Assembly (NCBI GenBank): GCA_003599865.1 | Contig: QZKS01000033.1 | Span: 1-54,543 of the forward strand | DNA: 54,543 nt | Origin: Desulfobacteraceae bacterium | GTDB lineage: Bacteria > Desulfobacterota > Desulfobacteria > Desulfobacterales > SURF-7 | Reading direction: 5' to 3' | In this document: positions 1-54,543 of the stretch, piece after piece | Position numbering within the stretch: position 1 is the stretch's first letter | How the letters are laid out: every line of letters starts with the position of its first letter | Position numbers and translations under genes: made by a program | Notes under the pieces: generated by a model | Told to the model about the DNA's origin: nothing | Database searches by the model: none | The model's input: the letters and a program-made list of their open reading frames with translations, nothing else

Positions 1-953
1 TTCGTCAAAGCACTTTTCACACGATCAAAAATCGACTCATGAACGATCAGCCTTCTGATGGTCGTGCATCGTTGCCCGGCAGTTCCTACCGCACCGAAAA
101 CAATGGCCGGAATGGCCAGTTTCAGATCCGCATCCTGTGCCAGGATAACGGCATTGTTGCCTCCCAGTTCCAGGATGGTTTTGCCGAATCGGGCTGCTGC
201 AACCTCTGCGACATGGCGTCCGGTGGGAATGGAGCCGGTAAAGGAGATCAGCGGGATTCGATGATCCCGGATCATCTTCTCCCCGATGGATTTGCCGCTG
301 CCGATCACCAGAGAAAATATCCCTTCCGGCAGGCTATCTTCCTTGATCAGACATCCAATAATTTTCTGGATGGCAATGGCCGTTAACGGAACCTTGGAGG
401 AAGGCTTCCAGAGGATTACATCACCGCAGACAGCGCCAATCATGGCATTCCAGGCCCAGACAGCAGCCGGGAAATTAAAGGCGGTAAGAACGCCGACCAC
501 ACCAAGGGGGTGGTACTGTTCAAACATTTTATGCTGTTCCCGTTCCGAAGCAATGGTGCGGCCATAGAGCATCCTGGATTGGCCAACGGAAAAATCGCAG
601 ATGTCGATCATCTCCTGAACCTCTCCCCGTCCTTCCTGAAGGGATTTGCCCATCTCATAAGAGATCAGTCTGCCTAAGGGGTCTTTTTGTTTTCTGAATT
701 CGATTCCGATTTTACGGACCAGTTCTCCTCTTTTGGGCGGCGGCACCATCCGCCAATCGAGAAAGGCACGCCGGGCAGTCTCTATGGTATGCTCCAGGGT
801 TTCAGGAGTGCATGGTTCAACACCGGCGATTTGTTTTCCATCAACCGGAGAGGATATTATGATGTTTTGTTTTTTCGTTGCGGCGGACCAGTGAATTCCG
901 GTGGATGCGCCGGAATTCACCTCTTTGATTCCCAGTTGTTCCAGAAATTCCAT
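1..953 (-). CDS. ALDH7-type aldehyde dehydrogenase, C-terminus beyond window
   Basis: NAD(P)-dependent aldehyde dehydrogenase. The reading frame from the ATG at 953 stays open to base 1, giving 317 residues; the family is usually about 500, so the C-terminal third lies outside. The catalytic Glu is in LELGGNN and the catalytic Cys is residue 296 in GQRCTT. The segment MGKSLQEGRGEVQEMIDICD is typical of the ALDH7/antiquitin group, which oxidises alpha-aminoadipic semialdehyde (piperideine-6-carboxylate) in lysine breakdown; other semialdehyde substrates are possible. The start is supported by GGGAG eight bases upstream. It is transcribed from its own consensus promoter at the end of the upstream protease gene, with a leader of about 190 nt. 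Confidence 0.9.
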   Translation of the reverse strand, partial: MEFLEQLGIKEVNSGASTGIHWSAATKKQNIIISSPVDGKQIAGVEPCTPETLEHTIETARRAFLDWRMVPPPKRGELVRKIGIEFRKQKDPLGRLISYEMGKSLQEGRGEVQEMIDICDFSVGQSRMLYGRTIASEREQHKMFEQYHPLGVVGVLTAFNFPAAVWAWNAMIGAVCGDVILWKPSSKVPLTAIAIQKIIGCLIKEDSLPEGIFSLVIGSGKSIGEKMIRDHRIPLISFTGSIPTGRHVAEVAAARFGKTILELGGNNAVILAQDADLKLAIPAIVFGAVGTAGQRCTTIRRLIVHESIFDRVKSALT

Positions 954-1046
954 TTTTTTTCTCCCTGAATGGGGTTTTTTGGATCTCGGATCTTCAATAG
1001 GTTAAAAAAAAAGATTCTGCTTGATGAGGTTCCTGTTTTTGATGTT

Positions 1047-1118
1047 CTACCGCAGGAGGTTATGGTCAAAAACACGCGAAAAAAAAACGTAAAGAATCGG
1101 ATCGGTCGTTATTTTCAT
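1047..1118 (-). CDS. possible 23-codon upstream ORF in the ALDH leader
   Basis: Inside the long leader between the consensus promoter and the aldehyde dehydrogenase there is a short frame, ATG at 1118 to TAG at 1047, with a Phe-rich middle (VFFSRVF). No good ribosome-binding site precedes it. A weak hairpin (CGGATC pairing with GATCCG, about 1105-1133) overlaps its start and is followed within about 12 bases by a run of nine T. Translation is unproven and this could be chance. Confidence 0.2.
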   Translation of the reverse strand: MKITTDPILYVFFSRVFDHNLLR

Positions 1119-1150
1119 TTGATCCGGAAAGATCGCCGTATTTTGATTGA

Positions 1151-1179
1151 ATTATATCTTTTGGGATCGCAACTGTCAA
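1151..1179 (-). promoter_or_regulatory. perfect-consensus sigma70 promoter for the ALDH gene
   Basis: On the minus strand TTGACA (1179-1174), a 17-base spacer and TATAAT (1156-1151) match the sigma70 consensus in all twelve positions. The -35 box overlaps the TGA stop codon of the HtrA-like gene. The expected start of transcription is near 1143, about 190 bases before the aldehyde dehydrogenase ATG. Confidence 0.8.
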
Positions 1180-3239
1180 GGCGTCACGGGCATGTCCGTT
1201 TCCCATTCCGATTCCAGTTCCAGATATCTGTGGTTGGATCCGCGCAGGATATGCATCACGATGGCTTTTGGTTTTTCCGAAGTCAGTTTTTCCATGATCT
1301 GCCTGAACCGGTTGACATCTGTAACGGTTTGGCTGTTGACTTCGATAATCAGATCATCCACAGAAAGCTCTCCAAGTGCCGCCCAACTTCCGGGCTCCAC
1401 TTCTTCAACGATCACTCCTTGCCGGTTCAATGGCCACTGTTGATCGATTTTTTTCATAAACGAAAGATCGCGCACTGTAAATTCATAATTGTCATCCTGA
1501 TATTTTTCCATTTCCCTGGCTGTTTCAGGGGACCGCGGCAGTGTGACGGACACTATAACCTTTTGATTGTTTCTGCTGATATCCAGATTGACGGTTGATC
1601 CGATCCGGTATTGCCGTATCATACTGGAAAAAACTTCCGAATCTTCGGGAAAGGCAGCCGGAATGGTTTCACCATCCAGTCCAATGATCAGGTCCCCCAC
1701 GAACAGTTCGGTCTTCTTACAAAACTCCTCATCCAGCAGCCGGGTGATGCGAACCCCTTTGAGATCCGGCATGTCCAGAATCTGGGCAATTTCCCTTGTA
1801 ATGACCTGGGTGTTGACTGGAATCCACGCTTTGCGGACTTCACGGCCCTGGTCGGTGGTTTTTTGAATGCCGACCGGAATCACGCTGATGTATGATTGGC
1901 CTTCACGCTCCGCTTCGATGAGTGTCGGAACCGGACCTGTTTTGCCTTTCATGAGGTTACCGGTGATCTCCATAAACATGTTTATATCCTGAACCGGTGC
2001 ATGGTTTATTTTTTTGATAATATCCCTTGGCATGATGACCGGCTTTGCCAGTCCGCCGGGTCCTCCCGGCCTGACGGATGTCACTATAACGCCGCTCTGA
2101 TCGCTCAGTTTTAATTTTTTCCTTGCTTCCGAGGATACATCCCGAATGGTTATCCCCCAGGGTTTTGATTCGACGGTTTCCGGCTCTGCGGGTTCACGTA
2201 ATGTCGGCGTCACGGTCAGGGTGATCTGTTCATGATTACGCCATATTTCAGCCTCTGCTGATTTTCCGATCGGAAGGTTGGCTGTCATCTGATGAAAGAG
2301 CGGCATTTCTTCATAATACTGAAGATTGACAAGGTGTCCTCCGATTCGCAACAAAATATCTCCGGGGACAAATCCTGCAATTTCAGCAGGCGACTCCGCA
2401 ACAACATTGCTGATGATCCCGCCATTTTTTATGGTGGAAAATTTCAGCAGCGGCTGGACCTCAATGCCCAGATAGCTTCTGGTCACGGTTCCTTTCTTTT
2501 TCAGCTGGATGGCAACCTCTTTGGCCAGGTTGGACGGAATGGCACCGCTGAGTCCGAACACAATTTCATTGATGCCGATTATTTCTCCGTTCATGTTCAC
2601 AAGAGGGCCGCCGGAGTTTCCCGGATAGATGGCCGCATCATGACCGATCCACAATACAAAACTGCCGACATCCTCGCCATCCAGACGAAAGGTATATTGA
2701 TCTTTGCGGTATGATTTGGGGATGGTCATCCCGATATTGCTTATAACGCCAAAGGTCACGGACTGGGAAAGGGAAATGGGGCTTCCCATGGCTATGATTT
2801 TTTCTCCGACCCGAACCAGCGATGAGTCACCAAACACGGCATAGGGATAGATCCTGTCCGGATCCGATGTAAGCCGGATAACGGCAATATCCGATAATGC
2901 ATCCGTACCGATCACTTCTGCCTCTATTTCTTCGTTATCCGAGAGCGTACATCTCAGCCTTACCGCATGACCGACAACATGATGATTGGTGATGATGTGA
3001 CCGTCCGGAGAGATGATCGTGCCGCTTCCTGTTGATTCGCTTTTGATCTCTCTTCCTGCATGATAGGAGGTGGAAAGGGCATGGATTTTCACCAGAGCGG
3101 GTTTTACCATTCTGATAGCCTGTTTGATGGAATCCTCAGGTTTGTCTGGAGTGGAATCTGCATAACCGATGCCGGCACAGACGACACAAAGAATGCACTG
3201 CAGGATCAAGCATGCAAGTTTGATGTTTTTATCGATCAT
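1176..3239 (-). CDS. HtrA/Deg-type serine protease with four PDZ-like domains
   Basis: Exported trypsin-like protease for envelope protein quality control. Residues 1-27 form a signal peptide ending GYA. The protease domain (about 38-250) has an intact triad: His87 in TNHHVV, Asp117 in SDIAV, Ser209 in GNSGGP. About four PDZ-like segments follow (roughly 255-345, 360-455, 470-568 and 585-672). At 687 residues it is clearly longer than DegP/DegQ (about 450-480, two PDZ). GGGAG lies just upstream of the start. It is 24 bases downstream of a paralogue-like gene lacking catalytic residues, and the two probably form an operon. Fold and activity are confident; the physiological substrate is unknown. 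Confidence 0.9.
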   Translation of the reverse strand: MIDKNIKLACLILQCILCVVCAGIGYADSTPDKPEDSIKQAIRMVKPALVKIHALSTSYHAGREIKSESTGSGTIISPDGHIITNHHVVGHAVRLRCTLSDNEEIEAEVIGTDALSDIAVIRLTSDPDRIYPYAVFGDSSLVRVGEKIIAMGSPISLSQSVTFGVISNIGMTIPKSYRKDQYTFRLDGEDVGSFVLWIGHDAAIYPGNSGGPLVNMNGEIIGINEIVFGLSGAIPSNLAKEVAIQLKKKGTVTRSYLGIEVQPLLKFSTIKNGGIISNVVAESPAEIAGFVPGDILLRIGGHLVNLQYYEEMPLFHQMTANLPIGKSAEAEIWRNHEQITLTVTPTLREPAEPETVESKPWGITIRDVSSEARKKLKLSDQSGVIVTSVRPGGPGGLAKPVIMPRDIIKKINHAPVQDINMFMEITGNLMKGKTGPVPTLIEAEREGQSYISVIPVGIQKTTDQGREVRKAWIPVNTQVITREIAQILDMPDLKGVRITRLLDEEFCKKTELFVGDLIIGLDGETIPAAFPEDSEVFSSMIRQYRIGSTVNLDISRNNQKVIVSVTLPRSPETAREMEKYQDDNYEFTVRDLSFMKKIDQQWPLNRQGVIVEEVEPGSWAALGELSVDDLIIEVNSQTVTDVNRFRQIMEKLTSEKPKAIVMHILRGSNHRYLELESEWETDMPVTP

Positions 3240-3263
3240 AAAAGGACTCCCAATAATAATCCA

Positions 3264-4061
3264 TTATTTCAATTCGTTCGCAGGGGTTTCGATTTTCGGT
3301 GCCTGGGCGGCAATTTCCATGATATCATCTGCCGGAAGAATCACAAACATGGCCGGCGGGTTGGTATCCCCGGAAGGATTATACCGGAGCAGCATATTAC
3401 CGATCCAGCTGCCATTTTCCGCAAAAATGGGAGCTCCCAGCTCCCTGGTGAAAAACGGGATATAAACGGTCCGGGGTTTGGTCACAATTGCATGGATTCT
3501 ATCCATGGAAATGGTTGCTGCGCGGCTTCCCAGTTTTGGAAGCCTGCCAAGAGAAAACACAAGATCCATGACTTCAGGCGTACCTTTTTTGACCGTCCAG
3601 AGAGAATGAAAGGAAAGTTCATTCTCTTTAGCCGGACGGATGAAGGCCAGATCCAGGTCGCGATCCCGCAAGACAATCGTGCCCGGGATCTCTTTTCCAT
3701 CAGACAGGATGATTATGATATCTCCCAGTTCGGATTCAAGTCTCATCTGGGATCCGGTCTTTCGTTTAATATTTTCCTCTGCCATTTTATCCGGTTCCGT
3801 TGTGTTCAGGGAAATCAGTGTCAGACCCGCCGGGGTTAGTATGGTTCCGGTTGTTTCGGTTTTGGATTCACTTTTTTTCTTTTCATTACCATTCATGAAT
3901 AAACGGAATTTAATGATCAGGGAAACCCTGACAACAGCCTCCTGATGGTTGTTGAAAATGGAGCGGCCTGCCGAAGCGATATCATCTGCAATGCAATTAT
4001 TTGAAAATATAATAAGAAATGCTGTAATAACAGGAATCGCTATACTTTTCGGGGATAACAT
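3264..4061 (-). CDS. exported trypsin-fold pseudoprotease, partner of the HtrA protein
   Basis: A 265-residue protein with an N-terminal signal segment (residues 4-25). Its body follows the trypsin/HtrA pattern: a TTGTILTPAGL strand, an Asp in LDLAFIRP (Asp137) and a late GAPIFAENGSWIG strand. Where HtrA has the catalytic His it reads TLISLN, and where HtrA has GNSGGP it reads RELGAP, so both His and Ser are gone and no PDZ domain follows. I place the start at the ATG at 4061 (AAAGGG eight bases upstream, then directly a signal peptide) rather than at upstream in-frame ATGs. Probably cotranscribed with the active protease; a regulatory or scaffolding role is inference. Confidence 0.7.
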   Translation of the reverse strand: MLSPKSIAIPVITAFLIIFSNNCIADDIASAGRSIFNNHQEAVVRVSLIIKFRLFMNGNEKKKSESKTETTGTILTPAGLTLISLNTTEPDKMAEENIKRKTGSQMRLESELGDIIIILSDGKEIPGTIVLRDRDLDLAFIRPAKENELSFHSLWTVKKGTPEVMDLVFSLGRLPKLGSRAATISMDRIHAIVTKPRTVYIPFFTRELGAPIFAENGSWIGNMLLRYNPSGDTNPPAMFVILPADDIMEIAAQAPKIETPANELK

Positions 4062-4274
4062 GCAATAAGCCCTTTGGTTGAAGTTTATTCTGGATCGGGA
4101 CAATATGGGTTCCATTCCTATCAATGGACATGGACGCGAATATATGGGTCATGCGGTGTGGTGTCAAGCCGGAAGATGCAAAATGCGGAATTGATTACCG
4201 GTCTGGTTTTTCTGCATCACCCGGATCGCATAGTATAACGAGGGATCCGGTCAGTCCGGAAAAAGGTGGTGTAT

Positions 4275-5027
4275 ATGAGCTGGATGGGAAAGCTGGTCGG
4301 CGGCGCCATTGGATTTGTGCTGGGCGGGCCGATTGGGGCGATTGCAGGGGCAACATTCGGGCATGCATTTGATATCGATGATGATCCGCATTCATCGATC
4401 CGGAATACCGTGTTGTCATCCGGTGAAACATCACAGCTGACATTTTTTGTGGCAACCTTTTCCATGCTGGCACAACTGGCAAAAGCAGACGGACAAATAT
4501 CGGAAAAAGAAATTGATTCCATCCAATCCTTTATGACCAGGGATCTTCACCTGGATGAACAAAGCCGGAATGTTGCCATGCGTCTTTTCCATGCCGCGAT
4601 TCAGTCACCGGAGCCGTTCAGTGAATTCGCAACCCAGTTTTTTAATCAGTTCCAGGCACAACCACAGTTCCTTACCCTGATGATTGATATTCTGGTGCGC
4701 GTTTCCGTGTCGGATGGCCGGATGAGTCATAAAGAGGAATCTCTGATCCTGGAAGCCGTACGAATCTTCCGGTTCAACCTTGATACGTACAGACATATCA
4801 AATCTAAATACGTCGAAGATTTTCAAAAATACTATGCTGTCTTAAACAGTGAACAAACCGATACCAATGAACAGATTAAAAAGCAGTATCGAAAACTGGT
4901 TTTTGAATATCATCCGGATAAAATTGCATCAAAAGGTTTTCCGGAGGAATTTATCAGATTTGCAAATGATAAATTTCGTGAGATCCAGGAGGCATACGAG
5001 ATAATACGCAAGGAGAGAAGAATGTAG
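4275..5027 (+). CDS. djlA: DjlA-like co-chaperone (TerB domain plus J domain)
   Basis: A 250-residue J-domain protein that would stimulate the DnaK ATPase near the membrane. A Gly-rich hydrophobic N-terminus (residues 5-33, GKLVGGAIGFVLGG) acts as the membrane anchor typical of DjlA. A TerB-like helical domain spans about 55-170, with the acidic ADGQIS and SDGRMS loops. A C-terminal J domain carries HPD at 213-215. The start is the ATG at 4275, because AAGGTGG lies just upstream; a GTG nine bases earlier is less likely. It is divergent from the pseudoprotease gene and convergent with mtaB. Confidence 0.88.
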   Translation: MSWMGKLVGGAIGFVLGGPIGAIAGATFGHAFDIDDDPHSSIRNTVLSSGETSQLTFFVATFSMLAQLAKADGQISEKEIDSIQSFMTRDLHLDEQSRNVAMRLFHAAIQSPEPFSEFATQFFNQFQAQPQFLTLMIDILVRVSVSDGRMSHKEESLILEAVRIFRFNLDTYRHIKSKYVEDFQKYYAVLNSEQTDTNEQIKKQYRKLVFEYHPDKIASKGFPEEFIRFANDKFREIQEAYEIIRKERRM

Positions 5028-5054
5028 AGGGATGAGTTTCGAACCGGTTTTGAA

Positions 5055-6377
5055 TTAATGCAGGATACCCAATACGGTTGTGGAATCTATCTGCTCAATG
5101 AGCTGAATCGAAATCAGGCTGTTTTTTAACGAGTCCGGACCGTCCAATAGAACGGTAATATAATTTGCCGTTATTCCTTTTAACAGATTCGTTTTCTTAT
5201 CCCTTGCTTCTTCCACCAGAATAACCATATTTCTGCCGATAAAATTTTGGAAAAACAGATTTTTTTTCCGGATTCCCAGTTCTCTCATGTCCCGGCATCT
5301 TTCCTTGATGGCCGCTTGGGGAACCGGATTCGGATAACGGGCAGCAGGCGTTCCCTTTCTGGAAGAATAGGGGAAGACATGAAGATAAGAGACCGGCAGT
5401 TCCTGAATCAGTTGATAGGTATTCTGAAACTCGTTCCGGGTTTCACCAGGAAAACCGATGAGCACATCAACTCCGATGGCGGCGTCCGGAATACTTTGAT
5501 GGATGAAGGAGATCAGTTTTCCGAATTGTTCTCCGGTATAGGGCCGTTTCATTTTTTTCAAGATGGTGTCATCACCGCTTTGCAGAGGGATATGAAAATG
5601 GTTGCAAAGCTTTGCAGAAGAAGCGACCAGTTCAACGATGTCGGTTGTCAATTCGTGGGGCTCTATAGAAGAAAAGCGAACCCTGTCAATACTGCTCCTG
5701 TCTTCAATCATCTTGAGAAGCTTGAATAAGGAATTTTTACCGGTAGGAAAATCCCTTCCATAACAGCCCAGATGGATTCCGGTAAGAACGACTTCTTTGT
5801 ACCCTGCGGATGAAAACAGCTCAATTTTCCGGAGAACATCTTCTGCCGGCATGCTTCTGCTCCTTCCTCTTGTATACGGAACAATACAATAGGTACAAAA
5901 TGCATCACATCCATCCTGTATTTTTAAAAAGGGTCTTGTCCGGTCCCCGGAGATATCGACAATAGTCTGTTTGAAAATTTCTTCCCGGCCGATATCCGGA
6001 ACAATGACGATCGGTGATTCCGGCTTTTGACTGCCGATTGTTGAAAGGAGAGCCTGGGGAATCCGGTGTTTGAGAGCGGATCCGATAATATCATGGATTC
6101 CTTTAATCTGTTTCAGTTCCTCTGTTCCGTTTTGCGCATAACATCCTGTCACGACAATCCTTGCATTGGGATTGGATCGAATGGCCTGGCGGATGGCCTG
6201 ACGGGACTGCATGGATGCCTTTTGCGTAACCGTGCAGGTGTTGATGACAACAACATCCGATTCTTCATCCGGTACAGAGGAACCCCATCCGGATTCTTCC
6301 AGAAACCGGCCGATGGCTTCGGATTCAAACTGATTGACCTTGCATCCCAGCGTAGTGATTTTATATTTGTACTTCAT
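5055..6377 (-). CDS. mtaB: tRNA t6A37 methylthiotransferase MtaB
   Basis: Radical-SAM enzyme converting t6A to ms2t6A at position 37 of ANN-decoding tRNAs. The 440-residue protein has the MTTase cysteines C12 (GCKVNQ), C48 (NTCTVT) and C79 (TGCYAQ), the radical-SAM cluster C157-x3-C161-x2-C164, and a C-terminal TRAM-like tail. GCKVNQFES is the MtaB rather than the MiaB or RimO form. The ATG at 6377 overlaps the mnmA stop as ATGA, so I prefer it to an ATG six codons upstream; the overlap implies translational coupling. Last gene of the NIL-ferredoxin-mnmA-mtaB operon. Confidence 0.93.
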   Translation of the reverse strand: MKYKYKITTLGCKVNQFESEAIGRFLEESGWGSSVPDEESDVVVINTCTVTQKASMQSRQAIRQAIRSNPNARIVVTGCYAQNGTEELKQIKGIHDIIGSALKHRIPQALLSTIGSQKPESPIVIVPDIGREEIFKQTIVDISGDRTRPFLKIQDGCDAFCTYCIVPYTRGRSRSMPAEDVLRKIELFSSAGYKEVVLTGIHLGCYGRDFPTGKNSLFKLLKMIEDRSSIDRVRFSSIEPHELTTDIVELVASSAKLCNHFHIPLQSGDDTILKKMKRPYTGEQFGKLISFIHQSIPDAAIGVDVLIGFPGETRNEFQNTYQLIQELPVSYLHVFPYSSRKGTPAARYPNPVPQAAIKERCRDMRELGIRKKNLFFQNFIGRNMVILVEEARDKKTNLLKGITANYITVLLDGPDSLKNSLISIQLIEQIDSTTVLGILH

Positions 6378-7456
6378 GCGTCGCGGGAAATCCATCCTCC
6401 TCCGATAACCTCATTGCCGATGTAAAATACCGCTCCCTGCCCGGGGGTTACCGAGAGTTGCGGTGTCTGAAAAGATATCGTGGCGGCATTCAAATCATCT
6501 TCCGTTATTGTTGCAGGCGCAGGCTTGTGATGGTACCGGATTTTTACGCTGCAGGTGATCGGGAATGACGATGGCTTGATGATCCAGTTTATATTCTCTG
6601 CTTTGCAGACGGAGGAAAAGAGATCCTCTATTTCTCCTACGATCAGCCGGTTGTTTGTTGTATCCAGCTGCAATACATAATACGGGTTTGGAGCAGGGCA
6701 ATTGATGCCTCTTCTCTGACCAATGGTAAAATGATGGAGCCCGTTGTGTTTACCGATGGTTTTCCCATGTTTGTCGATAATCATGCCGGGTCTGAAAAGA
6801 ATGTTCCGATCCTGAAAAAAATCAACATAGGAATTCCCATGAATAAAACATATATCCTGGCTTTCCTTATGAGTAACCGGCTTTAATCCGTTCTCTTCTG
6901 CGATTTTGATCACGTTGGCCTTGTGCATTGATCCCAATGGAAAACAGGCATCCATGAGTTGTTCCTGAGAAAGAAAGGCAAGAAAGTACGATTGATCCTT
7001 CCGGGGATCATCGCCCTTGAGAAGATGTGCCGTCCCATCATGATCCATATGCTTTTGAACGTAATGACCGGTTGCAAGCCGTTCGGCACCAAGCGATTTC
7101 GCATACTGGAGAAGAATATCAAATTTTATTCTGGAGTTGCATACCAGGCAGGGATTGGGCGTTCTTCCTTCCAGGTAGGACGTTATGAAGTATTGAACAA
7201 CGTGCTCCTGAAATTCTTTCCGGCAGTCCAGCACGCTGATGGGAATGCCGAGCTGATCTTCCATTATTTTCATTTTATCCACTACCGGATGATGATGCGG
7301 ATGCCGGGTTTTTCTGTCCTGCTGATTCATGAACCTTGTTTCAAATCCGGTGATAAAATGTACCCCCATAACATCATGGCCGTTCTGTTTTAACAGCAAG
7401 GCTGCGGTAAGGGAGTCAACGCCGCCGCTGATGGCAACTGCAGTTCTGGGTTTCAT
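6374..7456 (-). CDS. mnmA: tRNA-specific 2-thiouridylase MnmA
   Basis: Installs the 2-thio group of s2U34 in the Lys, Glu and Gln tRNAs. 360 residues, normal length. The ATP-pyrophosphatase loop SGGVDS is at 10-15. The two catalytic cysteines align to C106 (in NPCLVCN) and C203 (SQDICF). The usual Asp of the NPDxxCN motif is replaced by Cys103, giving a three-cysteine set like that of iron-sulfur-dependent thiolases (see findings). It starts one base after the stop of the NIL-ferredoxin gene and its stop overlaps the mtaB start. Confidence 0.95.
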   Translation of the reverse strand: MKPRTAVAISGGVDSLTAALLLKQNGHDVMGVHFITGFETRFMNQQDRKTRHPHHHPVVDKMKIMEDQLGIPISVLDCRKEFQEHVVQYFITSYLEGRTPNPCLVCNSRIKFDILLQYAKSLGAERLATGHYVQKHMDHDGTAHLLKGDDPRKDQSYFLAFLSQEQLMDACFPLGSMHKANVIKIAEENGLKPVTHKESQDICFIHGNSYVDFFQDRNILFRPGMIIDKHGKTIGKHNGLHHFTIGQRRGINCPAPNPYYVLQLDTTNNRLIVGEIEDLFSSVCKAENINWIIKPSSFPITCSVKIRYHHKPAPATITEDDLNAATISFQTPQLSVTPGQGAVFYIGNEVIGGGWISRDA

Positions 7457-7457
7457 T

Positions 7458-7883
7458 TTAAAAAAAGGTTTCAGAGGTAGGTTGGACCTTCATTGCCCGT
7501 GTGGGGCAGGCAGGAACACACAACTCGCATACACTGCATTTTTGAATGTTAAATTCGATGGACATTTCCGGGCGTTTCACAGACAATGCTCCAGTCGGGC
7601 AAACGGCGGTACAGGCGCCGCAATGGATACATTTATCGACATCACGGGTGACCTCCTGGGATGCATTTTGAACCTGGATACCCTGATCACGGAGAAAGGT
7701 CATTCCTTTTTTAAAGTCCTTTTTGGCACCGGTAACCTCAATTACCATGATACCTTCTTTTCTGGGAAATATCGTTGCCTTCAGGATGGTAAATGTAAGA
7801 TCAAAGTCTTTGGACAGATAGCAAACGGTTGGTTTTGAAACACCTGTATTGGGAAACCGAAGCAGCAAAATTTTCGAATACAA
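7458..7883 (-). CDS. NIL-domain ferredoxin (two 4Fe-4S clusters)
   Basis: A 141-residue protein. The N-terminal NIL domain (about 1-75, KILLLRFPNTGVSKPTV) resembles the small-molecule-binding domain at the end of methionine ABC ATPases. It is followed by two CxxCxxCxxxCP clusters (Cys 85, 88, 91, 95 and 116, 119, 122, 126). Related NIL-ferredoxins act in sulfur incorporation, for example homocysteine synthesis in methanogens. The start appears to be TTG at 7883, six bases after GGGAGG. It sits one base before mnmA, so a role in reducing power or sulfur transfer for tRNA thiolation is a reasonable inference. Confidence 0.88.
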   Translation of the reverse strand: MYSKILLLRFPNTGVSKPTVCYLSKDFDLTFTILKATIFPRKEGIMVIEVTGAKKDFKKGMTFLRDQGIQVQNASQEVTRDVDKCIHCGACTAVCPTGALSVKRPEMSIEFNIQKCSVCELCVPACPTRAMKVQPTSETFF

Positions 7884-7923
7884 TCCAGACCTCCCGGAAT
7901 TTTAGAATAAAAAACTTGGGGTG

Positions 7924-7952
7924 AATGTAAAAGGTATCCTTTCAGAAGTCAA
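7924..7952 (-). promoter_or_regulatory. probable promoter of the NIL-ferredoxin/mnmA/mtaB operon
   Basis: On the minus strand TTGACT (7952-7947), a 17-base spacer and TACATT (7929-7924) lie about 40 bases upstream of the TTG start. The -35 matches five of six bases and the -10 four of six. Confidence 0.5.
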
Positions 7953-8001
7953 TATTTATCACAATCCATATTCCACAGATTGGAGCCGTATGGATTCGAA
8001 T

Positions 8002-8030
8002 TTGACGCGGACATTTTTTTCGATTACAGT
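8002..8030 (+). promoter_or_regulatory. probable promoter of the acyltransferase-hydrolase gene
   Basis: TTGACG (8002-8007), a 17-base spacer and TACAGT (8025-8030), about 70 bases before the ATG at 8103. It is divergent from the promoter at 7924-7952. Confidence 0.4.
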
Positions 8031-8102
8031 TTAAAGATAATATGCTAAAATTGTAACAGGATTTTTCAATCAATCACATTTTTTTGATACGGAGAGAGGG
8101 AT

Positions 8103-10322
8103 ATGAATAATTTTGCATATCGGACCAGCAAATATGCGCTCCGGGCCTTATCCGGTCTTTCAAAAACACAGATTCGCATTCATGGCAAAGAAAACATCCC
8201 CCCAAAAGGTGCAATTATTTACGCGATCAATCATTTCACAAGGATTGAAACCCTCTTTATTCCATATCATATCAACCGGATCACCGGAAAACCCATATGG
8301 TCCCTTGCGGATTACAACCTGTTCAGAGGAGGTTTGGGTGAATATCTTGACAAGGTTGGGGCGGTTTCAACAAAAGACCCCAATCGGGATCTGCTGATTG
8401 TCAAGAGTCTGTTGATCGGAGAAGCGTCCTGGGTCATTTTTCCGGAAGGGAGAATGGTCAAAAATAAAAAAATATATGAGAGGAAAGGGCGGAAAAGGGG
8501 AGAGTTTATCATCTCCTCGCCGGATGGCAGACGTCCGCCGCATACCGGGACAGCGACGCTGGCGCTTCGAACCGCTTTTTACCGGGAAAGGCTTCGAAGA
8601 ATGATCAATGTTTCACCCCGGGAAGCGGAAAGACTGATCCATCTTTTCCAGATCGAGGATGTCGGACCGATTCTGGATATTGAAACCTATATTGTTCCGG
8701 TCAATCTTACCTATTATCCCATTCGGGCAAAAGAGAATTTGCTGAGCCGCCTTGCGGAAAAATATGTGGATAACCTTTCCGAACGAATGCTGGAAGAGAT
8801 CATGATCGAAGGCACCATGCTGCTGTCCGGTGTTGATGTGGATATGCGGTTTGGGGAACCCATAAGGGTTCGGCAATATATCAAAAACCCCAGGATTCAG
8901 AAAGATATCAACGACGCATCCCCCATTAATTTTGACGACCCCATTTCTTCCAAAAGAATGATGAGGGTTTCTGCACAGAAGATCATGGAAAGGTATATGT
9001 CCCGTATTTACACGATGACAACCGTGAATCATGATCATATTTTTGCGACACTTCTGAAGTATCTGCCGGACAATCAGATCGATGAACAGGATTTGAGAAG
9101 AAGAGGGTATCTTGTGGCCATTCTGAAACCGGGAAAAGAAGAGGAGCTCTACCGGCATCATGGACTGGATAAAAATCAGATCAATCTCCTGACCGATGAT
9201 CGCTATCAGAAATATCGCAACTTTTACTCTCTTGCGGTGGAAAAGAAAATTATCATCGAAAATGAGAGGGCTGTTCAGAAAGATTCTGATTTCACGGATC
9301 AAACAGCGTTTCACCAGGTTCGGATCAACAATCCGGTTTCCGTGATCGCCAATGAAATCGAACCGATATCCTTTTATCAGGAAGCGTTGATGACGATCGC
9401 CCGTTATCCGAAAATCAGAATCAAGCATCTGGTTGTGAATCATCTCATGGAAAAGGCGATGTTTGATTTTCAACGGGATTACGCCAAGTTTGCCATCCCG
9501 GGAGAATCCAAAGACGAAAAAGTGGGAATGCCGATTTTTTTGAAAGGCAAGTCCATGGAAACAGGCGTTTTGTTAATTCATGGATATATGGCAGCGCCAA
9601 TGGAGGTCAGCGGGCTTGCCGAGTACCTGAGTCACATCGGATACCGTGTATATGCGCCAAGATTGAAAGGGCACGGCACCTCACCGAATGACCTGGCAAC
9701 CCGGAATTATATGGAATGGGTTGAGTCTGTGGAAGAGGGGTATGCATTACTGAGTAACAACTGTAAAAAGGTTGTGGTGGGCGGTTTTTCCACAGGAGCC
9801 GGTTTGGCGCTGGATCTATGTTCCCGGGTAACGGATCTGAGCGGCGTATTTGCCATTTCTCCGCCATTGAAATTACAGGATTTTTCAGCCAGGTTTGTTC
9901 CTGCCGTCAATCTGTGGAACTGGTTGATGGACCGAGTGAGTTTTGAAACTGCCAAAAAAGAGTTTGTAATCAATAATCCTGAAAATCCCCATATCAATTA
10001 CACCCGGAATCCGGTTTCCGGCATACTGGAGCTTGCAAGGCTGATGGACTCCATTGAGGGCAAGCTTGCCGGTATTACAATTCCGGCCCTTGTTGTTCAA
10101 TCCAATCGTGATCCGGTAGTGAATCCGGATGGGTCCAGAAGGATCTTCCAGCTTCTTGGATCGGAAGAAAAAGAATATCTGGTGGTGAATTTAAAACGGC
10201 ATGGTATTATTCTGGGACCGGGCTGTGAACGGGTATATCGGGCGGTTGGCGATTTTCTGGAACGGATACGGTCAGTTACCGATAGTCAGGGGGAAGGTTG
10301 GACTGCACCGCAAGGCAGTTGA
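8103..10322 (+). CDS. fusion of PlsC-type acyltransferase and alpha/beta hydrolase
   Basis: A 739-residue two-enzyme protein. The N-terminal part (about 1-260) is a lysophospholipid-acyltransferase-like domain with NH43-44 and, instead of the canonical HX4D, HX4E (His44, Glu49), plus the FPEGRM motif at 113-118. A middle region (about 270-475) is not recognised. The C-terminal 485-725 is a serine hydrolase of the monoglyceride-lipase/carboxylesterase type: LIHG 491-494, nucleophile Ser563 in GFSTG, Asp670 in NRDPVV and His700 in KRHG. One chain could thus both transfer and release acyl groups. The start follows GGAGAGAGG. It stands alone, convergent with the ATPase gene at 10369. Domain calls are firm; substrates are unknown. 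Confidence 0.85.
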   Translation: MNNFAYRTSKYALRALSGLSKTQIRIHGKENIPPKGAIIYAINHFTRIETLFIPYHINRITGKPIWSLADYNLFRGGLGEYLDKVGAVSTKDPNRDLLIVKSLLIGEASWVIFPEGRMVKNKKIYERKGRKRGEFIISSPDGRRPPHTGTATLALRTAFYRERLRRMINVSPREAERLIHLFQIEDVGPILDIETYIVPVNLTYYPIRAKENLLSRLAEKYVDNLSERMLEEIMIEGTMLLSGVDVDMRFGEPIRVRQYIKNPRIQKDINDASPINFDDPISSKRMMRVSAQKIMERYMSRIYTMTTVNHDHIFATLLKYLPDNQIDEQDLRRRGYLVAILKPGKEEELYRHHGLDKNQINLLTDDRYQKYRNFYSLAVEKKIIIENERAVQKDSDFTDQTAFHQVRINNPVSVIANEIEPISFYQEALMTIARYPKIRIKHLVVNHLMEKAMFDFQRDYAKFAIPGESKDEKVGMPIFLKGKSMETGVLLIHGYMAAPMEVSGLAEYLSHIGYRVYAPRLKGHGTSPNDLATRNYMEWVESVEEGYALLSNNCKKVVVGGFSTGAGLALDLCSRVTDLSGVFAISPPLKLQDFSARFVPAVNLWNWLMDRVSFETAKKEFVINNPENPHINYTRNPVSGILELARLMDSIEGKLAGITIPALVVQSNRDPVVNPDGSRRIFQLLGSEEKEYLVVNLKRHGIILGPGCERVYRAVGDFLERIRSVTDSQGEGWTAPQGS

Positions 10323-10368
10323 AAAAAAATCCTTTATGATCATACCTCCCAATTGATACAGGTATTTC

Positions 10369-11073
10369 CTACCCCTGTTTTTTTTGAATCAGCATGGTCG
10401 ATGGATCCAGTATCAGCCTTTCCGTATTGGTCGGACCGGAACCGCCTTTCAAATTACGGATATAAATACTTTCCCCCTCCGGATGAAGTTCAATAATGGT
10501 ATCAAAGAGATCCTTTATATCACTAACCTGAATCGGAAATCCGTCCGGTCCCGGCTCTTCGTGGCGATGGGTTTTTACAGTAAGCCAGGCATGCGCACCC
10601 AGATGATTGATGAATGGCTTTAATTCAAGAAGGGTGTCTTTGGCTGAGCCATCAAAGGGAAGCCCGTCAATAATGATCATGCGGGGTGAGAAAATGTCCT
10701 GTTCGACCAGATCCCTGACTCTTTCTTCAAGCCTCAGCATGCTGAATCCGTCCACCTTCATGGTCAGAATAAAGCGAAAGGGAAGAATGGTTTCCCAGAG
10801 CTGACGCTCCTGGTCCATTCTAAAATCTTTGGTTAAGAGCTGAAAGATTTCTTTATACCAGAGGTTGATTTTTTTAACCGGATCATCCAGGCTGATATGC
10901 AGCACTGCCTGATTTCTTAACATAGAGTTCAAGGCGATCTGGACCAGCAGGGATGTTTTCCCAACACCGGCACGGGCCAGAACCGCACCAAAGCCACCAT
11001 TGGGAAGAATATTGTCTGTTGCGTATCCAAGCCATTTCAGGGGATTGTCTGTGATATGGTTTGTCTGTTGCAT
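10369..11073 (-). CDS. RecA-like P-loop ATPase of unknown role
   Basis: A 234-residue single-domain ATPase of the RecA/KaiC/DnaB fold. Walker A is ARAGVGKT (33-40) and the Walker B Asp136 is in RMIIIDG; a conserved-looking HISLDDP strand (59-65) follows helix 1. No DNA-binding or circadian-clock extra domain is visible. CAGGAG lies upstream of the ATG. It is 77 bases downstream of the EF-G gene on the same strand, which may mean cotranscription, but an internal promoter cannot be excluded. I do not recognise a specific function. Confidence 0.7.
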   Translation of the reverse strand: MQQTNHITDNPLKWLGYATDNILPNGGFGAVLARAGVGKTSLLVQIALNSMLRNQAVLHISLDDPVKKINLWYKEIFQLLTKDFRMDQERQLWETILPFRFILTMKVDGFSMLRLEERVRDLVEQDIFSPRMIIIDGLPFDGSAKDTLLELKPFINHLGAHAWLTVKTHRHEEPGPDGFPIQVSDIKDLFDTIIELHPEGESIYIRNLKGGSGPTNTERLILDPSTMLIQKKQG

Positions 11074-11150
11074 ATTTTCGCTCCTGTATTGTTTACATTA
11101 TCGTATCAGAGAAATAAGAGTAACTATATGAATTTTATATTCTATGGCAA

Positions 11151-13250
11151 TCATTTTTTGGTCTGTTTGCCTTTTTCTCCTGCCTGGCTTTTCTGTTTGA
11201 TCAGTTCTTCCGCAATCTGTTTGGGGACCTGCCGATAGGTTGAAAATTCCATGGTGAACTGCGCTTTCCCCTGTGTCAGCGACCGGATGACGGTTGAATA
11301 GCCGAACATTTCCGACAAAGGCACCTGGGCTTCAATGACACTCATGGGGCCGTCTTCCTGCGAACCTTCGATAATACCGCGCCGCTGGTTTAAAGAACCC
11401 ATGACCGAACCCTGGAATTCCGTGGGCGTTTCCACGGCAACCTTCATGATCGGCTCATGAATAACCGGATTCGCCTTGTTGTATCCCTCCAGGAAAGCAC
11501 CTCGAGCTGCTGCCTGGAAAGCCATGTCGGATGAATCAACCGAATGCGAAGCACCGTCGGTAATCGTGATCTTCACGCCGGTAATCGGATATTCCAGTTT
11601 GGGGCCCTTGGCCATGCATAGTCTGAATCCCTTTTCACAGGCCGGGATATATTGTGTGGGTATAGAGGCGCCGGTAATTTTGTTTTCAAAAATAAATTCT
11701 TCTTCAAAACACGGTTCAATATATCCGGCAATACGTCCATACTGCCCGGAGCCGCCGGTCTGCTTTTTATGGGTATAGTTGAATTCCGCCATTTTTGTGA
11801 TGGTTTCCCGGTATGCGACCCTTGGCTGCCCGGTAGTCACCTTTGCATTGTATTCCCGATGCATTCTTTCCACATAGACCTCAAGATGCAGTTCTCCCAT
11901 TCCTTCGATAATGGTATCACCGGTTTCATCATTCACATAACTCCGGAAGGTCGGGTCTTCTTTTGTGAAACGGTTCAGGGCCTTGGACATGTTGATCTGG
12001 GATTTGTTGTCTTCCGGAATGATGGCAAGGGAAATTACGGGTTCCGGAACGTGCATGGATGTCATGGAGTAATTGATTTCCGGGCTCACAAATGTATCTC
12101 CTGAAGCGCAATCCACGCCGAAAATGGCACCGATATATCCGGCGGATATGGTCTCGATGTCTTCCATCTGGCTGGCATGCATCCGGACAAGTCTTCCGAT
12201 TTTAATTTTTTTGCCGGTACGGATATTGACCACCGTGGAACCTTTTGTAAGTTTTCCCTGGTATACACGGATATAGGTAAGCTGGCCATACTGCCCATCT
12301 TCCAGCTTAAAGGCCAGTGCCACAATCGGCTTGGTCGGATCGGCACACAGGATGACCGGCGTTTCGCTATTATCCATATCCAGGGCTTCATTTTTGACAT
12401 CCGCAGGGCAGGGAAGCAGGTTGTTTACTGCATCCAGCAATGGCTGAACACCTTTATTCTTATATGCGGAACCCATCAATACCGGTGTTAATGCCCGTAA
12501 CAGGCATCCGTTTCGAAGGGCATTCAGCAGCAAGCCCGGAGAGATTTCCTTTTCTTCCAGGATTGCCTCCGTCAGTTCATCGGAAAAGAGCGAAGCCTTA
12601 TCAATCATCTCTTCTCTTTTCTCTTTTGCCTGCGGCAGCAGGTGATCCGGTATTTCCTCGATTCGGAGAATTTCACCATTATCCCCGTCAAAGTAAATGG
12701 CCTTCATGGTGATCAGATCTGCGACGCCTTCCAGTTTTGCTTCCAGGCCGATCGGGATCTGCAGGGCAACAGGATTATGACCCAGTTTATCCCGAAGTTG
12801 TTCAATGACACGAAACGGGTTGGCCCCATTTCGGTCGCATTTGTTGATAAATGCAATGCAGGGAACCTTATACCGTTTCATCTGCTGGTCAACCGTAATG
12901 GATTGGGATTGAACACCGCCAACGGAACAGAGAACCAGCACGGCACCATCCAGTACACGAAGGGAACGTTCCACTTCAATGGTAAAATCAACATGTCCCG
13001 GGGTATCGATGATATTGATTTCATGATTTTTCCACTCACAGAAAGTCGCCGCTGAAGCAATGGTGATGCCGCGTTCCTTTTCCAGTTCCATGGAGTCCAT
13101 GGTCGCCCCCACACCATCCTTGCCTTTTACATCATGAATGGCATGAATTCTCTGGGTATAAAACAGAATTCTTTCTGTTAGAGTGGTTTTTCCGGAATCG
13201 ATATGAGCACTGATTCCGATGTTTCGAAGTGTCAATATTTCATTTTTCAT
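11151..13250 (-). CDS. fusA: elongation factor G, mitochondrial EFG1/spirochaete type
   Basis: Ribosomal translocase GTPase, 699 residues, all five EF-G domains. G1 is AHIDSGKT (15-22), G3 is DTPGHVDF and G4 is NKCD. Ser instead of Ala in AHID-S-GKT, the early [21 protein letters not shown] block and [15 protein letters not shown] are hallmarks of the mtEFG1/spdEFG1 branch rather than of the str-operon EF-G. No rpsL, rpsG or tuf adjoins it, so this is probably one of two EF-G copies. AAAGGA precedes the start. Whether it does translocation, recycling or both cannot be decided from the sequence. Confidence 0.93.
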
Positions 13251-13836
13251 AACAATTCATCCTTTGGCCTGTCCACGAAATATGTTGAAAATGGAATCGG
13301 GAAAAACAACTCATGTAACGGAAACAGAAAAATTCATGCAAACAGTATCCTGTAAAATTGGTTTTTTCTGTATGAAAGAATATGAGCTTGATCAGAAAAG
13401 ATGTTACTGAAGTGAAGTGTCTTTCAAAATTACGAATATTGATTCCAATATTTTTTGATCTGCTCGGATGAGAAGCAGCTCTTTTTATGGAATCATTATC
13501 TGTTGACTCTTTTCTTGATGTCCAACCTGATTACCAATAAACTGTTTATTCCTGTTTCAAGGGTTATATGACCATTTTTCATCCGATTACAAACAAAGAG
13601 TGATGCTAATAATTTACATTGGGTTGAAAGTCAAGCCATTAATGACCTGCTAATCAAAAAAAATATTTGTCAGGGCTTGCTTTGCTTGATCAGGAAACGT
13701 TATTGTATTATACATTTCCTGTTTCGGACATGCAAAAGAAATTTTGCTTTTCGACGTGAGTGATTATACTATTTTTTTTGCACCGGAAAAAATGGAGGCC
13801 GGAAAACATGAATGCCATGCTTTGGGAAGAGAGGAC
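13251..13836. other. AT-rich intergenic region between fusA and azlC
   Basis: 586 bases without a convincing gene. It holds a small AT-only hairpin (AATATTG, loop ATTC, CAATATT, then four T; about 13435-13456) and the azlCD promoter candidate at 13686-13714. In-frame codons extend the azlC frame up to 13744 (ATG at 13792), but a better ribosome-binding site supports the ATG at 13837. I saw no tRNA or riboswitch-like fold. Confidence 0.5.
13686..13714 (+). promoter_or_regulatory. probable promoter of azlCD
   Basis: TTGATC (13686-13691), a 17-base spacer and TATACA (13709-13714), about 120 bases upstream of the chosen azlC start. Confidence 0.4.
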
Positions 13837-14541
13837 ATGGAACCGCAAATAAATGTTAATAAGCAGCCGTTTTTTTTTGACGGCATCCGGGCGGGGTTTC
13901 CAATCTGTCTGGGTTACGTCCCGATTGGGCTTGCATTCGGTGTGATTGCCCAGAAGGCCGGACTGAGTCCGGTTGAGATTGCGCTGATGTCTTTGCTGGT
14001 ATTTGCCGGAAGCTCCCAGTTCATTGCTGTTTCCATGATATCTTCCGGTTCGGAAATCCTCTCCATTGTCATGACAACATTCATGGTGAATCTCCGTCAC
14101 TTTTTAATGAGTTCCTCACTTTCGCGATTTTCCGGTGTCAAAAAAGGAGGATTTCTCTCCTTTTTTTCTTATGGGATCACCGACGAAAGTTTTGCCGTAA
14201 ATCTGGCAAAGTTCACACAGGGGCCATGGGATATGAACCGCGCTCTGGTGGTGAATCAATCTGCCAATATGGTGTGGATTATCAGCACGGTCGCAGGAGG
14301 ATACGGAAGCCGGTTTATTCCGGAAAAAGCCTTTGGAATGGAGTATGCGCTGCCTGCCATGTTTATCTGCCTTTTGGTATTTCAACTGCGGGGTCTTGCC
14401 TATATCCTCACGGCTGCAATGGCGGCGATTATCGCCGTCACTTTGTCTTTGCTGATTCCGGGAAACAGTTATATCGTAATTGCATCCATGATTGCCGCGA
14501 CACTGGGTGTATTTCTCAAACCCATTATCATGAAACGGTGA
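13837..14541 (+). CDS. azlC: AzlC-family amino-acid exporter, large subunit
   Basis: Inner-membrane protein of the branched-chain amino acid exporter family (AzlC/YgaZ). The 234 residues contain several hydrophobic segments, with the family-typical GFPICLGYVPIGLAFGV near the N-terminus, VFAGSSQF, and MVNLRHFLMS followed by YGITDESFAV. The start at 13837 has GAGAGGAC just before it; an upstream in-frame ATG at 13792 would add 15 hydrophilic residues. It forms a two-component transporter with the AzlD homologue six bases downstream. The exported substrate is probably Leu, Ile or Val, by family. Confidence 0.9.
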   Translation: MEPQINVNKQPFFFDGIRAGFPICLGYVPIGLAFGVIAQKAGLSPVEIALMSLLVFAGSSQFIAVSMISSGSEILSIVMTTFMVNLRHFLMSSSLSRFSGVKKGGFLSFFSYGITDESFAVNLAKFTQGPWDMNRALVVNQSANMVWIISTVAGGYGSRFIPEKAFGMEYALPAMFICLLVFQLRGLAYILTAAMAAIIAVTLSLLIPGNSYIVIASMIAATLGVFLKPIIMKR

Positions 14542-14547
14542 TCCGTC

Positions 14548-14874
14548 ATGGAAATGAATTCATATCTTATCCTGCTTCTGGGTATGGGAGCGGTTACCTA
14601 TATCCCTCGCTGGCTTCCGATGTTTTTTCTCTCCGGGAAAAAACTCCCGCAATGGTTGATCGACTGGCTGGATTTCATACCGGTTGCCATTCTCAGCGCG
14701 CTGCTTCTTCCGGCACTGGTTACGTCGGGTGATCCCCGGCAACTGGATATCCTTCAGACAAAAATGATGGTCGGCATTCCAACGTTCCTGTTCGCCCTGA
14801 AAACCAGATCCCTGGCCGGCACGGTCGTTGTCGGGATGGGATTGTACCGGCTTGCCGGACAATTTATGAATTAA
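14548..14874 (+). CDS. azlD: AzlD-family exporter small subunit
   Basis: 108 residues with three to four membrane helices and the family motif TYIPRWLPMFFLSGKKLP, followed by FIPVAILSALLLPAL. Obligate partner of AzlC (YgaH/AzlD role). The gene starts six bases after the azlC stop, and its 3' end overlaps the convergent elbB stop by about 11 bases. Confidence 0.9.
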   Translation: MEMNSYLILLLGMGAVTYIPRWLPMFFLSGKKLPQWLIDWLDFIPVAILSALLLPALVTSGDPRQLDILQTKMMVGIPTFLFALKTRSLAGTVVVGMGLYRLAGQFMN

Positions 14875-15523
14875 CCATCGACAAGATTTTTTTTACCAGT
14901 TTTTCAATACCCACGGCAATGTCTTTTATCCCCGGTCCCAGCATATAGGCAGGCGTTGTTACCAGTCTGTTGGATTCATCCACACAGATTTCATCCACCG
15001 AACAATTCCGGTGTACCCCTCCCATTTCTTCCAATGTTTTTGCCACCGTGAGGTCATGGCCGATGGTAATGGACGGTTTTTTTTCACAAATGGCTGCGAC
15101 CAGTGTCGCCGGGGCAATGCACAGCGCACCTACCGGCTTTTTCAGGGAAACCATATCCCGGATCAATTGTTTGACATCCGGATTGACCTTTGCTTTTTTG
15201 CCGGCGGCGGAAAAGTCGGACAGATTGCAGACCGCTCCGAAACCGCCCGGCAGGATCATCCCATCCATCTCCGAAGCTTTGACCTTTCGAATATCCCGGA
15301 TATTTCCCCTGGCGATTCTGGCGGATTCAATCAGGACATTCCGTGTTTCGCCGGTTTTCTTTCCCGTGAGATGATTGACTACCTGATCCTGTTCAATATC
15401 CGGTGCCATAAAGATCATCTTTGCTCCCTGTTGTTCCAGGTAGAGAATGGTCAACACGGCCTCATGGATTTCCGAACCGTCTTTTACCCCGCAGCCGGAC
15501 AGTACAATACCGATCGTTGTCAT
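14864..15523 (-). CDS. elbB: ElbB-like DJ-1/PfpI family protein
   Basis: 219-residue glutamine-amidotransferase-like protein with the ElbB layout: GIVLSGCGVKDGSEIHEAV at the start, LPGGFGAVCNLSDF, and the nucleophile Cys135 in GALCIAPA. The E. coli homologue has been linked to isoprenoid metabolism and has glyoxalase-like activity; the true role is uncertain. It lies 26 bases downstream of the Nudix gene and probably shares its promoter. Confidence 0.9.
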   Translation of the reverse strand: MTTIGIVLSGCGVKDGSEIHEAVLTILYLEQQGAKMIFMAPDIEQDQVVNHLTGKKTGETRNVLIESARIARGNIRDIRKVKASEMDGMILPGGFGAVCNLSDFSAAGKKAKVNPDVKQLIRDMVSLKKPVGALCIAPATLVAAICEKKPSITIGHDLTVAKTLEEMGGVHRNCSVDEICVDESNRLVTTPAYMLGPGIKDIAVGIEKLVKKILSMVNS

Positions 15524-15549
15524 GTTTTACCTCCAGATGTTGGTGCTTT

Positions 15550-15984
15550 TCAAATCTGTTGAAAGATATCTGATTGTTTCATTCCGTTCTGATATTTAAA
15601 AAAATCATCCAGAATTTTCCGGTGATCAAAAACAATCGGAGCCGGAAGGCTGTCCTGTGTATAGACACCAAGGTTTTTCGCATCATCCGCCGCTTTCGGA
15701 ATATCGCTGGAATGAGCAATAAACACTATGGAAACCGTGTGGTGCCTCGGGTCCCTTCGGGGATCGGAATAGGTATGGAACTGTTCTTCCAGCGTTACAC
15801 AAAGGGAGGTTTCTTCCCGGGCCTCCCGGACAGCAGCCTGCTCAACCGTTTCTCCATAGTCTACAAAACCGCCCGGCAATGCCCAGCCATGGGGAGGATT
15901 GCGCCGTTCAATCAATACAATGCCATTGGTAACTTTGATGATAATATCAACAGTTAAGAGCGGATTTCTTGGGTTGGTTGCCAT
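15550..15984 (-). CDS. Nudix hydrolase
   Basis: 144 residues. The Nudix box begins at Gly39: GX5E (Gly39, Glu45), then R53-E54-x2-E57-E58; the usual Gly near the end is Ser60. The protein has the size of small ADP-ribose/8-oxo-dGTP-type pyrophosphatases, and its neighbour does not fix the substrate. First gene of an operon with elbB, read from one arm of the palindromic promoter at 16013-16056. Confidence 0.88.
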
Positions 15985-16012
15985 AGGTATCTATTGTCTG
16001 CTTTTTAGAAAG

Positions 16013-16056
16013 TTTATCGCCATTGTTTTGACTTTTTGTCAAAACACCAATATATT
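16013..16056. promoter_or_regulatory. divergent promoter pair built on a perfect palindrome
   Basis: An inverted repeat GTTTTGAC-TTTTT-GTCAAAAC (16025-16045) supplies a -35 element on each strand. Plus: TTGACT 16028-16033, 17-base spacer, TATATT 16051-16056 (hydroxylase gene). Minus: TTGACA 16042-16037, 18-base spacer, GATAAA 16018-16013 (Nudix-elbB). A dimeric regulator bound to the palindrome would cover both -35 boxes. Confidence 0.55.
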
Positions 16057-16179
16057 GAAGAAACATTAAAATAGCAGATCACATAAAACCGGTCAAAATC
16101 TATTCAAGGTTTTTTAAAAATGCAAGAACCGATAATCAAAGAACAGAATATAAAAAAATGACCAAATAGAGAGAGCCCA

Positions 16180-16974
16180 ATGTCAAATATCAATTTCGAA
16201 GCCATTAAAATCGGTCTGGTTTGCGGCGGGTTGCTTTTTTTCCTGGTTCTGGAGCTTATCGTTCCTTATCGTGAAAATTCCGTATCCAAAATCAAACGAT
16301 GGATGAACAACCTGACCCTTGGAATCATCAATATTATTTTGTATGAGGCCGTGATTGTATCCCTGTTTGTTGCAACCGCTTCCTATGTGACCAGACAGCA
16401 GATTGGCATCCTGAATCTGGTGGAAATGCCAACATGGCTGAAAGTAATCGATACGATTGTTTTTATGGATCTGATGTTTTATCTTCTGCATATCCTGATC
16501 CACCGGATTCCGTTTTTATGGCGTTTTCACCGGGTTCACCATACGGACCTGGATGTTGACGTTTCCACTGCCATGCGATTTCACATTCTGGAGGTCTGCT
16601 TTCGTTCCATGGCAGGGATCGGAATGATCTATTTTATCGGGGCTGATCCTTTGGGAGTAGTTGTTTTTGAGTGTCTTTTTCTGTTCGCCTTTTTTTTCCA
16701 GCACAGCGGAATCAAGCTTCCCAAAATTATCGAGGATTTTTACTGGATTCTTTTTGTTCCGCCGGCCATGCATCGGATACACCATTCGGTTGACCGCGAA
16801 GAGCGGAATACAAACTTCGGGGCCATTTTTTCCATCTGGGATCGTTTTTTCGGCACACTTCTCACCGGAGTCAATCAAAATCAGATCTGGGTGGGCGTGG
16901 ATGGCCACATTCAGGAAAAAAAACTGGAAATCTATCATCTGTTGTGGATGCCCTTCACGCCGTCCGTGAAATAA
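16180..16974 (+). CDS. membrane di-iron fatty-acid hydroxylase/sterol desaturase family protein
   Basis: 264 residues with about four membrane helices and the His clusters of the superfamily: H104-x3-H108, HRVHH 117-121, H135 and H175 between membrane segments, and HRIHH 198-202. These bind the two irons that insert oxygen into a C-H bond of a lipid. The superfamily includes sterol desaturases, carotenoid hydroxylases, plasmalogen-type enzymes and lipid-A-like hydroxylases; the neighbours do not indicate which. Oxygen dependence is notable for a presumed anaerobe and may reflect microaerobic life. GAGAGAG lies upstream of the ATG. Confidence 0.85.
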   Translation: MSNINFEAIKIGLVCGGLLFFLVLELIVPYRENSVSKIKRWMNNLTLGIINIILYEAVIVSLFVATASYVTRQQIGILNLVEMPTWLKVIDTIVFMDLMFYLLHILIHRIPFLWRFHRVHHTDLDVDVSTAMRFHILEVCFRSMAGIGMIYFIGADPLGVVVFECLFLFAFFFQHSGIKLPKIIEDFYWILFVPPAMHRIHHSVDREERNTNFGAIFSIWDRFFGTLLTGVNQNQIWVGVDGHIQEKKLEIYHLLWMPFTPSVK

Positions 16975-16975
16975 A

Positions 16976-17000
16976 CACTGCCGGAAATACCGGCTTGCAA
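16976..17000. terminator. weak hairpin between convergent genes
   Basis: GCCGG-AAATA-CCGGC sits between the hydroxylase stop and the ROK gene stop. There is no adjacent T-run, so termination activity is doubtful. Confidence 0.2.
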
Positions 17001-17010
17001 TTCATCCGGT

Positions 17011-17925
17011 TTACTTTTTTACGGATGAGGATACGGATTCCAGCCATGCAGCTCCAAAAACGCCTGCGGAATCTCCAAGCCTGTTTTTGAGTATGGGCGT
17101 TCGGATATTCCGGTGAAATGCATAGTATCGAATCCGTTCGATACCTTCGGTATACAGCTCATCAATATTGGAAAGACCGCCTCCGATAACGATTGCATCC
17201 GGATCGATCGTGGATATCAGTCCCCCCACACTGCGACCGAAATCATCCAGAAACTGCAAAAAAATCTCCATACACTCCGGAATCTGCATGCGGTAGCCGT
17301 TTACAATTTCTCTCATCGTGAGGTGGTTTCCAAATTTGGCAAGGTAGGCTTTTTCAACACCGGACCCGCTGATCTTGGTCTCAATACATCCTCTTTTCCC
17401 GCAGTAGCATGCAGCGCCTTGTGGATCGATTCCAAAGTGGCCCCATTCTCCGGATATGTCATGAGGGCCTTTTCGTACAGAACCATTGACATACAAGCCT
17501 CCGCCGCATCCCGTACCCATGATGATGCCAAAAACCATATCATACTGTTTTGCCGCGCCGGCTAAGCACTCCGCGAGTGTGAAACAGTTAGCATCGTTTT
17601 CCATGCGGATGGAGCGGCCGATACGATCTTCAACATCCGCTTTAAAGGGTTTCCCGATAAGGCAGGTGGTGTTTGCATTCTGGACCAGACCGGTCAGGGG
17701 GTAAATGGTGCCGGGGATTCCGATCCCGATGGAGTATGGGTTTCCTTCCGGGACGGATCCGGCACAGCGCTGAATCAGGTTGGATATGGATGTCAGTATC
17801 GTCTGGTATCCCAGATGCTGAGGGGTATTTACCCGTTCCCGATATTCTGTAATGTTTTGGGCATTCAGCAAAATCCCCTCTGTTTTTGTACCGCCCAGGT
17901 CGATTCCGATTTTATACGTTGTCAT
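17011..17925 (-). CDS. ROK-family sugar kinase (fructokinase Mak/NagK-like)
   Basis: 304 residues. ATP-binding IGIDLGGTKTEG is at the N-terminus, the catalytic base Asp111 is in ENDANCF, and the ROK zinc site is formed by His163 (GEWGH) with C173, C175 and C180 in CYCGKRGCIET. The CYCGxxGCIET form is closest to Mak fructokinase, but N-acetylglucosamine or glucose kinases look similar. It stands alone, divergent from the PilZ gene across about 230 bases. Kinase fold firm, sugar uncertain. Confidence 0.88.
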   Translation of the reverse strand: MTTYKIGIDLGGTKTEGILLNAQNITEYRERVNTPQHLGYQTILTSISNLIQRCAGSVPEGNPYSIGIGIPGTIYPLTGLVQNANTTCLIGKPFKADVEDRIGRSIRMENDANCFTLAECLAGAAKQYDMVFGIIMGTGCGGGLYVNGSVRKGPHDISGEWGHFGIDPQGAACYCGKRGCIETKISGSGVEKAYLAKFGNHLTMREIVNGYRMQIPECMEIFLQFLDDFGRSVGGLISTIDPDAIVIGGGLSNIDELYTEGIERIRYYAFHRNIRTPILKNRLGDSAGVFGAAWLESVSSSVKK

Positions 17926-18154
17926 GATATGGGCTGCCTCTTACGTTATTGTTGTGATTGACATTCCTGTTTTTATGCTCTTTGCAAACCGAAACATCAA
18001 CAGGAAAAACACGTTTATCTTTCTCTTTGACATCAGATGCCCCGGATCAGATCATCCTTGATTAATCTTCCGCCGGGATATATAGGGTTTTGAACTGCAA
18101 TGAAACATTTTCGACAACCAATGATAACAATTTTTTCCATACAGGTCGTTTTCA

Positions 18155-18688
18155 ATGCCGCAAAGAAGAATGCATGACAGGTACAGGCCGCTCGGCAGCG
18201 CATTTGTAATCTTTGAATCTCCCGGATTGTATCGTTCTGCCAATCCAAGAATCATCAAAATGGGGCCTGTCACCGAGATCAGCCGGAAAGGCCTTTCCGT
18301 GGAATATCCGCTGAATAAAGAATGTCAAAAGGATTTCCAGGAATTGTCTCTTCTGGTCCCCGGGCAAGGTCTGGTTGTCTACCGGATTCCGTTTCGGAAT
18401 ATTTCGGAAACCATTGTTTCCGAAGCGGTGAAACGCCGGCCGATTATGCGAAGGGGCATGCAGTTCGGAGAACTGAACGAATATCATGCCGGCCTGCTTG
18501 AGGATTTTGTCCAAACTTATACCAGAGGAATAATACCGGATCGGCGAAGTGGTTATGAAAGAAGAAATGTTCCGGAAACCGCGGAATCATACGCTGCAAT
18601 TTTTGATGCAAATGAAAACCCGGCGCGTCGCAGCGGAAAAGATCGAAGAGTCGGAGAACCGAAAAAATTGTCGGATGTTCCTTTTTAA
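18155..18688 (+). CDS. PilZ-domain protein with basic RRSGxxRR tail motifs
   Basis: 177 residues. The N-terminus RRMHDRYRP and the ITEISRKGLSVEY-type strand (here VTEISRKG) match the RxxxR and D/NxSxxG halves of a c-di-GMP-binding PilZ domain, with Glu in place of Asp. The C-terminal third carries two similar basic motifs, RRSGYERR and RRSGKDRR, seen in other deltaproteobacterial PilZ proteins. Start uncertain: ATG 18155 has a weak ribosome site and ATG 18170 is an alternative. The 3' end overlaps the convergent mqnB by four bases. Confidence 0.6.
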   Translation: MPQRRMHDRYRPLGSAFVIFESPGLYRSANPRIIKMGPVTEISRKGLSVEYPLNKECQKDFQELSLLVPGQGLVVYRIPFRNISETIVSEAVKRRPIMRRGMQFGELNEYHAGLLEDFVQTYTRGIIPDRRSGYERRNVPETAESYAAIFDANENPARRSGKDRRVGEPKKLSDVPF

Positions 18689-19437
18689 ACAACTCCTCCC
18701 GGTGCCCATGAATCCAGAAAAGTGATCACCGCCTCATTGCTTCTCCTGCACGCCAGGGGCAGATTCCATTCGAACCGTTCTCTTTTTCCGACCATATTGC
18801 TTGCGCAGCGGATTTCGAGAAACGGAATATCATAAAGCACGGCAAGATGAGCTGCTCCTGAACCCTCCATGGCTTCCATGATCGCCGTGTATTGATGAAA
18901 CAGACTTGCCGCTTTTTTATCGGTCGCGGTTATGGTGGCAACCGTCACAAAGGTACCTTTTCTTACCCGGACTCCGATTTTTTCCATGCTCCTGCCGAGA
19001 GTTTTTTCTGCATAATCTGCAAGCTTCGTATCGAATTTATATCGGTTTTTATAGATGGAATGATTTTTGATCAGTACCGGAAAGGGAAGCTCCCTCACGG
19101 TATCATACGGTGATGCCGGTTCGATCCCCAGATGGATATCCACCTCTTCATCGGCAATGCCGATATCCCCGGGATGCAGACCGGATTCCCGGAAAGCACC
19201 GGCACAGCCGGTCTGAATGATCATGGCCGGTTTTTTATTCTCGATGCATGCGGTGATCGCCTGAACCGTATTTACCAGCCCCGGTCCGGAGACGATCAGC
19301 CTGACCTGATGATTCCCCAGGTTTCCTTCGATTACACTTCGGTTTCCTATCGTCTTTTGGCCTGTCCGGATCATGGTTCCGGTGATATGTTCCAGTTCCT
19401 GATCAACCGCGGATGTGATGAGAATGTGATGGTTCAT
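18685..19437 (-). CDS. mqnB: futalosine hydrolase MqnB
   Basis: Nucleosidase of the futalosine route to menaquinone; it releases hypoxanthine from futalosine to give dehypoxanthine futalosine. 250 residues of the phosphorylase/nucleosidase fold, with VSGPGLVNT, QTGCAGAF, IADEEVDIHLG, AMEGSGAAHLA (catalytic Glu region) and EIRCASNMVGKR, all typical of MqnB. The presence of this route fits an anaerobically respiring organism. The TetR gene lies 13 bases upstream on the same strand and is probably cotranscribed. Confidence 0.92.
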   Translation of the reverse strand: MNHHILITSAVDQELEHITGTMIRTGQKTIGNRSVIEGNLGNHQVRLIVSGPGLVNTVQAITACIENKKPAMIIQTGCAGAFRESGLHPGDIGIADEEVDIHLGIEPASPYDTVRELPFPVLIKNHSIYKNRYKFDTKLADYAEKTLGRSMEKIGVRVRKGTFVTVATITATDKKAASLFHQYTAIMEAMEGSGAAHLAVLYDIPFLEIRCASNMVGKRERFEWNLPLACRRSNEAVITFLDSWAPGGVV

Positions 19438-19450
19438 AAAACTGTATCGA

Positions 19451-20128
19451 TCATTCTGTTTTTAATGAGTTGTCGGTTTCCGGCGGAACGCCGATGCCGA
19501 TATTGATCATTTCAACAAGATCCCGAATCCACGACCGGATCACTGCATCATCAGCCTTGTAGATACCCAATTCAGCATCCAGGTGGCGAATGGTCTGGGT
19601 TTGGAGAAAGCGGTCCATCACCGCATCCAGAACAAAGCATGCTTTATCCAGATCGATATTTTCCCGGAGTTCCCCGTTTTCTCTGGCGGTTTCCAGAAGG
19701 GAACGCAGGTATTGAAAGCTGTAAATTCGAAGTGACAGCAAAATTTCATCCCGAAAGGGTATTTTGGCGTCATAGAGTACCTTCATGTACAGCTTGTAGA
19801 TCAGTGGATGGTCCTGGATAAAGGATACACCCGCATTCAGGGTTTTTTCCAGGCGTGAAAACAGCGTGTCATTGGTGGTCTGGTCCCGGATCACCCGCAG
19901 CCTTTCCTTGACAAGCTCGGTGGATTTATTGAAAATAAACAGGAAAAGACCTTTTTTATCGCCAAAGTATTGAAAGATGGAGCCTTTTGCAATTCCAAGA
20001 CTCTCGACAAGCACATTGATGCTGGCTCCGGTATATCCTTTCTCACTGAATTCCGTAATCGCGGCTTCCGTTATACGATCCTGTTTCGTCTTGGAAAGGT
20101 TCTGGAATGTCTTTAATGATTTCACCAT
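19451..20128 (-). CDS. TetR/AcrR-family transcriptional regulator
   Basis: 225 residues. The N-terminal HTH spans about 17-63 (ITEAAITEFSEKGYTGASIN, then GIAKGSIFQYFGDKKGL), followed by an all-helical ligand-binding domain. The long N-terminal TetR form with YFxxKKxLF is common among fatty-acid or quinone-responsive members, but the ligand cannot be told. A perfect 14-base palindrome at 20194-20207 upstream is a candidate operator. Thirteen bases from mqnB, hence a possible operon. Confidence 0.88.
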   Translation of the reverse strand: MVKSLKTFQNLSKTKQDRITEAAITEFSEKGYTGASINVLVESLGIAKGSIFQYFGDKKGLFLFIFNKSTELVKERLRVIRDQTTNDTLFSRLEKTLNAGVSFIQDHPLIYKLYMKVLYDAKIPFRDEILLSLRIYSFQYLRSLLETARENGELRENIDLDKACFVLDAVMDRFLQTQTIRHLDAELGIYKADDAVIRSWIRDLVEMINIGIGVPPETDNSLKTE

Positions 20129-20193
20129 CAGTAAATTTACCCTGTTCCGCCGTTATCCATTTTTTATCGGATGATCACCCGCCTGTCAGTTGA

Positions 20194-20207
20194 ATTATCA
20201 TGATAAT
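20194..20207. promoter_or_regulatory. perfect 14-base palindrome, candidate TetR operator
   Basis: ATTATCATGATAAT is a perfect palindrome in the divergent region, 66 bases upstream of the TetR start and 27 bases before the ugd -35 box. Its size and place suit a TetR-family dimer. Confidence 0.35.
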
Positions 20208-20234
20208 CCAAAAAGTTCTATAACAAAATAGAGC

Positions 20235-20263
20235 TTGAAGAAATCGGATTGCATTGATATATA
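20235..20263 (+). promoter_or_regulatory. probable promoter of the ugd-uxs-gmd-fcl operon
   Basis: TTGAAG (20235-20240), a 17-base spacer and TATATA (20258-20263), about 70 bases upstream of the ugd ATG. Confidence 0.45.
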
Positions 20264-20332
20264 ACCTTACTGTTTTGCATTGGACAGGTTTTTACAATAA
20301 CGCCACCTTATCGAACGGGAATCGAGAACAAG

Positions 20333-21715
20333 ATGAATCCATCCTTTAAAAAGAAAATCCTCTGTATTGGTGCAGGATATGTGGGCGGTCCCACCATGGC
20401 CATGATAGCCCATAAATGCCCGCAATATAAAGTGACTGTGGTTGATATCAATCCGGACAGGATCAATGAATGGAATTCGGAAAACCTGCCCATTTATGAA
20501 CCCGGCTTGTATGAAATCGTCCAGTCAGCCAGAGGCAAAAACCTGTTTTTCCATACCGATGTCGAAAAGGGAATCCGGGAATCGGATATTATTTTTGTCA
20601 GTGTCAACACCCCCACAAAAACCTTTGGTGTGGGAGCGGGGATGGCTGCGGATCTGCAATATTGGGAAAAGACAGCCAGGCAGATACTGGAATGCTCCCG
20701 ATCTCCGAAAATTATTGTCGAGAAAAGCACTCTGCCGGTAAAGACAGCACTTGCCATGGAACGGATTCTTTCTTCCGCAAACAACGGAATCCATTTTGAG
20801 GTGCTGTCCAATCCTGAATTTCTGGCGGAAGGAACCGCCGTCAAGGATCTTGAAAACCCGGACAGGGTTCTGATCGGTTCCTCGCAGACACCAAGCGGTC
20901 TGAAGGCAAGAGACGAACTGGTCGAAATCTATAGTAACTGGGTTCCGAAAGACCAGATCATCACCTCCAATATATGGAGCAGTGAACTTTCCAAACTGGT
21001 TGCCAATGCATTTCTTGCGCAACGGATATCGTCCATCAATGCCATTTCAGACCTGTGTGAAAAAACAGATGCAGATGTCAGTGAAGTGGCGCATGCGATC
21101 GGCATGGATGCTCGAATCGGCAACCGGTTTTTAAACGCAAGCGTCGGGTTCGGCGGCTCCTGTTTTAAAAAAGACATCTTGAATCTGGTCTACCTCTGCC
21201 GGAATTACGGGTTGACCGAGGTTGCGGATTACTGGGAGAGTGTTGTCCGGATCAATGAGTACCAGAAGAAACGGTTTATCTTGAATATGCTCAAGGCCAT
21301 GTTCAATACCCTTGCCGACAAAAAAATCTGTTTGCTGGGTTTTGCCTTTAAGGCAGATACCGGTGATACCCGGGAGACACCTGCTTTGTATATCGCCGAG
21401 AAATTGCTTGAGGAAAATGCCAAGCTGGTGATCTCCGACCCCAAAGCCTTGAAAAATGCCCGGAAAGATCTCAAGGGAGTATCGGGCGACATCTCCTATA
21501 TCGAAGATCCCTATGAAGCTGCCGGGGGGTGTCATGCGATTGCTGTTTTAACGGAATGGGCTTTGTATGCCGAGCTGGACTATCAGAGGATTTATACATC
21601 CATGGAAAAACCGGCATTTCTTTTTGACGGCAGAAATATTATTCCCCATCAGAAACTTTATGAAATCGGTTTTAATGTGTATCCAATCGGAAAACCGGCT
21701 TTGAAACATTTTTAA
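20333..21715 (+). CDS. ugd: UDP-glucose 6-dehydrogenase, animal/plant-type
   Basis: Oxidises UDP-glucose to UDP-glucuronate with 2 NAD+. 460 residues. The Rossmann motif GAGYVG is at 13-18 and the catalytic Cys277 is in [10 protein letters not shown]. The N-terminal [14 protein letters not shown], the [16 protein letters not shown] loop and the overall length match the eukaryotic UGDH branch rather than the shorter TuaD type. It supplies UDP-glucuronate to the next gene. Twenty bases separate it from uxs. Confidence 0.94.
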
Positions 21716-21735
21716 ACAGGAGAGATCGCCAAATC

Positions 21736-22695
21736 ATGAAATATCATTCCAATAAAAGAGTACTGGTTACCGGCGGCGCCGGTTTTTTGGGATCTCATCT
21801 TTGTGATCGGATGATGGAAAAAGGCTATGAAGTCCTCTGCCTTGATAATTTTTTTACCGGCAACAAAAGAAATATTCAGCACCTTTTGTCCGAACCGAAC
21901 TTTGAGGTGATCCGGCATGACCTGACCCAGCAGATTTTTCTGGAAGTAGATGAAATCTATAATCTGGCCTGTCCTGCTTCACCGATCCACTATCAGCACA
22001 ATCCGGTAAAAACCGTAAAGACAAATGTCCTGGGCGCAATTCATATGCTGGGTCTGGCAAAAAGAGTGAGGGCCAAGATCCTTCAAGCCTCCACCAGCGA
22101 GATATACGGAAATCCTGAAATTCATCCCCAGCGTGAAAATTACTGGGGGAATGTGAACACCATCGGTCCCCGGTCATGCTATGACGAGGGGAAACGATGT
22201 GCGGAGACTCTTTTTTTTGATTATCATCGTCAGAATGGTGTCAATATCCGGGTCGTTCGAATTTTCAACACATACGGCCCCCGCATGCATCCGCATGACG
22301 GCAGGGTTGTGAGCAATTTTATCGTGCAGGCTCTGCTGGATCAGGATATCACCATATACGGCGACGGTTCCCAGACCCGTTCGTTCTGTTACGTGGATGA
22401 CCTGGTTGAGGGAATGATACGGATGATGAATGCTCCGGATGAATTTATCGGACCGGTGAATCTGGGGAATCCCCATGAATTTACCATTCTTCAGCTGGCC
22501 AAAAAGGTCATGGAATTGACTGGGGCAAAGTCCAAACTGGTTTTCAGGAGTCTGCCGGTCGATGATCCATTGCAGCGGCAACCGGATATCCGGCTGGCAA
22601 AGGAAAGACTGGACTGGAAACCGGAAATTCAATTGGAAACAGGATTGATGAAAACCATTGAATATTTTCGGGATATTCTTTCAGAATTCCACTGA
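21736..22695 (+). CDS. uxs: UDP-glucuronate decarboxylase (UDP-xylose synthase)
   Basis: Extended SDR enzyme converting UDP-glucuronate to UDP-xylose. 319 residues. The NAD motif is GGAGFLG (13-19), Thr/Ser is in QASTSEIYG, catalytic Tyr149 and Lys153 are in YDEGK, and [22 protein letters not shown] is followed by the [12 protein letters not shown] block, all diagnostic of UXS. AGGAGAG lies upstream of the ATG. It works directly on the product of ugd. Confidence 0.94.
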
Positions 22696-22726
22696 AGAAA
22701 ACAAACCATCAGCAAGGAGAAGATTG

Positions 22727-23884
22727 TTGAAAAAAAAAGCATTGATTACCGGTATCACCGGCCAGGATGGAGCATACCTTGCCGATTTTTTATTGAAAAA
22801 GGGGTACGAAGTTCATGGCGTCAAGCGTCGGTCTTCCCTGTTCAACACCCAGCGGATTGATCATCTGTATCAGGACCCGCATGAAAAAAAGCTTAAATTT
22901 TCACTCCATTACGGAGATCTTACCGATGCGACCAATATCATCCGCATCATTCAGGAAGTCCAGCCGGAAGAAATCTACAACCTTGCGGCGCAAAGCCATG
23001 TGAAGGTTTCTTTTGAGGCACCTGAATATACGGCCAATACCGATGCCCTGGGAACCCTCCGAATTCTGGAGGCGGTCCGGATGCTGGGCATGACGGAAAA
23101 GACCCGTTTCTATCAGGCTTCGACTTCCGAATTGTATGGAAAGGTGCAGGAAATTCCGCAAACGGAAAAAACCCCTTTTTATCCGAGATCTCCCTATGCA
23201 TGCGCAAAACTGTACGGTTTCTGGATTGTGGTAAATTACCGGGAAGCTTACAATATGTATGCCTGTAACGGGATTTTGTTCAATCATGAGTCCCCGCTGC
23301 GGGGGGAAACCTTTGTAACCCGTAAAATCACCCGTGCAGTGGCCCGGATTGCCCTGGGACTGGAAGAAAAGCTGTATCTGGGAAACCTGAGTTCTCTGCG
23401 GGACTGGGGCCATGCCAGGGATTTTGTCCGTGCCCAGTGGATGATTCTTCAGCAGGATAAACCCGAAGACTTTGTGATTGCGACCGGAGAACAGCATTCT
23501 GTAAGGGAATTTTGTGATAAAGCCTTTGCACATATTGGCATTCGCCTGAAGTGGAAAGGGAAGGGGGCAGCGGAAAAGGGCATTATTGATGGAATCCAGC
23601 CCTCTTCTTTGCTGGACCAATATAATACGTCCAAAAAAACGAATCATTTGAAAACCGGGTTGGAACTGATTTCAGTAGATCCGCGTTATTTCCGTCCGAC
23701 AGAAGTGGAAACCCTGTTGGGTGACCCGACAAAAGCCAAAACAACACTTGGCTGGACACCGGAAATCACCTTTGAAGAAATGATCAGAGAGATGGTTGAA
23801 AATGATTTATGCGATGCATCCAGAGATGACGTTTGTATCCGAAAAGGATTTTCCATGCCCGGCAGCCTTGAAGCAAAGATGTAG
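22727..23884 (+). CDS. gmd: GDP-mannose 4,6-dehydratase
   Basis: First step of GDP-L-fucose synthesis. 385 residues. [20 protein letters not shown] is the family N-terminus, the catalytic pair is Tyr157 and Lys161, and [15 protein letters not shown] is the substrate loop. I use the TTG at 22727, seven bases after AAGGAG, because the only upstream ATG (22658) lies inside uxs and would add unrelated residues; the adjacent TTG at 22724 is an alternative. Confidence 0.93.
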
Positions 23885-23917
23885 GCATTTTGTTCCAGAA
23901 TTGGAATGGGGTTTTAC

Positions 23918-24904
23918 ATGAAAAAAGATGCAAAGATTTACGTGGCCGGGCATATGGGTCTTGTCGGATCGACGATCTGTCGAAAATTGCAAGAAGAGGG
24001 GTATCGCAATTTGCTGGTGAGATCAAGATCGGAGCTCAATCTGATGCGTCAGTCCGATGTCGAAATGTTTTTTAGAACAGAAAAACCGGAATATGTTTTT
24101 CTGGCAGCGGCAAAAGTGGGCGGCATCCTGGCCAACAATACATATCCGGCTGAATTTATATATAACAATCTGACCATTCAGAATAATATCATTCATTCAT
24201 CATGGAAAACCGGTGTGAAAAGGCTTTTGTTCCTGGGATCATCCTGTATTTATCCCAGAGACTGTCCCCAGCCGATGAAAGAGGATTACCTTCTTACCGG
24301 CCCCCTGGAGGCAACCAACGAACCCTATGCCATAGCGAAAATCGCCGGCATCAAAACATGTCAGTCGTTCAACCGACAGTATGGCACCCAATATATTTCC
24401 GTCATGCCGACCAACCTGTTTGGGCCGCATGATAATTTTAATCTGGAAACCAGCCATGTGCTGCCGGCGCTTATTCGGAAATACCATGAAGCAAAAGTCA
24501 GGGGAGAACGGACCGGTGAGAAGCAGATCGTGGAAATCTGGGGCACGGGAACTCCGCGCAGGGAATTTCTGTATGTGAAAGACCTGGCAGATGCCTGTCT
24601 TTTTATCATGAACCTGAATGATGCTCAATATGAACCGATCTTTCGTGATGGTCAGACCCCGTTAATCAATATCGGGTACGGGAAAGATATTACGATCAGA
24701 GAACTTGCGCAGATCATCCAGGAAGTTGTCGGATTTGACGGCGATATCCAATTTGACCGGACAAAGCCCGACGGCACCCCGCAAAAGCTCTTGGACATAT
24801 CAAAAATACGGGAGCTTGGGTGGAAACCACAGATATCCTTAAAAGAAGGGATTCGAAAGACATACAACTGGTGTGTTGACAATGCCGTATTTAAGATGAA
24901 CTGA
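23918..24904 (+). CDS. fcl: GDP-L-fucose synthase
   Basis: Epimerises and reduces the GDP-4-keto-6-deoxymannose made by Gmd, giving GDP-L-fucose. 328 residues. The NADP motif GHMGLVG is at 11-17, FLGSSCIYP carries the catalytic Ser108 and Cys110, and Tyr137 and Lys141 are in YAIAK. The start at 23918 is chosen because the family begins immediately before KIYVAGHMG; an ATG four codons upstream also exists. Last gene of the operon, followed by a strong terminator. Confidence 0.94.
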
Positions 24905-24965
24905 ATCGTTTGAGGCGTCAGCTGTTCATTCCCGGAGAGGGCGGCAGGCCTTACCGGCGGAAATA

Positions 24966-25014
24966 AAAAGAAATGAGCGTCAAATCCAAAGAATTGACGC
25001 TCATTTCTTTTAAA
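24966..25014. terminator. bidirectional intrinsic terminator
   Basis: A perfect 18-base-pair stem: AAAAGAAATGAGCGTCAA (24966-24983), ten-base loop, and its complement at 24994-25011. It ends in a T-rich arm on both strands. It lies between fcl (plus) and the TPR gene (minus) and serves both. Confidence 0.88.
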
Positions 25015-25036
25015 TCAATTGAACGGACGGATGATT

Positions 25037-25786
25037 CTATTCCAGTTTTTTCAGCAATCCAAGGGCTCTGTCACGGAAATATTTTGATTCGGATTTTGCG
25101 GCATTTTCCAGCAGGACTTTCGCTTCTGCCTTATTTTTTTCACCACCCAGATCAATTAACAGTTCAGCCACATAAATCGGACCGTCTTCCGTGGCAACAC
25201 CAAAATGTTCTGTTTCTTGATACTCCCTGTAATATTTTTCGGAAAGCTCCTTGTCATTGAGCGGCCAGGGGAGAACATACCAGAAACGTCCCAATCCGAG
25301 AATGGCGCCTGCCTGCTCATGCATTTTATCCAGCTCGTATGTTTTTTCAAAACTGCTCTGGGTTTTGTTTTTCAGCCCTTCCTTAAGAGCGGTCAGGATG
25401 CTCACCCCGTCAGAGTAGATCCCCACACTCACGGCATACCAGTAATATCCGTTTGGTTTATCCGGAGCAAGGTCAATGGCTTTTTGAGCATATTCCATTC
25501 CTTTTTTACCATATTCCGCGCAAATATCCTTCCAGCCGTCTTTGCCCTCTCTTTTTGACAGTTCACCAAACCATCGATGGGATCTTGCACATCGCCACAT
25601 CATCTCAAAATCATTTGGGTTGTCTTTGAGCGCCTGAAGGCAGATCTCAATGGATTGTTTGTAATTATCGATTGTTTTTTCATCATCGAGTGCATCCAGT
25701 TTTTCCAGGATTGGAGACGCGAAAACAATAGATGGAATAAGAAACAATGTTAAAACGGCAAGAACCCTGAGTATGGTTTTTTTCAT
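25037..25786 (-). CDS. exported TPR-like protein
   Basis: 249 residues. A clear signal peptide (1-23, ending FAS) is followed by helical repeats that look like TPR units (for example GKKGMEYAQKAIDLAPDKPNGYYWYAV around 92-118). It resembles the TatT-like periplasmic TPR proteins and other secreted TPR proteins of unknown function. Standing alone with its own promoter candidate and terminator. No enzymatic motif seen. Confidence 0.7.
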   Translation of the reverse strand: MKKTILRVLAVLTLFLIPSIVFASPILEKLDALDDEKTIDNYKQSIEICLQALKDNPNDFEMMWRCARSHRWFGELSKREGKDGWKDICAEYGKKGMEYAQKAIDLAPDKPNGYYWYAVSVGIYSDGVSILTALKEGLKNKTQSSFEKTYELDKMHEQAGAILGLGRFWYVLPWPLNDKELSEKYYREYQETEHFGVATEDGPIYVAELLIDLGGEKNKAEAKVLLENAAKSESKYFRDRALGLLKKLE

Positions 25787-25860
25787 CGAGCAACCTCCTG
25801 GTGATTAAGAGTTGATACAAGGTTTAGCATATTGGAAAGACAGTAATTTACAGCAGCAGA

Positions 25861-25889
25861 AGTAAAGAACAAACCAATACTGATGTCAA
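25861..25889 (-). promoter_or_regulatory. probable promoter of the TPR-protein gene
   Basis: On the minus strand TTGACA (25889-25884), a 17-base spacer and TTTACT (25866-25861), about 75 bases upstream of the start. Confidence 0.5.
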
Positions 25890-26103
25890 GAAAAAACATT
25901 ATATTAGGCGGATATGGCCATTTTCGGCCGGGTTTTCGTTCAAGAACGATAAGCGGATTCATACCGGTTGTTTTTTTTATAAGTTCTACTGGAAAAATAA
26001 AAAAAAACGTGATAAAGCCTTGAACATTGTTCGGTAATGATAGTGTTGTTCTTGTTTGCAAGTCGCTGTTTGTCCCCATTTTTAGCAGGTTCAAATAGCC
26101 CTG

Positions 26104-26131
26104 TGTTCAAAAAATTACGTTTTTTGGAACA
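26104..26131. repeat. imperfect inverted repeat before the chalcone-isomerase-like gene
   Basis: TGTTC-A6-TTACG-T6-GGAACA: eleven pairs with one extra base in the right arm, about 43 bases before the start codon. It could be an operator or an mRNA hairpin. Confidence 0.3.
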
Positions 26132-26173
26132 TGAGGAATCAATTTTAACACGTAAAATGAAAAGAGGTGTGTG

Positions 26174-26743
26174 ATGATGAAAAAAACAGTGTTACTTGTG
26201 TTAGCAGTATTTCTGATGGTGCCCTCGGTTTATGCAATAGAAGTCGGTGGAAAAAATCTGCCTGATTCACTCACGGTCGGAAACGAAACACTCCAGCTAA
26301 ATGGGGCAGGTATTCGTGAAAAATGGTTTATGGATATCTATGCGGGAGGCCTTTATCTGAAAAACAAGAATTCCGATCCCAATCAGATCATGACCTCTGA
26401 TGAACCGGCGGCCATTAAGATGATTGTTATCTCCGGTCTCATGACGCAGCAGAAAATGGTAGATGCGTTGAATGAAGGTTTTGAGAAATCAACCGGCGGA
26501 AACCTCGATGCATTCCGTGACAAGATCGATAAATACATCGCCGCACATTCCGGCGAGATTAAAAAGGATGATGTGTTTGAATATCAGTATGTTCCAGGCG
26601 AAGGAACAAGTGTTTTCAAGAACGGTGAAAAAAGAACAACGATAAATGGGCTTGATTTTAAGAAAGCTGTTTTCGGAATCTGGCTGTGTGATGAACCGGC
26701 ACAGGAGAGCCTGAAAGAAAAAATGCTGGGATTGGGTGGCTGA
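26174..26743 (+). CDS. exported chalcone-isomerase-like protein
   Basis: 189 residues with a signal peptide (to VYA, about residue 22). The mature part matches the chalcone-isomerase-like family common in proteobacterial envelopes: VGGKNLPDSL, LNGAGIREKWFMDIYAGGLYL, and a final FGIWLCDEPAQESLKEKMLG. Bacterial members are not known to isomerise chalcones; a fatty-acid-binding or envelope role is guessed. AGAGG five bases before supports ATG 26174; the second ATG at 26177 is equally usable. Confidence 0.82.
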   Translation: MMKKTVLLVLAVFLMVPSVYAIEVGGKNLPDSLTVGNETLQLNGAGIREKWFMDIYAGGLYLKNKNSDPNQIMTSDEPAAIKMIVISGLMTQQKMVDALNEGFEKSTGGNLDAFRDKIDKYIAAHSGEIKKDDVFEYQYVPGEGTSVFKNGEKRTTINGLDFKKAVFGIWLCDEPAQESLKEKMLGLGG

Positions 26744-26810
26744 TCCATAGCCTGAGGGGTATGGGATCAGAGCCATATCCGACAGGCGGTTTTATTTCAA
26801 ATCCGGTCTT

Positions 26811-26852
26811 AAAACAGCTGAAGGGGGAAAGCCCTTTCAGCTGTTTTTTTTA
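26811..26852. terminator. intrinsic terminator shared by convergent genes
   Basis: AAAACAGCTGAAGGG pairs with CCCTTTCAGCTGTTTT (one bulged base) and is followed by a run of T. It lies between the chalcone-isomerase-like gene (plus) and leuA (minus); the minus-strand side has a shorter T tract. Confidence 0.8.
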
Positions 26853-26869
26853 ATACAAAAACGGTATGT

Positions 26870-28408
26870 TTATAACACCTCTGAGGCCTGGAAAGGATTT
26901 TCTTTCAGGTATTCAAGCCGGTTCAGTCCATTGATATAGGCTTTCGCACTTGCGGTTATAATATCCGCATCAACCCCTCGGCCCAATGCAACCAGACCGT
27001 TTTCACGGAGACGTACGGTAACCTCACCCTGTGCGTCCGTGCCGCCGGTCAGAGCGCTGACGGAGAATCTCAGTAATTCTGATTTGGTCCTGGTTAATTC
27101 CGAGATCGCAATGAACGCAGCGTCAATGGGACCGTTGCCATAAGCGGTTCCTTCGATCGGTCTGCCATTAATTGTCATTTTGACGCCCGCGATCGGGCTG
27201 ACCGTAGTGCCGCTGCTGACATGAAGATATTGCAGGCAGAAAATATCGGTTGTTCGTAAAAGGCCCTCATTGACGAGCGCCTCCAGATCCTCATCCAGGA
27301 CGTGTTTTTTCTTGTCGGCCAGATCCTTGAATTTTGTAAAAATCAGATTCAGTTCATCATCGGAGAGATCGTAACCCATTTCTTTCAGATGGGACTTCAA
27401 TGCATGTCTGCCGGAATGTTTTCCCAATACAAGCTTATTGCTGGAAAGGCCGATGGTTTCCGGCTGCATGATTTCGTATGTCATGGGATTTTTCAGCATG
27501 CCGTCCTGATGAATGCCCGCTTCATGGGCAAAAGCATTTGCGCCGACAATGGCCTTGTTGGGTTGCACAATGATACCCGTAATCATGCTGACCAAACGGC
27601 TGATGGGGTAGATTTTCGTGCTGTCGATATTCGTGGTCATCGGGAAAAAATTGGGTCTGGTTTTCAGTGCCATGACGACTTCTTCCATGGATGTGTTGCC
27701 GGCTCTCTCACCGATTCCGTTTACGGTAACCTCCGCCTGTCTGGCTCCTGCAGCAATAGCTGCCAGTGTATTGGCCGTGGCAAGTCCGAGATCATTGTGG
27801 CAATGCACGCTCAGAACAGCCTTATCCATGTGGGATGTATGTTTCATGACATATTTCACAAGTTCGGCAAATTCATGGGGGATCGCATACCCGACCGTAT
27901 CCGGAAGATTGACGGTTGTCGCTCCTGCAGATATGGCCGCATCAAATACCTGGCATAGAAAGTCCCGGTCGCTTCTTGAGCCGTCCTCAGCGGAAAACTC
28001 CACAATGTCGGTTAGTGTCCTGGCATAGGTTACCGCTTCAATGGTTGCCCTGATCACCTGTTCACGATCCATATTCAGTTTGTATTTCATGTGAATATCG
28101 GATGTGGCGATAAAGGTGTGAATTCTGGGTCTGGCAGCATGGGCGATGGCAGCCCATGCGCGGTCAATGTCGTTTTTCGAGGTACGGCAAAGTCCGGCGA
28201 TTTCGCATTGTGTGATTTTTTTGGCAATTTCTGAAACCGCTTCAAAATCACCTTCCGATGCAGCCGGGAATCCTGCTTCAATCACATCAACGCCCAGTTT
28301 TTCAAGCTGAGTGGCAATCCGGAGTTTCTCTGCCGTATTCATGCTCGCTCCCGGAGATTGTTCTCCATCCCGCAGGGTGGTGTCAAATATTTTTACGATA
28401 TCACTCAT
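26870..28408 (-). CDS. leuA: 2-isopropylmalate synthase
   Basis: First committed step of leucine synthesis, from acetyl-CoA and 2-oxoisovalerate. 512 residues. FDTTLRDGEQSPG is at the N-terminus, the metal-binding HCHNDLGLA and NGIGERAGN are in the barrel, and a C-terminal leucine-binding regulatory domain covers about 360-512 with GGTDAQGEVTV. The start at 28408 follows GGGAG; a start five codons upstream is less likely. Last gene of the ilv operon, 24 bases after cimA. Confidence 0.95.
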   Translation of the reverse strand: MSDIVKIFDTTLRDGEQSPGASMNTAEKLRIATQLEKLGVDVIEAGFPAASEGDFEAVSEIAKKITQCEIAGLCRTSKNDIDRAWAAIAHAARPRIHTFIATSDIHMKYKLNMDREQVIRATIEAVTYARTLTDIVEFSAEDGSRSDRDFLCQVFDAAISAGATTVNLPDTVGYAIPHEFAELVKYVMKHTSHMDKAVLSVHCHNDLGLATANTLAAIAAGARQAEVTVNGIGERAGNTSMEEVVMALKTRPNFFPMTTNIDSTKIYPISRLVSMITGIIVQPNKAIVGANAFAHEAGIHQDGMLKNPMTYEIMQPETIGLSSNKLVLGKHSGRHALKSHLKEMGYDLSDDELNLIFTKFKDLADKKKHVLDEDLEALVNEGLLRTTDIFCLQYLHVSSGTTVSPIAGVKMTINGRPIEGTAYGNGPIDAAFIAISELTRTKSELLRFSVSALTGGTDAQGEVTVRLRENGLVALGRGVDADIITASAKAYINGLNRLEYLKENPFQASEVL

Positions 28409-28432
28409 ATATGATTCTCCCAAATGAATTGT

Positions 28433-30022
28433 CTATTTCGTATGTGACAGTTTATAGTGAAAGCTGTCAGCCAATGCCTGCCAGCTTGCCTCAATAATGT
28501 CTTCTGAGACACCGACGGTGCTCCATATGCTGTCTTCATCTCTGGATTCAATCAGAACCCTTACTTTTGCAGATGTGCCGTCTCTGCCATCCATTACACG
28601 AACTTTGAAGTCAACCAGATGCATCAGGTTGAGATCGGTAAAAAATTTACCCAATGCTTTTCGCAAGGCATTGTCCAACGCACTGACCGGTCCTTTTCCC
28701 TCGGCAGCGGTGATCTCTTCCTGCCCCCTTACCGATATTTTAATCATGGCATGGGAGGAACAGGGTCTGTTTTTGTCTTTTTCAACGGTTACCCGGAATG
28801 ATATCAATTCAAACAGCGGGGCAAACTGATCCGTAAATTTTTGCATCAATATCTGGAGAGAGCCTTCCGCCGCCTCAAACTGGTATCCTTCCATCTCCAG
28901 TTTTTTGATTTCGGAAACAATTTTTCGGCTGTCGATGGTCTCGTCCATCAGATCGATTCCCAGCTCTTTGGCCTTGTACTCGATATTGCTTTTCCCGGAA
29001 AGATCGGAAACCAGCACCCGGCGTTTATTGCCCACCAGATCCGGATCCATGTGTTCGTATGCTTTTGGATTTTTCATGATCGCACTGACATGGATCCCTC
29101 CTTTATGGGCAAAGGAGCTTCTTCCCACAAACGGTCTGCTGTTGAGGGGGATCATGTTGGCGATCTCACTGACATACCGGGACAGCTTTCTTAATTTTTT
29201 CAGGTTGTCATTGGAGATACAGGGGTAATCCATTTTAATGCAAAGGATCGGAATGATGGTAATCAAGTCGGCATTCCCGCACCTCTCACCATATCCGTTG
29301 ATGGTTCCGTGGACCATCTTGCAGCCTTCCCGGACAGCGGCAATGGAATTGGCAACCGCCAGACCGCAATCATTGTGCGCATGGATTCCGATGTTCAGTG
29401 GCCTATCGGAAAGAGAGGTTTCCGTTTTGAGAATTTTATGGACATCTTTTGTGATGGCTTCAACCTCAAAGGGCAGGGTGCCGCCATTCGTATCACAGAG
29501 GGTAATGAAATCAGCTCCGTTTTCAAGCGCTGTTTTCAGGGTTTCAACAGCATAATCCCTGTTTTTCTTGTAGCCGTCAAAAAAATGTTCGGCATCATAG
29601 ATTACCTCTCTATGATTTTCCTTGAGAAAGAGAATGCTGTCCTGAATCATGGCAAGATTCTCCTTCAGGGAGATGCCCATCACGTGCTCAATATGAAGAT
29701 CCCAGGTTTTGCCGAATATGGTGATAACCGGCGTATTGCTTTCCAGTAATGCAAGAAGATTTTTATCTTTGGACGGTGAGATACCTGGCTTTCTGGTGGA
29801 TCCAAAAGCGGCGATGCGGGAGTTTTCAAAATGATCCTTTTCCGCCATTTTGAAAAACTGCATGTCTCTTGGATTGGAACCCGGCCATCCGCCCTCTATA
29901 TAATGAATGCCCAACTCATCAAGCTTGTGTGCGATCCTGATTTTTTCTTCAGCCGTAAAACTGATATTCTCTCCCTGTGTTCCGTCCCGGAGAGTTGTGT
30001 CGTATATGCGGATTGGTTCCAT
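28433..30022 (-). CDS. cimA: (R)-citramalate synthase
   Basis: Condenses acetyl-CoA and pyruvate, making isoleucine precursors without threonine deaminase. 529 residues of the LeuA superfamily. The diagnostic CimA features are YDTTLRDGTQGENISFT, YIEGGWPGSNPRD, AFGSTRKPG and HAHNDCGLAVANS, with a regulatory domain at the end. The organism probably makes isoleucine by the pyruvate route. A strong hairpin lies in the 117 bases between ilvC and this gene. Confidence 0.94.
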   Translation of the reverse strand: MEPIRIYDTTLRDGTQGENISFTAEEKIRIAHKLDELGIHYIEGGWPGSNPRDMQFFKMAEKDHFENSRIAAFGSTRKPGISPSKDKNLLALLESNTPVITIFGKTWDLHIEHVMGISLKENLAMIQDSILFLKENHREVIYDAEHFFDGYKKNRDYAVETLKTALENGADFITLCDTNGGTLPFEVEAITKDVHKILKTETSLSDRPLNIGIHAHNDCGLAVANSIAAVREGCKMVHGTINGYGERCGNADLITIIPILCIKMDYPCISNDNLKKLRKLSRYVSEIANMIPLNSRPFVGRSSFAHKGGIHVSAIMKNPKAYEHMDPDLVGNKRRVLVSDLSGKSNIEYKAKELGIDLMDETIDSRKIVSEIKKLEMEGYQFEAAEGSLQILMQKFTDQFAPLFELISFRVTVEKDKNRPCSSHAMIKISVRGQEEITAAEGKGPVSALDNALRKALGKFFTDLNLMHLVDFKVRVMDGRDGTSAKVRVLIESRDEDSIWSTVGVSEDIIEASWQALADSFHYKLSHTK

Positions 30023-30066
30023 GTGTAACCCGTTTTGTTAAGTAAGGTCTGTAATCTATGGTTCTG

Positions 30067-30115
30067 CCGTCAGCCGGCTTGTTCATGGAGGGTTTCCGGA
30101 ATAAGCGGCTGACGG
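30067..30115 (-). other. strong intercistronic hairpin between ilvC and cimA
   Basis: CCGTCAGCCG pairs perfectly with CGGCTGACGG (30067-30076 with 30106-30115). After one bulged G a second seven-pair stem follows (30078-30084 with 30099-30105), leaving a 14-base loop. No T-run follows on the minus strand, so it is more likely an RNA-stability or processing element than a terminator. Confidence 0.6.
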
Positions 30116-30139
30116 TAATATTGAGCGAACCTGTCGGTA

Positions 30140-31192
30140 TTATTTTTTTCGATTTTCGGGTCGCAGGGACCGGACCGCAGCGCCGGCTTTCCACATTTCC
30201 GAATTTCTGATGGTTTCCAGTTCTTTGCGAAGCTTTTCCGGGTAGTCCGGGGAACTGCTTACGGAAAGGACTCTTTCGGTTTCTTTTCCTGTCTTTACAC
30301 GGTCATAGAGTTCGTCAAAAACCGGAGCAACCGCGTCGCGGAATTTGGGTGCCCAGTCCAGCGCGCCTCTTTGTGCGGTCTGGCTACAGTTGGAGAACAT
30401 CCAGTCCATTCCATTTTCGGCCACAAGGCGAATCAGACTTTGTGTCAGTTCTTCGACGGTTTCATTGAATGCTTCACTGGGGGAATGCCCGTTTTTTCGC
30501 AGGACGTTGTATTGTGCTTCCATGGTCCCGGCAAGGCACCCCATGAGTACGCCGCGCTCTCCGGTAAGGTCGCTGTAAACTTCAGCTTCGAATGTCGTGG
30601 GAAAGAGATAGCCTGACCCGATGGCGATTCCAAGAGCCAGGGTTCTTTCCTTGGCACGTCCGGTAAAATCCTGATGGACCGCATAACTGGAGTTGATTCC
30701 GCTTCCGTCCAGAAAATTTCTTCGAACATTGGTGCCGGAACCTTTTGGTGCTACCAGGATCACATCAACATTCTCCGGAGGTATGACTTTTGTCTGGTCT
30801 TTATAGACGATGGAAAAACCATGTGAGAAATAAAGGGCATCTCCTTCATTCAGGCAGCTTTTTATCTTGGGCCATACTGCTTTTTGTCCGGCATCGGACA
30901 GGAGCATTTTGATAATGGTTCCTCTTTTTGCCGCTTCTTCAATCGGAAACAGGGTCTTGCCGGGAATAAAACCATCTGCGATCGCTTTTTTCCAGTATGC
31001 ATCCCCTTCAAGCTGGCCGATGATGACCTCAAAGCCGTTATCTTTCAGGTTCAGTGCCTGGGCCGGCCCCTGAACACCATAACCCAGAACCGTAATGACT
31101 TCGCTCTTTAAAATCTCTCGCGCCTTTTCAAGAGAAAATTCTTCTGATGTTACTATTTCTTCCTTTACTCCTCCAAAATCGATTGTCGGCAT
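30140..31192 (-). CDS. ilvC: ketol-acid reductoisomerase, fungal/mitochondrial-like
   Basis: Isomerises and reduces acetolactate or acetohydroxybutyrate in valine and isoleucine synthesis. 350 residues, class I size. GYGVQGPAQ is the dinucleotide loop; the blocks YFSHGFS, VAPKGSGTNVRR, GINSSYAV, NGHSPSEAFNETVEE and a terminal RSLRPEN resemble yeast Ilv5 more than E. coli IlvC. The cofactor loop reads G59-QLEGDAY-W67, acidic where NADPH enzymes carry basic or Ser residues, so NADH use is possible (see findings). Between ilvN and cimA in the operon. Confidence 0.94.
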   Translation of the reverse strand: MPTIDFGGVKEEIVTSEEFSLEKAREILKSEVITVLGYGVQGPAQALNLKDNGFEVIIGQLEGDAYWKKAIADGFIPGKTLFPIEEAAKRGTIIKMLLSDAGQKAVWPKIKSCLNEGDALYFSHGFSIVYKDQTKVIPPENVDVILVAPKGSGTNVRRNFLDGSGINSSYAVHQDFTGRAKERTLALGIAIGSGYLFPTTFEAEVYSDLTGERGVLMGCLAGTMEAQYNVLRKNGHSPSEAFNETVEELTQSLIRLVAENGMDWMFSNCSQTAQRGALDWAPKFRDAVAPVFDELYDRVKTGKETERVLSVSSSPDYPEKLRKELETIRNSEMWKAGAAVRSLRPENRKK

Positions 31193-31238
31193 GATGTCTC
31201 TCCTCTGATAGTAAATTAAACGAAAATAAAAATGAATA

Positions 31239-31730
31239 TTACTGCTTGGAATCCCGTAATAAGGCGATTCTGCCCGATCTCGCGATATTTTTGATCCCCA
31301 TGGGCTTCAGCAGTGTAATGATCGCATCCAGCTTGTCCTCCGTACCTGTTACCTCTATTGTGTAATGATCGGGGCCGACATCAACAATCTTGGCTCTGAA
31401 GATATCCACAATCCTGAGGATTTCCGCTCGATGCTCCGATTTGGCATACACCTTGATCAGGATCAATTCACGCTGGATACTCTTTTCCGTTGTCAGGTCG
31501 TGAACCTTGATCACATTGATCAGTTTAAACAACTGTTTTTTAATCTGCTCGATAATCTGCGCATGTCCCATGGTCACCATGGTGATTCTGGATACGGCCG
31601 GATCAATGGTTTCCGCAACACACAGACTTTCAATGTTATAACCCCTTCCGCTGAAGAGCCCGGCGATTCTGGATAATACGCCCGGCTGATTGTCCACCAG
31701 AATGGAAAGGATATGTTTATCTTCACTCAT
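31239..31730 (-). CDS. ilvN: acetolactate synthase small (regulatory) subunit
   Basis: 163 residues. The N-terminal ACT domain (ILSILVDNQPGVLSRIAGLFSGRGYNIESL) binds valine for feedback inhibition; the C-terminal half follows the IlvN/IlvH pattern, with RELILIKVYA and YTIEVTG. AAGGA upstream favours the ATG at 31730 over an ATG seven codons earlier that abuts the ilvB stop. Works with IlvB immediately upstream. Confidence 0.95.
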   Translation of the reverse strand: MSEDKHILSILVDNQPGVLSRIAGLFSGRGYNIESLCVAETIDPAVSRITMVTMGHAQIIEQIKKQLFKLINVIKVHDLTTEKSIQRELILIKVYAKSEHRAEILRIVDIFRAKIVDVGPDHYTIEVTGTEDKLDAIITLLKPMGIKNIARSGRIALLRDSKQ

Positions 31731-31752
31731 TATATTTTCCTTTTCTTTCATT

Positions 31753-33438
31753 TTATACCAGAATCATGTTGGTGATGGCTGCTCCTGCAGGAACCATGGG
31801 GTAAACATTTTCTTCCTGTTCCACCCGGAAATCCATGATCACCGGCCTTGGCGTTGCAAGGGCTTCTCTGATCACCGGTTCCACTTCATCCGATCTTACG
31901 GCTCTCAAACCCAATGCTCCGTATGCTTCGGCCAGCTTCACAAAGTCAGGTGCAAAACTCATATTGGTCCATGAATAATTTTTTTTGTAAAAAAGTTCCT
32001 GCCATTGTCTGACCATTCCAAGGAAACCATTATTCAGAATGGCAATTTTGACCGGAAGGTTGAACTGTACCGCGGTGGCAAATTCCTGACTGTTCATCTG
32101 GATGCTTCCGTCACCGGCAATGTCGATTACGGTCTTGGACGGACAGGCGACCTGGGCGCCGATGGCTGCGGGCAGACCAAACCCCATACATCCCAGACCA
32201 CCGGATGTGATAAAATGGTTGGGCTTGTCAAAATGGTAGTATTGTGCCGCCCACATCTGGTTTTGCCCGACCTCTGTTGTGATGATCGCTTCCCCCTTTG
32301 TCAGTTCATATAATTTTTCAACGACAAATTGAGGCTTGATCAGCTCTCCCTGAGTATATTTCAATGGAGTGGTTTCTTTCCACTTTCTGATTTTTTCCAG
32401 CCATGGCTCCCGGATCTGATCAAGGTCGCCCAAGTCCACTTTATCGAGAAGACGGTTTAAATGGGCGAAGGTCTTCCGGCAATCTCCGACAACCGGAACG
32501 GAAACCGGGATGTTTTTATGGATCGAGGTGGGGTCAATATCAATATGGACAATCTCGGCATGCTTGGCAAACTCTTCCACCTTTCCGGTAACACGGTCAT
32601 CAAAGCGAACCCCTGCTGCAATCATCAGGTCCGCCTCTCCAATGGACATGTTTGCACGAAAAGTTCCATGCATACCGGGCATCCCGAGCCACAGGGGGTC
32701 TGTTCCCGGAAAAGCCCCAAGACCCATCAGGGAGGCAGTGACCGGAATCTTTGTTCGACGTGAAAATTCAATCAAGGAATCCGACGCTTTGGAAAGGATG
32801 ACGCCTCCGCCGGCAAAAATAATTGGTTTCCGGGACTTTCTGATGAGTTTGACCACTTTTTGAAGCTGTTTCAGATTGGGTTCATAAGTCGGATTATAGG
32901 ATTTTAATACGATGGTATCCGGAACACTATAAACCGCTTTTGATTTGGTAACATCCTTGGGGATATCTATCAGAACCGGACCCGGCCGGCCGGATCGTGC
33001 GATGTAAAAAGCCTCTTTTACGATTCTTGCCAGATCCTTTACATTTTTTACCAGGTAGTTATGCTTGGTGCACGGCCTGGTTATACCCACAATATCCACT
33101 TCCTGAAATGCGTCATTTCCGATCAGAGGGGAGGGGACCTGTCCGGTCACGATCACCAGGGGTATGGAATCCATATTGGCGGATGCAATGCCGGTAACCG
33201 TATTTGTTGCACCGGGTCCGGATGTCACCAGGCAGACGCCGACCTTTCCGCTTGCCCTGGCATATCCGTCGGCAGCATGGACTGCTCCCTGCTCATGGCG
33301 AACCAGAATATGCTTGAAATCCGTACGGGATAATTCATCGTAAAAATCAAGAACAGCACCACCCGGGTAACCGAAGATGGTATCGACTCCTTCTTCTTTA
33401 AATGCCCTCATCAGAATTTGTGCGCCTGTCAGTTCCAT
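31753..33438 (-). CDS. ilvB: acetolactate synthase large (catalytic) subunit
   Basis: ThDP enzyme making acetolactate or acetohydroxybutyrate. 561 residues. FGYPGGAVLDFYDEL and the activating Glu in RHEQGAVHAADGYAR are near the N-terminus, and the ThDP/Mg motif GDGSIQMNSQE with ILNNGFLGMVRQWQ is near the end; a FAD domain lies in the middle. Between ilvD and ilvN in the operon, with short gaps. Confidence 0.96.
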   Translation of the reverse strand: MELTGAQILMRAFKEEGVDTIFGYPGGAVLDFYDELSRTDFKHILVRHEQGAVHAADGYARASGKVGVCLVTSGPGATNTVTGIASANMDSIPLVIVTGQVPSPLIGNDAFQEVDIVGITRPCTKHNYLVKNVKDLARIVKEAFYIARSGRPGPVLIDIPKDVTKSKAVYSVPDTIVLKSYNPTYEPNLKQLQKVVKLIRKSRKPIIFAGGGVILSKASDSLIEFSRRTKIPVTASLMGLGAFPGTDPLWLGMPGMHGTFRANMSIGEADLMIAAGVRFDDRVTGKVEEFAKHAEIVHIDIDPTSIHKNIPVSVPVVGDCRKTFAHLNRLLDKVDLGDLDQIREPWLEKIRKWKETTPLKYTQGELIKPQFVVEKLYELTKGEAIITTEVGQNQMWAAQYYHFDKPNHFITSGGLGCMGFGLPAAIGAQVACPSKTVIDIAGDGSIQMNSQEFATAVQFNLPVKIAILNNGFLGMVRQWQELFYKKNYSWTNMSFAPDFVKLAEAYGALGLRAVRSDEVEPVIREALATPRPVIMDFRVEQEENVYPMVPAGAAITNMILV

Positions 33439-33465
33439 GATAACCTTCCTTAAAATAGATGTCTG

Positions 33466-35133
33466 TTATTTAAATACGGCGCCTTCACTTGCTGAAGAAA
33501 CCATTTTCGCATACCTTGCCATGTAACCGGTGGTCACCTTGGGTTGAGGGGGGACCCATTTTGAAAACCGCTCCTCGATCTCCTGATCGGTCAGCTGCAA
33601 TGTGAGTTTTTTGCCTGGAATGTCGATGGCGATGGTGTCTCCTTCCTCAATAATGGCGATCGGACCTTTTTGCATGCCTTCCGGCGATATATGCCCGATT
33701 GCGGCTCCGCGTGTTCCGCCGGAAAAACGACCATCGGTTATCAGGGCGACATGTGCATCCAGCTTCATGCCTGCAATGGCCGAGGTGGGTGTCAGCATTT
33801 CTCTCATGCCGGGCCCGCCTTTGGGACCCTCATAACGGATGACGACTACATCTCCTTTCCGTATCTTTCCACTCATAATGGCGCTGGTTGCTTCTTCTTC
33901 CGAATTGAAAACTCTCGCAGGACCTTGATGTTTCATCATCTCCTCACAAACCGCCGATTGCTTGACGACACATCCGTCCGGTGCAAGATTCCCGAAAAGA
34001 ACGGCAAGTCCGCCCTGCTGATGATAGGGGTTGTGGATGCTTCTGATGACTTCCGTATCCAGGATACGAGTATTCCGAATATTTTCCCCAACATTGCTGC
34101 CGGTAGCTGTCATGCAGTCCGTATGGATCAAACCATTGTCGGATAACACTTTGAGAACGGCGCTGATGCCTCCGGCCCGGTTCAGGTCTTCGATATGGTG
34201 CGTGCCGCCCGGGCTCAGTGAACAGAGGTGGGGTGTTTTGCTGCTGATCTCATTGATCATGTTCAGATCGATCGGAACACCGGCCTCCCTTGCAATGGCC
34301 GGCAGATGAAGCACGGTGTTGGTGGAACAGCCGAGTGCCATGTCAGCCGTCAGGGCATTCTGAAAGGCTTTTTCAGTCATAATCTGTCTGGGAGTGATCT
34401 GCCTGTTGAAAAGTTCCATGATCTGCATGCCGGCCATTTTGGCCAGACGCAAACGGGCAGCCATAACAGCAGGGATGGTGCCGTTGCCCGGAAGCCCCAT
34501 TCCAATGGCTTCCGTCAGACAGTTCATGGAATTTGCGGTGAACATCCCGGCGCATGAACCGCATGTGGGACAGGCGGCATCTTCAATCATATCCAGTTCA
34601 TCCTGGGTCATGTTGCCGGAAAGGACGGATCCAACCGCTTCAAAAACCGTAACAAGGTCCAGTTTTCTGGCGTGATTCACCGGATGTCTTCCGGCCAGCA
34701 TCGGACCGCCGCTGACAAAAATGGCTGGGATATTCAGTCTCGCTGCTGCCATCAGCATTCCCGGTGTTATTTTATCGCAGTTCGGGACCATGACCATGGC
34801 ATCAAAGGAATGTGCGGTTGCCATGATCTCAATGGAGTCTGCAATCAACTCGCGGCTTCCCAGGGAATATTTCATCCCGATATGATTCATCGCAATGCCG
34901 TCACAGACCCCGATCGTTCCAAATTCAACGGGCGTTCCGCCTGCCATGAGGATACCGGCTTTCACCGCATCGACAATGTTGTTTAGATGAACATGGCCGG
35001 GGATGATCGCGTTTGCGGAATTGGCAATGCCAATTAAAGGACGGTCTATCTCTGCGTTGGTATAACCCATGGATTTGAACAAGGATCGGTGTGGCGCTCT
35101 TTCAATTCCTTTTTTGACGGCATCGCTTTTCAT
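33466..35133 (-). CDS. ilvD: dihydroxy-acid dehydratase
   Basis: Iron-sulfur dehydratase common to the valine and isoleucine routes. 555 residues. Cluster cysteines are in PNCDKITPG and [28 protein letters not shown] and GHISPEG lie in the C-terminal half. AAGGAG nine bases upstream sets the start at 35133 rather than eight codons earlier. First structural gene after the attenuator: the terminator T-run ends only about 18 bases before the ATG. Confidence 0.96.
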
Positions 35134-35150
35134 GTTATTTTGCTCCTTAA

Positions 35151-35195
35151 AAAACAAAAAAACCGTTATCAGTTCATTCGGACTGATAACGGTTT
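35151..35195 (-). terminator. attenuator terminator upstream of ilvD
   Basis: On the minus strand AAACCGTTATCAGT (35195-35182), an eight-base loop, then ACTGATAACGGTTT (35173-35160), a perfect 14-pair stem, followed by T with one G in the run (to about 35151). It is a Rho-independent terminator placed before ilvD and after the leader peptide. Confidence 0.9.
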
Positions 35196-35231
35196 GTAAT
35201 GTTGATTCGTTTGGCCTATGCCATTATCAGT
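35182..35231 (-). promoter_or_regulatory. predicted antiterminator of the ilv operon
   Basis: ACTGATAATGG (35231-35221), which contains the leader-peptide stop codon, can pair over 11 positions (one G-U) with CCGTTATCAGT (35192-35182), the first arm of the terminator. The two structures exclude each other. CATTATCA and ATTATCA inside the leader coding region can pair with the same segment as a protector stem. Confidence 0.75.
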
Positions 35232-35313
35232 CCTTTTCCTCGCAGTAAGGTAAGACCCTCACGACGAGGATGATAATAAGGATGAGGTTGATAATGACGA
35301 TATTATTTTTCAT
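35227..35313 (-). CDS. ilv operon leader peptide, 28 residues
   Basis: ATG at 35313, TGA ending at 35227. The product starts MKNN and then has Ile, Leu or Val at 15 of the 17 positions 5-21: seven Ile (5, 7, 8, 11, 13, 14, 15), four Val (6, 17, 18, 20) and four Leu (10, 12, 16, 21). It ends PYCEEKD. All three end products of the operon are represented. It begins about 20 bases after the predicted transcription start, with a modest GGA ribosome site. Ribosome stalling on these codons would leave the antiterminator segment free. Not homologous in sequence to E. coli IlvL as far as I can see, but functionally analogous. Confidence 0.88.
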   Translation of the reverse strand: MKNNIVIINLILIIILVVRVLPYCEEKD

Positions 35314-35343
35314 ATTTTTCCAATTTTCAATAGAGATGGACCT

Positions 35344-35371
35344 ATTATCATGAGTCGATAAAAAATGTCAA
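35344..35371 (-). promoter_or_regulatory. promoter of the ilvD-B-N-C-cimA-leuA operon
   Basis: On the minus strand TTGACA (35371-35366, perfect), a 16-base spacer and GATAAT (35349-35344, five of six). Transcription should begin near 35336, giving a leader of about 200 bases before ilvD. Confidence 0.75.
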
Positions 35372-35507
35372 GAAATAATATGGATGATTTAGATTTTATG
35401 TCCATTTTCGATCAGACAAAAAAGATATTATAGTTGTTTTCAATGGAAATCAATTTTGATATGCATACAATTTTCAAGATATCATGATTCAAACCGGAGG
35501 TAACAAA

Positions 35508-36878
35508 ATGGACAAGCTGAAAGCGCTTTCCGTTCTTGACGGACGATACGGCCGAATTACAAGTTCACTGGGTGAGGTTTTTTCAGAGTACGGTTTGATC
35601 AGGCATCGTGTTTTTGTTGAAATCCAATGGCTCAAATTTCTGACGACAGAACTGGGCCTTGCGGACATTCCATCTCAGGACCTTCCGAAGCTGGATGAAA
35701 TTTTTGCAGACTTTCATTCCGGTTCTGCCGAACAGGTCAAAGCAATTGAAAAAACAACAAACCACGACGTTAAGGCTGTCGAGTATTATATCAAGGAAAA
35801 ACTTGCAACCGCCGGACTGTCATCCATTAAAGAATGGGTTCATTTTGCCTGCACATCCGAAGACATTAACAATACTGCCTACGCATTGATGCTGAAAAAG
35901 GGAAGGGATTTTGCAGCGGAGACCGTGCTGGAGGTTCTGGAGAGAGTGGAGGCGCTGGGCGAACAATACAAATCCATCCCGATGATGTCCAGAACACATG
36001 GTCAGCCCGCCTCGCCGACTACAGTAGGGAAGGAATTCATCAATTTTGCATGGCGCATCCGGGAAGAACTCGGCAAATTCAGAGAAACCGATATCCAGGG
36101 CAAATTTAATGGCGCGACCGGAAATTTTAATGCCCACGCCTTCGTGTTCCCCGAAATAGACTGGATGGAAGCAAGCCGTAAATTTATTGCAGATTATTTG
36201 CATATTACTCCTTTGTTATATACAACACAGATCAATCCCTACAATTATATTTCAACCCTTCTGCATAACCTGATTCGTATCGCAGCCATCATGATCGATC
36301 TGGATCGGGATATGTGGGGGTACATTTCCCTGGGTTACTTCAAGCAAAAAACAAAAGAAGGCGAGGTCGGTTCGTCAACCATGCCCCATAAGGTCAATCC
36401 CATTGATTTTGAAAACAGTGAAGGCAATATGGGGATCGCGATTTCCATGGCCGAGCACCTTGCGGTAAAACTCCTTCAATCCAGATTTCAGAGGGATTTG
36501 TCAGACAGCACGGTTCTGCGAAACCTGGGGGCTATCTTCGGATATTTTCAGATCGGCATGCAGAGCGCGCTCAAAGGTCTTTCCAAAATTGACCTCAATC
36601 AGAAGGTTATTGAAAATGACCTGGAAAACAACCAGGAATTGCTTGCCGAACCGATTCAGACCGCCATGCGTGTTTTCGGGGAAGAAAATCCGTATGAAAA
36701 GTTAAAAGAACTAACCAGAGGCAGAAAGATTACACATGAATCATTGGAGATCTTTATTGACAAACTGGATAAAGTTCCTTCCGATGTAAAGGGCAGAATG
36801 AAAAAGCTGTATGTAAAAGATTATACAGGAATGGCTGAAGATCTGATCGACCATTATTTTGCCCGGAAATCCATATGA
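35508..36878 (+). CDS. purB: adenylosuccinate lyase
   Basis: Fumarate-releasing lyase acting twice in purine synthesis (SAICAR and adenylosuccinate). 456 residues of the E. coli-type branch: LSVLDGRYG at the start, TTNHDVKAVEYYIK, CTSEDINN, SRTHGQPASPTT and the signature GSSTMPHKVNPIDFENSEGN. GGAGG seven bases upstream sets the ATG at 35508. Divergent from the ilv operon; it closes the housekeeping part of the window before the polysaccharide genes. Confidence 0.96.
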   Translation: MDKLKALSVLDGRYGRITSSLGEVFSEYGLIRHRVFVEIQWLKFLTTELGLADIPSQDLPKLDEIFADFHSGSAEQVKAIEKTTNHDVKAVEYYIKEKLATAGLSSIKEWVHFACTSEDINNTAYALMLKKGRDFAAETVLEVLERVEALGEQYKSIPMMSRTHGQPASPTTVGKEFINFAWRIREELGKFRETDIQGKFNGATGNFNAHAFVFPEIDWMEASRKFIADYLHITPLLYTTQINPYNYISTLLHNLIRIAAIMIDLDRDMWGYISLGYFKQKTKEGEVGSSTMPHKVNPIDFENSEGNMGIAISMAEHLAVKLLQSRFQRDLSDSTVLRNLGAIFGYFQIGMQSALKGLSKIDLNQKVIENDLENNQELLAEPIQTAMRVFGEENPYEKLKELTRGRKITHESLEIFIDKLDKVPSDVKGRMKKLYVKDYTGMAEDLIDHYFARKSI

Positions 36879-36968
36879 TAAAAATACGAATTTTATTCTG
36901 ATTGCGATTGTACTGAAACGATTGATTTGGTCCGACAGAGATCTTTTTTTCTATCTCATCAAATCCCC

Positions 36969-37005
36969 TTGACATAGACCCGTAAATATGTTCAATTGCT
37001 GAACA
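36969..37005 (+). promoter_or_regulatory. candidate promoter with palindrome before the polysaccharide cluster
   Basis: TTGACA (36969-36974) with a weak -10 (TTCAAT, 16 bases on). That box overlaps a perfect inverted repeat TGTTCA-ATTGC-TGAACA (36989-37005). Three TTGCAG copies follow at 37044, 37070 and 37088. It lies about 140-170 bases before the regulator gene at 37143. Suggestive only. Confidence 0.3.
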
Positions 37006-37142
37006 CTATCTAAGACCTACAAATTTAAAGAAAATACATTCCCTTGCAGCTTCTTCTCAATATAAACTTTTGCAGGTTTTGTGTAACTTGCAGAGCGGAG
37101 CTGTATCCAGCCATTATATTGAAATAATTCAATCCGATAAAA

Positions 37143-37724
37143 ATGGATCAACAAGAATTACGAACATTGAGAATCCTGGAAGAGATAGAAAAGGATCAGA
37201 GCGCCGGACAACGGGAGCTGGCTCAAAAGCTTAATGTTTCATTAGGATTGGTGAACTCTTTTATTAAAAGACTGGTCCACAAAGGGTATTTTAAGGTTAC
37301 GATGATACCGAGGAATCGGATTAAGTATATCCTTACACCCAAGGGTTTTGCTGAAAAATCACGATTAACCTATGAGTATTTTAGATATTCATATCGACTT
37401 TATAAAGACGCCCGCTCAAAGTTCAAAAAACTTTTTTCAGATTTTTCAGAAAAAGGGATTCATAGAATCGTATTTTATGGGGTAAGTGATCTGTCTGAGA
37501 TTGCGTATCTATCCTTACAGGAAACCAATATTCAGATGATTGCCATTGTAGATGAGGAGAGACTCGGGGATCATTTTTTTCAGACAATCGTAAAAGATCC
37601 GATAATTCTACAAACCCTTTCCTTTGATAAAATTATTATTACCTCAGATGAACTGGTTGGCGAAACAATTAAAAAGCTTACAGGGTACAACATCGATCCG
37701 GAAAAAATAGAACCATTATTCTAA
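37143..37724 (+). CDS. winged-helix regulator at the head of the polysaccharide cluster
   Basis: 193 residues. A MarR/Lrp-like winged helix at 5-75 (LRILEEIEKDQSAGQRELAQKLNVS, then LVNSFIKRLVHKGYFKV) is followed by a domain (about 105-190) with a Rossmann-like pattern, IHRIVFYGVSDLSEIAYLSL and IIITSDELVGETIK, which may sense a nucleotide or sugar nucleotide. Proteins of this layout often head O-antigen or capsule clusters in deltaproteobacteria, which fits its place here. The DNA site is unknown; the palindrome at 36989-37005 is a candidate. Confidence 0.75.
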   Translation: MDQQELRTLRILEEIEKDQSAGQRELAQKLNVSLGLVNSFIKRLVHKGYFKVTMIPRNRIKYILTPKGFAEKSRLTYEYFRYSYRLYKDARSKFKKLFSDFSEKGIHRIVFYGVSDLSEIAYLSLQETNIQMIAIVDEERLGDHFFQTIVKDPIILQTLSFDKIIITSDELVGETIKKLTGYNIDPEKIEPLF

Positions 37725-37802
37725 CGATATCTGACGAGACTGGAAATCAGGCGTACAAAGATTTAACAGGATCGTTTTGATCATCATGATAAAGGGGGGA
37801 CA

Positions 37803-38930
37803 TTGAAATTTATCGATTTGGAATTTCAGCAGAAAAGAATTCAAGATAAAATTGAATCCAATATCAAAACCGTGCTTGATCACGGTCAATACATTATGGG
37901 GCCGGAAATTGCGGCCCTTGAAAACACACTGAATCAATACATCGGGTCAAAACATGCGATTTCCTGTTCATCAGGCACCGATGCGCTTTTTCTTTCGCTG
38001 CTTGCATATAACATTGTCCCGGGAGATGCTATCATAACAACGCCCTTCACCTTTATTGCAACAGCAGAGGTGATCAGTTTGCTTGGAGCTACCCCGGTTT
38101 TTGTGGATATCGACCCAAAAACCTTTAATATCGATCCAGATCAAATTACGAAGAAGATTATTGAAATCAAGGCCACTCGAAATGACATTATGGTCAGGGG
38201 TATTATTGCAGTCGACCTTTTTGGGCTGCCTGCGGATTATGATCGGATCAACGCTATTGCCAAGGAGCATAATCTTTTTGTAATTGAAGACGCTGCACAG
38301 TCATTCGGAGCTGTTTACAAGGGGAAAAAAGCATGCTCATTAGGAGATGTCGGTTGTGCTTCCTTTTTTCCTGCCAAACCATTGGGCTGTTATGGGGATG
38401 GAGGAATGTGTTTTACGGATAATCCGGTATTGGCTGAAAAAATCGGCTCGTTGCGTGTCCATGGGAAAGGCGGCCACAAGTATGATAATATCCGTATAGG
38501 AAGCAATAGCCGGTTGGATACAATTCAGGCCGCGATTCTTCTTGCCAAGTTTGAAATTTTTCCGGAAGAAATTACACTTCGTCAACAGGTGGCATCGCGG
38601 TACCAAAAAAAATTATCGAATCATCCAGCACTCATTACCCCTTACATTCCTGACAGATCCATGAGTATCTGGGCGCAATACTCCATACTCGCGAAAAATG
38701 AGGTGCACAGGAAGGATTGCATGTCAAAACTAAAGAATCATGGAATCCCTACAGCCGTATACTATCCAAAACCGTTGCATCTTCAGGGAGCGTTTGAGTA
38801 TCTTCAATATCGAGAAGGGGAATTACCGGTCAGTGAGAATATTGCAAAGCGGATTTTCAGCCTTCCAATGCATCCCTATTTAACGGAAGAAGAACAAGAG
38901 GATATCATTAAGGTATTATCCGCATGCTGA
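37803..38930 (+). CDS. wbpE: DegT-family aminotransferase, WbpE/WlbC-like
   Basis: PLP aminotransferase expected to turn UDP-3-keto-GlcNAcA into UDP-3-amino-GlcNAcA. 375 residues. The N-terminus KFIDLEFQQKRI, SSGTDALFLSL, DLFGLPAD, EDAAQSFGA and the PLP lysine Lys192 in FFPAKPLG all match WbpE-type enzymes. The start is TTG at 37803 after GGGGGG; there is no ATG nearby and homologues begin at this point. The next gene encodes the dehydrogenase and acetyltransferase steps on either side of this reaction. Confidence 0.88.
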   Translation: MKFIDLEFQQKRIQDKIESNIKTVLDHGQYIMGPEIAALENTLNQYIGSKHAISCSSGTDALFLSLLAYNIVPGDAIITTPFTFIATAEVISLLGATPVFVDIDPKTFNIDPDQITKKIIEIKATRNDIMVRGIIAVDLFGLPADYDRINAIAKEHNLFVIEDAAQSFGAVYKGKKACSLGDVGCASFFPAKPLGCYGDGGMCFTDNPVLAEKIGSLRVHGKGGHKYDNIRIGSNSRLDTIQAAILLAKFEIFPEEITLRQQVASRYQKKLSNHPALITPYIPDRSMSIWAQYSILAKNEVHRKDCMSKLKNHGIPTAVYYPKPLHLQGAFEYLQYREGELPVSENIAKRIFSLPMHPYLTEEEQEDIIKVLSAC

Positions 38931-39062
38931 TCCATACTGATTGATGGACATAACAGTTATACGTACTGAAGAATATCTATCCAATGTAAGCGGTTTCTTG
39001 ACTTTCGGAAAGAAATATCAAAATCATTTCAAGTTTGGTTTAACCATGGAGGTTCTAATACA

Positions 39063-40769
39063 GTGAATCCAGAAACAGACAAAATACCCGCTATTGCAGT
39101 TATCGGCAGTGGCTACTGGGGTAAAAATCTTGTTCGAGTTTTTCATACCTTGCATGCACTGAAACTGATTTGTGATAAAAACGAAGATACTCTTATCAGA
39201 TTCAAGGAATCATATCCTGAAATTGAGATCTGCCAATCACTTTCAGAACTCTTAATCCGGGACGATATTGATGGGGTGGTTATAGCCGCACCTGCTGAAA
39301 CCCATTACGATATTGCACGGGAGGTATTGCTTTCAGGAAAACATGTTTATGTTGAAAAACCGCTGACACTTCGAGAAGAAGACGGAGAAGAGCTGATCAG
39401 GATCGCTAAAAATCAGAATAAAACCTTAATGGTAGGCCATCTTCTTCAATACCATCCGGCGTTTTGCCGTTTAAAAGAATTGGCCAGGAACGGAGAACTT
39501 GGAAAAATTAATTATATTTATTCCAATCGATTGAATCTGGGAAAAATTCGAAGAGAGGAAAATATTCTCTGGTCCTTTGCCCCTCATGATATCTCAATGA
39601 TCCTGTCTCTTGCCGGTGAATTTCCGGAAGCGGTTTATGCTACCGGAGGCAACTATTTGCATAAAAAAATTGCTGATGTAACCACAACACATCTTGATTT
39701 TTCTTCTGGTTTGAAAGCGCATATTTTTGTTTCATGGCTCCATCCATTCAAGGAACAAAAGCTTGTGGTTGTCGGTGATAAAAAGATGGCTGTTTTTGAC
39801 GATACTCAGCCTTGGGAAAAAAAGCTCCTTCTGTACCCTCATAAAATAAACTGGAAAAACAACATTCCTGTTCCGGATAAGGCTGATGCAGAAAAAATAG
39901 AACTCCCGGAAAGTGAACCCCTGAAACTGGAATGTGAACATTTTCTACAGAGCATATTGCTTAAATTCAGACCGATAACCGATGGAGAAGAAGGGCTTCG
40001 CGTTCTAAAAGTCCTGAATGCCTGCCAGCGTTCCCTGGATTCCGGTAATTGCAAAATCGTTTTAAAAGGGAATGAGAACAAGGATGTCCAAATCCATTCA
40101 AGTGAAAACAAGAAACAGCAGTCAACCGATTATTTTCATCATGAGACAGCGGTAATCGACGAGGGTGCAGAGATCGGTCCGAAAACAAAAATCTGGCATT
40201 TCTCCCACATTCTGAAAGGTGCAAAAATTGGAGCCGGATGCAATCTTGGACAAAATGTTTCTGTATCCGGAGGCGTAACATTGGGTAACAATGTAAAGGT
40301 TCAAAACAATGTCTCCATATATGAAGGAAGTATCGTGGAGGATGATGTCTTTCTGGGGCCTTCCTGTGTATTGACAAATGTCACAAATCCGCGATCTCAG
40401 ATCACAAGACGATCTCTTTATGAGACGACACTGATCCGTCGAGGCGCAACCATCGGCGCCAATGCGACCATTGTTTGTGGTGTGACGATCGGACGGTATG
40501 CATTTGTTGCAGCCGGGACTACGGTTACCCGTGATGTTCCTGATTATGGCCTGGTAATGGGTTCTCCAGGCAGACTCCACGGGTGGATGAGCCGGCATGG
40601 CCATCGATTGACCTCTTCAGGAAATGGCCCCATGATATGTCCGGAAAGCGGATTGCGCTATCAGGAGATTGAACCCGGCGTTTTGCGCTGTCTTGATGTG
40701 GATGAGGAAGAACCATTGCCTTCCAGTATGTCGGTTGGCGTCAACTCCTATGATTATTTTAAATCATGA
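39063..40769 (+). CDS. fused UDP-GlcNAcA 3-dehydrogenase and N-acetyltransferase (WlbA-WlbB)
   Basis: 568 residues, two enzymes in one chain. Residues 8-335 are a Gfo/Idh/MocA oxidoreductase (GSGYWG 15-20, catalytic EKP 98-100, HDISM around 175). Residues 357-515 are a left-handed beta-helix acyltransferase with hexapeptide repeats (ETAVIDEGAEIG, then KIWHFSHILKGAKIG), as in WlbB/WbpD. A short C-terminal tail has two cysteines (CPESGLRYQEIEPGVLRC). The first domain oxidises C3 of UDP-GlcNAcA and the last acetylates the amine made by the upstream aminotransferase. The start is GTG at 39063 with GGAGG about ten bases before. Confidence 0.88.
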   Translation: MNPETDKIPAIAVIGSGYWGKNLVRVFHTLHALKLICDKNEDTLIRFKESYPEIEICQSLSELLIRDDIDGVVIAAPAETHYDIAREVLLSGKHVYVEKPLTLREEDGEELIRIAKNQNKTLMVGHLLQYHPAFCRLKELARNGELGKINYIYSNRLNLGKIRREENILWSFAPHDISMILSLAGEFPEAVYATGGNYLHKKIADVTTTHLDFSSGLKAHIFVSWLHPFKEQKLVVVGDKKMAVFDDTQPWEKKLLLYPHKINWKNNIPVPDKADAEKIELPESEPLKLECEHFLQSILLKFRPITDGEEGLRVLKVLNACQRSLDSGNCKIVLKGNENKDVQIHSSENKKQQSTDYFHHETAVIDEGAEIGPKTKIWHFSHILKGAKIGAGCNLGQNVSVSGGVTLGNNVKVQNNVSIYEGSIVEDDVFLGPSCVLTNVTNPRSQITRRSLYETTLIRRGATIGANATIVCGVTIGRYAFVAAGTTVTRDVPDYGLVMGSPGRLHGWMSRHGHRLTSSGNGPMICPESGLRYQEIEPGVLRCLDVDEEEPLPSSMSVGVNSYDYFKS

Positions 40770-40782
40770 TGTGTAACTCAAC

Positions 40783-42039
40783 ATGCACCGATATCTTAAA
40801 AATAATCTGATTATTCTTGTTTTTATAAATTCCGGTTTTGTGTTTGGTTATATTTTTCAACTGATCATGGCCAGGACTCTAACTCCGGCTGAGTACGGCA
40901 GTTTTAATTCGTTGAATTCCATATCCATGGTATTGTCTGTTCCATTCACGGTTTTGCCCATTGTGTTTGCACGATATACTGTTGAATTGGCTGATACAGG
41001 GTTGGGCAAATTAAAAAACCTTTTATTCAAGAGCTCTCTCTTTATGTTGAAAGTTTGGATCGTTCTCATGGTTTTTGGTTTTTTTTTACTTCCCGGCATC
41101 AAGTCGTATCTGCATCTGGATTCTTTCATTCCCATCCTCATTGTATTTTTAGATATGCTGTTAATCTTAATCCTGTCAATAATGTTTGGCATTCTGCAGG
41201 GATTAAAACGGTTTTTCCCACTCAGTATGGGGCATTCCGGGTATGCAGTCATACGTTTGGCAGCAGGGATTTTACTGGTCTCTTTTTGGGGGTTAGCCGT
41301 TAATGGAGCCCTGCTCGCAGGAACGATTGGAACAGGCGTCGTTATCATTATCTGCTATTTTGTTCTGCGAGATATTTTTATCAGTAAAGAAATCGTCTTG
41401 GCCAAAAGTTTTTATCAGGAGATGATCCGTTATGCGTTTCCTGTTTTGATCGCGATCACGATGGTTAAATTAATTATGACCCTGGATATGGTGATGGTTC
41501 GACACTATTGCACGGAAGATGATTCCGGTTTTTATGCAACAGCTTCGATTATCGGAAGGTTGGCATTCAGCCTTCCTGCTGTCCTGGTGATTGTTCTTTT
41601 TCCGGAAGTTTCCAAACATTCCGGAAAGTCATCTGAAAATAAACATCTCTGGATCACACTTGGGCTAACTGCAATAATCGGTGGCGGGATTACCATAGTT
41701 TATGTGATCTGGCCTGAATGGATTATCATGATATTGTTTGGCAGGAAATATCTGGCCGGGAGTCCATTTTTACAAATTATTGGTGCCAATATGGCTTTAC
41801 TTGCGACAGCCAATGTTTTTTTTACCTATTATCTTGCAAACCTGAATTATAAATTTTTAATACCGTTGATCGGTGGGGTGTTTTTAATGGTTGGCCTTAC
41901 GCTGATCTATCATGAAAATGCTTTAATGATAGCCAAGATTCAAATGATTTCGGTTGTCTGTGTTTCTATTGGAAGCTTGGCTATATTCGTGACGGACAAC
42001 TCTAAAAAAAGTCGCTGCAAAAAAGCTACAATCTATTGA
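40783..42039 (+). CDS. wzx: Wzx-type polysaccharide flippase (first copy)
   Basis: 418-residue integral membrane protein with about 12 helices of the MOP/Wzx superfamily. The N-terminal FGYIFQLIMARTLTPAEYGSFNSLNS is the usual first-helix region. It would flip lipid-linked repeat units across the inner membrane. Thirteen bases after the fused sugar gene, with a weak ribosome site. A second flippase occurs at 50887 with little similarity. Confidence 0.82.
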   Translation: MHRYLKNNLIILVFINSGFVFGYIFQLIMARTLTPAEYGSFNSLNSISMVLSVPFTVLPIVFARYTVELADTGLGKLKNLLFKSSLFMLKVWIVLMVFGFFLLPGIKSYLHLDSFIPILIVFLDMLLILILSIMFGILQGLKRFFPLSMGHSGYAVIRLAAGILLVSFWGLAVNGALLAGTIGTGVVIIICYFVLRDIFISKEIVLAKSFYQEMIRYAFPVLIAITMVKLIMTLDMVMVRHYCTEDDSGFYATASIIGRLAFSLPAVLVIVLFPEVSKHSGKSSENKHLWITLGLTAIIGGGITIVYVIWPEWIIMILFGRKYLAGSPFLQIIGANMALLATANVFFTYYLANLNYKFLIPLIGGVFLMVGLTLIYHENALMIAKIQMISVVCVSIGSLAIFVTDNSKKSRCKKATIY

Positions 42040-42093
42040 ATATATTGATAAAGGTATTTTTTTTGATTTGAATGCTATGTGGAGAATCGTGCT

Positions 42094-43107
42094 ATGAATC
42101 ATTCCGTTAATGGAAAAGAAAAGAATATTGAGTTGATTGATATTATCAGGGTGTTATGGAGATGGAAGGTTCTTATCATCGTTGGCACCGCATTTGCGAT
42201 TTTGGTTATGGCATATGTCAATACCCTCATTACTCCGGAGTACTTGCTCAATATGGTAGTTCGTCCTGGAACGCTGAATATCAGCAATAACGGACAAATT
42301 ACATATGTCGATTCTGCGGAGAATATCAAAGCAATGATTGAGGCAAAGACGTTCAACCAGGAGATTAAGGATTTGATCAGAGCGGAAAAAAAATTTAAGG
42401 TTCCAGATCAGATCAAGTTATCAGTAGCCTTGCCGCCAGGCACAGCAAGCCTTGATATCAGCTACATCACTTCTGATATTGACAGGGGTGTTTTTATACT
42501 GAATCAATTGGGGACCCTTCTTGAAGCGAAATTTATTCCCATCGCAGATTATTATCGAAAAGAAATCGAACGGGATATAGAGAATATCAAACTGGAAATA
42601 CAGAGACAGGAACCGATTATTCAAAATGTACATTATGAAATTAAAATGATTGATAACCGTGTACATGAACTTCAGGATGATATCAAAAGAGTTCATTCAA
42701 ATACCGAGAGGCTTATCGAAGCAAGAAACAAGATACTTTCCTCAAAGCAAACCGGTGTGGACAGCATTTCGGTTTTGCTCGCAACAAATTCAATTCAGGG
42801 AAATATCAGCATAGCAAACAATTTTAAAAATGAATTACAGAACAATATGCTGACCCGTGATAAATTATCGCTGGAAATAAAAAACATTCAAAGTACGATC
42901 AAACTTATGGAAGAGAACATTAAAAAACTAAGCTTTAAAAAAGATATCATCGGGAGCATCCGTATACTTAAAGCACCTTCCTCACCTATTCAGGTCGAAC
43001 CGGATAAAAAACGTAATTTAAAAATCGCTTTTGTGGCAGGGTTAACATTTATGATTCTTCTATCATTTTTTATTGAATACCTGATGCATCACAAGATCAA
43101 GGAATAG
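42094..43107 (+). CDS. wzz: Wzz-family chain-length determinant
   Basis: Polysaccharide co-polymerase controlling O-chain length. 337 residues. The N-terminal ELIDIIRVLWRWKVLIIVGTAFAILVMAY includes the first membrane helix (about 27-45). A long helical periplasmic part with predicted coiled coil spans about 145-280, and a second helix at 317-334 (KIAFVAGLTFMILLSFFIEY) follows the PSSPIQVEPDKKRNLK junction. The start at 42094 has GGAG ten bases before; a GTG five codons upstream is the alternative. Wzz indicates Wzy-dependent assembly, although no wzy or waaL is visible here. Confidence 0.85.
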   Translation: MNHSVNGKEKNIELIDIIRVLWRWKVLIIVGTAFAILVMAYVNTLITPEYLLNMVVRPGTLNISNNGQITYVDSAENIKAMIEAKTFNQEIKDLIRAEKKFKVPDQIKLSVALPPGTASLDISYITSDIDRGVFILNQLGTLLEAKFIPIADYYRKEIERDIENIKLEIQRQEPIIQNVHYEIKMIDNRVHELQDDIKRVHSNTERLIEARNKILSSKQTGVDSISVLLATNSIQGNISIANNFKNELQNNMLTRDKLSLEIKNIQSTIKLMEENIKKLSFKKDIIGSIRILKAPSSPIQVEPDKKRNLKIAFVAGLTFMILLSFFIEYLMHHKIKE

Positions 43108-43144
43108 GTGTAGTATATCCAATCTGTTAAAAGAGTTTTAGCCA

Positions 43145-44251
43145 ATGAAAATAATAACAATAATTGGTGCGAGACCGCAATTCATTAAATCCGCAGCGGT
43201 TTCGCGTGCAATAAAACAGCATAACGCGCTTTCTTCACATAGTGATACTTTGGAGGAGGCCATTGTTCATACCGGTCAACATTATGACCAGAAAATGTCT
43301 GATATTTTTTTTAAAGAGCTAGAGATTCCCGAACCCGCCATCAATTTGAATATCGGTTCCGGCAGTCATGGTTTTCAGACCGGTCAAATGCTGATTAGAA
43401 TAGAAGCGTTACTATTATCTGAAAAACCGGATATAGTGTTGGTTTATGGGGATACCAACTCAACGCTCGCCGGTGCGCTTGCGGCAGTAAAATTACATCT
43501 GCCGATTGCTCATGTCGAATCCGGGTTGCGTTCTTTTAATAAAAGAATGCCGGAAGAACACAATCGAATTGTAACAGACCATATATCGACACTGCTTTTT
43601 TGCCCAACAAAAACTTCAATTGAAAATTTGACCCGGGAAGGAATTTCAGAGGGTGTTCATCTTGTGGGAGATGTGATGTTTGATTCTGTTCTTTATAATT
43701 TTGAATTGGCACAAAAAAAATCGGCAATTTTAGATCGGTTATCACTAATCCCCAAAACATACGCATTGGCAACAATTCATCGTGCTGAAAATACCGATCA
43801 TGCAGAACGGCTAAAAAAAATTATTCAGGCCTTTGAGGACACAGCAAAATCGAAAATACAGATTGTCATTCCCATGCACCCAAGAACCAGAAAACGGATC
43901 GCTGAACTTAATATAGACGTTAAATATTCTATGATTATTGAGCCGGTATCCTATCTTGATATGCTTCTTCTTGAAAAACATGCATCCTTTATTTTTACGG
44001 ATTCCGGTGGAGTTCAAAAGGAAGCATACTGGGCTAAAGTCCCATGTATTACTTTACGGGATGAAACAGAATGGGTTGAAACGGTTGCGTCCGGTTGGAA
44101 TTTTCTTGCCGGTGCAGACTACGGATCCATAATCGCATCATTGGAAAATAGAACAGTCGCGAAACAGTCGACATCATTATATGGAAATGGGAACGCATCC
44201 CAATTGATCATTCGTGAACTGTTACGAATGAACGGAAAGGCTGCTTTATAA
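43145..44251 (+). CDS. wecB: non-hydrolysing UDP-sugar 2-epimerase (WecB/WbpI-like)
   Basis: 368 residues of the GT-B-fold epimerase family. GARPQFIKSAAV is at the N-terminus, catalytic Asp103 is in YGDTNST, Glu125 in HVESGLRSF and Glu137/138 in MPEEHNR; HRAENTD and TDSGGVQKEA bind UDP. Either it makes UDP-ManNAc, or, given the neighbouring WbpE and WlbA-B enzymes, it converts UDP-GlcNAc3NAcA to UDP-ManNAc3NAcA as WbpI does. Context favours the second. Confidence 0.88.
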   Translation: MKIITIIGARPQFIKSAAVSRAIKQHNALSSHSDTLEEAIVHTGQHYDQKMSDIFFKELEIPEPAINLNIGSGSHGFQTGQMLIRIEALLLSEKPDIVLVYGDTNSTLAGALAAVKLHLPIAHVESGLRSFNKRMPEEHNRIVTDHISTLLFCPTKTSIENLTREGISEGVHLVGDVMFDSVLYNFELAQKKSAILDRLSLIPKTYALATIHRAENTDHAERLKKIIQAFEDTAKSKIQIVIPMHPRTRKRIAELNIDVKYSMIIEPVSYLDMLLLEKHASFIFTDSGGVQKEAYWAKVPCITLRDETEWVETVASGWNFLAGADYGSIIASLENRTVAKQSTSLYGNGNASQLIIRELLRMNGKAAL

Positions 44252-44252
44252 A

Positions 44253-45305
44253 ATGAGGAATAATAAAAACCTTTTTTTAAAACGTCTCACAACAAGGCAA
44301 AACTGCATCATCATCGGAGAAGTCGCTCAGGCCCATGATGGCAGCCTTGGGATGGCTCATGCCTATATTGATGCAATTGCCGATGCCGGAGCAGATGCGG
44401 TCAAGTTCCAGACGCATATCGCTTCTGCTGAAAGCACGATTCACGAACCCTGGCGCGTTAAATTCAGCCTTCAGGATAAAACAAGATACGATTACTGGAA
44501 ACGCATGGAATTTACGGAAGACCAATGGAAAGGTCTCAGAAATCATGCGGAAGAAAGGGGTATGTTTTTTTTAAGCTCCCCATTTTCATCTGAAGCGGTT
44601 GACATGCTTACAAGGGTTGGTGTCGATGCATGGAAAATCGCCTCCGGAGAAGTTACAAATACACCAATGTTCGAAGGGATTGTTCGGACACGTTTACCGG
44701 TCCTGCTTTCTACAGGCATGAGCTTGATTCATGAAGTGGATGAAGCAGTAAAAGAGATTCAAGCCGCTGGATTGCCTCTGGTGATTCTCCAGTGCACATC
44801 CATGTATCCGACACCTGCAGAAAAAATCGGTCTGAATATGATTCCTTTTTTTCGCGAACGGTATAACTGTTTAGCAGGTCTCTCTGACCACTCATCAAAA
44901 ATTTTTCCGGGGATTGTCGCCGCATCTATGAACATTGATGTGCTTGAAGTCCATGTCACGCTGAGCAGAGAGATGTTTGGCCCTGATGTTTTAGCATCAT
45001 TGACAACGCATGAATTGGGAATGCTTGTTGAAGGCATCCGATTTGTCGAAACAATGATGGATCATCCGGTTGATAAAGATGGAATGGCTGACTCGTTAAA
45101 GGTTATGAGACAACTTTTTACCAAGAGCATTGTGACACGAAAATCGATCAAAGCAGGTTCAATTATAAAGGAAAAAGATCTTGCCATTAAAAAACCAGGT
45201 GGCGGGCTGCCTGCAGAAAGACTTTCTGAAGTGATCGGCATGCGCCTTTTGAAAACGGTTTCTGCCGATCATATTTTACAGGAAGGTGACCTGGAGAAAA
45301 GATGA
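44253..45305 (+). CDS. neuB: nonulosonic acid synthase (NeuB family)
   Basis: Condenses PEP with a six-carbon N-acetyl sugar to give a nine-carbon nonulosonic acid. 350 residues. The TIM barrel has IGEVAQAHDGSLGMAHAYID and ADAVKFQTH at the start, FLSSPFSSEAVDML, KIASGEVTN, STGMS and GLSDHS; a C-terminal SAF/antifreeze-like domain (about 290-350) has SIVTRKSIKAGSIIKEKDL. Since the adjacent epimerase is NeuC-like and no LegB/LegC or PseB/PseC is visible, N-acetylneuraminic acid or a variant is the simplest product. One base after the epimerase stop; the 3' end overlaps neuC by four bases. Confidence 0.88.
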   Translation: MRNNKNLFLKRLTTRQNCIIIGEVAQAHDGSLGMAHAYIDAIADAGADAVKFQTHIASAESTIHEPWRVKFSLQDKTRYDYWKRMEFTEDQWKGLRNHAEERGMFFLSSPFSSEAVDMLTRVGVDAWKIASGEVTNTPMFEGIVRTRLPVLLSTGMSLIHEVDEAVKEIQAAGLPLVILQCTSMYPTPAEKIGLNMIPFFRERYNCLAGLSDHSSKIFPGIVAASMNIDVLEVHVTLSREMFGPDVLASLTTHELGMLVEGIRFVETMMDHPVDKDGMADSLKVMRQLFTKSIVTRKSIKAGSIIKEKDLAIKKPGGGLPAERLSEVIGMRLLKTVSADHILQEGDLEKR

Positions 45306-46459
45306 TGAAAAGAAAAGTGTGTGTTGTAATCACTGCGCGCCCAAGCTATGCCAGAATCAAAACGGCATTGCGATCCATTGAATTTCATCCTGATTTGGAG
45401 CTTCAGCTCATTGTTGCAGCTTCCGCTTTGCTGAATCGTTATGGGGATGCATTTAAAAGCATAGAAAAAGACGGTTTTAAGATAGATCGCCGGGTTTACA
45501 TGATTCTTGAAGGTGAAAACCTTGTTACTTCAGCAAAATCGACCGGACTAGGAATAGCGGAACTGGCTACTGTTTTTGATAACCTGCAACCTGATATCGT
45601 GGTAACGATTGCGGATCGATTCGAAACCATGGCCACAGCAATTGCTGCATCATATATGAATATTCCGTTGGTTCATGTCCAGGGAGGTGAGGTAACCGGT
45701 TCGATAGATGAAAAGGTCCGGCATTCAATAACAAAACTTGCCGATTTGCACTTTGTTTCCACAAAAAAAGCAAAGGAAAGAGTAATCCGGATGGGTGAAG
45801 ATCCAAAAAAAGTTTTTGTCACAGGATGTCCTTCTATTGACTTGGCTTCAGAGATTATATCAAACCCTGAGATGAATTTTGATCCGCTGACAAAATATAA
45901 TGCAGTTGGCCCTGCTATAGATATTTCTTCAGGGTATATTGTTGTCATGCAGCACCCTGTGACAACTGAAATCGATTCAGCACGGCGCCATATTGAGGAA
46001 ACGTTGCATGCAATTTTAAATCTGGGCATACCTGCTTTGTGGTTTTGGCCGAACGTGGATGCCGGATCAGATGGGACATCAAAAGGTATACGAAATTTCC
46101 GGGAAGTCTACAGCGCTCGAAATATCCGGTATTATAAAAATATGATGCCGGAAGACTTTTTGCGTTTAGTCTACAACAGCTCATGTGTAGTCGGTAATTC
46201 AAGTGTAGCGATCAGGGAGTGTTCGTTTCTCGGCGTTCCTGCAGTAAATATCGGAAACCGTCAAAAAGACCGGGAAAGAGGGCAAAATGTAATAGATGTC
46301 GATTGTGATCGTAAAGCCATATGCAATGCCATCAATAAACATATGGAAAATGGAAAATATCCGTCTGATCCATTGTATGGTGATGGTACGGCAGGAAAAC
46401 AAATCGCAGGACTTCTTGCAACCGAAGCGCTTTCTATTGAGAAAAGATTGATGTATTGA
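45302..46459 (+). CDS. neuC: hydrolysing UDP-GlcNAc 2-epimerase (NeuC-like)
   Basis: 385 residues. ITARPSYARIKTALRSI and IADRFETMATAIAASYMNIPLVHVQGGE mark the hydrolysing branch, distinct from the WecB-like gene just upstream. VVGNSSVAIRECSFLGVPAVNIG binds the nucleotide. It releases ManNAc (or a related sugar) from UDP for NeuB. The start overlaps the neuB stop as ATGA, so the two are translationally coupled. A LegG-type substrate (UDP-2,4-diacetamido sugar) is possible. Confidence 0.87.
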   Translation: MMKRKVCVVITARPSYARIKTALRSIEFHPDLELQLIVAASALLNRYGDAFKSIEKDGFKIDRRVYMILEGENLVTSAKSTGLGIAELATVFDNLQPDIVVTIADRFETMATAIAASYMNIPLVHVQGGEVTGSIDEKVRHSITKLADLHFVSTKKAKERVIRMGEDPKKVFVTGCPSIDLASEIISNPEMNFDPLTKYNAVGPAIDISSGYIVVMQHPVTTEIDSARRHIEETLHAILNLGIPALWFWPNVDAGSDGTSKGIRNFREVYSARNIRYYKNMMPEDFLRLVYNSSCVVGNSSVAIRECSFLGVPAVNIGNRQKDRERGQNVIDVDCDRKAICNAINKHMENGKYPSDPLYGDGTAGKQIAGLLATEALSIEKRLMY

Positions 46460-46493
46460 CCGGTGGTACATAGGAGATGGTTATAAAAGAATA

Positions 46494-47483
46494 ATGAAGC
46501 ATGCAATCAATATATTAAATTCAGAACCCGAAAATTATTCTGAAGATGCCAAAAAAATACTTCGGTCATTCGCGAATCTTCATGAAGAACCAGTCGACCG
46601 GGATCAGTTACTCAAGCTTCTGCCGAGTTTTGAAATCCTGATTGTAAGACTGGGTATAAAGATAGATAAGGATATTATCGATGCTGGGCATCGATTACAA
46701 TATATTGTAACAGCTACTACCGGTTTGGACCATATTGACGTAACATATGCAGAGACAAAAAATATAAAAGTACTAAGCCTTAAAGGAGAGAAAGAGTTTT
46801 TAAAGGAAATTCGTGCGACCGCTGAGCTTACTGTTGGTCTGGCTCTTGCGCTTATCCGGAATATCCCCGCTGCAGTTGAATCCGTTCAAACCGGGATATG
46901 GGACCGGGATTTATTCAAAGGCTCCGAATTGTATAAGAAGACAATCGGTATTATAGGGATAGGAAGGTTGGGAAAGATCGTCGCCGGCTATTGCAAGTCG
47001 TTTGGAATGAAGGTTATCGGATATGATCCATTTGAGATAATTGATTCGGCAATTGCAACTCAAACCGCATCTCTTTCTGAACTGCTCTCAAGTGCCGATA
47101 TTATCAGTATCCATGTTGCGTATGACAACACTACCCATAATCTTTTGAATTATGACGAGTTTGATAAGATAAAGCCAGGCGCCTTTTTGATTAATACATC
47201 CAGAGGTGGCATCATAAATGAAGATGCGCTGCTGCATGCACTGGAAACAAAGCGCATTGCCGGTGCGGCACTTGATGTGCTTCAGGGAGAACCCGCTATT
47301 CATGAAGACAATAAATTGATACTGTATTCAAGACAACATAATAATTTGATAATAACACCGCACATCGGGGGAAATACATGTGAGTCTTTCGTTAAAACAG
47401 AAGTTTTTATGGCCAACCAGTTGCGGGAAAATCTGATTAAGGATGGTGTGATGGATGAAAACACTGGCAATCATTCCTGCTAG
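46494..47483 (+). CDS. D-isomer-specific 2-hydroxyacid dehydrogenase family protein
   Basis: 329 residues. The NAD motif GIIGIGRLGKIV (about 150-161), the substrate-binding NTSRGGIINEDAL and the catalytic His in ITPHIGGNT are those of phosphoglycerate-dehydrogenase-like enzymes. Its place between neuC and neuA, with the neuA start inside its 3' end (29-base overlap), ties it to nonulosonic acid synthesis. Which alpha-keto or hydroxy acid it acts on is unknown. Confidence 0.85.
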   Translation: MKHAINILNSEPENYSEDAKKILRSFANLHEEPVDRDQLLKLLPSFEILIVRLGIKIDKDIIDAGHRLQYIVTATTGLDHIDVTYAETKNIKVLSLKGEKEFLKEIRATAELTVGLALALIRNIPAAVESVQTGIWDRDLFKGSELYKKTIGIIGIGRLGKIVAGYCKSFGMKVIGYDPFEIIDSAIATQTASLSELLSSADIISIHVAYDNTTHNLLNYDEFDKIKPGAFLINTSRGGIINEDALLHALETKRIAGAALDVLQGEPAIHEDNKLILYSRQHNNLIITPHIGGNTCESFVKTEVFMANQLRENLIKDGVMDENTGNHSC

Positions 47484-48150
47484 GGGCGGCTCAAAACGAA
47501 TACCTGGAAAAAATAAAAGACCATTTTGTGGCAAGCCGCTTATCGCGTGGACAATTGAAACCGCATTACAGGTCGAAACAATAGATCGGGTTATTGTCTC
47601 TTCCGACGATGAGGAGATACTGAAAATTGCAATGGAGCATGATGCAAGATTGCCGTTACGCAGGCCGCAGTCCATATCCGGTGATCAAGCGCCGGCAATT
47701 GAATATGTAAAGCATGCTGTTCGTTATCTTCGTGATAGTGAACGGTCTGAGTATGATGCTATCGTAATTTTACAGCCGACCTCTCCACTTACCCAACCGG
47801 AAGATGTAGGTGGTACTTTGAAACTTTTGGAAACGACCGGTGCGGACAGCGCGGTCAGTGTGGTTAAGCTTGATCATGCCATTCATCCGATAAAAATGAA
47901 AATACTGAAACAGGACAGGTTGTTTCCATATCTTGAAGAAGAGAATGGCAGAATGGCTTATCATGATTTACCAGAGATCTACATACGGAATTGTTCTGTT
48001 TATGCTTCCACAATAGAGACGATACATGAAAATATGATCATCGGCAATGACTGTCGGGCCTACATTATGCCTCGGGAGCGTTCTGTTGATATTAACGATG
48101 AGATCGATTTTATCTTTGCTGAATTTTTAATGGAAAAGAGAGGATTATGA
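47455..48150 (+). CDS. neuA: CMP-nonulosonic acid synthetase (NeuA family)
   Basis: Activates the nonulosonic acid with CTP to its CMP form. 231 residues. IPARGGSKRIPGKNKRPFCGKP is the CTP-binding N-terminus, LQPTSPLTQPEDVGG follows, and RSVDINDEIDF is the C-terminal metal-binding motif. It overlaps the dehydrogenase gene by 29 bases and the following oxidoreductase by four (ATGA). Without NeuD or glycosyltransferase genes in view, the exact sugar remains open. Confidence 0.9.
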   Translation: MKTLAIIPARGGSKRIPGKNKRPFCGKPLIAWTIETALQVETIDRVIVSSDDEEILKIAMEHDARLPLRRPQSISGDQAPAIEYVKHAVRYLRDSERSEYDAIVILQPTSPLTQPEDVGGTLKLLETTGADSAVSVVKLDHAIHPIKMKILKQDRLFPYLEEENGRMAYHDLPEIYIRNCSVYASTIETIHENMIIGNDCRAYIMPRERSVDINDEIDFIFAEFLMEKRGL

Positions 48151-49175
48151 CATTTAAGGCAGCCGTTGTCGGACTGGGACCTCAAGGGAAAAGAATCATT
48201 GAGGTAATTGATAAAATTGCAGATATATCTCTTATCGCACTTGCTGATAAAAATGAAAAAAGTCTGGAAAGTATAAAAAACCGTAAAACAGTGAATCAAT
48301 ATTCTGATGTCGATACACTGTTGAACCATGAAGAAATTGATTTGATTTGCATTGCGACCAATGGACCTTCTCATGCGGTTATTGCAGAGAAGTCAATCAA
48401 ACATGGAGTTAAATATCTTATGATTGAAAAACCCATGGCATGCTCTGTTGCGGAGTGTGATTTGATATACGAGCTGTCGGCCAAATACAATGTCAGGCTG
48501 GCGGTGAATCAATCGCGGCGTCATTGTGCAATGTATCAGTGGATTCAAAATGAAATCCGGAAAGAAGAAGAATGGGGAAAACCAAGATGCATTTGGATTC
48601 AGAGGCCGGGAATCGGCCTTGGAAATCTCGGGACCCATTCTTTTGATCTGGTAAGCTATCTCACCGGTAAACAAGTAGTTGTGGTTTCGGCATGGATTGA
48701 TAAACCGGTCAAAACAAATCCCAGAGGAAAAGAATTCGTTGATCCGGGCGGACTTGTCGTATTGGAGCTGGAAGGTGGAGCCAGGGCAGTCATATCTCAG
48801 ATTGAAGACGGTTCAGGACCCATGTCTGTAGAAATCGATATGACGGGCGGGCGAATACGCATCGATGAAAAATACAAATCACTCGAACTGATCAAGAGGG
48901 ATTTGAGTGTCATACCCGGTCCGAACCGTCCACCGGTTTTTGCCAAGATAGATCCGCCGATAGATTTGGATCTTCAGGTAAACATGTATGAAATGCTTTA
49001 TGGCGTTTTGACTGAGCTCATCTCCGATGAGCCGGTAAAATGTGATGCGGATAGCGGCCGTAATTCCATACAGATTCTGGCTGCTGCATATTTGTCCGAT
49101 AGGAAGGGAAACCAACCTGTGAATTTGAAATCCCATAAAAAGGAGTACATGAATATATGGCTTCCCGTAACATAG
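48147..49175 (+). CDS. Gfo/Idh/MocA-family oxidoreductase (first of a pair)
   Basis: 342 residues. The NAD(P) motif GLGPQG is at 9-14 and the catalytic-type Lys is in EKP (94-96); the C-terminal alpha/beta domain has GNLGTHSFDLVSYL. Translationally coupled to neuA (four-base overlap) and overlapping the next oxidoreductase by 19 bases. Similar genes accompany sialic/legionaminic acid loci (PtmF-like), where a sugar oxidation or epimerisation is suspected. Confidence 0.82.
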   Translation: MTFKAAVVGLGPQGKRIIEVIDKIADISLIALADKNEKSLESIKNRKTVNQYSDVDTLLNHEEIDLICIATNGPSHAVIAEKSIKHGVKYLMIEKPMACSVAECDLIYELSAKYNVRLAVNQSRRHCAMYQWIQNEIRKEEEWGKPRCIWIQRPGIGLGNLGTHSFDLVSYLTGKQVVVVSAWIDKPVKTNPRGKEFVDPGGLVVLELEGGARAVISQIEDGSGPMSVEIDMTGGRIRIDEKYKSLELIKRDLSVIPGPNRPPVFAKIDPPIDLDLQVNMYEMLYGVLTELISDEPVKCDADSGRNSIQILAAAYLSDRKGNQPVNLKSHKKEYMNIWLPVT

Positions 49176-50119
49176 TGAGGCTGGCCCTGATCGGATATGG
49201 GAGAATCGCTCCCAGGCATATGGAGGTATTCAGGGAGATCGGGTGTGAGTTTATTGCCGCCTGTAATAGAAGTGAAGGAGGACGCAAAAAAGCAGAGACT
49301 GAAGGAAAGATTAAAAAAACCTATCATACTGCCCTTGAAATGATCCAAAAAGAGAAACCGGATGGAATCGTTTGCTGCGCCTCTTTTGATGAAATTTTTA
49401 ATATTACCAGGAAAATCATACCGGCAGGAATACCCATGCTGATTGAAAAACCGCCAGGTACAAGCCTTTCGGAATATCTTGAACTGAGAGATCTATATCA
49501 AAAATATAAAACGCCGATAATGGTTGGAACCAATCGAAGGCATTATTCTGTTTTTCAGAAAGCCATTGAAGATGCCGGTGGGATAAAATCTGTTCAAGCT
49601 GTCTTTGTAAACTGGTCGGAGTCGCCTGAACATTTCAGAAAAAGAGGGTTTACAGATGATCAGATTAAAAAAATGATTTTCGGTAACAGCCTGCATGGTA
49701 TTGATTTGTTGGTATCCTTGTCAGGGAGAATCAAAAATGCGGATACGATCTGCTCTAACCCGGGAAATGATCTTCGTTGGATGATGAGTTTGCATGGCAT
49801 ATCTGAAAATGGTGTTCTGGCAAGTTTTCAATCTACATGGGACAGCCCTGGAGGCTGGCAGGTTACGATCTGTTCTCAAGGAAAAAGATATATTTTTTCC
49901 CCGTTGGAAAAATGTATAGTTACGAACAATAATAAAGAACAGAAAGAAATATTGCCGGATGCCTGTGATCTGGATTTCAAACCAGGTTTCTATCAACAGG
50001 CAACATTATTTAAGCAGACGATTGAAGGGAAAGTTGAAAATAATAACTGTTTGCTGGACAACATGGCCAATGCAATGGAACTGGCACAACAGCTAACGGC
50101 ATGTTGTTTACATGAATAG
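49157..50119 (+). CDS. Gfo/Idh/MocA-family oxidoreductase (second of a pair)
   Basis: 320 residues. The nucleotide motif is GYGRIA at 13-18 and EKP is at 97-99; GNSLHGIDLLVSL is the second conserved block. Only distantly similar to its upstream neighbour. AAGGAG ten bases before the start lies inside the preceding gene. Two successive members may perform an oxidation/reduction pair on one sugar, giving net epimerisation; this is inference. Confidence 0.82.
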   Translation: MASRNIVRLALIGYGRIAPRHMEVFREIGCEFIAACNRSEGGRKKAETEGKIKKTYHTALEMIQKEKPDGIVCCASFDEIFNITRKIIPAGIPMLIEKPPGTSLSEYLELRDLYQKYKTPIMVGTNRRHYSVFQKAIEDAGGIKSVQAVFVNWSESPEHFRKRGFTDDQIKKMIFGNSLHGIDLLVSLSGRIKNADTICSNPGNDLRWMMSLHGISENGVLASFQSTWDSPGGWQVTICSQGKRYIFSPLEKCIVTNNNKEQKEILPDACDLDFKPGFYQQATLFKQTIEGKVENNNCLLDNMANAMELAQQLTACCLHE

Positions 50120-50864
50120 AAAAGAAAGAATTGTTGTTATAGGTGACTCCCTGCCTTTACCTAGGATTGATGATGACAATCATGTTTTGTGGGACAAGAC
50201 CTGGCCGTATCTTTTACATAACGAGTTAAACAAAGACGGGAATCACTATGAAGTGATCAATTGTTCGATACGTTCCAGAACAATTGAAACTGTTACGGGC
50301 CATGATTTTAATGAACACATATTATGGAAAAAACCCGATATCATCATACTGCAGGTAGGAATTGTGGATTGTGCGCCGAGAATTTTTTCCAGAAAAGAAA
50401 AATTGATACTTGGGTTATCCTTTATTCCGGACTTCATAAGACAAAAAATTATAAAACACCGGTCACAAAAACGAAAAGAAATTTTGAGAAAAAATCCTCT
50501 CGGCAAGGTATATACCAAGCCGGAAGAGTATCATCGGTATATTGAAGATTTTTTTGTAAAAATCAAAAGCCTGTCATGGGAAATCAAGATAATAATTCTG
50601 CCGATTCTCTCCAATTCGATCCTGGAGGAAAAGTCTCCTGGGCATAACCATAATGCTCAGGTTTACAATGATATATTGAAGGATGCATGCATCAAATATC
50701 ATGCCCGGTGGATTGATCCTGAAAAATTTTTGCAGGCCGAACCATATCATAATTTATTTTGTGCGGATGGTTATCATTTGGATAAGGAAGGAAACCGGTA
50801 CACAGCGAATCTTGTTATGGAAGCCTTGCAGCAGACCCATCAGGAAGATTTCCGAACACATTAA
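50112..50864 (+). CDS. SGNH/GDSL-type hydrolase
   Basis: 250 residues. Block I GDSL is at 11-14 (Ser13) and block V has Asp219-x2-His222 in CADGYHLDKEG. Block III reads GIVD (83-86), with Val where the classical motif GxND has Asn. Cytoplasmic, no signal peptide. Probably an O-acetyl esterase or acetyltransferase-like enzyme acting on the glycan sugar. It overlaps the previous gene by eight bases. Confidence 0.78.
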   Translation: MNRKERIVVIGDSLPLPRIDDDNHVLWDKTWPYLLHNELNKDGNHYEVINCSIRSRTIETVTGHDFNEHILWKKPDIIILQVGIVDCAPRIFSRKEKLILGLSFIPDFIRQKIIKHRSQKRKEILRKNPLGKVYTKPEEYHRYIEDFFVKIKSLSWEIKIIILPILSNSILEEKSPGHNHNAQVYNDILKDACIKYHARWIDPEKFLQAEPYHNLFCADGYHLDKEGNRYTANLVMEALQQTHQEDFRTH

Positions 50865-50886
50865 GGATCAATATCTCTAAGCAGAA

Positions 50887-52356
50887 ATGATGTTTGATAA
50901 AATTCGCACACTGATATATGACGCCTCCATTTATGGAGCGAGCAGCGTTCTCGGCCAGGTTATAAATTTTTGTCTGCTGCCCGTCTTTACAATATATCTG
51001 ACACCAAAAGACTTTGGCATACTTTCCATGACCAGTATTGTCATTTCACTTTTTGTTCCAATTGCGAACCTGGGGATGTCCAATGCAATTTTCAGAAGGT
51101 TTAATCTTTGTAAAGATGAAAAAGAAAAATGGGCGGTGTTTGACACGGGATTGTTGAGTGTCCTGATCGGAGCAGGTATTTTTTGTGTTCTTTGTCTTTT
51201 TTTTATTGATCCGATAACAAACTTGTTTGTTAAGGAGCTGTCTTACTCAGAAATATTTGTGATTACGGTCTTAACTGCAGCATTGACTACGATTGCGCAG
51301 GTCCCGGCTGTCGTTCTGAGAGCTCTCAGAAGGGTAAAACTGATTGCTCTTATCAATATCGTTTCCGTGCTGTTAACATCAGGGATATCGATCTGGCTCG
51401 TTGTCTGGAAACAGTACGGTGTATATGGAATCGTGATATCAAATCTGGCAGCCAATTCGATTCTGGTAACCGTATACTGTTTTATCTTCTTTCGCAGACA
51501 TCAAAAATTACAAATTGATTTTACAATCTGGAAATATATGTTTCGATACGGAGTACCGATCATACCCCACCGTCTTCAATCAATAGGGCTCTCACAGTTT
51601 AGCCACTACATGATTGCATCCATGGTAAGCATGGATCAGGCTGGAATTTATGGCATCGCTATCCGTATTACCATGCCCATGACGTTCATTGTCGGAGCAA
51701 TTCAAAATGCATGGGTTCCTTATAAATTTCAGTTACATGCAAATGAAACAAAACCGGAAACTATTTTTAGCTCCATAACGACCTATTATCTGATCTGCAT
51801 ATCCTATGTCTGGGCTCTGATATGTCTTTGGGGGCCTGAAATTGTCAGGATGATGACAACGGCAAACTACCATGAGGCAACATATCTGATTCCTGTGGTT
51901 GCATTGATTCCCTTATCACAAAGCATTTACTTCATGCTGGGAACCGGTGTTGAAATTACGGATAATACTAAACCCATACCCTTGATCAGTCTGGGAGGGT
52001 TGATCGTCACGGTCATAAGCGCTTTTCTGCTAATCAGGCAAACAGGCTCACAGGGCGCAGCTATCAGCACTTGTTTTGGATGGATAACAATGGCGGTCAT
52101 TGTTTTCCTGCTTTCACAGAAAAGATATAAGATTACATTCGACTGGTGGTGCATCGGGCTAAATTTTTTCCTGGTGATGGTACTTCTGATTGTTGTGATA
52201 GAAATGCAGACAATGGGGACTATTGTTCGTATCGCTTTAAATTTTTTAATTTCATTATTATTCCCGGTATTCCAGATCATTATTCTTCTCCGGTCACGAA
52301 ATGAGAGAGCGCGCATTTTACGCTTGTTCAAAACAAGAAAATTAAGCTTCCTCTGA
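50887..52356 (+). CDS. wzx: Wzx-type polysaccharide flippase (second copy)
   Basis: 489-residue membrane protein with about 12-14 helices and the polysaccharide-biosynthesis N- and C-terminal domain pattern: YGASSVLGQVINFCLLPVFTIYLTPKDFGILS at the start and PQAVVLRALRR-like VPAVVLRALRR in the middle. About 70 residues longer than the first flippase (40783) and from another branch of the family. It probably exports the nonulosonic-acid-containing unit. Confidence 0.85.
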   Translation: MMFDKIRTLIYDASIYGASSVLGQVINFCLLPVFTIYLTPKDFGILSMTSIVISLFVPIANLGMSNAIFRRFNLCKDEKEKWAVFDTGLLSVLIGAGIFCVLCLFFIDPITNLFVKELSYSEIFVITVLTAALTTIAQVPAVVLRALRRVKLIALINIVSVLLTSGISIWLVVWKQYGVYGIVISNLAANSILVTVYCFIFFRRHQKLQIDFTIWKYMFRYGVPIIPHRLQSIGLSQFSHYMIASMVSMDQAGIYGIAIRITMPMTFIVGAIQNAWVPYKFQLHANETKPETIFSSITTYYLICISYVWALICLWGPEIVRMMTTANYHEATYLIPVVALIPLSQSIYFMLGTGVEITDNTKPIPLISLGGLIVTVISAFLLIRQTGSQGAAISTCFGWITMAVIVFLLSQKRYKITFDWWCIGLNFFLVMVLLIVVIEMQTMGTIVRIALNFLISLLFPVFQIIILLRSRNERARILRLFKTRKLSFL

Positions 52357-52405
52357 TCATATATCCGCAAGCCATGTTCTTGATGGTTGAAAAAAGGAGT
52401 TTCAA

Positions 52406-53305
52406 TTGCATCAAAAAAACAGAAAATCTGGTGAAGCTATCTTATACTTTATGGCAAAATATTGGCCATCCCCCGTTAAAGACAGAGTCAAAAAATTTAA
52501 TGCAGAGTTTGGTACCGATGAATATGGCATTGCTTATTCAAGGCATCAGTACAGTATAAAAGTAAAAAATGGAATCCTGGCCGATGTTCAGGATTTGGAT
52601 GTTTTGGAAGTCGGATGTGGACATGGCGGTATCACAACATTTATGTCGATCGTTGGTGCCAGGTTCGTTTGTGGAATTGATCTGAATATAAAACATCTAC
52701 ACTATGCCAGACGTTTTTCGTCAATGAAGGCTGAAGAGATCATTAAGGGACAAGACCTTAAGCTCAGCTTTGTCGGCGCAGATGTATGCAACTTGCCTTT
52801 TCAGGAAAATTCTTTTGATCTGGTTTTTGCGGATAATGTCTTTGAACACTTTAGTGATCCCGAGAGTACCATCAAAGATATCCATAGAATTCTGAAGCCA
52901 GGCGGAAGACTGCTGGTGCCCACTTATTCTTCCATTTACAGTAAATATGGAACCCACTTAAAGCATGGGTTAAAGATTCCTTGGGCAAATCTTTTTTTTT
53001 CAGACCGTACCATTATTAATGTTATGAAGCGGCTGGCAGCTGAAAAACCGGAATTATTGGAAATATATCCGGGGTTACTGGGAAATCCGCAACAGCTGAA
53101 AGATCTGCGAAAACACAAGGATCTTAATGGTACAACCTATTCAGATATCATTTCTCTTTCAAAAAAAAATGGATTCAATATTGAATGGTTCATGCCCCAT
53201 TTCACGCCATTTGGGAAAATAATTTCGAAAATACCTTTTATTCAAAATACCATTCTTACGGATATATTTACATTTTACGCAGCCATGAGTTTTCAAAAAA
53301 GATAG
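52406..53305 (+). CDS. class I SAM-dependent methyltransferase
   Basis: 299 residues. Motif I LEVGCGHGG is at 67-75, the acidic end of strand 2 is in CGIDLN, motif II-like FDLVFADNVFEHF and the post-motif LKPGGRLLVPTY follow. Probably O-methylates a sugar or glycan end. TTG at 52406 is taken as the start because AAAGGAG is six bases upstream and no ATG fits. Confidence 0.85.
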   Translation: MHQKNRKSGEAILYFMAKYWPSPVKDRVKKFNAEFGTDEYGIAYSRHQYSIKVKNGILADVQDLDVLEVGCGHGGITTFMSIVGARFVCGIDLNIKHLHYARRFSSMKAEEIIKGQDLKLSFVGADVCNLPFQENSFDLVFADNVFEHFSDPESTIKDIHRILKPGGRLLVPTYSSIYSKYGTHLKHGLKIPWANLFFSDRTIINVMKRLAAEKPELLEIYPGLLGNPQQLKDLRKHKDLNGTTYSDIISLSKKNGFNIEWFMPHFTPFGKIISKIPFIQNTILTDIFTFYAAMSFQKR

Positions 53306-53332
53306 TCATTGCTGAAATTCTGTTCTTCATAA

Positions 53333-54543
53333 ATGGATAATACACAAAAAATCATATTGAACAATAACTCGAACGACAGAACAGAAGTTAATAGATGGCT
53401 GATGGAACTCAGCAATCACTGCGGCCGGATCAAACCTCTGAGTGATATCCTATGGGAAGACTGTAATGTGATCGATATGTTGATGTCTCCTTTGACCGAG
53501 CTGCTGCTTAACCTTGTCAGACAGGAAAGAAATAAAAAAAAAATAAAGCATGGGATGGTCAATTCAAGAAGTTTCATATCGAAGGTAAAATTAAAATACG
53601 ATATGCTCAAGAATAACCATCGGTCGAAAAAAATAACATCTGCCCCTGAGAAGGCGAGTGTGATTTTTTGGCCATGTGAACCAACCCATCTGCAGTCTCA
53701 GATCCCTGTTGCCAAAGAACTGTTAAAAAGGAATATCAGTTGTGCGTTTCTTACAAACCGTCCAAGTCTTGTTCCAAAGATTGTGAAATTGGATTGTAAG
53801 GCGATTTATGCCGGCTTTTTATGGGAAAAAGAGATCAGAAGAGCAAAAAAGAAAGCAAGGACTCAAACAGAAAGATTCGCTGACCTGGGTTTTGGATTTC
53901 CGGATTTTATGATCCCATACGACCCTGAAAAGCTTTCGCAGTTGATTAGCGGACATATACGGATGATGCTGCCGTTCATGGTCGAGACAGCAGCCATATT
54001 TCGTGAAGCAGTTAACACGATTACTCCTTCACTGATGATCATAGGCAATGACCTGACCTATGAGGGGAGAATCGTATCCACTCTGAGCAAAACAAAGAAG
54101 CTGCCGACCGTAAGCATTATGCACGGGGTTGTTGATGGAAACCCCTTGCATTATCATCATATCGTCGACTTATTTCTGGTTCATGGGCAAAAAGCAAAGA
54201 AGATCATTGAACGGTCTTCAAAAAATAATACAAAAATCAGTATTTGCGGAGCTCCACATCTGGATCATATTACACGTAACAGGCAGATAAACCCAAAAAT
54301 CAAAGATGCTGTCAATATAAATCATAATGATCGTTATTGCCTGGTAGCCACTTCAGGACCTGGAAACAGCATCTCTTATAATCATCATCTGGAAGTCATA
54401 CAATCCATTTTCACTGCTTCAAAACGATTTCATAATGTGCATTTTGTCATAAAACTTCACCGAAAGGACCAGGTGGAATTTTACGAGAATATGCGATCCC
54501 GGAAAAACATAACCATCATTGAACACAGCCATAACAGATTGCC
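53333..54543 (+). CDS. GT-B-like glycan biosynthesis protein, truncated by window end
   Basis: The frame is open from the ATG at 53333 to the last base (about 403 codons). After a charged N-terminal 100 residues there is a Rossmann-like VIFWPCEPTHLQSQIPVAKEL segment, LMIIGNDLTYEGR, VSIMHGVVDG, LFLVHGQKAKKII, ICGAPHLD and VHFVIKLHRKDQ. This pattern resembles GT-B glycosyltransferases and UDP-sugar 2-epimerase/CDP-glycerol transferase relatives. It could be the first glycosyltransferase of the cluster. No clear ribosome site, so the start is tentative. Confidence 0.65.
   Translation, partial: MDNTQKIILNNNSNDRTEVNRWLMELSNHCGRIKPLSDILWEDCNVIDMLMSPLTELLLNLVRQERNKKKIKHGMVNSRSFISKVKLKYDMLKNNHRSKKITSAPEKASVIFWPCEPTHLQSQIPVAKELLKRNISCAFLTNRPSLVPKIVKLDCKAIYAGFLWEKEIRRAKKKARTQTERFADLGFGFPDFMIPYDPEKLSQLISGHIRMMLPFMVETAAIFREAVNTITPSLMIIGNDLTYEGRIVSTLSKTKKLPTVSIMHGVVDGNPLHYHHIVDLFLVHGQKAKKIIERSSKNNTKISICGAPHLDHITRNRQINPKIKDAVNINHNDRYCLVATSGPGNSISYNHHLEVIQSIFTASKRFHNVHFVIKLHRKDQVEFYENMRSRKNITIIEHSHNRL

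Follow-up and report, generated by a model that had tools for sequence, protein, structure and literature searches.

The operon at positions 44253-50864 of the window, which is the whole 54,543-nucleotide stretch of a Desulfobacteraceae contig analysed here, raises the question of which nonulosonic acid (NulO) is made when neuB, neuC and neuA are interleaved with three oxidoreductase genes and a gene encoding an SGNH protein. NeuB, NeuC and NeuA suffice for CMP-Neu5Ac by the established pathway; gene content is a frequent basis for predicting NulO structures, and by it such a cluster would be read as Neu5Ac. The seven ORFs, all on the + strand, and the two flanking genes are:

43145..44251, + strand, upstream flank: WecB/WbpI-like non-hydrolysing epimerase (TIGR00236, 338.9 vs 210.15)
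44253..45305, + strand, neuB: NulO synthase of 350 aa with NeuB (PF03102) and SAF domains
45302..46459, + strand, neuC: hydrolysing UDP-GlcNAc 2-epimerase (TIGR03568)
46494..47483, + strand, HADH: D-2-hydroxyacid dehydrogenase of the NulO-linked branch (2-Hacid_dh_C)
47455..48150, + strand, neuA: CMP-NulO synthetase (CTP_transf_3)
48147..49175, + strand, GFO1: first Gfo/Idh/MocA oxidoreductase of the pair (GFO_IDH_MocA)
49157..50119, + strand, GFO2: second Gfo/Idh/MocA oxidoreductase of the pair, belonging to a special subfamily
50112..50864, + strand: SGNH/GDSL protein (Lipase_GDSL_2; motifs GDS, GIVDCAPR and DGYH)
50887..52356, + strand, downstream flank: wzx-like flippase

Place, strand and families are as given in the initial annotation, which described the seven genes as nearly all joined by overlaps: five of the six junctions overlap (neuB/neuC by 4 nt, HADH/neuA by 29 nt, neuA/GFO1 by 4 nt, GFO1/GFO2 by 19 nt and GFO2/SGNH by 8 nt), and neuC and HADH are separated by a gap of 34 nt. 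Since the epimerase gene ends 1 nt 5' of neuB and the flippase gene starts 22 nt 3' of the SGNH gene, the transcription unit probably extends beyond 44253-50864. Upstream genes resemble a UDP-2,3-diacetamido sugar pathway (a Gfo/acetyltransferase fusion at 39063, a DegT gene at 37803 and the epimerase at 43145), and the epimerase likely serves a further sugar in the polysaccharide. A search for the same gene order in other genomes, suggested with the initial annotation, found again each of the sub-orders neuB-neuC-HADH, HADH-neuA, neuA-GFO1-GFO2 and GFO1-GFO2-SGNH-wzx, so the arrangement is more than chance, but the complete seven-gene set is in none of the other loci examined. Two conserved modules, HADH and GFO1-GFO2, meet in the operon.

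The operon has the same three core enzymes as the bacterial neuB-neuC-neuA Neu5Ac pathway. NeuC shows 385.1 bits to TIGR03568, above the cut-off of 235.9, and is GNE-like, its nearest solved relative being the GNE-type epimerase/kinase 4zht (E 3.7e-72), which we take to be a human protein, with the LegG-type 5xvs at E 1.5e-55. The best NCBIfam family of NeuA is PseF (156.4, below the cut-off of 205.7), and NeuA matches the CMP-Neu5Ac synthetase 6ifd with E 2.5e-30. The operon differs from the Neu5Ac pathway in the addition of HADH, two Gfo enzymes and the SGNH protein, and in its NeuB, which shows 294.4 bits to the N-acetylneuraminate synthase family TIGR03569 (NeuB_NnaB), below the cut-off of 399.65, and has Lys where N. 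meningitidis NeuB has Arg314, presumably a substrate contact. Among NeuB rows of 280-420 aa, typed, like LegB and LegC, by BLAST against the Desulfobacteraceae genome's own copies, this position is Lys in 34/34 of the window type (the window included, and all but a few from loci selected for HADH) and Arg in 45/46 ungapped rows of the Leg/Pse type. To judge from its sequence, NeuB is a distinct type of NulO synthase. The same type is found without HADH in Rhizobium sp. WL3 (NeuB 41%, NeuC and NeuA present), and in a viral contig (NeuB 49%) no HADH was seen, so HADH is not essential to window-type NeuB.

Clusters for legionaminic (Leg) and pseudaminic (Pse) acid have relatives of NeuB, NeuC and NeuA in common with the operon, but the operon has no orthologue of LegB, LegC, PseC or PseI. 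The window ORFs nearest to the genome's own LegB show 26-29% identity and are about 20 kb away, the one nearest to its LegC shows 31% identity, and DegT 37803 scores 207.9 against the LegC cut-off of 420. A Leg assignment is ruled out because the cluster has no LegB/LegC orthologue, and a Pse assignment by scores below the cut-offs for PseC (DegT 37803, 250.2 vs 423.5) and PseI (NeuB, 212.5 vs 340.25). Since the genome also contains Pse and Leg pathways, with their genes on other contigs, the operon would be its third NulO pathway, and we consider it rather probable that this pathway is of neuraminate type with built-in redox tailoring. NeuC would convert UDP-GlcNAc to ManNAc, NeuB would condense it with PEP to a nine-carbon acid of the Neu5Ac type, NeuA would activate the acid with CMP, and HADH and GFO1/GFO2 would carry out oxidations and reductions on the acid, on its precursor or on the CMP-activated form. 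From the genes present, their families, the conserved catalytic residues, the recurrence of the order and the fusions, all directly observed, we infer that the redox enzymes most likely act on the NulO itself, and the carbon position and final product proposed below are to be read at the same strength.

HADH shows a 2-Hacid_dh_C match of 186.8 vs 25.1 bits and keeps R237, E266 and H290, which we take to be the catalytic residues of D-2-hydroxyacid dehydrogenases. PHGDH is its closest relative among solved folds and sequences, and the fold, the NAD-binding domain and the catalytic R/E/H are common to HADH and SerA/PHGDH, as would suit a misplaced phosphoglycerate dehydrogenase, a SerA paralogue for serine supply. 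However, HADH differs from SerA/PHGDH in a 5-residue insert at 100-104, in its TIGR01327 (PGDH) score (255.6 vs a cut-off of 454) and at position 73, the counterpart of human PHGDH R75 in the alignment, which is Thr in HADH, T, S or C in 72/72 rows labelled NulO-linked and R in 14/14 SerA rows. In a 107-row tree, from which the short or partial rows L082 and L130 were left out, a branch with 99/93 support sets the 72/72 rows labelled NulO-linked apart from SerA, whose 14 rows group by themselves (99/96); L099, with no NeuA/B/C in the flank examined, owes its label to the thiamine enzyme and Gfo genes next to it, L131 was counted as NulO-linked through its fusion, and the pairs L043/L056 and L048/L093 each represent a single contig, counted twice here and in the position-73, LegB/LegC and NeuB-type counts. 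The TIGR01327 score, the tree split and the replaced Arg rule out a SerA function, two further HADH homologues of SerA length are in the same genome, and the chance of a SerA paralogue is close to nil. The motif for the HADH insert matches 34/57 linked and also 5/23 unlinked loci, and is therefore no clean marker.

Within the phylum, 11/11 short non-SerA HADH matches are in stretches with NulO genes, and 0/14 SerA-length matches have NulO genes within ~1.5 kb. A scan of GTDB contigs that used 13 HADHs from NulO clusters as seeds gave 593 candidates, 568 of them confirmed, and the best 80 of the 568 were analysed, ORFs being called by hits first and then by length. NeuA/B/C genes are at 57/80 of these best loci, and a NeuA ORF, on either strand, immediately precedes HADH in 29 and immediately follows it in 11; the other 23/80 show no NeuA/B/C by BLAST, and six of these 23 are on the NulO side of the tree. 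LegB/LegC genes are in 1/61 HADH loci with NeuB, and in 1/13 NeuC places with HADH vs 23/33 without it (p 1.8e-4), the latter including G422, whose fused HADH is truncated at the end of the stretch around its second NeuC, and G094, whose fused HADH is ~12 kb from its NeuC. The initial annotation had taken the 29-base overlap with neuA as a sign that the dehydrogenase step is integral to the pathway, a claim now strengthened by four NeuA/HADH gene fusions, in both domain orders, and by the supported tree split. Carriers of the NulO-linked HADH include Prochlorococcus, Pelagibacteraceae, haloarchaea and candidate phyla. The association of HADH with neuB, neuC and neuA is not unique to the Desulfobacteraceae locus. 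Viral contigs scanned with HADH, GFO1 and NeuA showed no relative, phage searches with HADH, GFO1 and NeuB gave distant or generic matches only, and all plasmid matches of HADH are below 60% identity, the 20 matches listed being at 33-40%. The literature search found no study of the NulO-linked HADH in NulO synthesis.

A plain Neu5Ac pathway accompanied by passenger genes without bearing on the NulO would agree with the GNE kind of NeuC and with the sufficiency of the three core enzymes, but the order recurs across phyla, there are four fusions and the catalytic residues are kept through deep divergence, which makes this reading very improbable. In unrelated bacteria and archaea, relatives of the extra redox enzymes recur next to sialic-acid genes or as fusions with them, which points to a widespread, uncharacterised NulO modification. 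Tentatively, the NulO-linked HADH could mark an undescribed and widespread neuraminate-type NulO class in Bacteria and Archaea, acting on the NulO or CMP-NulO in step with NeuA, with GFO1-GFO2-SGNH here further modifying C4 or C8. If the dedicated dehydrogenase family, fused or coupled to NeuA, and the Gfo pair do alter the sugar, many Neu5Ac predictions across Bacteria and Archaea would be wrong, and surface sugars of marine and uncultured microbes would form a class that has so far gone unnoticed.

The HADH reaction is the weakest step of this proposal, and we know of no established chemistry for HADH, GFO1 or GFO2 of such operons. D-2-hydroxyacid dehydrogenases normally require a carbon adjacent to a carboxylate, and C2 is the only such carbon of a NulO. 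Reduction of C2 before activation was rejected, by argument only, because it would remove the carbon activated by NeuA and block CMP activation; the HADH reaction is thus unexplained. HADH might instead supply a 2-hydroxy acid (lactate-, glycerate- or 3-deoxyaldonate-like) for an N-acyl, ester or ether group on the NulO and take no part in ring chemistry, which we hold to be rather unlikely. This supply role fits the intact Arg-Glu-His set of true 2-hydroxyacid dehydrogenases, the thiamine-diphosphate enzyme of the acetolactate-synthase kind directly 3' of HADH in one subtype, and the possible transfer genes sometimes nearby, which among the 57 NulO-gene loci of the best 80 of 568 are MBOAT-like in 8/57 and asparagine-synthase-like (amidotransferase) in 13/57, with methyltransferase-like genes at some HADH loci. 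Yet HADH is fused or adjacent to NeuA and not to a transferase, and among the ten neighbour families scanned the asparagine-synthase kind is the only acid-activating ligase recognised. Action on the NulO or CMP-NulO is the reading we prefer, and the natural NeuA-HADH fusions are ready-made test proteins with which the question is testable now. PMC12053666 describes the formation of an 8-epimer of pseudaminic acid by EpaA, a cytidylyltransferase with an aldo-keto reductase, and EpaB, an SDR. The operon may work in a similar manner to this system, in which a cytidylyltransferase-reductase fusion and a second dehydrogenase give a NulO epimer, but the families in the operon are D-2-hydroxyacid dehydrogenase and Gfo/Idh/MocA, and none of the seven proteins has an aldo-keto reductase or SDR domain among its Pfam matches (E<=0.001).

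GFO1 and GFO2 show PF01408 scores of 75.8 and 44.0 (cut-off 24), GFO1 keeping EKP Lys95 and His164, and GFO2 keeping EKP Lys98, His180 and Asp183. The tandem pair, sought with profiles of three sequences each (window, Azospirillum and G364), was found in seven genomes, the Desulfobacteraceae one included; NulO genes share its contig or plasmid in 7/7 and are within 8 kb in 6/7, two of the seven (CP099622 and NZ_CP041241) being records chosen because they also match NeuC; from plasmids, three of the 225 records matching GFO1 and the top three listed of the 163 matching GFO2 were examined. The pair is in or near several Leg clusters, and the order neuA-(SDR)-GFO1-GFO2-SGNH-wzx is common to the operon and a Sphingomonadaceae legionaminic cluster, L191. 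GFO1 orthology is weak in L191 and L192 (21-24%), and GFO1-like sequences without GFO2 are found in G332 and E. coli KE47.

The substrate of the Gfo pair and the SGNH protein could also be another sugar in this polysaccharide, their genes being merely co-transcribed with those for the NulO; given the upstream UDP-2,3-diacetamido-like pathway, with its own Gfo/acetyltransferase fusion, the polysaccharide probably has other modified sugars, and the G364 pair is 34 kb from NeuC. But the proximity in 6/7 pairs (some chosen with NeuC in view) speaks against this, as do the NulO genes in all three records found with the L191 GFO2 as query and the neuA-GFO1-GFO2 trio of G079, in whose 16.5-kb stretch no other NulO gene was seen, and we judge a different sugar unlikely. 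Acting on the NulO, GFO1/GFO2 would probably couple an oxidation to a following reduction and so yield an epimer or a similar variant, and their target would be C4 or C8, positions that Neu and Leg share. According to PMC7535918, RgNanOx and YjhC are Gfo/Idh/MocA enzymes with transient oxidation of Neu5Ac at C4. They share the superfamily with GFO1/GFO2, but each is a single enzyme of catabolic 2,7-anhydro-Neu5Ac conversion, whereas GFO1 and GFO2 are encoded in tandem within a biosynthetic operon.

The SGNH protein shows a PF13472 (Lipase_GDSL_2) score of 41.5 vs a cut-off of 32.9 and has the GDS Ser and the Asp-x-x-His motif (DGYH); a hydrophobic N-terminal segment was not seen by eye. It may add or remove an O-acyl group, and O-acetylation is a guess. 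The initial suggestion of a modified acid is supported in part: the Gfo pair is conserved together with NulO genes in the seven genomes found, an SGNH homologue follows it in one of them, and a new acid is a possible product. No solved relative and no plasmid match of the SGNH protein were found, the L191 protein as query returned its own record alone, and a search of 17 chosen genomes, run without a positive control, matched 0/17. Block III, which we take to be a GxND motif with Asn, is GIVD, and the earlier reading of it as noncanonical was confirmed in the sequence. The L191 homologue (pairwise E 3e-10) has GVVDCAPR at the position of GIVDCAPR, which argues against decay as the cause. The flippase would export the lipid-linked unit, and a wzx-like flippase gene adjoins the SGNH gene in L191 too (22% over 339 aa).

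The operon described in the initial annotation is real: between positions 44253 and 50864 of the window, seven ORFs lie in a row on the forward strand, with the following assignments by Pfam and NCBIfam.

Genes of the operon, in order
neuB, + strand: NeuB and SAF domains
neuC, + strand: hydrolysing UDP-GlcNAc 2-epimerase
HADH, + strand: D-2-hydroxyacid dehydrogenase
neuA, + strand: cytidylyltransferase
GFO1 and GFO2, + strand: Gfo/Idh/MocA oxidoreductases
SGNH, + strand: SGNH/GDSL protein, the last of the seven

The intergenic distances from neuB to SGNH are -4, +34, -29, -4, -19 and -8, so that five of the six junctions overlap, in agreement with the claim of overlapping starts and stops for nearly all genes; the claimed 29-base overlap of HADH and neuA is also confirmed. 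A gene encoding a WecB/WbpI-like epimerase (43145-44251) ends 1 nt upstream of neuB and a flippase gene starts 22 nt downstream of the SGNH gene, and the operon probably extends beyond 44253-50864. The upstream region 37803-44251 contains genes encoding a DegT aminotransferase (37803), a Gfo-left-handed-helix acetyltransferase fusion (39063, 568 aa) and this epimerase (43145); from their annotation, they probably constitute a UDP-2,3-diacetamido uronic acid route supplying the same polysaccharide. The gene at 53333-54541 is cut by the contig end; it shows weak similarity to UDP-GlcNAc 2-epimerase and may encode a GT-B transferase.

The genome contains other nonulosonic acid (NulO) genes. Contig C37 (49622-50335) shows PseC and PseI of the pseudaminic pathway above cut-offs, and contig C32 (19945-20664) shows LegC above cut-off, LegB just below it (457.1 against 475) and a NeuB scoring under its cut-off; the loci are L139 and L140. 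The window operon has no close LegB, LegC, PseC or PseI, by profile scores and comparison with the genome's own copies, and is thus a third NulO pathway in this bacterium. It is of the UDP-GlcNAc to ManNAc type, since the closest solved structure to its NeuC is a GNE-type epimerase/kinase. A fourth, weaker NeuB-family match lies on contig C36. The window also shows three successive extended-SDR-type ORFs (21736-24904), 26-29% identical to LegB, some 20 kb before the operon.

The redox genes had been suspected of belonging to the NulO pathway, and comparison with other genomes supports this well. Apart from the window itself, searching 395 genomes of the phylum with HADH turned up 27 matches at E<=1e-55. 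All 11 short matches (322-381 aa) are in 16-kb stretches holding NeuA, NeuB or NeuC, and for 10 of them a NulO gene is no more than some 1.5 kb away, a range in which the 14 matches of D-3-phosphoglycerate dehydrogenase (SerA) length show none. The remaining two of the 27 are HADH-NeuA fusions (L026 and L027). Scanning GTDB contigs with 13 NulO-cluster HADHs as seeds gave 568 confirmed loci. Among the best 80, NeuA, NeuB or NeuC is in the flank of 57 and was not found by BLAST in the flanks of 23; a NeuA ORF, counted on either strand, immediately precedes HADH in 29 and immediately follows it in 11. Cultured carriers of HADH include Flavobacterium terrisoli PT-3, Formosa sp. L2A11 and Halovenus salina. 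The linked loci among these 80 belong to Chloroflexota, Bacteroidota, Pseudomonadota, Cyanobacteria, candidate phyla and others, including a haloarchaeon and a Lokiarchaeote. L048 (genome G424) and the Desulfatibacillum locus L093 are one contig; G424 being a same-order genome, the window probably lies close to the Desulfatibacillum order (Thermodesulfobacteriota). By this gene neighbourhood, HADH is a NulO gene.

HADH and NeuA fusions
L026, 1459-3168: HADH-NeuA, 569 aa
L027, 766-2472: HADH-NeuA, 568 aa
L115 (Elusimicrobia), 7104-8861: opposite order, 585 aa
L131 (Pelagibacteraceae), 3169-4896: opposite order, 575 aa

According to a Leptospira paper (PMC4758666), L. santarosai has a sialic acid synthase that carries a phosphoglycerate dehydrogenase domain, perhaps a further fusion of this kind; this is the sole trace in print found of such an HADH link. 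A full-text search, weak evidence since subscription papers are mostly outside it, recognised no publication on NulO-linked HADH or on a Gfo pair in NulO synthesis; the consulted parts of PMC3438082, PMC7371886 and PMC8397731 add nothing on either, and a term search in the accessible text of the 2HADH classification paper (PMC6303947) gave no match.

In a tree of 107 rows, 72 rows with the NulO-linked label and six unlinked rows share one side of a 99/93 branch, and 14 SerA and 15 other rows are on the opposite side; the tree is rooted at the midpoint, so that it leaves the status of the NulO-linked rows as a clade unproved, and L099, among these 72, takes its label only from thiamine-enzyme and Gfo neighbours. 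The NulO-linked rows keep the catalytic residues R237 (72/72), E266 (72/72) and H290 (70/72). At the position of human PHGDH R75, a phosphate-binding residue, all 72 show T, S or C and all 14 SerA rows show R; residues 100-104 are absent from the 14 SerA rows, and H80 is present in 71 of the 72 and replaced by N in all 14. Since the catalytic residues are kept and these three features differ from SerA, HADH looks like an active dehydrogenase, probably with a substrate other than that of SerA. The best fold matches of its AlphaFold model (mean pLDDT 96) are PHGDH. The insert, at 96-110, would be expected to form part of the substrate pocket's lining.

HADH tends to exclude legionaminic genes. 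NeuC (TIGR03568) is found in 41 of the 395 genomes; the window apart, it occupies 46 places. Within the stretches compared, LegB or LegC is present at one of the 13 places with a NulO-type HADH and at 23 of the 33 without it (Fisher p 1.8e-4), and 10 places lack both HADH and LegB/LegC. Among the 61 HADH loci holding NeuB, only L112 shows LegB/LegC. All 34 NeuB sequences of the window type, most of them taken from HADH-selected loci, carry Lys where N. meningitidis NeuB has Arg314, and the legionaminic/pseudaminic type has Arg in 45 of 46 ungapped sequences. Two loci found through NeuB count against a strict link between HADH and NeuB type: Rhizobium sp. WL3, with a Lys-type NeuB (41%), NeuC and NeuA and no HADH in 20 kb, and a viral contig (L189), with a NeuB (49%) and no HADH seen.

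The GFO2 profile matched in three and the GFO1 profile in four of 365 genomes, the window's included. GFO1 is beside GFO2 in all three GFO2 genomes, with one unassigned ORF between them in G364. With the plasmid collection added, the pair is present in at least seven genomes.

Gene surroundings of the GFO1-GFO2 pair
Window: neuA-GFO1-GFO2-SGNH
G079: neuA-GFO1-GFO2, same order as the window, neuA and GFO1 overlapping
Azospirillum lipoferum 4B: neuB-formyltransferase-GFO1-GFO2, neuC further on
Sphingomonadaceae OTU29THOMA1 plasmid (L191): LegB-LegC-neuC-neuB-...-neuA-SDR-GFO1-GFO2-SGNH-wzx
Sinorhizobium mexicanum: pair adjoins LegB-LegC
Mesorhizobium AR07: reversed order, 7.7 kb from neuB
G364: 34 kb from its NeuC

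The Sphingomonadaceae and S. mexicanum records were chosen since they also matched NeuC. A search with the L191 GFO2 gave only three records (Sphingomonadaceae, S. mexicanum and Mesorhizobium), all with NulO genes. By profile E values, GFO2 orthology is firm in L191 (2.5e-31) and L192 (2.9e-39), the next best match outside pairs being 1.1e-11; GFO1 orthology is weak (3.7e-18 and 1e-11, respectively), an unrelated-looking Gfo reaching 1.1e-15. Genome G332 and E. coli KE47 show a GFO1-like gene and no recognised GFO2. Judged by these surroundings, GFO1 and GFO2 are a pair accompanying NulO genes. The SGNH proteins of L191 and the window are 25% identical (pairwise E 3e-10) and have in common an odd block III, GVVDCAPR and GIVDCAPR, respectively. 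The L191 SGNH ORF (5863-6552; CP099622.1 29862-30551) is mostly unannotated: the only entry there in the record is a short hypothetical protein that covers part of the ORF.

One type of Gfo pair is thus present in legionaminic-type clusters and, in the window, in a neuraminate-type cluster. Legionaminic-type acids are 7-amino, 9-deoxy sugars; they share the C4 and C8 hydroxyls with neuraminic acids and differ from them at C7 and C9, which makes C4 or C8 the likely target carbon of the pair. Two papers offer precedents: RgNanOx, a Gfo/Idh/MocA enzyme, oxidizes Neu5Ac at C4 (PMC7535918), and C8 of pseudaminic acid is inverted by a dehydrogenase and a cytidylyltransferase-reductase fusion (PMC12053666). 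The latter belong to other enzyme families than those of the window, and are a precedent for redox tailoring with a fused cytidylyltransferase.

The role of HADH is less clear than that of the Gfo pair, because its residue set demands a hydroxyl adjacent to a carboxylate. The substrate of HADH may be an unusual NulO form; alternatively, HADH may make a hydroxy-acid substituent. Any HADH hypothesis has to account for another NulO cluster variant, in which a gene encoding an acetolactate-synthase-like thiamine-diphosphate enzyme is directly after HADH (L099, L109, L111, L112 and L121; in part L114, L119 and L166); five of these eight loci contain a Gfo/Idh/MocA gene, and NeuA is also frequent.
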